Source: Tetrahymena thermophila SB210 (taxonomy: Eukaryota > Ciliophora > Oligohymenophorea > Hymenostomatida > Tetrahymenidae). Taken from it: a stretch of 64,000 bases of DNA. This document shows positions 1 to 64,000 of this stretch, piece by piece. The stretch's first letter is position 1, and every line of letters starts with the position of its first letter. Made by a program: the position numbers and the translations under genes. The DNA lies in contig NW_002476280.1 of assembly GCF_000189635.1 (NCBI RefSeq), positions 62,001 to 126,000 of the forward strand, given 5' to 3'. Under the pieces are notes generated by a model. The model searched no databases. It saw only the letters and a program-made list of their open reading frames with translations, and was not told the DNA's origin.

Positions 1-76
1 AATATTGTTTTTTGTATTGTAAAAATTTTTGAAATATAACTTTGAAGAGCCAATATAGATTTTATCTAAAGTTATC

Positions 77-2315
77 ATGGAAGCAGGACCATAAGAGTAT
101 TTATTTACTTATCTATGAAAAATCTTAATTTATTTTCTTAAAATTAGAATTCATCAACTACAGAATGCGATTGAAAGTGGCTAAGTGAGGACTCAGCTAG
201 AATTAAAAAATTTGTTATCAGCTATTAATAATGTGGTCATAGGAGTTCAGAAAAAAGTTTAATAAGATCTTGATGATAATAATAGCAACAGCAATGATGA
301 TTAATTATAGGAAATAATATTTAAAGATGCTCTTTAAACTTTTTAAACTGTTGAGCATAAACTAGGCATGGGAATGTGGTAAAAATTTAAATCAAATAAT
401 ACAAAATAATTTATTTCATAAAAAATACTTAAACAAGAACAAATGATGCTTTCTTTTATTATGTTAAATGTATCAACATTAACTTGTTAGTTTTTTGCAT
501 AAATTTTATTTGCATAATAAAATATCTGATTTCTAGGTCATTAAAATGAATTAGTAGAAAAGTTTTAATAAATCATATTTGCATTCAAAAGCAATTATTT
601 TGCAATAACTTAATTTTATTATTAATTTCTTATGAAATAAAAAAATAATCCTTTAACTATTTTAAAATGCTCTTTTTATCAATTTTGCTTAAAATGATGA
701 ATCTAAACAATTTTATTGAATATAGTTTAAATAATATTGGGAACATTTACATGAGAAAAGGAGACTACAAGACAGCTTTAAAATTATATAAATCTGCTTT
801 TTTGTTGTCTTAGGAATAGTACAAGGAAGAAATTAAATAAAATCAAGATGATTAGTAGCATAAAAATAACCATGAATTTTTGATAACTGATTCTACAAAA
901 AGAAATTTTATGAGGATTTATGCATGCAGACAATATTAGATTGGTTGCACATTATTAAAAGCTGCTATTTGTTCTATTAAAAAATATGACACTGTCATTG
1001 AAAATTAAATTAATTAAATTATTTATGAGGAAACTTCTGCAAATTAATTAATATTAAACGAAAGAATTGTCTCAGATGAAGATCACAATAGAACAGAAAA
1101 TAATAATTATTTAATAAAATCAGAAGCTAGTCAATAAATAAATGATGCAAATTTTTCTTAAAATAGGAATTTATTATAACCTTCTATCAAAAACCTAGAA
1201 GAAAAAGATAGAGAGTCTCCAATAGTTAAAAAGAGATTGAAAAACAAAAAATCAAATACAGAAATAAGTACATAAAAAATAGCAACATTTAAAAATTTGA
1301 ACGCAGTCAAGGAGCAGTCATAAGAAGAAATTTACCCTAAAAATGTTATTAAATCTGATAAAAGAAAAAAAACATTAATTAAAATAAATGAATAGCACTA
1401 AAACCCTCCAAATTAAAATCAGGAAAAAGATGAAATTTAATCAAATGAAATTGTTAAAAGAATATCTTAAGGAATGAAAAATAGCGGATATGAGAATGAG
1501 AACGTTTTTTCAGATCGTTATTATTAAAAGGTGTAACATAAATTAAATAACTCTCAAGAAAATTAAGGAAATCCTGTTTTAATGAATTAAGGAGTCATCT
1601 TTGATGATAAAAATAGTTACTTAATGTAGGCATATGATTTATTTTTCGATGTTAAATCTATTTTTGATAAGCTAGGAGATTATTGTTCATAAAACTAATA
1701 CTATGAAGCATATGAATATTACAGTTTATCAATAATAAATCTTCTCAAATTAGCTCAGTGTTAGTTACTGCTTGGATGTAGAAATTTTGTAGTAAAAGAA
1801 CTACTTAATTAAGCAAAAGAACAAATTTAGCTCAAAGTTAAAAGATTTTAAAATTCGTATGCTAACACTATACCTCAAGATGTTCTTTTGTAAAAGTACT
1901 ATTTATTGAAAGCATAGCTCAGAATTACTGAAGAAAATTACCCTAAATGTCTTAAAAATTTATTATAAAGTATAAACTTTTGTTTTGATTTACGTTCAAG
2001 TCACGAAAGTCAAATTAACTAAACTTTGGAACGTTATCATTTTTATGATCCTTTGGAATCTCTTTAGTGTGTTGAGATATTATAAGCATTAATTAAAAGA
2101 GAAAAAATTAACTTATCAGCTTCATAAAGGTAATGTCTTGAGAAGGACTACTTTAACCTAAATGATTAGTGCAAAAAAATATGTAAATTAATTTCTTTAT
2201 CTAATTTTTTTTCATTTTTCCTTTTAATTATTCAGGTGAGCCTTATTTCTTCGAGGTATTTTTCAAAGAACCTTAGCAATAAAATGTATAGCCAATGGAA
2301 TTACCTTAATTATGA
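77..2315 (+). CDS. TPR-repeat protein, 595 residues, 4 exons
   Basis: Exons 77-96, 148-378, 726-2182 and 2236-2315 sum to 1788 bases and are open when TAA/TAG encode Gln; TGA at 2313 ends the frame. Splicing across the 347-base intron 379-725 joins GMGM to CLNNIGNIYMRKGDYKTA, a good tetratricopeptide helix pair near residues 80-113, which supports that long intron. Two more helix-rich, TPR-like stretches lie in the C-terminal half, separated from the first by a long Asn/Gln/Lys-rich hydrophilic segment. There is no signal peptide or membrane segment. TPR arrays are protein-binding scaffolds; the partner cannot be told. The gene converges on the spastin-like gene. The start is the only ATG that joins correctly to exon 2, but exon 1 codes for fewer than seven residues, so it is the least certain part. 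Confidence 0.8.
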
Positions 2316-3285
2316 TAGCTCATCTTTCTTTTGGAAAAAACAATAAATTAATTTTACAATAAATAAAAAGTTTAAAAAGATAAAAATAAATAATTTAAAT
2401 TTTGTTAAAAAATAGTAATTAAAAAAAAATTTATCTTCTCTATCTTACAAACAAAATTATTATTAATGGATTTAATATTTCTATAAGTGTGTTTAAATAA
2501 AAAATTTAAATATTTTAAAAGTAATATAATAAAAAATTATTAAACTTAAAAATTGCTAAATAATTGATGTGAACTGACTCAAATCTAAAATTATAGATAT
2601 ATTTTAAATAGTGATAATAATTATAGAAAACATCTACTTTTATTTTATTTATCTATATATTTAATTTTGAAAAACTTTGAAAATCTTTATCAATAAACTG
2701 ATTAAATATTATTTTCTTTTAGATAAGTTATCAATTTTTTTTGATAAAAAAACCCAAGAATTTGTTTGAAATATTCAACTATTTAGAATATAACAAATTA
2801 AAAATAATTTACTTAATAAACCAAAAAGTAAAAAGTATTTATTGTAAAAATTCTAAAAAAGAAAATAAAATTCAAAAAATAATATCATATTAGATAAGAA
2901 ATTAAGATACATTCAATACAATTTTTGATAAAAATTTTCTTCTTAAATTAAATTTGTTTACGGTATTTAATTAATTATTATCAATTCAAAATATTTATTT
3001 TTTATTTTTTAATGTTATCATACAACTTAAAAAAGCTTAAGAAATTGTAAAGTCATATTCATTAATTTAATTTAATTTTTTTATTTTATTTTATTTAACA
3101 TAATACAGACTCTATAAAATATAAACAAATAATTATTGTATAATATATCAAGCTTTTTAATAAAATATTTGGTAATCTTTAAAATTTAGAAATATTTTCA
3201 GTAAGCTCAGAGAAGGTACTTTTATAAAAATTCTATAAAATCAATTATTGAAACAAGTATATACATTGCTTAAAATAAATTAATT
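2316..3285. other. Convergent intergenic spacer
   Basis: About 970 bases of very AT-rich sequence lie between the 3' ends of the TPR gene and the spastin-like gene. Both transcripts must terminate here. I see no gene, RNA or repeat of note. Confidence 0.7.
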
Positions 3286-4921
<1,636 letters not shown>

Positions 4922-5944
4922 TTTAATTAATTTTTTATAAAAATTTTACTCCTATCAAACCTTAGATTTTTTTTTTGATATAAGCCTTAGATAAAGTAGA
5001 TATATAAATAAATGCAAGTACTTATTTCAATGAAAAACTATTTAACTTATTGATATGTTTTGTCTATTTTTCAGTTTAAATTTTAAAAAAAGAAAATAAT
5101 AACGCGCATAATAAAATACGATTTAAAATAATAATAGAATTAATTATCTAAGTATTAAAAGTTATGAAACAACCTGAAATTATTTATTTAAAAAAAGAAG
5201 ATATTTTCAGAGAATTGTAATCTAATTCCATCATAGCTTTTAGCATACGGGATAAATTTGTCATCAGTTGATATATTTACATTTATATTTACAAACATTA
5301 TATTATGAAAAAGAATTTATTATTTACTAATAAATAATTTACAGGATCAATTAAAGTACTACCTAAAAAATTTATAAAATTTATGGGTTTATTTTTTTTA
5401 AATTTTTTTAATATCTTTTCTAATTAGTGGTTTTTAAAAAAAGAAACACTTTTAATTGATTTTTAATTTTAAATAAAAATAATTTTCTTAGTTTTCTCAA
5501 ATATCAACAATAATTAAAAAAACACTTATTTAATTTAAATAATAAATAAGCTTAAAAATTTACTTATTAGATTTTATCTTTTTAATCTAAATCTAATTCT
5601 TATTATTACATATTTACTTTAATAAAAGATATAATGTATTATTAAATAGTTAATTATACTAGTTTGCATTTGATTTAGTGACATTTAAAGTTTAATCTAA
5701 TTTTAAACATATTTTAATAATGTTATTAAATTTCCATAATTATTTCAAACAATTTTATTTTTTGTTCAAATATTAATTAAAAAACTATTTTATCCTATTA
5801 AGTTTTATATTTATTTATCCAAATTATTAAACTAATAATTTTATTTAAAGAAATATAAAACTAATTTTAATTCATTACTTTACAACTTCTAATCTTAATT
5901 TTATACATTTATTTCAAAATTATTTTAATAATATCAAAAATAAG

Positions 5945-5958
5945 TATATATATATATA
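5945..5958. repeat. TA dinucleotide run
   Basis: Seven TA units inside the divergent intergenic region. It is a simple-sequence tract with no known role here. Confidence 0.7.
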
Positions 5959-6713
5959 GATATCAAATATGTTTGCCCTCATTTTCTAAATAATTTAAAA
6001 AAAAAGAAATATTTTAAAAAATGTGTATTTAATTAAATATGTTTTAAATCATATTTTTTTATTTATATATTATTTTAATTTCATCACTAAGAATATTTAG
6101 ACACAACAGGCAAAAATGCACACAAGAAAAAAATTTTGATTTTAAACTGTTTCATTCTACAATTAAATTAATTTGTCATAATACTTAATTTCTTCTTAAT
6201 TAATAATATTTTGTAAAAAATTGAGGTTTGTTTACTACTTTTAACAAACATAAATTTTAATTATAAATATTATTTTTCAAAAATTTTTTATTCATATTAA
6301 ACAAATTTTTATTATGATTTTTAGATAGATAGTCAAAAAAGAGAAGTCTCTATTAATATATTCAAATTAATATCTTGCAAAGTTTTCAGTATTTAATTAT
6401 TAAAATTATTATTTATGATAATTTTGATTAATAGTTGAAATTTATTTTTATAACAAATCAAATTAATCATAAAATAAACTATTTAATTGATTTAAATAAA
6501 AAATAATTTTTGAAATTCATAAAATTTTTATTTTCAATCCAAAAAATAATATAATTACCAAAAAAATTTTTAATTTTGGCTGATCAGGTCATTAAATTTA
6601 TGACATAATATTTTGTAAAAGAATTAAGTAAATGTTAGATAATTAATATTTATTTGGCAATTGAATTTATATAAACATGAATTTATTTTAAAATAAAGTC
6701 AAACAAGTAAAAG

Positions 6714-6732
6714 TTAATTAATTAATTAATTT
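6714..6732. repeat. TTAA tetranucleotide run
   Basis: A tandem TTAA tract ends 39 bases upstream of the aspartyl protease start codon, within its likely promoter or 5' leader. Confidence 0.7.
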
Positions 6733-6771
6733 TTTACTTTAATTAAACTTTTTTGTAAAAAATTATCAAAT

Positions 6772-7920
6772 ATGAAATCGATTATTCTGATTTTAAGCTT
6801 TTTGTGCTGCGTTTTTAGCAGCAAGTTAATTTCTTTAAAACTTAATGAAATAAAATTTGATGAAAAAACAGATAATTAATACTTTGCATCTAATATGCCA
6901 CTTTAGCATAGATTAAGGCATTAATAAAGCTTTGAATAAGATAATCTTACTGAAATTGACCTTACTGATAACTATAAGTCTTACTATTATGTAAATCTGT
7001 AAATAGGATCACCTCCATAAAATTTTAAATTATCTGTTGATACAGGTTCTTCTGATTTATGGGTATAAAGTATAGATTGTAAAGAAAGTAGTTGTGTGAA
7101 GCATTAAAGATTTAATTATACAGCATCTAATACATTTAAAAAGACAGATAGAAATTTCTCAATTCACTATTTAGGAGGAGATGTTAAAGGTAATGTTAGT
7201 TAGGATAAACTGACTTTTGGAGGTTTCACAATTAACGACTACTGTTTTGGAATGGCATATCAGTCTAGTACTCTATTTTAATAAGTTTCATTTGATGGTA
7301 TTTTAGGACTAGCATTTACATCTATTTCAAGTATAAAATCTCCAACAGTAATTGATATGCTATATCAGGAAGGAAAAATTAGTGAGAATTCATTTTCTAT
7401 TTACCTTTCTTCTAAATAAAATACAAATGAATCAGAATTGATATTAGGGGGATTTAATCCTATTTATGCTGAAACAGAATTTAAATTTTATCCTATTTAT
7501 AAAGATTATCAATATGTCCTGAAAGGGAACTATTTAAAATTCAATAATTTAAAAATTGATGTAAGCACAGTAATTATTGATAGTGGAACAAGCACAATTT
7601 CTGGTGATGAAAATATATTAGGACCAATCGCATAAGCATTTCCTTCTACAATAGACTGTTACAACATTACAGGGTTTCCATCTATTTTCATCAATTTTGA
7701 TGGAGATGATTATGAACTTTTACCCGAAGACTACATTTATTCTTACACATACAAAGGAGTGTTAAATTGCAGATTGGGCATTAAATATTTTTAACTTAAA
7801 AACCCAGGCTAAATTATCCTTGGTGATACTTTTATGAGAAAGTATTATACATACTTCGACAAAACAAATAACAGAATAGGATTTGCAAAGGCTGCTTAAA
7901 AATAAACAGTTTAAATTTGA
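6772..7920 (+). CDS. Secreted/lysosomal pepsin-family aspartyl protease
   Basis: A single exon of 382 residues, open with TAA/TAG as Gln and ended by TGA at 7918. The first ~17 residues (MKSIILILSFLCCVFSS) are a clear signal peptide. Two catalytic motifs are intact: VDTGSSDLW with Asp90 and IDSGTST with Asp270, at normal spacing for a bilobed A1 protease. A Tyr in the flap position (HYLGGDVKG) and the C-terminal GDTFMRKYYTYFDKTNNRIGFAKA block match cathepsin D/pepsin enzymes. About 70 residues lie between the signal and the first catalytic motif, enough for a short propeptide. It should cleave proteins at acid pH in phagosomes or lysosomes, or outside the cell. Length is normal and nothing appears broken. 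Confidence 0.95.
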
Positions 7921-9264
7921 GAACTTAAATAAAAAATTATTTTATATAAAAATATATTTAAAATTAAATTTATAATAAATAATTAAATAAAAAAATTTAT
8001 AAATTACTAAAAATTTTTATGGGTAAAATCAGGAATATTTTATACAAAGAAAATTTAAAAATTTTTAGAGTAAATAAGATTATTTTAATAATAAAGAGTT
8101 TTTATAATTAGTTACTAAATTATATATTTCATTTTTAATTTAGTTAAATGAATAAAATAAAGTAGTTTTAACTGAAAAAATGTATTATTGATAAAAATTT
8201 AATTTGTTTGAAATTAAAATACTAATTTAAAAATAAAGAAATAATTATAAAACTTAATTTTTTGCCTTATAAATAAAATAAATTTAATACAAAATCATAT
8301 TTTAGATTTCAAATTAGTTATTTTTTAAATATTTTAAATTAGAAATGGAGCATTTTCTTTTGATAATTGATGAATCTTATTTTATTTTAGAGAATTTCTT
8401 TAATTTTCTCAATTAAATCAATCTAATTATAACATTAAATAGCAATCTCACAAATAAAATTTTATGAAGCAATTTTGTTTACTATTTATTTTAATATTTT
8501 TTATTGAAAATTTATTTTTTCAATAATATTTAATTTAAATCATCATACTATATTTAAATAAATTTAGATGCATTTTTAAATACAAAAGAATTAGGAATAT
8601 TAACTAATTAATGTAAATGTATGGTTTTTGGTTTTTAATAAATAATTACTTGTTTAATAAGAAAAATTATTTTAATACTTGAAAAATAGAATTTGCATTA
8701 TATAATAAAATAAATTTACAAATTTATTTAAATATCACTTAATATTATTTTTAAATAGATGTATGAAATTTTAGATTTACTTTGAGTAGATATTATATTA
8801 ATGAAAAATATCAATAAATTAAGTTATTATTATGGTATTCTTTTAAAACTATTAATTATTGTTTCTATTAGTTAGCTAGTAAATATTAATCAATATTTAT
8901 TATGAAAATGAAATGATCTTGTAGGTTGATTAATTGATTTAGTTGTATTTTATAGTTTATCAAAGAGTGCAATTAAATAAAAAAAAACGAAAAGGAGAAG
9001 AATAGCATTAATTAATTAATATCAATTATATTTGCAACAAATAATTAAATCTATAAAAATTTATTTATTATATAGTCCTATTTAAATAGTTAAAACCTAG
9101 CAAATTCAAAGTTGGAAAATTCCTCTGAATTTTAGAATAAAGTAACTTATTTAGTTAGGAAAAGGTCTTCAATTTATTGTTTCTATTTCGCTATAAATAT
9201 TTTAGTTTAGATAGACAAGCCATTTTACAAACAGATTAATCAAATTAAAAAGTTTTGATTTTAG
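7921..9264. other. Intergenic spacer before the dynein gene
   Basis: 1344 AT-rich bases lie between the protease stop and the dynein start. They should hold the protease terminator and the dynein promoter. I see no other gene. Confidence 0.6.
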
Positions 9265-12200
9265 ATGCAAAATAATAGCATCATTTCTACAGTGCCTAAG
9301 CAAAGAGGTGTTTACTCAGAGGTCATTAATCCAGATAACTCTATATTTTTTGGGGTAATATTTATTCTTTATCACATATGCTTTTTTTAAAGGATTATCT
9401 CATAAATTATTTGCCTCCTACTTCCATAAATTTGATTGTATTATCTCTTTTTTAAAATAATATCCAGTAAATAATGTTTATGATCCTTTTAAAGAAGGAA
9501 AATCCAATTAATATTATTGATAATAAGAGAACTCTAAAGCTATATTTTTTAAAAATTAAAATAAAAAAAAGCCCAATTCTCAAAATGGACCTGATTAGAG
9601 TATGTCAATTATGCTAACTTAAAAGTAAAGGCTCCCTAAAGCCTTTACACTCTCAAGAAAAAATAATTTATCTGAAAAGGGTTTTAAATTAATGCCTCAT
9701 ACCACTAAAAGCCAAACTTAATTTAGTTTAAATGCCCAGTTACAATAACAGTAATAAAGTATTTTGCAGGGAGCTGATTTTACTGCAGGAAATCTCTCTA
9801 CAACCAACATACTTAGAAGATAACGCTTGAACTAAAGTATTGTGACAAAGAGTATGTAAGCTATGAATATATTTGATAAGAAAAAAATTGAAGATGATAA
9901 GACAATTGACCCAAAGGTTATGGAGCCTTTTGATCCTATTCCAGGAAGAGTACCCAGAAAAGTAGCGATAGACAGAAAGAAAAAGGAATATGCTTCCTTT
10001 GACATAGAATAGCTTCTTTAAATTGAAGTAGATTTCTTATTTATTTAAAAAAACAGGACTTTTAGATAGATAGATCTTAATTATTTATAAATAAGCAATA
10101 CTTTCTTACGCAAATAAATCAATTATTCTATCTATATATTTATATAACGTTTTTTCTAGCATAACTATTTTTTTAAATCTAATGTGTCAAAATTAAGACA
10201 AATATTTATATTTATTTATTTAAAGGGTATAGATTTCAACAAGCAAGGAGATTAAGCAGAATGGCTTCCATTAGATTTATTTGATGATAATACTTTTGAC
10301 GATTACCAAGGAAAAGAATGGGTTGAAAGGTTGCAAGATGAAGATGGAAATAATAGAATCATGATTGGTAAAGGTCTTAAATATGACTCAGAATAACAAA
10401 AGTTTTTATGGCTTCCTATACAAATAGAGTCGTATGACCAAGCAAGTTAAAAATTTTAAGGATTTTGGAGAGAAAACAATGAATAAGTATCTCTTCATAG
10501 AATTTACTTTTGCTTAGATGCAGAAGATCCTCGTAAATACGCAAAAAGAGTAGCTCATGCATTTAAGCAAAGGATTTATGCAGATTCAATTATAAGGTAA
10601 ATTATATAGAAAATATATATTTAGCTTTTATCAGTACTTAAATAGCGGATTATTATTGAGCAAAGCAAAAGTTATTCAGCTTAAGCAAATGAAAAAATTT
10701 TTTGATATTTGCTAAAAAAAGATTCAAGAAGTCTTAAAAGAATTATTTTAAATATTAAAATCTTAAATTTAATTTTGAAAATAATATATTTTTGTTTTAG
10801 AAAATAAAAATGAGATGATTTTATTCAAAAAATTTAATAATCATAACAATTTTTATGTAACTAAAAAAATAGATACAATTTTATTATTGATAATATGCCA
10901 CTACAAGATTTGAGTGAGTTAGACACTGAATAAAAAAAGAGATTGGAAGCTTTAGCTAAAACAAAATAATTAGAAAACCTTGAAACTACAGCGTTAATAA
11001 TAGAAGTCAATAACGACTATGCGAGAACTATGAATAAGATTATTTTTGATAAATTTATGGATGAAAATAAAGATTAATAGTAAGAGGTTCCTCTTTTTCC
11101 TAATAATTTACAATTACCTCCTGAAGTTGAGGAAAAGGAGGTTTCATATTATGGTATGGTTCCTTTAGAGAGACATTTTGGTGCCAAAACTATGTATATT
11201 AATAACTTTGGTGAAATAAACTATGAAGATCCTAAAGATTTTACAGAGATTTTCAAAGATTTCTGCTTTGCTTCATTATTTATAAAAGAAGAAGTACTTA
11301 CTTTTATTTTTGCAAATATTATTAGATTCAATTTTAACAAAATTTAAAAATATTTAGGTTATCTAAGCCTTATAGGAAATCAGAGTAGAATGCAATAAAG
11401 TTTTAGAAATGGAAATATTTAATACTGATTTAAACTCTTGTATGGTTTTAGAAGAGTTCAAGCATATCTAAGAATCTGCAACAAGCTAAATTCTCTATCA
11501 CTTAAAAGGATCTTGGATTTCTGAACTCACTAAGATCATTAAAAATAACTTCTAAGGTGTAGGAAAAGGATGGTTTAACATGAAAGAAACAAACAAGATC
11601 ACTTATGATTTTGGTAAGCTTAAAAGATTCTTAACTGTAGTTCGTTTGCAAATGTAAGACACAATTCTAACATTAGTTAAGAGATGTTATATTGGCTTAT
11701 ATGATTATTTGCTCGCCTTTGTCCCTCTTGAAGTTTAAATAGAAAATCCAAATAAAGTAAAAAATGTTTACAGAGAATCTGATGAGCTGAAAAATCAGAC
11801 ATAGTAAAATGGGGGAAGAGAAGATCCTATGAATGCACTCTTTTTAATCGATTTAGTTAAAACTCAGAATGATTAAGAATTTGTATACTCTACTAATCCA
11901 ATGAACTTCATCAACATGATCATCCAAACTTTTGAGAAAGGGTTGGAAGAAATATCTAAAATTCCTGATTTAGAACCAAAAATTGTATAAGAGTTACACA
12001 AATCTATGAAAGCAGAGACTTACATAAGAACCCCTATGAAGCCTAGAGAAAGACCTATTACTCCGGATATGTCAGCTAGACCACGTAAGTTCCCAGATGA
12101 AAACAAATGGATTTGGGATTTACTTGAAAATCTCAAATTATAGCTAATTGAAGGTATTAAGCCATTAGATGAATATCTTGAATCTTTTAACTAATTTAAG

Positions 12201-15200
12201 GATGTTCTAAGAATGGATCCTGATGAAGTAATTAGAGCGATTGAAGCTGATGAAAATAACGCTTATGATGTTGATAAGATAGTTGAAGAAATTTCAAATA
12301 TCAAGAAAAAAGAAGAGGATTTAAGAAGCAAAATTCCTTTAGAAATGCATGTTTCTTTCTTTTAAATATAAACTAATGAAATTTTAGGTTATTTGTGTGA
12401 GAAATATTATTAATTGTAAAAGAATTTTATTGAAATGATTGCAAAGAAAGCTAGAATGTAAACTCAAGCAATCACTAATACTTTTATACAAATTTAAAAA
12501 CGTATCAAAGAAATCCCATAGAATATAGAAGAGTTGACTGAGCTGAAAGAATATATGTTAAATGTACCTATGGAGTTAGAAAAGGTAAAAGTTGAAATGA
12601 ACAAGTGTTTTGAAATTTACAGCACCTTAGATGGCTTTGGATACAGGTTTTCTAAACTTGATTTAGATCAAAAGTGGACTATTTTTGGATCTCCTAAAGA
12701 CACCTTAGAACTTATTACAAAAAAGTAAATAAAATGAAATATTAAGCTATTTTTAATTTTTCATTATTATATTAATAAAAAAGGACTAAAGATTTGGAAA
12801 AAGATAAGGTTAAATTCTTAGATGAGATGAAGCTGCAATAGAATGATTTTAAAGACCAAGTAGATAACTTAGAAAGAACTATCTTGAATTTCAATTAGTA
12901 TAGCGATATAAATTAGCATGAAGAAGTTGCACAAACTGCTTTGAACATTATAAAGTAGATAAAGGAATTCCAAGAAGACTCCAGAAAGTTTAATAGCAGA
13001 GAAGGCTTGTTTGAAATGGAGTCTACAAATTATGAACAAATTTAAAATATGGAAAAGGAATTCTTGCCATATCAAAATATGTGGATAACAGGCAATTAGT
13101 GGTATAAAAACCAGGTTCAATGGTTACATGGTGAATGGGATACTTTGGATGCAATACAAGCTGAAAAATTTGTTGATGAAAGCATCTAGCTTCTTAATAA
13201 AGCTATCCGTAGTTTTAAAGATAGAAAAATAGATAATATTTGTTCAATTGCATAAAAAATCAAAGTAATAAATATCTTTTAATTTAAAATATCTAATACG
13301 AATTTAAATAGGCTGAAATAGAAGAGTTCAAGCCCAAAGTTCCTCTTATGGTAGGACTACGCTAAAAAGGTATGAAAGAAAGACATTGGCAAGATATATC
13401 AGCTAAAATTGGTTTCGAAGTAAAACCTACACCAGATTTTACATTTACAAAAGCTCTTGACTTAGGTTTAATGAAAATAGTTGATCATTGTGTTGATGTA
13501 GGAGAAAGAGCAGCAAAAGTAATTTATTTTTAAAACTATTTATTTTGAGATATAATTTTAATTGTTTTAACTAACTAAAGGAATTCTAAATAGAAAATAT
13601 GCTTTTTGACATGAAGAATATATGGGAAAATGTTAACTTCTAATTCAAAGAATATAAATAGAGTTATATTGTCAAAGGCTATGACGAAATTCAAATCATA
13701 TTAGATGATCATATTGTCAATTCATAAAATTTACAATTTTCACCTTTCAAGAAACCATTTGAACAAGAGATCATTGAGTGGAATGAGTAGCTTAAGATTA
13801 TGTCTGATGTTCTTGAAGAATGGGCAAAGTGTTAAGGATAATGGATGTAATCAAAGTTTTCATATAAAAATTTTTATTTATTATATAAACAATTAAATAA
13901 GGTATCTTTAGCCTATTTTTGATTCTCCTGATATTGCAAAGCAATTGCCAGCAGAAACCAAAAAATTCAAAACTGTTGATAGCACTTGGAAACACACTAT
14001 GAACCAAGCTAAGATGATAGTAAATGTAAGAAGAGTATGTATAGGTGAAGGTCTATTAGAAAGACTGTAAGAAGCAAATAAAAATCTTGAAATCATTTAA
14101 AAAGAATTAAATAATTATTTGGAGAAAAAAAGAGAAATATTTGCACGTTTCTACTTCTTGTCGAATGATGATTTGCTTGAAATTCTTTCTCAAACAAAAG
14201 AACCAACAGCTGTCTAACCTCATTTAAAAAAAGTATTCGAAAATATCAATGAGATAGAATTTGATGAAAACAAAAGAATTAAAGCTATGATGTCTGCAGA
14301 AAAAGAAAAAGTAGATTTCATTGAATTAGTTGATCCAAAAAATAAAAATGTTGAGAATTGGATGAATGAGCTAGAAAACATGATGTGCAAGTCTGTTAGA
14401 GCAGCACTTAATAATTCAGTTTTAGACTATCCTACAAAGAAAAGAACTGAATGGGTAATTAGTCATCCAGGTAAATAATTGTTTATGCTAAATTAAAAAT
14501 TTATATTTAAAATTTATGCCTTTATTGACTTAATATTTTTAATGATATTTAGGTTAATGTGTTCTTAATGGCTCTTAATTGGTTTGGACAAATTCGGTTG
14601 AGGTTGCATACAAAGATGGCGTAAAAGGAGTCAAATTATATTGGGACAAGCTAGATATCTACTTAAAAGATTTAGTAGAGTTAGTCAGATAAAAATTAAC
14701 AAAATAATAGATGGTAACCATAAATGCACTGATTGTGCTTGATGTCCATGCTAAGGATGTTGTCGAAAATTTATGGAGAACTAATGTTAATGATATTGCA
14801 GCTTTTGAATGGATTTCTCAACTGAGATATTATTGGGAGAATGATGATTGCTTTGTTAAATGCATTTAAACTTCATTCCCTTATGGTTATGAATACTTAG
14901 GAAATACACTTAGATTAGTTATAACTCCTCTTACTGATAAGTGTTATATGACATTAATGGGTGCTTTAAAACTAAATTTAGGTGGTGCTCCTGCTGGACC
15001 AGCAGGAACAGGTAAAACTGAATCAGTAAAAGATCTTGCTAAAGCCTTAGCAAAGTAATGTGTTGTTTTTAATTGTTCTGATAGTATGGACTACATTATG
15101 GTTGGCAAATTCTTTAAAGGTCTTGCTAGTGCAGGTGCTTGGTGTTGTTTTGATGAGTTTAATAGAATTAATATTGAAGTACTCTCTGTTATCGCTTAAC

Positions 15201-18200
15201 AACTACTTATCCTATTTGGTGAAAAAGCAAAAGGTACTCCAGCTGTTGAATTTGAAGGTTCAGTTATCAAACTTAAACCTACTTTTTGTGTCTTTATTAC
15301 TATGAATCCTGGTTATGCAGGTCGTACAGAACTTCCAGATAATTTAAAGGCTCTTTTCCGTGCCGTAGCGATGATGGTTCCAGATTATGCTATGATTGGA
15401 GAAATTATGCTTTACAGTTTTGGTTTTACAGAAGGTAACAATTACAATTAAAATAATTTAAATTATATTAACATCTATAAAAATATTCATTTCAATAAAA
15501 TATAATTTTAGTATAATTTACAAAACATTATAGTCAAATTTTTAATAAATTTATAAAAATTTTAAATGAATTTATCATAAAAAATTTATATTAATTTTAG
15601 GTAGAAAATTAGCAAAGAAAATGGTTGCCACATTTAAACTTTCATCAGAATAATTATCTTCATAGGATCATTATGATTATGGTATGAGAGCAGTTAGAAG
15701 TGTTATTAACGCAGCAGGTCTTTTGAAGGCAGCTAATCCAGATATGGATGAAGGTTAGCTTTTACTTCGTGCACTAAGAGATGTAAATGTTCCTAAGTTT
15801 TTAAAAGATGATCTTCCTTTGTTTGAAAATATTATGTCTGATCTTTTCCCTGGTGTCGAAAAACCTTAGGTAAATTATGGAAAGTTACTTAATTCGATTG
15901 ATCAAAAGTGTATTGAACAAGGATTATAACCTGTTCCCCCATTCATTGCTAAGATCATATAACTTTACGATACTATCTAAGTCCGTCATGGTCTTATGAT
16001 AGTAGGTCCTACTGGTGGTGGTAAAACTAGTAATTATAAGGTATTGCAAGCTGCTATGAGCCATCTACATGATTAAGGCTTTGCTAAAGTTAATGTGCAT
16101 ATTCTTAATCCAAAGAGTATAACTATGGGATAATTATATGGTTAATTTAATGAACAAACTCATGAATGGACTGATGGTATTCTCTTTACTTTTTTTAATC
16201 AATATTTTACAAAAAATTTAAATAAAAGGTATTCTCGCTTACAGAGTTAGAGAGTGCTGTAGAGATCAATCAGTAGATAAACACTGGGTTATGTTTGATG
16301 GTCCTGTTGATGCTATTTGGATTGAATCTATGAATACTGTTTTGGATGATAATAAAAAACTATGCCTCAATTCAGGTTAAATTTTAACTCTTACTCCTTA
16401 AATGACTATGATGTTTGAGGTAATTTAAATTATGGTTAAATAATAAAAATATATTAAAAATATGAATATAATTAATAGGTTGAGGATTTAACTGTTGCCA
16501 GTCCCGCTACTGTTAGTAGATGTGGTATGATATATATGGAACCTGATTCTTTAGGAGTGAAACCACTAATTGAATCATGGCTTAATACAATACCTTAAAA
16601 CCTTTATAAATTTGGTAAAATTGCAGAAAAACTAAAGAACCTATTCGATGCTTACATTGAAGATGCTTTATGGTTCTTACGTCGTAACATTGTAGAACCA
16701 GTAACTACTATGAATAATAATCTTTTGTAGTCATTATGCCGTTTATTGATGTGCTTTTTCAGAAATTATGAAGAAACAGAAGTTAAAAAAATATAAGAAG
16801 AAGAATTATAAGGAGTTGAAAGGTCTTTAGAATCTTTATTTATATTTTGTATGATCTGGTCACTTGGGTGTACTGGTGAATATGAGGGGAGAATTAAATT
16901 TGATCATTTTTTAAGAGAAAAAGTTTAATAAATAAGTCCAAATGTTATTTTACCAGAAGAAGGAACAGTATATGAATATGAATTTGATTTATCTATGAAA
17001 TAGTTTACACGCTGGAGTGAGAGGAATAAAGAATTTTAGATTGACTAAAAAGCTCAATATCATGAAATTATGATTCCTACCTAAGATTCTACTAGAAATT
17101 CCTTCATAATTAAACTCCTCCTCTAAAATTCTTATCACATTTTAACTCCTGGTCCTACAGGTAAACACTTGATTATTTTCTATTAAATTTTGAGATTTTG
17201 CTAATTTTTAAAAAATAAAAAAATTGAATAAAAGGTACTGGTAAGTCTTTGAACATATCTAATTTATTAACATCTGGATTAAGTGAGAGCTTCTAATCTA
17301 TATCAATTACTTTTTCAGCATAAACAAGTGCTAATTAGACTTAGGATACAATAGATGGTAAAATGGATAAAAGAAGAAAAGGTGTTTTTGGTCCTCCTAT
17401 TGGTAAAAAGTTCATTATATTCGTTGACGATCTCAATATGCCTAAGAAAGAAGAGTATGGAGCACAACCTCCTATCGAACTTATTAGGTAGTATCTTGAT
17501 CATAAAGGTATTTAAAATAATAATTGATATATTTAAAACTTTAATTCTATTTTTTTTAGTTAAAAAAAACTTTCTAAATTATCTTCAAAAAAGTTGTAAA
17601 AAAACAAAATATGATAAAAATGCTTAATTTTTATCTTTATCATATGAATTTTTAATTTAAGATTTATTTAAATGAAAATTTATAGGTTGGTACAATAGAA
17701 GGGACTTGCAATTTATGAAAATGGAAGATGTGATTATTTTAGCTGCTATGGGACCTCCTGGTGGTGGTAGAACTTTTATTACTAACAGGGTAGTCCGTCA
17801 TTTTAACATTTTAGGATATACCGAACTTGATTAGAACACCATCTAAGAAATATTCAAGAATTTAGTTTCATTCTTCTTAAAAAGATTTTCTGAAGATATC
17901 AAATAGAATATTAGCAATGTTGTTAAAACTGCCTTGGACGTATATAATTAAGTTAAAATAGATCTTCTTCCTACTCCTTCTAAGTCACATTATACATTCA
18001 ATCTACGTGATATTTGGAAAGTATTTTAGGGAGTTTGCTCGATTACACCTAAGTTCTGCACAGATTTAAAGTCATTACTAAGATTATTCTATCATGAAAA
18101 TATGAGAGTATTCCATGATAGATTAACAACAGACTCAGATAGAAAATATTTGCATAAGCTTTTAGTTTAATAATTCCAAGGTTACCACATAAAAGAAGAA

Positions 18201-21200
18201 GATGTAATATATTAAAGTTTTAGAAAATAAAGTATTTAATTATGATATTTAATAACAGGTAATAGACAATGAACGTATTATTTATGGTGACTTTTTGTCT
18301 GGAAGAGAAGTAGATATAAGAAATTATTAGCAAGTTACTGATTTGAATTCTTTATTGGATAAAATGGACAATTTCCAAGAAGAATACAATAATGATAGCT
18401 CATTCGTTTTTGGAGGCTAGAAAAAGCCTATGAAATTAGTTATGTTCTTAGATGCTTGTGAACATATTGCAAGGATAGCACGTATTATAAGATAGCCAAA
18501 TGGTAATGCTCTCATTTTGGGTGTTGGTGGTTCAGGAAGATAATCATTAAGCAGAATGGCAACTTTCATTACTAACTATAAGATTTTCTAAATAGAAGTT
18601 ATCAAAAATTACAATATGAGAAGCTGGAGAGATGATGTCAAAAAAGTTCTTCTCTATGCAGGTATAGAAAACAAGCCTATTTCTTTCTTGTTTTGTGATA
18701 CTTAGATTATTAAAGAATAAATGATGGAGGATATAAATAATATCCTTAACTCTGGTGATGTAACAGGAATCTACCAAGACAAAGTAATTAAGAAAATTAA
18801 AATTTTCACACGTTATATAATATTATGTTTAATTAGGATTAAGAAGAAATTATGGCAGCATGCAAGGCTGATTGTTTGAAGAAGCAATTGCCTCCAACTA
18901 AAATGAACATTTTTACTATTTATTTGAGTAGAGTAAGAAAGAATATTCATTTAATTATTGCTATGTCACCTCTCGGAAGTGCTTTTACAACAAGACTTCG
19001 TATGTTCCCTTCTTTGGTTAATTGTTGTACAATTGATTGGTTCACAGAGTGGCCAGAAGTAATTTTAATAAATTTTAACATTTAAAGATCTAAACGTTTT
19101 AATAATCTAAATTTAGGAAGCTTTAATTAATGTTGGCAAAGGCTAATTATAAGATTATGAAGAAGACCTCCAATTAGGTTAAAATCTTGGTACAGTTGTG
19201 GTAAATATAATTTATTTCAATAGAAATACAGAGAATATGTTTAAAATACTTTTTTAAAATAAATAAATCAGGAAATGTTTAAAATCATTCACAAATCTGT
19301 TGAAAAGGCTTCAAATAAATTTTATGAATAATTACGTAGATACAATTATGTTACTCCTACTAGTTATTTAGAGTTACTTTCAACTTTTAGAAACGTCCTT
19401 TCTTTCAAAAAGAAAGAGGTTCAAAAGAGTATTTAGAGACTCAAGTCTGGTCTTGATAAGCTGGAGGAAGCTAACAAATCAGTTGAAGAAATGAGAATAG
19501 TACTTAAAGATATGCAACCTTAACTTGAGAAAGCTTCTGCTGAGACAGAGAAAATGATGGAAAAGCTATCAGTAGATAAAGCAGATGCTGATGCTACCTA
19601 AAAAGTTGTTGCTGTAGAAGAAGCATAAGCTACTTAATAAGTAAAAGATTAATTAATTTCCTTACAAATATTTTGATTTATTTTAATAAACTATTAGGCT
19701 GCAGAAGCTACAAAACTTGCAGAAGAAGCAGAAGCAGCTGTTGCTGATGCTAATAGATAATTAGCAGAGACATTAGCTGAAGTACAAAAACTTAAAAAGG
19801 AGCACTTAGTTGAAATTAAATCCCTTGGTTCTCCACCTACTGCAGTCAAAGTCACATTAGGTGGTGTTGTGATATTAAATTAGGAAGCTATTAAATAAAA
19901 TGGTGGTCAAATTATTATGAGTAATGTTGAAGGTTAGGTAGGAGGTAAGAAGGAAGAAAACTATTTTGAAACAGCTAAAAGATATTTACTTAGTGATACT
20001 AAATAGTTGTTAGATCTTTTGATGACTTATGATAAGGATGCAATCACTGGTGCTACAATTAAGAAATTAGAGGAAAAAATATTAAATCAGCCTGAATTTA
20101 CTTTTAATGCTGTCGAAAGATGCTCTTTTGCCACTAAATTCTTGTATATGTGGGTAAAGGCAATGGTTGATTATTATAAAGTGTATACTGAAACTAAGCC
20201 ATTAAGAGAAAAATTGATTGAAATGAGGAGAATTGTCGATGAAAAAATGGGATAATTGAGAATAAAGAAAGAAGAACTTGCAAAGATCAATGCTAAGATA
20301 TAGCACTTGGAAGAAATGTTCTCATAAAAAATGAAATAAAAGGAAGAGCTTACTCGCAAAATAGAGGAGTGCGAAATTAAATTAGAAAGAGCTAAAAAAT
20401 TAACTGATGGTTTGTCAGAAGAATCAGTTAGATGGGCCTAGGATATTTAAGCGTTAAATAATAAAGCAAATTTAGTGCCAGCTCATTCAATTATAGCTGC
20501 CGGTATGATAGCATATAGTGGCCCATTCACATCTAACTTTAGGTAAGATCTTGAATAAGATTGGGTGTTAAATCTTGCATAGCTTGAACTAGAGCACGAC
20601 ACTAAAATCACAATGAGATCTTTCTTGGGTGAGCCAGTTAAGATCTAATAATGGAACATTAGTGGTCTACCCAAGGATGATACTTCAATCGAAAATGGTA
20701 TTATTATTGAATAGGGTAGAAGATGGCCTCTTATGATTGATCCTTAAACATAGGCAAATAAGTATATCAAAAATATGGGTAAAGACCATTTAGAAGGTAA
20801 AAAGACATTTTTATTTTATTTTTTATAGATCAAATATATTTTTAATTAAAATAAAGGTATCGAAATTGTCAAAGCCAATGAAGCAACAATTATGAAGACT
20901 ATGGAATTATCTGTACAATTTGGAAGATGGGTGCTTATTGAGAATGTAGGCACTGATCTTGATCCTTCTCTTGAGCCTATTTTGCAATAGTAGGTTGTTA
21001 AGCAAGGAAGTGGCTATGTCATAGTTATTGGTGATAAACCATTAAACTATTCTGATCAATTTAAACTTTTCCTCACTACTACTATGCCTAATCCTCATTA
21101 TCCACCTGAAACATTTGTAAAAGTTAGTATAATTAACTTTGCAATTACACCAAGTGGTTTGGAAGAATAAATGTTAGCTCAGATAGTTGCATTAGAAAAT

Positions 21201-24200
21201 CCTACTCTCCAGTAAAAGAAAACTGAAATAGTCAAAAAGAATGCTGAAGATTAGAGGGCTTTAATAAAAATAGAAGACTCTATCCTTGAAAGCTTATCAG
21301 GTACTGGAGAAATTTCAGAAATATTAATGGATGAAACATTGATAAATCAACTCTAAACTTCTAAAAAATTCGCTGCTGAAATCAATTAGAGAGTAAAAGA
21401 CTCAAAAATAACAGAAGCACAAATAGATGAGGCAAGAGAAAGCTATAGAGCAGTTGCTTTCAGAGCTTCTATACTCTTCTTCTGCATAGTCGATTTAGCA
21501 TCAATTGATCCTATGTATTTTCATTTTATATTCCTAAAATAAATTTAATAATTATTTACTTTTGTAGGTATCAGTATTCATTGTAATGGTTTACTAATTT
21601 ATTCATAATGGGTGTAGAAAAAGCTCCAGAGTCAAATGAATTAGAATAGCGCTTAGAAAATTTAAATAACTACTTTACTTATTCCTTATATGAAAATGTT
21701 TGTAGGTCGCTTTTTGAAAAGCATAAATTAATTTTCTCTTTCATGCTTGCTGTCAAAATTCTTCAAGGCCGTAATGAGATGGATGAAGTAGAATGGCGTT
21801 ATTTCTTAGCAGGTCCCTCAGGTGAAGTGCATATACCTTAAAATCCAACTACTTGGATTTCTGAAAATTCTTGGCCAGATATCTACAGATAATTCTATGG
21901 AATGAACCAATTAAGCAGTTTTAGAGGCATTAATGATCACCTTATTCAAAAATCTGATAGCTGGAAAAGTATTTTTGATTCTACAAATGCATAAGAAGAA
22001 CCTTTGCCTGAAGAGTGGAATGAAAACTTAAACAGCTTCTAAAAGCTAATAGTTCTTAAATCAATACGTCCAGACAAAGTAAAAAAAATATAATTAGCTT
22101 TTATCAAATATTAATAAATTTTTATTAGGTTGTATAAGGTGTTTAAAATTGGATTTCAGAAAAAATTGGTAGAGAATTTATTATTGTTCCTACATTTGAT
22201 CTAAGCAAGTGCTATAAAGATTCGAATGTAGTCAGTCCTTTAATTTTCGTACTTTCTTAAGGTTCAGATCCTATTGCAGATTTCCTAAAGTTTGCAGAAG
22301 ATATGGAAATGACCAAAAAGTATGACTCAATATCTTTAGGTTAAGGCTAAGGTCCTAAAGCAGAGAGATTGATAAAAGAATGTGCTTAAAGGGGTTATTG
22401 GGCACTTTTATAAAATTGTCACTTGGCAATTTCATGGATGCCTGAACTAGAAAGAATTTGTGAAGGCTTGAATGAAAATATGCATCAAGATTTCAGGTAA
22501 AAATAAATTTAAAATCTATTAAAAATAATATATAATTTTTGAAATTAATAGACTATGGTTAACAAGTATGCCTAGTGGTTCATTCCCCATATCAGTACTT
22601 TAAAATGGTATTAAAATAACTATGGAACCTCCTTAAGGTTTAAGAGCTAATTTATTAAGAACTTACAAAAATCTTACAGAACAAGAATTAGTTGATTGCC
22701 AAAAACCATAGGAATTCAAAAAATTGCTATTTGGTTTCTGTCTTTTCCATGCTATTATTTAAGACAGAAGAAAGTTTGGTGCTATTGGCTGGAATATACC
22801 ATATGAATTTACAAATGAAGATTTGAATGTATGTAAAAAGTAATTAAAAATGCTATTGGATGAGTATCAAAAAATTCCTTATAAAGTAATTAATTTCCTT
22901 GGTGCTGAAATCAATTACGGAGGAAGAGTTACAGATGATAAAGATGTTAGATTAATCAAAAGTATATTGAAGCTCTACATTAATGCAGAAGTAAATAGAA
23001 TTTTAATTACTTACTTATTTTCTAAAAGGATTTAAATTTTTTTTATAATTATTCAAATTTTTTCGAAACATATTCTTTCATTTCAAGATAAAGTTTCTTG
23101 CAATTTTTAAAATTTTTTTAATTGAATTATTGAAGTCGTTAGGCGATAAATATTAGTATTCTGAATCTGGTATTTATTACTCCATCCCTGCAGGTAAACT
23201 TGAAGATTATATTAAATACATAGAGGGATTACCCCTTAATCCTTCTCCAGAAGCATTCGGATTGCATGATAATGCTGAAATAACAAATGCTTAGAATGAA
23301 ACAATGAATTTATTGGCCACTATTCTTTCCTGTCAACCAAGAAGTTCTACAGGTCATGGTAAATCTAGAGAAGAAATAATTGAAGATATAGCAGTAATGG
23401 TAGAAACAAAAACTCCTGAGCTATTCGATATTGAAATCATTTAAAGATCATATCCTACTTTATACGAAGAATCTATGAATACAGTTTTAGTTTAAGAACT
23501 GATCAGATACAATCGTTTACTTAAAGTTTTGAAAGAGTCTTTAATAAATTTGAAAAAAGGTCTTAAGGGATTGGTTGTACTATCAGAAGAATTAGAGAAA
23601 TTATCTAACTCTCTCTATGATAATTAAGTAATTAAAATTTTATTCTTCATTTATTCAAATTCAAATATAGAAAGAGGTTTTTTGCCTCAAAAATTTTATT
23701 TTATAATAAAAAAAATTTAAATTATTAGTTCATTAAAAACAGAATTTTTTTTAGAAAAATAATTCATTAAATTTTACTTTATATTTTTAAACAATATCAT
23801 TTATTGTTTAATATTAATTTTTATTCTTAATTTATAAACTATATTTATAAAAAAAAAAACACATCAGTAAATATAAGGATTAAAATTTGTGTTTGAAATG
23901 TTTATACTATTTTTTATGAAATTAATTCAAAATTTTGATAATAAATTTTAATAAACTTACAAAAAGGTACCATAACTTTGGGCAGATAAAGGGTTTTTAT
24001 CTTTAAAACCTCTATCTTCTTGGACTTAAGATTTAAATGATCGTATTTCATTCTTGTAAAATTGGATAGATAATGGTACTCCAAAAGTATTTTGGATTTC
24101 AGGTAAAAACAATTAAATTGAGTTTATTTATTAAAATAAAATTTAGATAGGATGTCTAAATTGTTTATAATTATTTATTATTACCGTTATTCATTTATTA

Positions 24201-24710
24201 ATAGCTATTAAATATTTTTAAATTTCATGTAATTTATTTAAAAAATTAAAAATAGGATTCTTCTTCCCTTAAGCTTTTATTACTGGAATGACTTAAAATT
24301 ATGCTAGAAAAAAAGTTATAGCAATTGATCAATTGTAATATGAGTATTAAATATTAGATACTTTAACTCACACAGATATCACAGAAAAACCAGAAGATGG
24401 TGTTTATGTATATGGTATATTTTTGGAAGGTGCTAGCTGGAATTACAAAAAACATATAATAGACTAGCCTATACCAAAAGAACTGTTTTCTGATTTGCCT
24501 TTAATGCATATCATACCTACTGCAGAGAAAGAGCAAGGATCAAAAATAATATATTAATGTCCTATGTATAAAGTAGTTTCAAGAAGAGGTACTTTAAGTA
24601 CAACAGGACATAGTACTAACTTTGTTATGCCTATAGAACTTCCAACTAAGGAAAAAGAAGACATATGGATTAGAGCAGGTGTGGCTGCATTCCTTTCTTT
24701 AAGATATTGA
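9265..24710 (+). CDS. Axonemal dynein heavy chain (inner-arm, single-headed type)
   Basis: Twenty-seven exons give 12750 coding bases and 4249 residues, a normal full-length heavy chain. The N-terminal half is the tail and linker. The motor follows with four nucleotide loops: AAA1 GPAGTGKT at residues 1572-1579 (followed by CFDEFNRI), AAA2 GPTGGGKT from 1853, AAA3 GPTGTGKS from 2198, and AAA4 GVGGSGRQS from 2552. The stalk's first coiled coil begins near residue 2780, the microtubule-binding tip lies around 2905-3010 (Pro pair near 2909), and the second coil runs to about 3090. AAA5, AAA6 and the long C-terminal domain end at the TGA at 24708. It drives ATP-dependent sliding of outer-doublet microtubules in cilia. 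N-terminal and tail sequences look like the single-headed inner-arm group (possibly DNAH1-like), but I cannot fix the subtype. All four P-loops are intact, so it looks functional. Confidence 0.96.
9265..24710 (+). other. Exon map of the dynein heavy chain gene
   Basis: Exons: 9265-9354, 9530-10027, 10226-10596, 10873-11293, 11358-12724, 12784-13264, 13312-13518, 13581-13846, 13902-14470, 14553-15434, 15601-16176, 16229-16419, 16479-17160, 17235-17507, 17686-18203, 18259-18783, 18837-19058, 19117-19200, 19272-19640, 19698-20796, 20857-21514, 21568-22078, 22129-22496, 22552-22990, 23136-23627, 23967-24102, 24256-24710. All 26 introns are GT...AG, 47 to 339 bases long. Each junction preserves frame and restores conserved dynein sequence. 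For example, the intron 17161-17234 splits a glycine codon inside the AAA3 P-loop. The first junction (9354/9530) is least certain because the N-terminus is poorly conserved. Confidence 0.88.
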
Positions 24711-27700
24711 TAGAAAAATAAATATTTCTATCCTAAAAATAAAAAATATTTTAACTGTATAACTTTAATAAAATTAAATAATTATCTTTTTATGTAGAAA
24801 GCATTAAGATAAATAAAGTAAATATAATTATTTGAAAAATTTTTTTAATGTGCTGAACTACTTTTGTTCTACTAAGATATTTTAATAAAAAGATAATAAA
24901 AAAATATTTATATTTAAAATTAAAAAAATAATTATTCTCTTGATTTTTATACATCTTAAATCTTTTATTAAAAATTTTCTATAGCTATTGACAGACACTG
25001 AAAATTTTTGTATTATATTTTCATAGTCTTTCTTATTGCAATTCAAGTGTTTCTATTATTAAATTTAAAATTAATTAAAAGTCTACCTTCATGTTAGGAT
25101 GAAGATTAAACAGGAGTTGCTTCTTTAGAAAATCTATTAATAGTCTTATTTAAATATGTATTTTTAAATAAGAAAAGTTTAAAAAAAAAAAATTAATCAT
25201 CTTTGACAGAATTCGTTTTTATTATTTTACTAAATAAATATTTTTATTTTTTTAATAAAAACTAAGCAATCTAATGCTATTTTTTAAAAATTGAAACAAT
25301 ATAACTATAAATGATAATAAATTTCGATTTTTCAATATTTTAAATGAAAATAAAAATTATAAAATAGACTTTAAAGAAATTTTTTTTTCTCTTTTAATTA
25401 TAATTTTTTTATTCGATTCAAGGAGATGAGTAATCATACTTTTATTTTTTAATAATTACCTCTTTCAAGGGCATTAAATTCATAAAATAAATTTCACTTT
25501 TTAAAAGCTTAAAATTAAAGGATAATTATGAAATATTTGTATTGATATTATATTTTCATATGTTTTTATTGTATAGTTGATAAGTATTACTTACCAAATA
25601 TGTAAATCACTTGTGTGGCTCACAAATCATGATTATTGAGAAATGTATTTATTGAGCATAAACGTCTGGTAAACTGAAATATGTTATTAAGATAGATAGA
25701 ACTAATTATTTTACGCAATACATAAATAAAGATTATTGAAAAATATTTAAAAGCTTAAAATCATCTAGCAAGTTTGCAATATATTTGTTTGAACAAATCA
25801 ATTTTTTTTAGAGTAGTTACTGAGTCTATAAATTAAAAATTAAATAGCGAAATGCCTCTACTGATTAGAATTATTTTTATACGAATAACTATCATTTAAA
25901 CAGAAATATATTTATCAAAATCAACTTAAAATATCAAGAGATTCGTATTGTGATACATAAACAAAATTTATTACATTTTACTTGTTTTATAATTTTTTAT
26001 ATCTTAATCTAAAATTTTAGATTTTTTCCCTTAGATGACATCATAACCATGATTACGTCTTTAAGCAGGGTGTAAACTACTAAAATGTTAGGCTAATTCA
26101 AAACTCTAATAACTTTTAAATCCGGATTTTACCCCTCTTAAAATATTTAGTGCATTGAATAAGATTTGATATTTTTGGAAAGGTATACTTGAAGTTAAAA
26201 CTACTTTTTAAATATTTTGCTCTTTGAAATAAAAGCTTACAAATAATCTGAATATTTTTGGAAAAAAAAATTGATTCAGTAACGTAGGAGCCTTTTTTGA
26301 GTGAATAAAATTGAATTTGTCTTGATCAATTAATAAATTTAATTTTTATATATCAGATAAGAATAGAAAAAAATTTATCAATATATGAATTAAATAATGA
26401 TTTAAAAAATATTAAATCTTTTATCCCAAAATAAAGTTAACATTTATAATTATCACTCATTTAATAAGTTAATAATACTGAGCAATCATCATTTACCTCA
26501 AATTTTTTTCTTCTGTCAATAACTGAAAATCAATCCGTTAATCATTTTAAGGTAAACGTAAAAAAAATTAAAAAATAATAAGTAAGATTTTTAATGAGTT
26601 GGTTCACATATATAGAAGCTTTATTTTTTGTATTTTTAAAAAATATTTATTGATGTAAATAAACATGTAAATAGTAAGAGTTTTAATTAGTAAAAATATT
26701 TGGTATTAGCTTACTGATATTTGAAAACAGCAAAAATATTTCTAAATTTATAGTTTAATCATAACACTTTATAAAATGAATGTTAAGAAAGTTATGAATA
26801 TATGATATATTTATTTAAAAATGCAAAAAATTAGCCAGAATAGCAATGTTCATGACAATTGATGAATTCTATTACTCATATAATCTACTGATGTTAAAAT
26901 TACTCAAATTGGAATGCGCTTCTCTAATAATTTTAGAAATATGGCTTATAGAAGTTATATAATTTATTTCTTCAAAATTTATAAGATTTAGGTTACTAAA
27001 CATTAATGCAATTTCAAAAGATTATGATTACTTGTTAAAAATTCAACGGAGCAATTACTCAAATACAAATTATTATTAATTCTATCGAAATCCCAAATAC
27101 AATATAAGCCTTACAAATATTCTTTTCTTTGAGATATCTACGAAAGGCTAATTTAATTTATGATAAAATTTCGATCTAAAAAAAGGAAATTCAAGTTACT
27201 TTTATCTAAATTGTCAAATATTTTTTTTTTAATTGTTCTTTTTCAAGTAATTACAAATTACAGTTAATCAGAATAAGCAATAGTGGTTGGAGAGTTTGAA
27301 AGTTACTTAATTTTTTTATTATAAATGGTGTATCAACAAGAGTGTATTGAATAATTTTAAAGAGGAATTGAATTCAGACAAAAATATCTTTTTAAAAATA
27401 AAATGAAATAGTGTGAGTGTGTGTCTTTTAAATTATATTTTAAAATTAAAGAAAAAATGAGGAAAATGTTGTTATCTATGATTACTAATAGAAGTAGCAG
27501 TAAGATTAAATTAAATTATGTAATTAAAGGCATATATTAAATTGCAATTTAATGACTGTATTTTTAAGAAATTAAATTAGATAAATCCATTAACTTTTGC
27601 AATGATTTTATCCACTCAAATCGACCATTAAAATTGTAATCTTTTTGTTTTTAATATATACGAAATTATTTGCTCAGTCAAAGCTTACATAGATAAATTG

Positions 27701-30560
27701 AAGTACATTTAATCTATAATAAAATTAATCAGGATGGTGTTTTGTTAAATTTGGTAAAAAGCTAATTTACACTTGTGATGAAATAACTATAAATTAGAAG
27801 CATTTGTAAGTTAAATGGTAAAATTTTCAATACTTAAATATAATATTTATTCATAAATGAGTCATAATTTATTTAATTAATTGGTTAATTGGTGGTAATA
27901 AATAATAAATGATCTAAACAACATTTGAAAAAAAAGAAAAATTAGACATGTAAATATCTAGAAAGATAGATTATATTTAAGCAGTAATGATAATTTAAAC
28001 TATTTCTTTAGAAATCTGATAGCTACTTAATCTTACAAATCACTAATATTTCAATCAATTAGTTTAAATTGTACTATGCTAAATTAATTTAGCTGATTTA
28101 AAGATTTTTCAAATAGCTAAGATATAATAATTAGTCAGATTTTTTAATTTATTTGGTTAAAGATATTGCTTTTGCTCGAATGTATCTTAATAAAATATTC
28201 TTCTTTTCTGTTGCTATTTTACTATTCAAGTAGTACCAATTAATCATAAATACAATCTACTACTAAACTATTTTTCTTGCGCGCTCAGGCTAGCTGTTCA
28301 ATCTAGACAAAAAGCATATTTCCGAAATATATATCAATTTTTATAAGAAATGAAACTTTTTCCATGAAGATTTAATTGACAAAGTAAAATAATTTGTATT
28401 TTGTTAGGCTGGACGAAAATTTATTTGTAAGTAGGAGCCGAAATAAATTATTAAATAATATATGTAATTTTGAAAAGTCAAGCAGTAAAAATAATAAATT
28501 TGTTTTCTATCCAAATAAGAAAGAATATCAGGAGGGCCAGTAAAAATTAATCAATACCTTTAATTAAAAGAACAACAACTAAAATTTATGATCAGAAGGC
28601 ACTGATTGTGCTCGTCTAACGTTAAAAAAGTCTAAAAAGTAAAATTGAAAAAATAACAAAGGACATAGTCATTTTAATTAAATAAGGTAAAGAGGTCAGA
28701 GAGAGGAAAAATTCAATTAAAAAGGGAAATTATCAATATCGAAGTAACACAAGACTAGATATTTATTTTTTGTTTCTTTGATTTAATTCATCCAAATTAT
28801 TTATTACTCATCTACTTCTTTATTTACTAATTTTTAATATATTTGTATGTTTATTATCTTGCTTATCTGATCCTAATTTATTTATATTATTTGTTTTTTC
28901 CCTCAGTAATTATGACTTTATCAAAATTATGGATAGAAAAGAAACAAAATCTATGAACAGCAGTATTTTATTTGTAATTGCTTTCATCAAATTGAATTTA
29001 TAAGGTTTAGTTGTTAATTTTTGCTTTTTTTCTTTTAGATGGATTTTTTGAATGACTGCTTCATCTCTCTCACATTCATTCATTCATACATGCATATATT
29101 CATATATTCATAAATACTAACATTCACTCATGCATATAGAAGTAAATAAAGAATATCATTCATTGATTCAAGAATATATATTTCCTTGTTTAGTTTTTAA
29201 TTAAAAAATAAAGGATGAATTTTAAATTTGAGACATTCATTTTAATATAGCAACAAATTACTTATCTAATGATAAAAAATAACTCAAGTCATAATCTTAA
29301 ATTTAATTATCTAAATTGACCCAATAAAAAATATACAAGCTTGAATTTGAGCATCTATTTGTGAGAAATACAGGCAATTTCTTATTCATTAATTTGATAA
29401 CATTTTTAAAATAGTTAGTAGAGTTAATAAGCATTCTTTTTTAGAAAAATTCAACACAATTTCATCTCTTTGATTACTACTTCATTCTCTTATACTACTG
29501 TGTTACCATTTTTTGTAAATTTTAGAGCTTAATAAAGCGAAATGATAAATTGCATAAATATATAAAATATTGAGTTCTATGGCAGATATCTGCTTTGGTT
29601 ACTGATTACAATATATAAAAAAATATATCAAATATTTTGAGCATTTAAAACTGTAATTAAATAGAAACACACTAGGTTAAACAGTAAAAAATGAATACTA
29701 AAAAATAAGAGTTGCATTCATAATATTTTATGTGAGTTTATTTTTTTTCTTGAAAGAAGGATAAACAATTTAAGCTGATAGGTATCATTGATCAGTTAGA
29801 GTTAAAGCATATTTTAAGAGTAGTAAGTATTGCTGATATTCAGAATTAAACCATTTTTTTAAATGAGAGAAACTATTAATTTTAACTAAAAATTTAGTTA
29901 GATTTATTCAGTATATTTATCTAATGTCTATTTCGCAAAAGCCAAAAATTAAATTGTTCAGATGATATAAAATTTACATACAATAATAATTTTATGCGTT
30001 TTCGTTGATTTTATTTTGTTCTTATTTCACCCTATTTTAAATAATACTATTGTAGATTTATCTACTAAATTTTAATGATATAAAAAAACGAGGCAATATT
30101 CTTTTAGCGATTTGAATTTACAGCATTTTTAAGGCAAGCGAATAAAAACTAAAATAAATTAAATTACAGCTCATATTAAATATTTAGTATTTTGATTATT
30201 TTAAGCTTTTAAACAGTCAAATTTTTTTTTTTAATAGTTGAGGAAGCAAACTGGACTGAATAAATATGAAAATTATAAAAAGAACTCCAAAAACAATAAA
30301 TATTTATATATTTATAGCCTAAAAATAAATTAGAAAATTAGGAGATATTTTTTTGAATAAACTAAATATAAGTACCCTATTTATTCATGCACTAAAAAGA
30401 AAAAAATTAAAAAGAAATAACATTAGTAATGGTTGTATGTTGATAAGTGTTGTGATTTATTCATATTAATGAAGTGTTTAGAAATAATTACTTTAATTAT
30501 TCCCTTATTTTTTGTTAGGTTATGGGGAAATAATATTAAAAATGAAGGGATTAATAGAAG
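24711..30560. other. Long gene-poor region
   Basis: About 5.9 kb without a gene I can support. From 24.7 to 25.7 kb it is plain AT-rich sequence. From roughly 25.8 to 28.7 kb the base composition is more mixed, and several overlapping frames on both strands lack TGA; the longest is a minus-strand frame at 25761-26455 with no early ATG. A perfect 12-base palindrome sits at 26118-26129. From 28.7 kb on there are CATT-type repeats and mixed sequence. No RNA gene, transposase or reverse transcriptase signature was recognised. Confidence 0.5.
29073..29140. repeat. Degenerate CATT/CATA repeat
   Basis: Imperfect tandem CATT and CATA units lie in the long gene-poor region upstream of the Gln-rich gene. 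It is a simple-sequence tract only. Confidence 0.65.
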
Positions 30561-30563
30561 ATA

Positions 30564-30642
30564 TAGATAGATAGATACAAAGTAAGAATTAAGCAAAATA
30601 GAATGAATGAATGAATGAATGAATAAATAAATTAATTAATTT
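30564..30642. repeat. GATA then GAAT/AATT microsatellites
   Basis: A GATA run (30564-30577) is followed by a GAAT run passing into AAAT and TTAA units (30601-30642). They mark the start of a repeat-rich kilobase leading to the Gln-rich gene. Confidence 0.8.
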
Positions 30643-31210
30643 ATCAAGGGAATGGGTGAGGAGTTGAAAAGAGTTGATGCAAATAAAAATTTCTCTAAAA
30701 TTAGAGCAGAAGTTTTTTCATTAAATTTATAAAGAATAATCTTTTTTTATACAGTTGAGATTTGATAAACGTAATTTAATTTTTTAGAGTTATGAACAGC
30801 TATGACCCTTAGTTAATTTTAATTCAAACTTAATTGTTTTTAATGGCAAAGTATCAATTCCATGAATGAAGAATTAAGTTTTTTTGTATTTATAACTATC
30901 GGTGAGAGGCACTAAGAAATACCCAAAGTCAAATTGTAAAAAGGAAGCGAAATAAAGGATTATTTCGTCAAATCTTTTTATATAATTTTTTGATTTTTAA
31001 TTATATATCTAAATCTCAGTGTCTTTAAAGTGGTTAAAGATTGATTGAAGGTTAATATATTTGCTTGTAAATAATAGGTGCTTGTTTTCTCATTGCCAAA
31101 AAGAGTAGAGAAAGGAGAGATTGATAGAATGCATGAAGCAAGCGATTGATTAATATTTTGAATGTATGAATGAATGAAGAAAAATAAAGGAATGAAATAA
31201 CAAAGTCAAA

Positions 31211-31249
31211 TAATTAATTAATTAATTTATTAAATAAATAAATAATAAT
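31211..31249. repeat. AATT/AAAT microsatellite
   Basis: Tandem TTAA units grade into AAAT units, about 360 bases upstream of the Gln-rich gene. Confidence 0.75.
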
Positions 31250-31366
31250 CAAACTGAGCCTTTAAAGTATTAAGGATAGCTGAAATATTATAAAAAGAAA
31301 ATTTGTAGAAAGGACTTTTGATTATAAAAAAAAGAAAAAAAATTAAATTAAATCAATTTATTAACT

Positions 31367-31395
31367 AAAAAAGAAAGAAAGAGAGAGAAAGCAAG
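31367..31395 (+). repeat. Purine-only GAAA/GA tract
   Basis: A run of GAAA and GA units, all purine except one C near its end, within the probable leader of the Gln-rich gene. Confidence 0.7.
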
Positions 31396-31605
31396 ACTCT
31401 TCTTAATCAAACTATATTTTTTGTGAAAAAAAACATAAAGAAAAGGCGATCAGCTCTTTTTACTAACAAAACTCATTAAAACCAGCAAACTGGATAACTA
31501 AAAACTAAACTATCAAACGAACGAACTTATAGATTTACAAACCTCACTGAATTAATTTCTTCTCATTGAAAATAATTAAATTCTTTGAAAAAAATATCAA
31601 ATCGA

Positions 31606-34499
31606 ATGTACGAGCAAGACTTCTCACCGATGGACAAGTCCATCTTTTAAAAATATGAACCTACAAGTTTATTGTTTTCAGATGCTTTTAGAGCAAATTA
31701 CGCTTACAATTCTCCTTCTGCAGCTTTATATGCAAATTCCCCCTTAGGAGGATTGGGAAGCAATTTCGCTTCTCAAAGCCAATAATATGCACAAAGCACA
31801 TTTGCAGCAGTTGCTTTAAATGCGCTGAATAATGTTCCACCATCCACATCAGGAAATGCAGTACAAAGCACATTTGGTCTTCACCATCATCAGAATCAGT
31901 TAAATGAGAATACGCCAGTCCGCTCCGAACACACTTCCTTAGAGGAAACGTAAAATCATTTGGAGGAATAGAACAGCGCAGAAGAAGAACATATTGCAGC
32001 GCTGTAGGCTCAGCACAATGTGCAGAGTTCTTCTACTATTCCAAATTATCCCAACTACAACAGCTCCAACAACAATATTAACTCTGCTATAAATAGTAAT
32101 AACGTCATCACAGGAAGCACAAATATCAATATCAATGGCAGTAACAGTATGAATTTCTCCGCTCAGCAGAATTTTATTCTCAAGAAGCATTTGAATGATC
32201 AACCACATCAACAACAATCATAACAAAACTAAAACTCCCAACTTCTGATTCCAAGCATTCCTACTAGTTCAGCCACGGGGACATCAGCAGGAGCAGCAGT
32301 ATAGACATAAGGAGCAACAGCAGGAGCAGCTTCTGCATAATTTATGGGAAATAACTAAGCATTTAAATTTTAGTATCAAGCTTTTGATGAAAATCTTTTA
32401 TAAGCTCATTCTAATTATCCAGGAACTCCATATTATGAGAGCCTTAATCAAAATAATGTAATTTGTTTTCTTTGTAATTTTTTTAAAATGCGCTTCTTTT
32501 TAAGCAATATCTTTTCCAAATTTTCTATCCAGTTTAAATAACTCAATGAATGCATTTCAAAAGTCATAAATGTACTGTTGTTTTAATTCTAATTAAATAT
32601 AAGTTCCCATACTCTTTAACTCACTAACTCACCTTTAAGAGTAATGCAAAGAGTGGTTTGGTATTTATAAAAATATGGAAATTTAATAAAAATTTCTCTC
32701 TATTGAAAAATTAAAATAAAAGAAAATATTTTATTTCCAATATTATTTCATTTAAAGATAACTAATTACCAATAATGCTTCTTGCTAGATTTCCTCAATA
32801 TACAAATTTATCTTGCAAATCTTTTTATAAAAAAAGAGAAACATCAAGATTTTTGAGGATTAAAAATAAAGTAATTGAGTTGTTTAAGAGCTTACTTCTT
32901 GCTAATAGAAACAGCATTTTAAAATATTTTAATAAATAAATTGTTCTCTTATTTTGTTTGAAGTTATTCAGCAATCAAATAATTAAAATTTTTTATTTTT
33001 CTTAAAAATAGGATAATTAAAACAGTATTAACTACTAATACAATTAACACACTAATTCTCCAAACTATTCTTACTAACAAGCACCAGCTTAAATCTAGCC
33101 AACTCCAACCCATCAAGCAGTTACTGGCTCATAACAAAACTACTCATTTTCAACTGCCTAATCAAGTTTTAAGAAGAGCGGTTTACCAGCTAACTTTTTC
33201 TATGACTCTCCTCGTAATTATAGTACTAACTTCTTGCCTTATACTCCTCCTATAGCTTAATAAAATGCCCAATCTGGGTTTTCTTAGTTTATTCAGAATC
33301 AGTAATTCCCTACAGATATTAGTATTAAATAACAACAAATCTTCCCTGAATAAGATGAATGTTCCTCTTATCCTTTCTTATCAACTCCTGTCCATTAAAT
33401 TGAATAATAATAAAACTAGTAATAATCATAACAACAACAGTCCTTAATTCCTTAATCTTAATCTTAAAAGAGTGGATTAAATTTACTCTAAAAGCAATAA
33501 TAACTCTAATAAATGCAAAGATATCACCAAGAAAAGGCATAATTGTAACAATAATAAATGTAATACACTGAACAAGCATTACTTGAATAGTAATAACATT
33601 AACAGTAGTAAATTTAAAATCAGACACAATATTCTAACTTTGCTCATCATCCTTAATATATTTAGTAGCAATAGCAATCCTAATTTTCGAATTTACTGTT
33701 ACCTGGAAATAAACTGATTCCAATTCAACCCTGTCCCCTAAATATTAAGTAAACTACTTAAGATGTTAATAAAATGACAATTCAAGCAGCCATGAAGGGC
33801 AAAGAATAAGCAGATGGATAAAATTACTAAGAGACTTAAGAATCTATTGAGAATGAAGATGAAGAAAATGGCTATCATAATGGAGATGAATCAGTAGATG
33901 AAGATAACTAAGATGGAGATGATGCTGAAGAAGAAGATGATGAAGAATATGGTGGATAAAAGAAGAAAGGAAATAATGGATCCAATAAAATAAAAAAGGG
34001 AATTTCAAAGAACTAGCGTAGAAATAAAAACACTTCAATTAGTGCTATCAGCTCTTCTTCCTTACAAAACTAAACAAATAACGGAAGTTCCACTAAAATG
34101 AGTCGCAAATAAATTAATGAAACCAAAAATATTCCTAAAAACTACTCTAAAGCTATTATAGGATATATTTAGAAGCATCCTGATGATTGCGCTCGTTTAT
34201 TAGGACCCGATTACAGCTATGATGAATTCGACAAATTCTTGATGGATAAGAAGGAAAAACTCACTGCAATTAAGGATTTGAGATCTTTATGGACTACAAA
34301 CTGTGGTGATTAGACTTAATAAGCCTTTAATCGTGTCTTCCGTATCTTATCATTTAAATTCTTTAGAGAGAATGCTGTTTCCTATATCTATTCTTCCAGA
34401 AAAATAAAAAATACTCGTGCTCTAATTACTTACAGATTCATTTTATAAAGAGCTCTCCACGACCCTGAGTCATTCTCCTTTATGAAGTTCTAAAATTGA
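31606..34499 (+). CDS. Large Gln/Asn-rich protein with conserved-looking C-terminal domain
   Basis: Two exons (31606-32457 and 33012-34499, 2340 bases, 779 residues) flank a 554-base intron. The first ~560 residues are low complexity: Gln, Asn, Ser and Ala rich, with many Gln from TAA/TAG, and no membrane segment. A strongly acidic stretch of Asp/Glu follows at about 560-600, then a basic Lys/Asn stretch. The last ~120 residues (661-779) are clearly different: compact, aromatic and helical, with NYSKAIIGYIQ, DDCARLLGPDYSYDEF and SLWTTNCGDQTQQAFNRVFR. That domain is likely the functional unit, but I cannot name it. Disordered Q/N arms plus an acidic patch would suit a transcription or chromatin regulator or a granule scaffold; this is inference. 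The start is the first ATG in frame; a second lies 24 bases on. Confidence 0.85.
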
Positions 34500-34620
34500 A
34501 CTAAAAGGTGAAAAAATTCAACACTAAAATAAATAAATTTACAATATCCAAATTAAATTAAAATTTCTTAACAAAATAAATCTCAAAGAGTATGCATAAA
34601 TACCAATATAAAACCCATCT

Positions 34621-34662
34621 TTCTATCTATCTATCTACCTAGCTAGCTAGATAGCTACCTAT
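34621..34662. repeat. CTAT/CTAG repeat with inverted symmetry
   Basis: Tandem CTAT units run into CTAGCTAG and then TAGATAG. The centre is self-complementary (TATCTA ... TAGATA around CTAGCTAG), so it could fold into a small hairpin. Confidence 0.7.
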
Positions 34663-35128
34663 AAACACTTATTACAATCATAAAATAAAAATAATAAATT
34701 AATGTCAATATAATAAACTTATTTTCTAATCTAGAAACCAAACCTTATTTACATGTAGGTTTTGTTTAAAGATCGATCTTTGAATTACAACCAACTTTAA
34801 TTAAATTAATCTTCAACCTCTCCTTAAGAATTATTAGGCTCTCCTTTCTTCCTATTATCCTTTCTTTCCATTTCAACTATCTACTTTATACTATATGATT
34901 TAGCAAATTCTTATTTTCTCAATAACATCTAAAATTCAAGCTTTTGGAAATCAAGAACAAGCCAGAAATTTAAGCTAGCAAGCTAGCTATCTTTGCAGGC
35001 GATATATTTTCTCAAATTAATTTGGAGTCATAATTAAAAAAATTTTTGGTTCCAAAGTATTTGCCACCACTGCACCACTATCTTAACTAAATCATATCTC
35101 CAAACCTATCAAACAACTTACTAACAAT

Positions 35129-35144
35129 CATACATACATACAAA
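35129..35144. repeat. CATA tetranucleotide run
   Basis: A short CATA tandem tract in the G-poor flank, about 70 bases before the weak ORF. Confidence 0.65.
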
Positions 35145-35215
35145 CAAAAAAATAAAAAAATATATCAAATTTAAACTAAACTAAATCTTAAGAATAACTT
35201 CAGAATAGAATTAAG

Positions 35216-35791
35216 ATGGACAATGAAGAAAATCGAGCAAAAGAAATACTTCTGAAGAGCTAAAAAATAAACCATTTAAAAAAAGAAAGTGGTTAATTGC
35301 AAAATGTCTATAAAGATAGGCAAATTCATAAAGATTACATCTAATTAACAACTAATCAAATTAAATTACACTATAAATTAATTTATATTATTTCCTATAA
35401 ATACAATATATTAATTAAAATTATAGATATATCCAATTACATTATTATCTTTATACATAAAAACTATTTGTATTTATTATTCGTTGAAATATACCATTAA
35501 ATTCATTCATTCATTCACTCTTCTTAAATTATTATTTTATTTTTTTATTATTTTTAAATCAAAATTTGCTTTAGTTATATTAACCGTCATCAAATTAAAT
35601 GGTAAACCAATTTTTTTGGAAGAGTCATGATCATAGGATCTATATTTGTTATATAACTAGTAAAATTAAATGCTATTCATCAGAATCGAATCTTTTAAAT
35701 TTTTTAGCTTAATAATTAAAGCATGAAAAATATCTTACGCTAGAAAATAAATATGAATATAACTAGCTCTTAATTTCAAGGTATACCTTGA
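35216..35791 (+). other. Weak TGA-terminated ORF, doubtful gene
   Basis: An ATG-started frame of 191 residues ends at TGA 35789 when TAA/TAG are Gln. The first ~45 residues (beginning MDNEENRAKEILLKSQ) look hydrophilic and gene-like. The remainder is Ile/Tyr/Phe rich, as AT-rich spacer gives in any frame. With TGA as the only stop, open frames this long arise often by chance. It could be the first exon of a small gene or simply spacer. Confidence 0.2.
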
Positions 35792-38700
35792 TTAAATTAT
35801 TTTTTTTTTCCCCAATAAGATTTAAATAAGGTAAAATTAAAAATTTATTTAAAATGGGTTTGAAATTCTTATTTCCTTTGGCAAAAAACTGAGAAAGATA
35901 TTAAAAATATATGAGAATATTTTGAAGCATTAAAATGCAAATATAAAATTTATTTATTGTGAATTTGAGAAAGACGAATTTATAAAATTTTTAATATTTT
36001 TGAGAAAAGTTACTTTATTGTTTTTAATTTCGAATTAAACTTTAGTTGAGCTCTTCGTAATAATTGATAGCATTTTGATATTTAGCTTACATTTTATTTA
36101 ATATTTAATTACTTTTTCTCAGTTGTGTAGTTTTTTTATTAATTTTGCTCACCTATTCTCTAATGTAAATTGCATGAAATAATTTCATTATTTTGAAGCT
36201 ATGCTGAACTTTTTGAGTAAGTCATTGATGCATTGATGGCATATTTATAAAAGCTTTCTCAAGTCACATCAGAAAGATTTTGTTAAATATAAAAAATATT
36301 TGTAAAAAAGAAATTTGATTTTATAATATATATATTTGGAGTGGATATAGAAAAATATGCTGGCTTAAATTTAGTAAAAAGCTTCTATCATGTAAAAAAA
36401 TATACAATTATTAATGCACTTGAAAGGTATAAATTTAATTTTCTATTGAATAAAAAAAGAGAGTAAAATAAATACTAATAAGTAAGGATAGGTTTTGATA
36501 GCTGTAAGTTTATTTTAAACTAACTAGGTAAATTTTTCATGTAAGGTATCTGTGCAATATTTTTAATAAAAAGATATTTTTTAAATCAGGTTTATTAAAT
36601 TACATATTTGAAAGCATATACTTTACACTAAAAAAGTGCAAACTGCATTTCTAAATTAAATATAGGTTTCATTCAAGGCTAAAAATTTATCGGTTGATTA
36701 AAAATTTTTGCTTCATAAAAACAAGCTTGAATAAGTTAAAGATTCTAATAAAATATTCAGTTTTTTTCTATACTCAAAACATTATCTGCAGACCATTTAA
36801 AGAAAATAGTATCAAAAAATTTAGATCAACGATTTTCAATCACAAAATCTGTTTTTTTTTTATTTTTCTTCTTCTTCTACTATATATTCATCAATTACAT
36901 ATAAATAGATTTAATATAAATTATTTTAATATTTTCATTTGATTTTCATTTATTTTTTGTTTTTTATTTATAAAACGTTTATAGTAGCTAATTTTATTAA
37001 TAAAAAAAAGAATTCTCGATTATTGTTCTTTTCTTATGATATAAAATATATTAATTTTTTATGTATTAGTTTACAAATTGCATATCAAATAGGTAATATG
37101 ACTTTATTTACTATATCATGCAAGGTAATTTTTAAGGAATGATAAATTACAGTAATCATTCTACATATTTCAAATAAAAATACTCTATATATATAATAAT
37201 AAAATCCAACTAGATTACTTCATGATAATTTACAGTTATAATAACATCAGTGATACAATTTTTTATTTTTTTAAATTAATTTTTACCATATTTTTAAGCT
37301 TACAAATAATTAAATTAAAAAATATAATTAAATCTGTAATTAAATGAAAGAGCTTAAGGATTTTTTAAAAAAATACTAATTCCAATTTTTATCTTTAGAG
37401 ATTAAAAAAATACTTTATGGAGAAATAAAACTTAAACAAAATGCAATTTAAATACATATAAATAGACGGTTTTTTAATAAATAATTTTAAGATAATCAAC
37501 TATATATCTGATTTATATAAATAAACAATTCAAGAGATTTTTAAAGTTTTTAGTTAGTAAAAAATTAAATAAAAAACAAATTTATTGAATGTAATTAAAG
37601 TTATTTTTAAATCAATATCAAATAATTTTTGAGTTTAAATTATTCTTTATTATTGATAAAAAATACTTTATTATTATAAAATTTTATTATTTAATTAGAA
37701 TAAATTTTACTTTTTTAAACTTAAATTTAAAATCTTTTGATAAAACTTATAAAAAATCCTTATGTTTTTTAATACCATTTTTTAAATTTATTGTATTTAA
37801 ATCAATAAATATTATAAAAATGAATTATTTCCTTATTAATAAATTAGAATATCTGCTATTTAATAGATAAGAAGTGAGCTATTTAGATAGTTAATATTAT
37901 AAATAATTCTTATAGAAATTGTTCATCTAATAAAAGATGTATTTAATAATAAATATTGGATATATTTTTATTTAAAAGTGTTATGTTTTCAAATTTTATT
38001 TATAAAATATCTAAATGAAGATACCTTAGATATGGTTTTTTTTATTATTAATTTTTTTTGGTTTCTCGTTCCAAAACTACTAAAAAATTAGTTTATTCAA
38101 AGACTAATTATAAAATGAAAAAGATTATAATAATTAAACATATAACTTTAATTTAATTGGATAATTAAAAATTAATTTTACAAATTTAAAATAAATTAGA
38201 AAATAATTCAAAAATAAAACAAAAATGAATAAATGACCTTAAAATTATTTACAAGAATTTTTGAAAAATATTTTCAATAATATAATTATTTAAAATTTAT
38301 TAGTAAAAATTAATTATATTTAATATTAATATTAATTGTATTACTTGTTATTTATGTTTTAATTATAATTAAAATACAGCTTAAAACCTAAAAAAGTGTT
38401 AAACAATTCAAATAGAATTAATATATATTTATAATCTTTATGGTTTCATTTATAGTTTTGATTAATTTTTATATTATTTTGAATATTTTTACACTTAAAA
38501 TTATGATTTTTTTTATTAAGACAAGTTATTAACAAAATACCAATAAACCAAATTATAATCCAATTAATTATCTTTATTATAAAATTATTTATTTAATGAA
38601 TAGTTAAATTTTAATAAAATATTAAATAAAATTGATTGATTAATATGATATCTTTAAAATATTATAATGTAAATCAAATCATAAGGGTTATAAAAATGAA

Positions 38701-38962
38701 ATTATTTAAGTTAAATTTTTATAATCATTTTTATTTTTTAAAATTTTAACTCAGCATCTGTATCATCATATTATAAAGAAAGAAGGTATTATACACCTAT
38801 TAAAAATGAATTTTATTTATTTAAAATTTAAAAAAGTGATTGATAGCTATATATTTTCGCTAGTATTTATGATCAATAGATCGCAAAAATTTAAATTATA
38901 AAAAATTAATAAATATCTCAAAACTAATTAGTGAAATTATTTATTTATTTACAAGTAGCAGT
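35792..38962. other. AT-rich spacer
   Basis: About 3.2 kb of very AT-rich sequence with only short chance frames rich in Phe, Ile, Asn and Lys. It ends at the leucine-rich-repeat gene, whose promoter it must contain. I see no gene or structured repeat. Confidence 0.6.
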
Positions 38963-41235
38963 ATGAGTATAGAAGAGGAAGAAGAAAAATTTTTGGAAGA
39001 ATTAGGAAATAGATCTTAGGTTTTATTGTAAAATCTAGATGAAAGAGAAGCAGCTAAAATATAAGACTAAATAGATGAAGCTATAGAGAATAGATAAGAA
39101 ATAGTTTAGTCATACTGCCTTCGCTCCAAAAAATATTTAGATTTAGGGTCATGCAATATTGACGATTTTGACTCTTTAACAATAGGCATATATCTTAACG
39201 AATTACATTCAAACATAGAGGTGATAAATTTAGCTTCAAATTAATTAACAGATGAAGGATTATTAAATATGCTAATTGGAATTCAATTTCATTCTAATTT
39301 AAGGGAACTTTATTTGGGAAATAATCAGTTTTAGCTTGGAACTGCTATTGAAGGTTTATCAACAGTAATTCCTTGCTTGAAGAATTTGAGAATTTTAGGT
39401 TTAGGTAAAATATTATCAATTTAATATATTTTACCAATGAAATTATCTAAATGTTTTTAAGATATGCTTATGATAGCTGATAATTTTGTATTAATAAAAA
39501 TTTAATTTTTTGAAATCTTGATATTATTTAATGAATATTTTTTATTTTCATACTGGAGATAGGAGGACTTAATATAGATGATGAAGATTTAGTTAAGCTC
39601 TTATATGGATTAAGTGAGATTGATACTTTAAAAAATTTGCAATTGCATAAAAACTAAATAAGTGATGAAGGACTATTGTGTATAATATCTATGATGCTTT
39701 TAGGTTTTGGAAATCAAATAGAAACACTTTATTTAGGATAAAATGAATAAATTACAGAAGATGGTATAGTAAAGCTGTTCGAATGTTTATCACAAAATTA
39801 AACTTTAAAATGTCTACATTTGAATGACATTATAATGACTGATAAATCACTATAAGCAATTAATATCAGTTTGATAACTAATCAAAACTTAGAAGAATTA
39901 AATTTAGGTAATTGTGGTATTGATGATGAGGGCTTTAAATTCCTTCATGATTGTTTAAAAAATAATACAAAGTTATAGTATTTGCATCTATGGAACAATT
40001 ATTTAACATATGAATCAGCATAAATGATTGAGGAGATATTAGAAAATTATAACAGTGTTTTAAAAGGAATAACACTCTACAATAATGATATTATCAACAG
40101 AGAACTCATTTCAAATATAGAAGCCTTAATTCAACAAAATATTTACTTTGAGCGTACAGTAAATAATGAGGAAGAAATTGAAAAGTAAATATAAGAAATG
40201 AAAAAAAATTATGCAAAACAAAAAAAAGATTTGAAGTAATAAGAGAAGGAAGCACTTCTTTAAGGAAAAATTAAAGGTTAAAAAAATATTCCTATACCTC
40301 AAAATCCTACAAAAAGTGTTTCTAATAAATCAAATCTATCTTAAAATTCTACATAATTGAATTCCTCTACATCATCTAAATTAAGTGTACCTGCAACCCC
40401 TACTAAAACTACAGCTAAGAGACCTTCATCAGGTATTTCTACAACGAAGCCTTTAGCAAGTTAGGTATCCTAAGTTTCTAATTCTTCATCTCGTACATCT
40501 ATTTAAGCAAAATCATAAATATCTTCATCTTAATCTAATCAGAAAAATGCTTTAGCCCCTTCAAGTAAAAATGAAAATAAAAATGCTCCCACCACTCTTA
40601 AAAGTAAATTACCTCCAAAAAGTTTAGGTAAAGAAGCTCCAACTAATAAAGCCTCGTAACAAAAACCAACTTAGAAAAAAAATGTAAATTTATAAGCTAG
40701 CTTTAAAGGAGAAGAAGAAGATGATGATGATGATCTAGAGTACATATCTCTTTCTGAAAGTATAAATGGTAGCATAGTAAAGAGAGAAGTTAGTGGAGAT
40801 TAATATTCAGAAGATATTGAAAATAATGAGAATATTTAGAAATCAAAAATGGTAGAAGATTAAAATAAAAATTAACTTCTAAGCAACAATAATAAAACAA
40901 AAAGCTGTTCTTTACCCTAGAAACCTAACCAATAAGAAGAAGATATAGATTTCGAAGAAGAATGGCTTGAAGATGACGAAGAAGATGAGAAAGAATTATA
41001 ATTACTTGAAAAGCAATTAGAACAGGACGAGGAAATTATTTCAAAAGAAAGAAACACGAGATTAGAGTATATTGATGAGTTTTACAATGAAGAAGAGTAA
41101 AAAAAAGAATACAAAAAGTATGAAAAATATAATAAAGATATTTTATAGTATGATCCTCAAGATCCAAATACTCTTAAATGGCAAGGATTCTTTGAGGATA
41201 AATAAACTGGTTTACTTAAAAGTAAATACCAATGA
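38963..41235 (+). CDS. Leucine-rich-repeat (RNI type) protein with acidic coiled tail
   Basis: Exons 38963-39404 and 39563-41235 give 2115 bases and 704 residues. Residues ~45-330 carry ribonuclease-inhibitor-type repeats, with motifs such as VINLASNQLTDEGLL, LRELYLGNNQ, LQLHKNQISDEGLL and LEELNLGNCGIDDEGF. A Lys/Glu helix follows, then a Ser/Thr/Pro-rich low-complexity region (~390-520), an Asp/Glu cluster (EEEDDDDDLEY), and a charged, probably coiled-coil C-terminus. There is no signal peptide or membrane segment. RNI repeats form a curved protein-binding surface. The closest general analogues are LRR proteins of cilia and cytoskeleton, but no specific orthologue is clear. The intron splits a glycine codon within a repeat. 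Confidence 0.88.
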
Positions 41236-42293
41236 ATAATTTTTATTGTAAAATATTTTTTTTAAATATAATTAATTTGTAATACAACTTATTAATAATT
41301 ATATTAAGTAAATTTAACATTTTTTATTACTCTATGTCTTTTTTAATATATTTAATTATAATCACTAACCATATTGCAATCCGTTTTAAATCTTTTTTTT
41401 TGCATAATTTAAAGTACAGAAAAAATCTTCAATTATAAAAATAATTACTTAAAGAAAACATAACAAATACTTAAATTTTAAGATTTTAAAATTCTCTAAA
41501 TTTTACAAGAATATAAAATTTTGGAAAATTACTCATTAAATTGTTAAAAACTATGATATAAAGTATTTTTTATAATGTAGGATATTATATTAAAAATATT
41601 TAAGATTTATTATTTTTAATATAATATACATAAGCAATTCATCTTTCATAGCAAATTATAGAATTAAAATACTTTTTATCATATTTTTTTGATTCTTTTT
41701 GATAGATTGAATAATGAGTTTATTTAAAGAAACAATATGTATGTTTTTATTAGTTTAAAATTTTTGTATATATTTAAATCCCTTATTTAAACAAAAATTA
41801 CAAGAGTAAAATAACTTTAAAATTTTTAGAAAATAAGCAAACAAAATGAATAAAAATGTCAAGAAAATTTAAATAGATAAGGTGAAAACATAAGGAGATA
41901 TCAAATTTAAATGAATAAAAAATAAATTTAAAAGAAAAATGGATGGATGAATTTTTGAATGAAATAATGTATTTTTTATTTAATATATTATTGAGTATTA
42001 AAAAAAGCTGTGTTTGTAAGGCCTTAAAAAATGTCTTTAAATTTTTAATATCTTTGAAATTGTTTTTGAACAGAAAAATCACCAATATTTTGTATGTTCA
42101 ATTTTAAATTTTTTTGAATAATAAATAAACAATAACATTTAAAATACATTCATCATTGATTTATAAATTTTAACGAAACTAAATCAATTCAAAAAAAATC
42201 TGACTATCAGATTTAGATAATTTTAGGACATAATACCATTTTTATATTAAATATAAAGCTAAATTTTATAAAATTTGCAATTTAGAAAGCAAA
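41236..42293. other. Intergenic spacer
   Basis: About 1.06 kb of AT-rich sequence lies between the LRR gene stop and the kinase start, tandem on the plus strand. It must hold the kinase promoter. Nothing else was recognised. Confidence 0.6.
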
Positions 42294-45200
42294 ATGGACG
42301 ATACAATTTCTTCTTTTGGAACATTTGCTTCTCCAGTCAAGCCAAATTCTAAATTAAATGATTTCAAGATTCTATGTAAATTAGGCGAAGGATCATTTTC
42401 AACTGTGTTTAAAGTACTCCGTTTAGTAGATAACAAGATTTATGCCATGAAGAAGGTTTAAATGAGCAGATTAAATGAAAAGGAAAAAGGAAATTCTTTA
42501 AATGAAATAAGAATTTTAGCTTCAATAAAGTGCGATCATATTATAGAATACAGAGACAGCTTTTTTGATGATTAATCAGACACACTTTGTATAGTTATGG
42601 AGTATGCAGGTAGTGGTGATTTACTTCAAAAATTAAAAGAGTATAAGCTAATAAATGAAAAATTACTTGAGGATGGATAAAATGAAACAAGTGAGAGCCA
42701 GGTAGAACAAGATTCATCTCCAAAAGAAGAAAGTGATAAAAGTTCTCGTTCTTAAGAGAAAAACAAGCGCATATACAACAAACTCAATTAATAAAATGAA
42801 AGTATTAAATCAAAGAAATCATCAATATAAGAAAACTCAAGTAAGTCTGTGGTGTAAGATAAGCAATAATAGATGGTTTTTATGGATGAAGAGTTGATTT
42901 GGGATTATTTTATTCAATGTTTGAAAGGTTTAAAGTGCTTGCATGACTTGAAAATCGTACATCGTGATTTAAAATGTGCAAATATATTTATAGGTGATAA
43001 TAATATTATTAAAATTGGAGATCTAAATGTATCCAAAGTTACAAGAAGGCCAGAGTAAATGGCTAAAACGCAAACAGGTACTCCTTATTATACTGCACCT
43101 GAAGTGTGGAAAGGGTTGTCTTATAACTATAAAAGCGATGTTTGGTCTTTGGGATGTATAATATATGAGCTTTCCGCTTAAAAGCATCCTTTTAAAGGAA
43201 ATACAATTGAAGGGCTATTTACTAATATAATGAAAGGATAGTATGAAAGAATACCAAGTTTTTATTCTGAAGAATTAGCTTTTGTTATATCTTAATGTTT
43301 GCTTTAGAATCCCAAGCTGAGACCAGGATGCGATCAGCTTTTAAAATTGCCTGCATTTGCTTCAAGACTGTAAAAATATGAAGAAAAGTATAGGTAGTAT
43401 TTGCAAAATCATAACAAGTAAAAAATTCATTCTAACTTCCTTAATGTGACATCGTAAAACCATCTTGAGTTTACCCCCTAAAGAGTATAAAAGACCAACA
43501 CTGAAGGACCCCATCTTATCGATACTATTAATATGCCTTCTAACTTAAAATAGTTGTCTGCTCTCTTACCTAAATCTAACTATGAAGATACCCCAATTTA
43601 ACTTCCTTCAATAAGTGAATTTGATGAAAATATTGTTAATAACAATAATCATTTGCACAATAAAAGCAACTTCATGAAATTAAGAGCTTCTGTTCAAAAA
43701 GTTTCTGAATTTGATTAGCTTGAGAAGATATCTTCTGCAGATTCTTCATCATCATCTTCCTCACCATCAGCAGCTACAAACAGAATAACCAAGAATTTCA
43801 AGGATAATAATGAACTGTAAAATGATCAATTAAAGACCTCGTAGATGCACCAAGATAATATATTTTAAGCTTTATTGGACCTTCAACCAGCTGATATTCT
43901 TAATCAAAAATTAACTTTAACTTAGTAATAAAAGGAAACTACAAAATTAACAAATAAAAAGATGAGTTAGCTCTAACCTTATCATGATTTAGTCAATGAT
44001 TCTCCAATACGTTTTAATCTTCAAAAGGTATAGATGGAAAACAAAAATTAAGAGCAGAAAAGTGATGAAAAAAAAGAAAATAGCGAAAGAAAGAATATAA
44101 CTCTATAGAAAATAGATTTCATTAATGAGCAAAAGAATCACAGTGGCTTGAGTTAAAATAATAATACTAAAAATACAATAAGTACAAATGCCCAGACTTT
44201 CAAAAATAATGATGCAAGCAATAAAAAGTAAAGCTACCAAACATCATCAAATAAAAATGAAGAAGGCATAACCTCAAGAGGCTCTCCTAATATTTCTTTA
44301 GTTGAAAACATTAGCATTTAAGAAAAAAACCCAACTTTAAATTCTTAAAATAATAGCTTAGAAGTCATTAGCAACTACATGAAGAAGTTAAAGATGCGTC
44401 CTCAAAGCTCTGCAATTAGAAATTGTATTACAGTTGAGTGCTAAAACAACTCTAGCAAATGCAGTAGTATTTTAAATGTAGCTCCTCATCCTTCTCAACA
44501 AAATTTAGAAATAAATTAATAGTAAACTCTAATTACAGAAGAGACATGCCCAAAATTCATTGTTCCTAATGTTAGATATTCCCAAAATTCTAGTAATATT
44601 ATCTAAACATAGAGCACTTTTGGGGAAGAGAGTTTTCTCAATAAAAAGCTAAAAAACGTAAATGGCTATTACAATGATGTGAGAAATTATCGTATTCGCT
44701 ATGCTAGATAAGGATCTAAAGATAATAGGATATAAGCTAGTAATATAAATTCTAATGTAAATTCCTCTTTCAATAATTATAATAATAATAACAGTTCATT
44801 TAACAATAACTACAATAGTAATGTAAATAATTCATTTAATAACTATAACTACAATAAAAAAATATTAAAATCTGAGGAAGACTCTACAAGCTATTCACCA
44901 TCGGCTTTAGCAAGAGGATTTATTGTTCCTTATAGTGCAATTTAGCATGATAAAAATTCTAGAATTAGCACTATTATTTCTTCATCTTCTTAATAACCCC
45001 GTAGACTTCCTTCTTCTGGTAGAAATAACCAGAAAAAGAGCTATTCACCTATAAATAAAATAACTTAATTCACTTAATTAATGAAAAGATATTTACCTAA
45101 AGGAATGCTCAAAAACTGTCCAGTTTCAAATCAGGAAAGAAATAATTCTAACAATTCTTCTATCAACTAAAATAATCACAGAAGTCCTATAGTATATTAA

Positions 45201-45827
45201 AAGACCCCTAATTCAGCTAAATATCCTTCTCATAAAATAGCAGCTGCAGCAGCTTTTAATACAAGTTTAGTTTCATAGCTAAATAATAGCTCCATAAACA
45301 GTAACAACTACTCATTTAATAACCAAAATATATCTCCTGTCATCACTTCTAATAAAGAAAATGTAAATACAGCAAATATTCTTGACAACAGCTTTGCTTT
45401 GATTCGTCATTAAGCAAGATAAAATATCTATAAAAATAATAATTAGTAAAATGGTGGAGTTAGAGCTGTTTAATACGAAAAAAATTTTTTTAATAACAAC
45501 AACAATAACAATCATTTGAATTGTAACACAAATCATATCTAAATAGTTAAAAAACTAGGAAACGTAAATAATGTTTTAAACTCTCATACTTACAACATAA
45601 ATCGCTCATCTCCACCTAAAAAAGCCTAATAAAAAGATTCATAGCATAGAAAAAATATTTTCTATCACCCAAATTATATAAATTGTTTAAATTAAAATAT
45701 TAATAGCTCTATTGTGTAAAAAGTGGCTTATGTGCAAAATCCAAAAAGTTTAAACTCTAAAATTAGCACTTCCAACAACCAAAGCAGCTCTCAAGAAAGA
45801 AAATAAATTAAATAAATCTTGAGGTGA
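42294..45827 (+). CDS. NEK-like Ser/Thr protein kinase with long Asn-rich tail
   Basis: One exon, 1177 residues, no intron. The kinase domain spans about residues 22-362: glycine loop LGEGSFSTV (30-38), catalytic Lys53 in [15 protein letters not shown] with Asp225, then DLNVSK with Asp243 in place of DFG, a hallmark of NIMA-related kinases, and the TQTGTPYY activation and P+1 segment followed by APEVW. A hydrophilic insertion of ~70 residues (122-193, Ser/Lys/Gln/Glu) sits between the hinge and helix E. All catalytic residues are present, so it should phosphorylate proteins on Ser/Thr. The remaining ~810 residues are Asn/Ser/Gln-rich and largely disordered, with poly-Asn and poly-Ser runs. 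NEKs commonly act at basal bodies, in ciliary length control and in mitosis; a link to cilia here is inference. The start is the first ATG, eight residues before a conserved-looking SFGTF. Confidence 0.93.
44740..44855 (+). repeat. AAT/AAC codon repeat in the kinase tail
   Basis: In-frame repeats encode Asn, Ser and Phe in the pattern NNSFNNYN. They lie inside the disordered tail of the NEK-like kinase and are prone to length change. Confidence 0.75.
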
Positions 45828-46767
45828 AAATAGTGTTTTTGATAGTGTTTTGTCTTATTTTTAAGAAATATCTATTTAAGAAATGAAAATTATGATAAGA
45901 TTTATCCTTTCCTGATAATAATTTTAATTACTAAATTTTTATAAAGAAAAATTATATTTATATTTATTAATAAACTTTATTTTAAGTATCGATCTATAAT
46001 GATCTAAATATTATTTGTATTGTTTAATTAATAACATTAAAAAATTTTGAATTTAAAAAAATATTTCTATCAGTTAATATTTCTTTTATAATTTAACAAA
46101 AATTTTGTTTACATTTGCAAATAATCTAAATTTTAGTGTGTTTAATTAGTAATAAATTATGCATCTAGGTTAATAATTCATAAAATAGTATTAACTTGAA
46201 TTCATAGTTTATTATTTATTCAACTATTTATTTGATAAAATATACGAATTTAATATTATAATAATCTGATACAAATTTAAAACAGAATTTATTAAATTGG
46301 CACTGTTATTTTAGTAAGTTAATTCTTTCTAAAATATTTTACTTTAAAGTTTATTAAGCAAATATGTATTTATAATTAATTAAAGTATAGCTGAAAGGAT
46401 ATAAGTGAAAGAAATTAATCTAAATAAAATTATATATATTTTTATTAATTGAAAAAATAATTTATTTATGGCAGATAAAATTTATTAAACTTAATTGAAT
46501 TTGAGAAAGAATTTAATAACAAAATTTAAATTGTTAATACTATTTATCCCTTACTTCAGGTGTAAATTACCTTGTTTTTAAATTAAATTAAAATTAATTT
46601 TGTGAGAGTCTTTTCAATTTAATTAGAATTAATAATTTTAAAGAAAAGAAATGATTTTAATAATTAATGTTGCATAATAGAAATATATATTTATTATTAA
46701 TTTGATTATTTAAAAAAGATTAAAATAAAAGAACAAGCATGATGCCAACTTTATCAACTTAATTGAA
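45828..46767. other. Convergent intergenic spacer
   Basis: 940 AT-rich bases lie between the 3' ends of the kinase and Sam50 genes. Both transcripts terminate here; no other feature was seen. Confidence 0.65.
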
Positions 46768-48213
46768 TCAATCGTCAACTGATATTCTTAATTCTATGTT
46801 GGCACGATTATCAGAAAGCCTTGAGAACTAAAAGTAATTGTATAGTAACTCAACTTTTGTACTTGGACCCATGCTTAATCCTACTCCAATACCAGCACTA
46901 GCACGGAAATGATGTTTTAAATGCTCAGCAATATCGTTTTTGGTAAAAGATTTTAAGGGATAACCTCCATATCCGTTTCTTACTCTATAAAAGTATCCTG
47001 CACTCGCATGATAGAATGGGATAACTCCAGATTTTGAAGTACCTGGGAAATTATATAAATTTAATTTTATCGATGATTTTAACTATAAATTAAGATTATC
47101 TTTTAAAAAGTTAGAGATATTGTGTGGAGGTTGCTACTGATTAATTTATTAATCACCTTAAGGTATATAGTCTACATTAATGTCATTTACTCCTCTAATT
47201 GTGCTCAATTAAAAGCATTCATTAAGATGCAGTTTATCATTATTTAAAGTTTTCACTAAACCTAGGTTTCCACTGTATTCTATATTTACATGCTTAAACA
47301 TATCTGATACTTTTTTGAGAGTTTTGAGCTTCCAATAAGCTTTGTAGTTTGCTTCTGTTTTAAGAAATACTACATCACTTAAAAGAGGAAGTCCAAACTC
47401 AAGAGAGTAATTCAAAGATGATCCTTTGTGGACATTAGATCCCATTTTTATTGTTGAGAAAGCAGTTGTTGCATAGCGGATGGAATGCTTTGTGGTAGGA
47501 AGAAAATCTTCGAGATTTCTGTATAAAGGCAAAGTGACATAATTTCTACGATAAGCAGATTCAAAACTGAGGCTGTATTTTTCTTATTCATTCTTATTAT
47601 CGATATTAGTGTAAATAATTTAGCATGAGTCCTTAGTTTCAGAGCAAGATTAATCTAACAAAGTTGAAGAATGAGAAATCTAAGCCAAAAAATTGTCTTC
47701 TGCTTTACTTTTTAAGAAGTTGTAAGGAACATTCCATTAAATATTATAATAGCTTCTTTTAGATTTATTTAATGCCTTATTGTATTCAAACGTTAGCTTA
47801 TCAAATAAGCCTAATACATTTCTGAATCCTAATTTTGTAGTCATGGAAGCTTGACCAAATCTATCAAATTAGTGAGAAATGTTAGCAAAATAGAAAGAAG
47901 AAGGCATAAAACGATATTATACAAGGACAGAGTCTTTCTTAGAACCAGGAAGAAGCTCTACCTCAACTTACTTATACATTCCACTCTACTCAAAACGCTT
48001 TAAGCTATTTATAATATTTTAAAATAAATGTAGCATAGTAGGACTCTGCTTAACTAAATCAAGAGTAATTTCATCAATCATTTTAGGTGAAACTCTTTTA
48101 TCATTCAAATAATTTACTTCAACCTCATCAATTTTTGTAAAGGCTTTCATATTTTTTCTAATCATTTCACTTTCAAAAATTTTAACATTTTTTTCTAAAT
48201 CTTCATAATTCAT
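46768..48213 (-). CDS. Sam50/Omp85-type mitochondrial outer-membrane barrel
   Basis: An uninterrupted minus-strand frame of 481 residues, from ATG at 48213 to TGA at 46768. Residues ~28-100 resemble a POTRA domain (IINSLKRFEQSGMYKQVEVELLPG region). From ~110 on, alternating strands fit the bacterial surface antigen barrel, with FGLPLLSDVVFLKTEA, a GVIPFYHASAGYFYRVRNG loop and a late SAGIGVGLSMGPSTKVELLY strand pair typical of Sam50. Sam50 is the core of the SAM complex and inserts beta-barrel proteins into the mitochondrial outer membrane. There is no signal peptide, as expected for a protein imported from the cytosol. Divergence is high, so bacterial-type Omp85 kin cannot be fully excluded, but the genetic code and gene context make it a host nuclear gene. 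Confidence 0.85.
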
Positions 48214-48750
48214 TTTTCGATAATTAAATCAAATGTATTTTTTCTAACTAACCAAATAACTAATATTTACTAAATTAATACTACTTATTAATCCCTAACT
48301 TTCTTTTTATAAAAATGTCCTAAACTAAATATAGAATGGAGTGAGATTTAATTTCCAAAGCTTTGTTTAGCTAACTTTAATCTAATGCTTACTTAAGATA
48401 ATGTATATTTTGAGGCGTATCTTATTTATTGTATCTTTAACGAAGATAGACTTTATTAAAAATTAATTAAATTAGTGAATTGAAAAGAAATATTGCGTTT
48501 TTATTTACTTATTTATTTTAAGAAATTTAGATTTTTCTATCGAATTCTAAAAAGTGAATTTAGTTCATTCATTTAATTTTTGAAAAATGGAGCAAAGATA
48601 CACCTTAAATTTGATGAATTTGAGTAAGAAATTTGATTTCTCATATCAAACACAAACAATTTTAAGTTCAGAATAGAGAAATATATATTTTATGCTAATA
48701 TAAATAAATAATGTTATTGAATATGTACATTTATTTTAATTTATAATCAA
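48214..48750. promoter_or_regulatory. Spacer holding the Sam50 promoter
   Basis: 537 bases lie between the Sam50 start codon (minus strand) and the end of the upstream cyclase gene, also minus. The Sam50 promoter and the cyclase terminator must share it. No motif can be named. Confidence 0.5.
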
Positions 48751-49032
48751 TCATTTATCTAAAAGGACTCTGTATCCATACCAATTTTATGGTGCTTTGA
48801 AATTAGATTTTTGCATATATTTTATTAATGTTTATATAGGTCCGTCTAAGAAAGTATCATCAGCTCCAGATCTGTAAAGGGTATCTTTTAAAATCATCTG
48901 ATATTTAAAAAGTAAGTAATGTAGTTATAGTTAATTTTGAAATAAAAATATAAATAAACAATAACAAAGTAGTAGGTAGGTAAGTAAATTATTAAAATAA
49001 CAAGTAAATAATTAAGCTAAAAAGTAAATTAT

Positions 49033-49064
<32 letters not shown>

Positions 49065-52000
49065 CAAATAATTAAGTACCTGAGCTTCTTCAAATAAAAC
49101 TTTTGCAGCCTCCCAATCTCCATTTAAATATTCTTGCAGACCATCATGGTATGTATTTCTAAATTCCTAATAAAATAAATTTTGATTAAAAAATGTTAAT
49201 TTGCAATAAAATTACATCTGTATAATTTTTTCTCATTGTAGCTATATCAACATCTGAGTCTATGATTTAACAAATATTAGCTTAACCTTACAAAATTTTT
49301 TTATATCTATCAGTTCTACGTTTTCTAGAAATGAACTTGAGGACTTTTTTATTTACTTTATTATCCTATAACCTCTTTTATACAAATTTGTTTTCTGTTA
49401 GTAGGGTAGGATCTACATCACAAGTATACAAATCCATTGGCTATTTAGATCCTTTGACAGTAACTCTATCTACATGTCTAAGGGCGCTTTGCATTTTATT
49501 GCTTAAAAGTCTATAGAGAGCACCAGACAATAAAAAATATAAACCATATTATTTGGTAGCATTTTCTAAACGAGAAGCCATATTGACATTTGGACTGAGA
49601 TAGGAAGCATCGATTTTAAAGTTAGAACCTATGGCACCCTATTAAATAAGTTTTTTAACAATTTTTTTAATATGTTAATGACAGTTAAATAATTTGTTAA
49701 TATGAATTATAATAATTCATTTATTTTACCTCAATACCCCATCCAACATGAAGTCCGAACCCAAGACGAAAAGTAAAATTTTTCATTACTTTTTAAAGTG
49801 GCTTCAAATGTTGTTACTAATTTTTAATTAATAATTTATTATGATATTTAGAATATTTTGATTTACTTTAAAGCTCGAAGTAAGTGAGAGCAATCTTGCA
49901 TTAGCAATAGCTTTTAGGAAAGCAACAACTGGTAAATCAGACAAATTCTAGACGAGTGGTAAATTTTTTAACTTAACTTCATCACTGCTATCTAAAAATA
50001 GCTGTGATTCATCTTCTGTATACTTCCAAACTAACAAAAAACAATCACCTAAATTTTTATTAATTGCCCCGTGAAAGCTATCACAACAAACATGAACTAG
50101 CTCAGCAACTTCGTTTGCAAATAACATAACTTTTTCTTAAAGTATTTCTGTTGCATCTGCAAAATTTTTGATTGAGCAAAAGCCAAATATGGCCATAATT
50201 TTCTTACCTGGAATCATAGGATCTATGCTTCCACCTTTTAGATGTACAATTAAATATTTTTATTAAAAAATTAATAAAAATAAATTAAATCTTACCAATT
50301 TGCATATTCTTGGTAATAATTTTAGAGCCTGCTTCACCAAAACCTATAGCCAAAAGAGCACCAATTTTCATAATTGTGGACTCCAACAAATATGTTTCAT
50401 CACTCTTCTATTCATTTAACTCACTGAGTTTTACTTTATTTTTCTTAAGTTCTTATTCTGCCATAGCCTTTTTAGAAGTAAAAATAAAAAATAAATTAAT
50501 TAAAATAGTTAGAGATTTTAATTTACTTTTTCTTCCGAAATTTTAGCTGCATCCAACGGGTTATCAGCGATCAACTTAATAGTTTCAAGCATTCTTTCTA
50601 TGGGTGAAACAACTAACTTATTAATATCTTTTACAAATGTAATAGTAGAGTATGCTAATATAGCTAAAATAAAGGTAGTTTATCCTATAGAGAGATATGA
50701 ACTTAAATCCTAATCTATCTTGGTGATATACTAAGTTTCAAAATAAGCAAATCCTGTTTATTAGTTTGAATTTGAGCTGTAAGTTGTATATTCGTAGTCT
50801 CTTAAGTCATGATAATTTGTATTTACAGTATAATTAGCATTTGGAAAATAAGTAGAATTTTCACTTATTATTGATTTAAGAGGATATCTATGTACATTAT
50901 CTGTAGCATCATACTCAATACCCATCAATACTTAAACATATAAATCATCTATTGCTTTTTATCTGCTAACATTATAATCGCTAACTACATAGTTTAAGTA
51001 AGTTACGAATCCATAGTCTGGGTCCTTAAATTTTAATAAAATTAAAATAAGCAAATTTATTTATTTATTTTCACTTTTTTTAAAATGATTAACAAAAAAT
51101 GTTAGCTCAATATCTTTGATTATTTCTTTAAAAATGCAAAAACATTAAAAAAAATAAAATATTTTATATCATATTTAATCTAATCAATTAATTTATCAAT
51201 AAATTATGAATTTGTTATTTTAAGCTATGTAGCATTATAGAAAAAATGAATATATTCTTATGACAAATATATTAAAATTTAAGAGAAAATAAAGAATTAA
51301 ATGTATATTACGACGTAAAAAGAGTTATCAAAGAAAGGAATGGTAATGACAAGGACAAAAATCAGTATAATTACTCTAGTTGTTGTAATATCAGCTAATT
51401 GCTTTCCTATCTTGCTTTCTTAATCCTTTATTCATTAATTAATTTATTAAAAAAATTATTTTAAGTAAATAAAAAAAGAATAAATTACTTTTGGTTTATT
51501 TTAGGATTATTATTATTTGCTTGAACCTTATAGAGGAGTATCTTCTTCATCAAACCCAAAGGAAGCATGAGAAGTAATAGACATCTTAGACTTTTGATTG
51601 CTATACAAATCAGAAGCTCTGTTTTTATAAACTTCATATGCCGGATTCAAGAACGAAATTTACTTCTAGTTTTATATATTAATTTTAGATGCTGTAGCTG
51701 TAATAGGCTCTTTGTTGTTTTTAGCAATATTATAAAAGGCACTTTATTTAACACTATCTCTTTTAAGGCCTTATAGTTATTGATTTTATTAAGTATCATG
51801 AGAATTAGCTGAATTATGACTGACATGGGTCATTATAGATTTTCTCTCTTAGGCTTATGATTTTTATTTATAAGGGCTGTTCATAGTTACCACTTGCTAA
51901 TTTTAGATAGTAAATGAATTCTTTTCAGAAAAATTTGCAGAATCAAAATTTAATCCACTCCCATAAATTTTAGATTTTTTAGCTAAATTAATCTACTGTT

Positions 52001-53970
52001 AACTACTCACACAATTATTTAAAAACGATTACAACGAGTTTCTATGCTGAGATGAATCTTTCATGTCAAAAGATTTTCTTCTGTAAAAATTTAACAATAC
52101 AGAGGTGCTTTTTTTATTTATTAAATTAATAATTTTGATAAAATTAATGAGTCAGTAAGTATGTTGAAAATTTAAGAATGATCAAAATAACAAGTTAAAG
52201 CAATATTTAATTTTGAAATTTTATAAGATGTTGAAGAACTTCTAATTGTGAAATTAATTAGATGTTGCTGATAGTTAATAAATTTAGATCAAAATTTGAT
52301 AAAAAAATTTAATAAAAATATTACTTATTATTATTCGTTTTTTCAAATGAATTCATTCTCTTTGGTATGCTTTATTCCTAAAGTTGCTGATTATTTTCTT
52401 TTATTTTTAGCTAAAAATCAGATTGATTCAGTCCAAAAGATTAATTTTATTTATCAATAGCAATATCAAGATTTTGTTGAGACTAAGGATTACTAGCTTT
52501 ACCATCTTTCACAGATCCTTCAGATTTATTTTCATCTTATTCTTTTACATCATACTTTTGATTTAGCTCTTCGTATGCTTGTTAGTAAAGCTTTTATATT
52601 TTAGTTAATCTCAATAATCTAATGAATCTAACTATTTTTAGTGCTCTTGTTGCAATTCTGGATACTCTGCTAGCTCTATAGTTTAAATAAAATAAAGGCT
52701 TAATTTTTTCTAATCATAATATTAATTGCTTACTTAAGCACAGTCACATTAGAATTGCTGATAGTGAAACCAAATAACGCCTTTGATAAGAAATCAATAT
52801 CAAAAAAAAGAGAGATAGTTGATAGGAGATCCATCCAAAATATGAATGATAAAAAATAACCTTTCCTGCACATTGACTGCAAAACAATTTCAAAAAAAAA
52901 GAAAAGCAAAACAATTAATTCAGTAACTTAAAATCCCATATCTCCTTACTATTTTTATAAATTAATACTTATTAATTTCGACTAAAATAAGCATTTGGAT
53001 TCATCAAAGAACAAATAAAAAAAGGTTTGATTACTGCTGTTGTAGAAACTTGCCTTATATCCTCACTATACAATGAAAATATTGTAAAAAGAGTCATCAT
53101 ATGCTGATAGTATTTATTATCAAGTAAGATAAGTCCTTTTTCCTTATTTTTAATTATTATTTTAATGTTAGTCATTTAATTTTTTAACCAATTAATTGCC
53201 TAAACTTGCCTTTATTACAAGAGAGTCAATTAATTAATTAATAAATCAATTAATATTGGCATATCAATAAAGCATTTTAATTTACTATTATTGAAATTAA
53301 TTTTGGGTTTTATTCTTAAAAAAATCAATTAAATTGATGATGATGGATTAAATTTAAAAGCCATTTGATATAAAATGTTACCTAAAATTACTAATATTTA
53401 ACTCTTAGCCTATATTTTAAAGTGTTTTTCTCCATATCTTCATTCTCTTGTATCTTTTAATTCAGAAGACTAATTAGGTTTTAAGAGTTTATCTATTTTG
53501 AATTTCTTTTTCCTTATACATCCTAGGCACTTTTTTACCCATTTTAATTTTTATCATTCTACTTTATATTTTTTCCAGTGTTATCTATTGCAAGATTGCT
53601 CTATCCTGGATTCTTTTTTTTTTCTAGTTCTTCCTTTAATTTCTACTTTTTTTCAAGCAAGTTTTTTTGTTTACTTAATGCTTTTAAACTTAAACCCTAA
53701 GGAGTATTTGAAGCAGCTTAGGTAAATCCATGAGTCTATGCTTTTTCTATAGTTTGATTTCTCGCTTTTTATTGTTATTTGAAAATAATTTATTGTAAAA
53801 CATAAGTAATATTGATGTATCAATAAATAAATTCATTTTTAATGGCACAAAAAAAATATACATTAATAAGTTTGAGAGCGCTGCTAAGAATTCTCATCCC
53901 GTTCTTTTGAAAAGGATTCTTTTAAAACTATATTAATTTAATTTGCTTAGGTAATGCTTGAATTTAGCAT
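48751..53970 (-). CDS. Class III nucleotide cyclase fused to a voltage-sensor-like module
   Basis: Fourteen exons give 1247 residues. The N-terminus (~1-150) is Gln/Lys rich. Hydrophobic helices follow at ~239-255 and ~261-281 (GYFLSFIFWMDLLSTIS), then an S4-like helix at 302-327 with Arg/Lys every third residue (R312, K315, R318, R321, R324, K327). I see no S5-pore-S6. After a Ser/Gln-rich stretch come two membrane helices (~634-650 and ~766-786) flanking a ~115-residue loop with NST and NYT sites. The cyclase domain starts near 880. Metal-A Asp is replaced by Ser898 (FGFCSIKNF), while Gly940-Asp941 (KNLGD), Asn and Arg of NVNMASRLE, and the VKG lysine remain. The family makes cAMP or cGMP; activity here is uncertain. 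Ciliates are known for ion-channel-type adenylyl cyclases. The start is at 53970, with an upstream in-frame TGA. Confidence 0.9.
48751..53970 (-). other. Exon map of the cyclase gene
   Basis: In transcript order: 53862-53970, 53392-53764, 53035-53209, 52734-52981, 52325-52675, 51489-52080, 51312-51425, 50527-51024, 50296-50467, 49867-50234, 49730-49816, 49216-49638, 49080-49166, 48751-48897. They total 3744 bases and all junctions are GT...AG in frame. The 53-base intron 52982-53034 matters: unspliced, the reading frame loses the hydrophobic helix before the GYFLSF motif; spliced, it yields TELIVLLFFFFEIVL. The first three exons are set by frame and splice sites alone and are less sure than the catalytic exons. 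Confidence 0.8.
49033..49064. repeat. TAAG microsatellite in the last cyclase intron
   Basis: Eight perfect TAAG units lie within the intron 48898-49079, with further TAGG/TAAG fragments around 48970-49030. It is a simple repeat, likely variable in length between strains. Confidence 0.85.
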
Positions 53971-56577
53971 TATGATTACAGGTATTCAGCTTTATAATTT
54001 AATGTCTTAGCTTCCTATTTGGAATAGAGATTTATATTCTCTTTTTCACTTTTGTATAGACTTAATACCTACTTGCTTATTGTTACTTATATTATTATTT
54101 ATATTTAAATAATTTCTGTCAATAAAACTTTCAAAAAAAAATTAGCGAATCAATAATTAATTATTTTGCACTTGTTTTTGATAAGACTTTATAATTTTTG
54201 GTTTATGTTACTTTAATTTATTTAATTTTATTAGTTTTTAGCAAACAAATGCATTCATGCAACTAAATTGCACTAACTGATCAATGCAATTTAATACTAA
54301 ATAAAAATTTTAAAATTAAATTAAATTAATTAGCTAGACTTTTTGTTATATGTAAATTAATAATTAATAAATCATTTTTAACATTTTGTTAATAAGTTTT
54401 TTCTCCAGTTAAATTATGTATTTTCTCTGTATAAAATTTTGACCACCTAGAAAACAATTAGATACTTCAGAAATTCGTGTTGTTATTTTAAATATGTAGC
54501 AAAGATTTTTACAATATTAAAATACTTTAATTAAAAATGCTAAAAATATTTACAAAATTTTTATTTTTTAAACATAGTTGAAAAATTCTAACAGAAATTA
54601 AATTTAGATAAAATTAAGTAATCCAAAATTTTTTTATTTTAATATTCTGAAATAGTTTTTATCTCCATCAAAAATATTTTAATTATCTAGATTTTTCTTC
54701 TATAAATCTATTAAATAAAAGAATATTAATATTTATTTTTTATTTAAAAATATAATAATTTTTATTTAGAGTTTTAATAAAGTGAAAAAAAATAAATAAA
54801 TCAGATAATAGCTTTTTTCTGAAATTAAAAAAATAAAAAATTAAATTTCAATAATTGCTTTAGTTAAATAATTAATTTATATAAAAAAAATTTATTTCTA
54901 ATTTCAAAAATTAATTTTGTGACACTATTTAATTTGATATAAATAAAGTAGTTAATAGAATAATATAAAATAATTCAAAACAGGAGATTTATTTTTAAAT
55001 TTACTTTTTTTTTAAAATTTATTTAAATTGATTACTTTCTTTATAATTTAGATAAAGAATGCTTTTCGTTGGTTTGATTTGTAAGTAATTTAAATTTATT
55101 ATTATTGCTACAATATAAAACTATTATTTGGAAGTTCTAAAAATTTAAGATTCTAAAAATTTCATTAATTATTTATTTAATCATCACACAAATAGCAAAT
55201 TTTAATATTTTGCTTAATTTTTTTATAGATTCTAAAATAAAATAGTTAGATTTTGTATATTATTTTTACAATTTTATTCTTTGATTTTAAAGCTCTATGT
55301 TTAATAAGGATAAAGATGATGTGTAGCTTTTTGCAATAAATTAACTATTAAACTTATTTTAGGTTTTAAAATTAATAATTTTTTATTTTTAACTTCATTT
55401 AAATTAATCTATAAATATTTTGACCAGTACAAAGAGAGGAAAGATTTTTTTTCTTGAATGATTTTATATGACTTAAATTTGATTCAAAATTAATGAATTT
55501 CAAAACCTTTAATTAATATTTTTGTATTTTTTGTTCAGTCTAGAAAAGTATTTTTGTTTTAATTAGATTTTAAATTAAACATTAAATGCTTCTCTTCTTA
55601 AATTTTTAAAAATGAAATAAGTATCTCAAGTAAAATGAAAATATAGTTGAAACTAATGACTTAAGATATCTTCTATTCTATTTTAATTCATAAGGAGTGC
55701 TCCATTAAAGTAATAAAGGGTAATTAATTAAAAATAATAATTAAATTACTCAAAACATATCAAAAATACAATTGTCTTTTACTTACTCCACCTTACATTT
55801 TCTTTAAAATTTAATTTGAAAATTTCAATATTGAATTGATTTCATTTTTTTTAATAAAGGAATGAAAAATGGACAATAAAAATTAGGCACAAAAAAATTA
55901 ACAGCTAATCCTACAATTTTTAATTATTTTATAGAATTAAATTTTGTTTTTCGGATGAAAAAACCAATTTAAATACATTTGATCTAAGAGTTTTCACCTA
56001 TTTTATTTTTAAATTTATTTTATTTAGCACTGTTTGAATTTCCTTACCCCCACTCTTTAGGCATTAAAAATTTTCTGATTTTTCTATATTAAATATTTAA
56101 ATTAGATTAATTAATTTTCTACTACAACTAAATAATTATAATTTAAAATTGATTGCTGATGTAACAGTACTTTTTAAATAACCAAAAAATTTACCTGAAA
56201 CTTTTGTTTTTAAAAGATAGGCTCTTCTTCATTTACCTTAAGGAGCTCAAATTGCATTTTTATAAATAGTTTAAAGAGTGCTAAAGATACAAAGAGTCTT
56301 TAAAATATTATTGTATTGTTTATAGGAATTACTGCGCTTCATTATAAGTACTTAGTTTCATAAGAACTTTTTGAGTATGCTTTAGGCAAATCAATATTTA
56401 ATTAAGCCTTTGAGATGTCTATTCTATATAAAATTTTTGATTAGTTGCATAAGATTTAAAAGTGATACGTATCTCTTGAAATTAATATAAACTGAAGCTA
56501 TAAGGGAAATTACATTATTTGAATAATATTTCACTTAAATTTCTTTAGAACTAATTTACAGTGCTATTTGAAGCTTG
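53971..56577. other. Upstream flank of the cyclase gene
   Basis: AT-rich spacer that must include the cyclase promoter near 53971-54500. From about 56.04 to 56.57 kb a plus-strand frame lacks TGA but has no support from protein family or splice signals. No other gene was recognised. Confidence 0.5.
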
Positions 56578-57404
56578 ACTCTAATGTAATATTTCATAGT
56601 TATTATTATAATTTAAGCATTTTACATAAGGAATTTTTACTATTTTGTAAGATTTATTATATAAAAATCAAATTTTCTACATTAGAAATTATTTGTATAT
56701 GAAATCATGTGACCGTTATTCGTTAGTGCTAATTAATTTTAATTTATATTTAAATTTTCTGTAAAGAAAGTCTTTTCTAATGGTCCAAGGGCTATTTTTG
56801 TATTTAAGTCAAAAAATTCTTTTAGATAAAATATTCTTGAAAATGAAATACTTAATTTCTAAACAAACAAACTTTATCAGAATAGAAGAACTGAGAAGCT
56901 TACTTTGGAATTATTAAAAACAAAAAATTTACTTGAATCTTATGAGTCATGTAGATTTTAATTAAATTAAAAAATTCTTGCTTTACTTATATTTATGTTA
57001 TTTAAACCTTATTATTACTTCTGTCATATTAAGAATTCTCAAATGGAGTAGAGGTTTTTTTAATAATTCATTACTCAAGATATTTATTTTAAGGTTTGAG
57101 GATCATAGTTAATTGTGCTATTCATAAGGTGTTTATATAATTGTACTATGTTTATATGAAAAATGCGTTAATTTTAGACAGTTTCTTTTTAAGTTGTTGG
57201 TAGAAGTTAAATTTAAAAACCCTCTTCTTTGTAATTTAAAACAACCTATTTAAATTCCCAAAATTAATACAAATTGTTAATTTTTTTTTTATTAGTCACT
57301 TCCCAAAGTATCTTTGAATTTAAATTTCTGTAAATAGGAACAATTATTTATTATTTTAATAAGAATTCTGAAAAGAGTAAGTTTAACATTTAATAATCTT
57401 TAAT
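56578..57404 (+). other. Long TGA-free frame, doubtful coding
   Basis: A plus-strand frame stays free of TGA for ~275 codons and ends at TGA near 57402. The first ATG in frame is at about 56700. The product is rich in Leu, Ile, Phe and Lys with Cys and Trp residues, less monotone than the usual AT-rich spacer. A second frame over part of the same DNA is also open for over 130 codons, so openness alone proves little. It might be a decayed or unrecognised gene, or chance. Confidence 0.2.
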
Positions 57405-58875
57405 GAATGGCACTGTCTTTGTTTTCAAAATTATTGATATCTAATCATTTTTAATTGAAAGTAAAAACAAATGATCAGAGTCTCATAGGAAGGGACTCCT
57501 ATAAGATAAAAGGCCAAAATTCTAAAATATTTCACTCTTTTGTCGGTGTATCTTTCGCATAGGACTTTTCTTCTACAAGCCTTAATCTAATTATTAATCT
57601 TTAATTTAAAAGAGACTCGCAATTTTGACTGCTACCAAATCTATTTATTTTTAATTCATTCAAATATCAATGAATGCAATTTAACAAGAATTTCTTTAGA
57701 TAAGGGCATTTTTATTATTTACAATGAATTAATAATATTAAATATTATTTTGCGATTTTTATTTACTATTTGATCTACTATGTATCATAGTAATATAATG
57801 TTATTTTCATTATATATTCTGTACTAACTAGTATTTATTTCAGCATATTTACTAATGTCTGATAAGTGGGAAAGTATTGTCAATATATAGGGTAATTAAG
57901 TATAATTGTTGATTAATTAATCTTAGTAGATATCGAAATACGAAATTAAAAATGAAACAGTATGAATGTATGTATTTTTATTATATTTAACTTTTTTTGA
58001 TAAAAAGATTCTTATGATTTCAAATTAAAAAGATTTAAATAAACAAAGTGATTTATGACATCGAAATATTTTGCATAGTTTCAGTGGAATAAAAATCTAG
58101 CTTTACAAAAATCCTTAAATATGAATTTTATAGGTAAAAATACTTGCAAGGTAATATGCTTTTATATTAATCATGTGAGAGATGAAGCCCCTCTAAATTG
58201 TTAAGGCAGAAAAAAAAAATTACATCATGTAGAAAAACAAGATAGTTACAGAAGAATATTCTTTTAAAAAATTTTAAATTAGATAATTGAATATTAGATA
58301 TTTGTCATCATAAAGTAATCATAATAATCACAATAATCTTAGATAGAGTGTTGTCTGACGTATTTTTAAAGTAGTAGTAATTAGAAGTAACAATAAATAG
58401 AATACATATAGATTGATAGATATACAAAAAATGAAGTGAAATTGTCTAAAATAAAATTATTTGATATTTACAGATTATGTTTTTATTATAATTTGATATG
58501 CAAAGTAATTAATTAAAATGGAGGGTTGTGCATTTTTACAATTGTAAAAGAGTGAGAAGGTTAAGAAGGTACTAGCTTAGAGGGAATTAAGAAAAGGGAT
58601 TGCCATCCATTTATTTATTTCCTTTTGCGCTTAATATTTGAATTAGTAATCTGTGTGTTTGATTATTATTTGACAGATGTATCTTTAGATTGGCAATCGT
58701 TTTTGATGAGATAGATAGATACATACATTGATTAATTTGCAAAAAGTTAATGGATTAGCTTTAATCTCTCTTTTCCCTTTGATTCACTAGTAAGATGGTG
58801 TTTGTAAAAGGTTTATCGACAAATAAATTCACAATAGCTAAGTAAGTGATAAAATTAATTTTTTTGACATTTTAT
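57405..58875. other. AT-rich spacer with small hairpin
   Basis: No gene was recognised. A small inverted repeat ATAGGA / TCCTAT with a six-base loop lies near 57486-57504. Short GATA units occur near 58705. It includes the terminator side of the PH-like gene. Confidence 0.5.
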
Positions 58876-59412
58876 TCAAGAAGAGTCGGATCTTGAATAT
58901 TTCATTAAGTTATCAAAAGTAACCAAGTAGGATTTTGATTTATTTGCTTCTCTGGCAGCTATGATAATATTTTTCCAGAGCTAGGCCAACTAAGGAGAAG
59001 CGAAACGGAAAGTGAATGAAAATTTTTCATTTTTTGATACTTTCTTTTCTCTACGGACTATGGGTCCTTCACCAAAAACGCGGATCACGTTAGGTTTTTC
59101 ATTTGTGAGGATAACATCAGCAATATCTTTTATTAAAATACGGGCTTTAGGTTTGTGTTTGAGAGTATTAACTTTTTTATTTGAGTATATTTATACTTAT
59201 TAATAATAGCATAAATATTCTTAGTCAAGAGCCAAAACACGCTTATTGTACATTAAGCCAGATTGAGAGAGCTTTTCAACAGGACTGCAATATTAGAAAT
59301 CATCATCTTCTTCTTGAATAGTTTCAAGCTCATCACAGCTCATACTCTAGGGAATTTCTTGTTGCTTGTAAGGCAAGTATTATTCCCATTACTCTTCATG
59401 CTATTAGATCAT
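58876..59412 (-). CDS. Small PH-domain-like protein
   Basis: One minus-strand exon from ATG at 59412 to TGA at 58876, 178 residues. The first ~45 residues are acidic and Gln-rich (ELETIQEEDDDFQ). From about 50 to 160 the pattern fits a pleckstrin-homology fold: alternating strands (SGLMYNKRVLALDQEYLCYY, KARILIKDIADVILTN, FSFTFRFASPQ) followed by a C-terminal amphipathic helix with the usual tryptophan (LAQLWKNIIIAAREANK). PH folds bind phosphoinositides or proteins at membranes. No other domain is present, so it may be an adaptor. The gene has clearly higher G+C than its surroundings, supporting it as real. The plus-strand frame at 59012-59203 is its shadow. The PH call rests on pattern, not on a search. 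Confidence 0.75.
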
Positions 59413-62400
59413 AGCAAAAACTTATATTTATTAGCTTAGCATTTTCGTTTAGAAGTTAATTAAACAAGGTGATACAGTATTGAACTATGAGTTGTCTTTG
59501 ATTATAGGTTTGGATTTTTTTACCCTTATAATTGTGTAGTAGGATTATGATAAGCAAGCAGACTTATTTATTTGTTTATCTATTGTTTAGATAATAGTTT
59601 GCTGAGTGAATTATATATATTGATTGTTTTTTAAAGAATTTAATTTTAGTTAATTTTTTTTGTACTATTTAATTATTAAGTGAATATAACTATTGGTTTC
59701 TTAAATATATATTTTCAATTCAATGTAAAAAAAAATTATTGAAAAGTTAAACCTAGGGGGTCAGCTATCCTAAAGCCAGATTATATTTTGATAGCGGGAG
59801 ATGATTGTTCTAATGAAATACACGATCAAAAATAATATCTATCATAATTACTTAATTAATCTTTTTATTTAAGGCGTCAACTGTTTATTTTTTTGCATAT
59901 GAAATCAGTTTATGTAAATTTTCATGAGAGTCCATCTAATAAAGATATCTATCTTTAAACAAATAAACTAAAATTTCATAGTAAATTATTAATTAATCTA
60001 TTTTTCTTTTTTTTTCAATATTTCACTAAATTTACAAAAGTAATAACCAAATCTTAGAATAGTTTGATATCTGTGATGACTTATTATTATTGAAAACAGC
60101 AAGATACCACAGAAATAGATTCAAAATTATAAGTAAATATTTAAAAGAAACAACAATTTTATACCATTAATCTACTCTAAAAATTTAAAATTTTAAACTT
60201 GGTATAACTATGATGATTTTTTTTTTTAATTATCAGTAAATATACCGAAAATTATAAGATAGACTAAAGGTAGAAAGTGAGTAAGTATTGATATTAATTA
60301 GTACCCATACTAAAGTATGCTCACCACATATTATTTGTGGAATACTAGCAAGTAATTTCTCTAATAATTCCTTGAAGTTTTTCTATAAATTTAGCTTAAA
60401 ATAATGTTAATCTAATTTTATATTCCAAATAATAAAAAAAATAGTTAATATTTATTAAAATTTGTTATCCCCATGTCAAATTTGTTAAATGTTTATATAT
60501 TAACAAGTAACATGACACTCTCACTTTAAATTAATTAAATAATACAAATAAATGAGTATTGTTATTCCTCTAGATAGGTGTAAAATGCAATTAAAATCTG
60601 TTTTACATCAAAACTCTTTTAGTTTTAATTATTCTTCTTTGAAAAGATAGTAATAGTCCATACATACAAACATATATGCATAATTTAATTAATAATTCTC
60701 TTCAGACAGCATTATACTTGAACTAATTTTTCCAGACATTATAGCAGATCTTAATTTTTGTCATACTACCAAAAATAAAAAAAAGTTAAACCAGTTAATT
60801 AATAGTATCATACTTTTAGCAGGATACTATTTAAATTATCGAAAAATCTGCACTATTATCAAAAAACCCTACCAATATTTTTTTAAGCAAATTAAATTTT
60901 GTAGTTTTTTGAATTTTTTTTACTTTTTTAAATTATTAGTTAGTTTTTTTTGTTTGATTTAAGTTGAGCAAAGTAATCTTCAAATATGAAATTAATTATC
61001 AGAATAATCACTTCATAAGATTTGTCATTTGCTTCTTCTTATGCTATAAAAACTAAATTTTGGTAAGATCAAGCAAAATAATATTTGTATTAATGTTTAC
61101 ATATTCATTTGAAATTGTTTTTTATGGTAATTAATGAGGATGTATTATGAATGGTAAATTTTATTACAAGGAATTTTAATTAGTAGTATAAAGTTTTATT
61201 AATTTAATACTTTATAGAATATTACATGTATTCAAATGAATTACTTTTTATGACCTCAAACAATCTAAGGAAATGTAAGTCATGATCTCTATGGGAAAAT
61301 TCTTACATAATTCAGAAAATGTTCTTCTAGCAAATTCAATATCTGCTAATAGAAAAGGTTTAATAAAAAATTTAATTTGTTTGGACATAATTAAAAGTAT
61401 GCACAAAAAGCGTATGGTAAATTTTTAACTAAAATTAACATATGATTCTTATTCTGTATTCCTATTTAATCTTACAAAATTTTTTTAAACAGCTTCAAAA
61501 TGACCATTAAAATTGTATTTGGATCAAAATATTTGCAAATTTTGGATAAGTATTTAAAGGGATTTTAAATTTGGCTATTTTAGAGTAAAAAAAATTTCAT
61601 CTGATAATTAGCAAGTATTAATCCCCAAATTAATTTATTTAGCATCTATGATCGTAATTGATTTGATTTCAAAAATAGTTGAAAATGAATATAGTAAATC
61701 ACTAATTAAAAAATTTTTGAATATTTTTGAATAAATATTTGTATTTTAAGGATAAATCAGCAGAAAATTATTTGATAACTAACTAAGAAAGTCTAACTAA
61801 CTAAATAGCTAAATATTTTTCTATTTTTATATTGATATCCTTTTCAATTTAATTAAAAAATAAAAACAATATTTCTTTGTTAAGCTTTCTCAAAGTTGAG
61901 GCTAGCTCAATGTTTTTTACTATTAATACTAATTATTTTTTACAATCAAAAGAGACGTCCTTTTAACTTTATTCTAGAATTATAAACGCATAAAAATTTG
62001 GAATTACATCTAGCGTTGCTAGCAGCTAAATCGAATTTTACTTCACAAAAATAAATTAAGATTTCTATCAATAGTTTTTTATAAAATCTCAAAGTATTTA
62101 AAATTTGTTGCTAAAAAGCCATCTAATTTGTAAAGTAATTGCATTTTTATTTAACTAAAGTTAAAATTTTTTAAAAAATTTAAAAACCTATCATTTTTTA
62201 GTAATGCGTCAACAAATTTTTAATTACTTTATGTTTAAAAAAAAAAAAACTTCGTTGTTGAGAGTTATTTAATATATTAATTCTTCAAGCAGTTTAAATA
62301 AATGAAGACTTTTATAAACTAAATGTCCCACAATTCAATTAACAATCAAAATTGAATTAATCAGTAAAACTAAATAAAATAAAAATATAAAAAGAGACTA

Positions 62401-64000
62401 CGAGATTTAAAATTTGTTTTTGCTTTAAATTTCCTTAAAAATAGAAATGTGTATTTGTAAACCATAAAATTTATCTTATTTTTTGTTTGTATGAGATAAA
62501 TCTATTCAAAATAGAAATATCTTAATTTTATACCCAGAAATATATTAGCTCTAGTCCAATTCTTCATATTCTTGCTTGTATAGGATAAAAGAATATTTTA
62601 TTTATATCAAATAAAATAAAATTAGCCTTTAATATATAAAGAATAATAATAATAAATAAATAGACTTCTCATTGCATATAACTTCTACAAATATTAGCTC
62701 TCTTTCTATAAAATATAAAAAATGCAAAAATTATTTGAATGTTATTTCTAATTAGCAATCCTTTTTAAATTGTTGATGATATATCAATCAAAATAGAAAG
62801 AGACAGTCTTTATTTATTTATTTGTTTGTTTTTTAAATTTTTGAATTTTATTTATTCCCTTACTTTTAATAGAAAAATTCATTTTTAGATTAATACTAAA
62901 TAAAAATATCAATTTTTTTAATTGCTTATGCTGTATAGGCATAATTTGGCACTTAGAAACTATATCATTTATAGTATCTTACAAAATACTATGCAATATT
63001 ACATTTCTTTTCATTTTAGACATACAAATATTTATTTTGTTGCAAAAATATGTTTTATGGTGAAAGAAATTTTATTGCAGCTATAGAATAATTTAAGAAC
63101 AATTCAAGCTATTTTTATTTTATGGGAAATATAAAATAAAAAGTAGAGGTAAAGCTAGCCAAGATTTATCCCTTTTTTTAAAAGTGTTTTTTGATCTACC
63201 CCTGTACCTACTGGATCTATTTTGTTCTTTACCTGATCTAATAAATTTTGTTTGCTTAGAAACATAAATAAAGACTTTCTTTTATTAAAAATTTGATTAA
63301 TTTAAACCACTCATTTAATGCATCTAAATACAAGCATGCTTTAGATGGGTAAAATTTCTAAATATTCAATACTAAAGTAATAAAATGCTAACAAACAAAC
63401 TTACTAAAAAAACAAAATGAATATGAATCATTTTTATAAAAATTTTTCTTTTTATACCTAACAAAGTAAGCTACTGTGATATTTATTAGTGCTAGAACTT
63501 AATACCATAAATACGTTCTGTAAAGTATTTTATTTGATACTGCATATGTTAAGATATTTTAAGGAAGCAATAAATTATTTATCAAGATACTGATAAATTT
63601 TATAATGAATTACATACAAAATTAAATAAATTCATTGAGCTGTAATTAATAATCAAAAATCTTCGGTTTTGGTAATATATTTAATTGAAACTAACATTTA
63701 AAAGTCTGAATTACACCTTTACCTACTTTTACAGAAATAACTTACATTGAGAGAACATTATTTGAATAAAATATTCTTAAATCCCTGCTCCATTTTAAAT
63801 TTATATTTGAAAAATATTCTTAAAAAAATAAATTTAACTTTATCATCCCTACATATATTGATGTAATTTATTTATGTGTTATGAATTTCATATTATGATT
63901 ATTATTGGTGGGTAGTTTTTTCAATTAGTGTTTAAAGTTAAATTATTTACTAAAATATGATGATAATTAAGTATAAAATATATACTTTTTGATAATCTTT
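59413..64000. other. Gene-poor region to the window edge
   Basis: 4.6 kb upstream of the PH-like gene, mostly AT-rich. Patches of more mixed composition lie at about 59.74-59.83 kb and 63.14-63.25 kb, but every frame there gives an equally plausible or implausible peptide. I recognise no gene, RNA or mobile element. Confidence 0.5.

Follow-up and report, generated by a model that had tools for sequence, protein, structure and literature searches.

In class III cyclase dimers, the metal-binding aspartates and the transition-state Asn/Arg come from opposite subunits, and loss of a metal Asp abolishes activity or nearly so. Class III cyclases joined to a voltage sensor form a known alveolate family, for which Weber et al. 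2004 is reportedly the source cited. As far as the available text of the sources goes, its members include Plasmodium ACalpha and adenylyl cyclases of Paramecium and Tetrahymena (PMC10651576, PMC3283738, PMC5746546, PMC12414865), and the 'GXG after TMD6' is taken as the possible pore motif of the family (PMC3283738). Plasmodium ACalpha retains every canonical residue and shows activity on expression in Dictyostelium or Xenopus; the portion available reports cyclase activity, with channel activity unconfirmed (PMC5746546). In the P4-ATPase guanylyl cyclases of ciliates and apicomplexans, one domain provides the metals and the other the Asn/Arg, and the Asn/Arg domain may lack a metal Asp of its own (available text of PMC6592433, PMC5746546). 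In the chytrid rhodopsin guanylyl cyclase NeoR/RGC1, a demonstrated mixed dimer, NeoR lacks NxxxR and gives the Asp, and RGC1 gives the base residues and NxxxR (PMC12264004, accessible part). According to the same text, replacing RGC1's own Asp (D379A) raised activity ninefold, restoring NxxxR to NeoR did not regain activity, and RGC2 alone was inactive despite its NxxxR motif. Motifs therefore do not fully predict activity.

The window, the whole 64,000-nucleotide stretch of Tetrahymena thermophila DNA that was analysed, holds a voltage-sensor cyclase gene in the ciliate code (TAA/TAG as Gln). The encoded protein runs from an S1-S4 sensor through a long linker, TM5, a loop, TM6, a stalk and a class III cyclase domain to a short C-terminal module (Table 1). 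Our model has 15 exons, the first of them doubtful and partly upstream of 53970; it reaches an upstream start through a doubtful four-codon exon and leaves an ATG near 53970 unused. Residue numbers hinge on these uncertain exons, so that Ser914 and Asp957 here are Ser898 and Asp941 in the original prediction. The absence of in-frame TGA is uninformative because the model forbids this codon. The minus strand, the S4 helix, the cyclase domain, the Ser codon (50175-50173) and the stop codon at 48751 all agree with the original prediction.

Table 1 Features of the voltage-sensor cyclase gene, in window positions
Feature	Positions	Strand	Basis
Voltage-sensor cyclase gene	48751..53970	-	Codon-usage dynamic-programming exon model, frames, sister genes
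S1, voltage-sensor domain	53047..53103	-	Alignment of six; under hydropathy threshold
S2, Glu kept (FFFFEIVL)	52871..52930	-	Hydropathy and alignment
S3, Asp kept (FWMDLLSTISL)	52796..52861	-	Hydropathy and alignment
S4 helix, eight basic residues	52597..52674	-	Alignment, position
TM5	51330..51380	-	Hydropathy
TM5-TM6 loop, intron-containing	50704..51329	-	Position
TM6	50632..50691	-	Hydropathy
Stalk, TM6 towards cyclase domain	50366..50631	-	Position
GFGEAG segment directly ahead of cyclase domain	50303..50365	-	Alignment of six
Class III cyclase catalytic domain, three coding exons	49411..50202	-	PF00211
Ser codon TCA at first metal Asp position (GFCSIKNF)	50173..50175	-	Codon comparison
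Ala codon replacing Thr of DIRNFT	50158..50160	-	Thr in 5/5 sisters
Base-binding Lys, kept	50056..50058	-	Alignment
Second metal Asp, kept	50044..50046	-	Alignment
Base-position Ser, kept; aligned with bPAC Thr	49603..49605	-	Profile search and alignment
Transition-state Asn, kept (SPNVNMASR); Ser in sister L025	49582..49584	-	Alignment
Transition-state Arg, kept (SPNVNMASR)	49570..49572	-	Alignment
Phosphate-binding Lys, kept	49453..49455	-	Alignment
C-terminal module, family-conserved	48754..49166	-	Alignment of six

Own-genome searches returned five sister genes of the same build (L021 to L025). The S4 of the window gene, ASRVSRIATRALKIVRFIRLLRLTKI, aligns with theirs and has its basic residues mostly at every third position; a Pfam Ion_trans match (E 2.5e-8) covers profile positions 2-108 of 241, corresponding to S1-S4. 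The TM5-TM6 loop spans 116 aa in the window protein and lacks a GYG/GFG K+ filter in all six gene models, on which ground a K+ channel pore is rejected. The original claim of 'no pore segment' thus holds for this loop, but after TM6 GFGEAG, the possible pore motif, occurs in six of six genes (AIGFGEAG in the window gene). S1-S4, the GXG and a domain of GFCDIRNF/KNIGD/SPNVN type are all found, which on sequence places the gene by descent in the alveolate voltage-sensor adenylyl cyclase family, the named members being compared by description. In the available accounts these share the channel-like N-terminal part, six TM helices, GXG after TM6 and a class III domain on the C-terminal side; unlike them, the window gene has no first metal Asp and no nearby Thr. 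By eye the C-terminal module looks TPR-like; a Pfam search of the protein gave no TPR match there.

The catalytic domain matches PF00211 (E 4.2e-8, 33.4 bits, cut-off 21.9) and is 47-63% identical to those of the sisters (62% to L021 over the aligned domain). Its best-scoring solved relatives in a profile search are PDB 5mbh and others (E 3.5e-16). We take 5mbh to be bPAC, a photoactivated adenylyl cyclase of Beggiatoa origin; bPAC is a soluble homodimer with two complete sites and a BLUF light sensor. The base positions, Lys and Ser, align with Lys and Thr of bPAC; guanylyl cyclase identity is unsupported, and the substrate is probably ATP. Six of the eight catalytic positions scored are kept, and alignment of the six genes bears out the original statement that the second Asp, the Asn/Arg and the phosphate Lys persist. 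The two lost are the first Asp and the Thr five residues further on, replaced by Ala in the window gene only. A pair of metal-binding aspartates, present in all five sisters, is therefore reduced here to Ser followed by Asp, a partial loss of the metal side. The first Asp codon is GAT in every sister, and TCA differs from it by three base changes; these and the second altered residue nearby rule out a single-base sequencing error, and the error raised as a caveat in the original prediction is very unlikely. The question posed there, whether the Ser is shared, can be answered for the own-genome paralogues and one distant protist, all of which (5/5 paralogues and the protist) have Asp.

One sister has the mirror-image change. 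L025 keeps both aspartates and has Ser in place of the transition-state Asn (TCA, where the remaining five have AAT or AAC). The original prediction overlooked both this sister and the Thr-to-Ala change. The protist outgroup L070 carries both the first Asp and the transition-state Asn, so both losses are derived; by sequence, the window gene and L025 are complementary, with catalytic losses on opposite sides. Where the other five genes are invariant, the window gene departs at 9/37 columns of the metal half and 2/43 of the Asn/Arg half (p 0.02), and also at 6/7 of a middle stretch. The corresponding departures of L025 are 1/29 and 8/49 (p 0.14, not significant alone). Taken together in a post hoc two-by-two Fisher test they give p 0.005, or about 0.06 when one boundary is set at column 110, 130 or 150. 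Against its nearest sister, L022, L025 has changed at 7/60 positions of the metal half and 31/90 of the Asn/Arg half (p 0.002). No faster metal half is seen over all columns between the window gene and L021 (18/60 vs 27/90, p 1.0), so the asymmetry of the window gene rests on invariant columns only. This pair has dN 0.38 and dS 1.21, the latter near saturation, and the window gene has a branch length of 0.95 against a median of 0.17, a length that is also compatible with decay or rapid change of the protein. By our own estimate, two independent losses would fall on opposite sides by chance about half the time.

As a same-genome control, 14 loci with two cyclase regions were inspected by eye (C36 and C171 of the PF00211 six-frame scan being left out): each has a metal versus Asn/Arg split where the stretches are visible, and the first Asp of the Asn/Arg-type domain is lost in 2/13 visible cases. 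None of the 50 matches listed from that scan falls at the six voltage-sensor cyclase loci; the scan misses this family exon by exon, so more distant members could be missed too. Among bacterial genome contigs a single related locus was found, apparently on a mis-binned protist contig, and among viral contigs none. The literature searched yielded neither the GFCDIRNF or DIRNFT motif in print nor a description of a subunit split of voltage-sensor cyclases.

Because the contributing residues come from opposite subunits, a homodimer of either the window protein or L025 is predicted to be dead, or nearly so for the window protein, though each could contribute its half of a site to a mixed dimer. 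We give even chances to the window protein being the Asn/Arg-donor (C2-like) subunit of a heterodimeric voltage-sensor adenylyl cyclase. It would pair with a sister having both metal aspartates, and the shared interface would hold one working site, made of the partner's metals and the Asn/Arg of the window subunit. The other site, with the Ser/Asp of the window subunit, would be dead and possibly regulatory. S4 movement in either subunit would then reach the single working site by way of TM5/TM6 and the stalk. The scored residues that the window subunit would lend (base Lys/Ser, Asn, Arg, phosphate Lys) are kept, and all five sisters, with an intact metal side and a related build, are candidate partners. 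Like NeoR/RGC1 as described in the text available, this arrangement would place sensor-cyclase subunits on separate genes with complementary residue loss around one active site; there the sensor is for light and the substrate GTP, here the sensor is for voltage and the substrate probably ATP. RGC1 retains its Asp, whereas the window gene has lost the first, and the dimer demonstrated there is here a prediction. The division of labour also resembles that of the P4-ATPase guanylyl cyclases, but these carry both domains in one chain, with no S4 sensor described in the available portions, whereas the halves proposed here lie on separate genes.

Among the three options of the original prediction (pseudo-enzyme, half-site heterodimer, altered metal use), the half-site is favoured, with partial support, since both catalytic losses of the window gene lie on the metal side and leave its Asn/Arg side intact, and since L025 shows the reverse. 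The window protein might instead be a pseudo-enzyme that dampens or adjusts the activity of its sisters by pairing with them, or solely a voltage-responsive scaffold, its residues belonging to no working site; this lesser but appreciable possibility would account for the lost Asp and Thr and the long branch, yet a scaffold should drift, and Asn, Arg, base Lys/Ser, phosphate Lys and second Asp all persist. With six scored residues retained, the second Asp among them, in a domain that Pfam recognises, the protein could also be an autonomous homodimer that relies on Ser together with the second Asp and uses a metal such as Mn. We consider this improbable, given the first Asp in all five sisters, the outgroup and the five bPAC alignments shown, and the additional loss of Thr. 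Recent decay or an assembly artefact draws on the long branch and the single assembly seen, but is very improbable in view of the three base changes at the codon, conserved exons that stay in frame across GT..AG introns and a conserved C terminus.

Within the mixed-dimer reading, the partner may be specific. The NPL..ET part of the stalk is 32 aa in the window gene, 34 in L021, L023 and L024, 17 in L022 and 15 in L025, which makes a sister of the L021/L023/L024 type the likeliest partner by stalk length; by residues, L025 fits best. That these two form an obligate pair, each singly dead and completed by the other, is rather unlikely: their losses are complementary and derived, and L025, measured against L022, has preserved its metal half well, better than its Asn/Arg half, but the stalks differ by 17 residues, each being within 2 of its own subfamily, and either protein could equally join a canonical sister. 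Still tentatively, these sequences suggest that the ciliate voltage-sensor adenylyl cyclase might be split into half-site subunits on separate genes, with L025 as metal donor and the window gene as Asn/Arg donor. Part of voltage-controlled cAMP would then come from mixed dimers only, the subunit mix setting the voltage response of a coincidence enzyme with two sensors and one active site.

The new element here is the mirror-image change in L025; the architecture was already known. How hyperpolarisation leads to cAMP in ciliates is an old question, for which voltage-sensor cyclases are a candidate link (PMC10651576, PMC12414865, in the parts available). The mirror-image losses suggest that these enzymes may function in mixed pairs instead of as identical twins. 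The window gene and L025 offer a ready experiment, two proteins predicted to be dead alone and each rescued by a defined partner. If some ciliate members of the family are active solely in mixed dimers, assaying such subunits singly would overlook that activity.

The cyclase gene of the window has a multi-exon structure, as judged from reading frames and a codon-usage gene model that excludes in-frame TGA by construction; the source genome (101 Mb, 445 contigs) was read with the ciliate code. We consider the gene intact because the exons kept in its sisters connect in frame at GT..AG introns. Its first exons are uncertain, and residue numbering departs from that of the original prediction since the first exon of our model, a doubtful one of four codons, begins at 54258. 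Pfam identifies PF00211, the domain of class III cyclases (E 4.2e-8), and Ion_trans (E 2.5e-8), the latter restricted to profile positions 2–108 of 241 and thus to S1–S4. S2, S3, TM5 and TM6 exceed the hydropathy threshold, S1 and S4 were positioned from the alignment, and the TM5–TM6 loop spans 116 residues.

Own-genome searches with the window-gene catalytic domain (12 matches), the L025 catalytic domain and C terminus (20 matches) and the L024 voltage sensor (13 matches) converge on the window gene and five sister genes, L021–L025. The family therefore numbers at least six, as only the best candidates were scored and a PF00211 scan listed none of the six. All six models share the sensor, TM5, TM6, a GFGEAG segment, the catalytic domain and a C-terminal module; the GFGEAG motif, treated in PMC3283738 as a possible pore motif of this family, was found in every gene, and GYG/GFG is absent from the TM5–TM6 stretch of all six. 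By all signs, and independently of alignment to any named member, these genes fall within an already known family, the voltage-sensor adenylyl cyclases of alveolates. The available text of PMC10651576 and PMC12414865 cites Weber 2004 and Schultz 1992. Among the literature matches listed, screened by title or abstract opening and with subscription papers mostly outside the scope, no description of half-site loss in ciliate adenylyl cyclases was found, which is weak evidence of novelty.

Coordinates of the cyclase family, its outgroup and other genes of the window
Feature	Location	Strand	Basis or remark
Window cyclase gene	window 53970-48751	-	reading frames and codon-usage gene model
L021, sister gene	C442		own-genome search
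L022, sister gene	C221		own-genome search
L023, sister gene	C167, ~16 kb from L024		own-genome search
L024, sister gene	C167		own-genome search
L025, sister gene	G000:C221:395500-405000	-	own-genome search
L070, distant protist-like copy	JAIYDP010000293.1:17055-20778		contig binned as Verrucomicrobiaceae MAG; voltage-sensor cyclase in exon-like pieces
Aspartyl protease	window 6613-7920	+	PF00026, E 1.1e-70
Dynein heavy chain gene	window 11000-24700	+	AAA_9 and stalk domains matched 19869-21902; wider extent by eye
Long protein kinase gene	window 42294-45827	+	Pkinase E 1.2e-56; ~800-residue tail, low-complexity by eye
481-aa ORF adjoining cyclase	window 46768-48213	-	SAM50/Omp85 beta-barrel-like by eye; 0 Pfam matches at 0.001

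L070 was the sole match in the bacterial collection, on what looks like a mis-binned eukaryotic contig, and no relative matched in the viral collection. In a tree of the six genes and L070, L022 with L025 and L023 with L024 form supported pairs, the other two inner forks are not settled, and the window-gene branch is long (0.95 versus a median of 0.17). Comparison with L021 gives dN 0.38 and dS 1.21, the latter near saturation; by this ratio the window gene, taken as a whole, is under constraint.

We scored eight positions in alignment A1: the first metal Asp, the DIRNFT Thr, the base Lys, the second metal Asp, the base Ser, the Asn, the Arg and the phosphate Lys, with roles that we take to be those of class III structures. 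An alignment to bPAC locates the metal and IGD motifs, the base Lys, the base Thr/Ser and the Asn. Four of the five sisters (L021–L024) retain all eight. The window gene carries Ser at the first Asp, as originally predicted, and Ala at the DIRNFT Thr, while L025 carries Ser at the transition-state Asn. Both Ser codons are TCA and each requires three base changes, from the GAT of all five other genes for the former and from the AAT/AAC of all five others for the latter. Asp, Thr, Asn and Arg are all present in L070, which makes both losses derived; these residues and their conservation are read directly from six genes and one outgroup. L025 also has Gln in place of Glu in S2 of the alignment, and its Asn/Arg half is less conserved.

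Departures, columns identical in the other five genes that differ in the gene in question, were counted for the metal half (columns 45–104) and the Asn/Arg half (columns 171–260). The window gene departs at 2/25 columns before the domain, 9/37 in the metal half, 6/7 in the middle and 2/43 in the Asn/Arg half (p 0.02 between halves); the corresponding counts for L025 are 2/25, 1/29, 1/2 and 8/49 (p 0.14, not significant). The remaining four genes show 0–1 departures in the metal half and 0–3 in the Asn/Arg half. A two-by-two Fisher test on the window gene and L025 gives p 0.005, post hoc and chosen with the data in view; with a single boundary, p is 0.066 at column 110 or 130, 0.060 at 150 and 0.002 at 170. 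When all differing residues are counted, L025 differs from L022 at 7/60 positions in the metal half and 31/90 in the Asn/Arg half (p 0.002), and the window gene differs evenly from L021 (18/60 versus 27/90, p 1.0).

In the class III dimer site, one subunit supplies the metals and the other the Asn/Arg and base contacts, as seen in NeoR/RGC1 in the available portion of PMC12264004. There, NeoR lacks NxxxR and provides the Asp, and RGC1-D379A raises activity ninefold. The window gene resembles a natural version of this RGC1 change, and L025 resembles NeoR. We favour a reading in which the window-gene product would enter a mixed dimer with a single working site. The same portion of that study reports two results that count against a simple motif reading: activity of NeoR by itself is not recovered when NxxxR is reintroduced, and RGC2 by itself is inactive despite its NxxxR motif. 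Stalks measure 32 aa in the window gene, 34 in each of L021, L023 and L024, 17 in L022 and 15 in L025. Judged on residues, L025 would be the candidate partner of the window gene; stalk length points to L021-type sisters as its putative partners, and to L022 as that of L025. We infer dimerization, loss of homodimer activity, voltage coupling and an ATP substrate.

A division into metal and Asn/Arg domains is known in Toxoplasma and alveolates (available text of PMC6592433 and PMC5746546). As a same-genome control, we counted residues by eye in 14 PF00211 regions with two cyclase-domain stretches each, taken as P4-ATPase guanylyl cyclases from the paired stretches alone, with one-gene linkage presumed. 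Five spurious-looking pattern matches were excluded: one further match each in L029 and L032 at the domain-1 IGD position, and, at the domain-2 first Asp, a single match in L029 and a pair in L033. Domain 2 keeps the first Asp in 14/14 and IGD in all 12 matched, and N..R is absent from 12/12 matched. Domain 1 has N..R in 13/13 loci with that stretch matched, and its second Asp is absent in 14/14 (Lys; Asn once). Like the window gene, domain 1 of L030 (C39; Leu) and L036 (C261; Glu) has lost the first Asp, two of the 13 visible; a seemingly Asn/Arg-only domain can therefore lose this residue in this organism.
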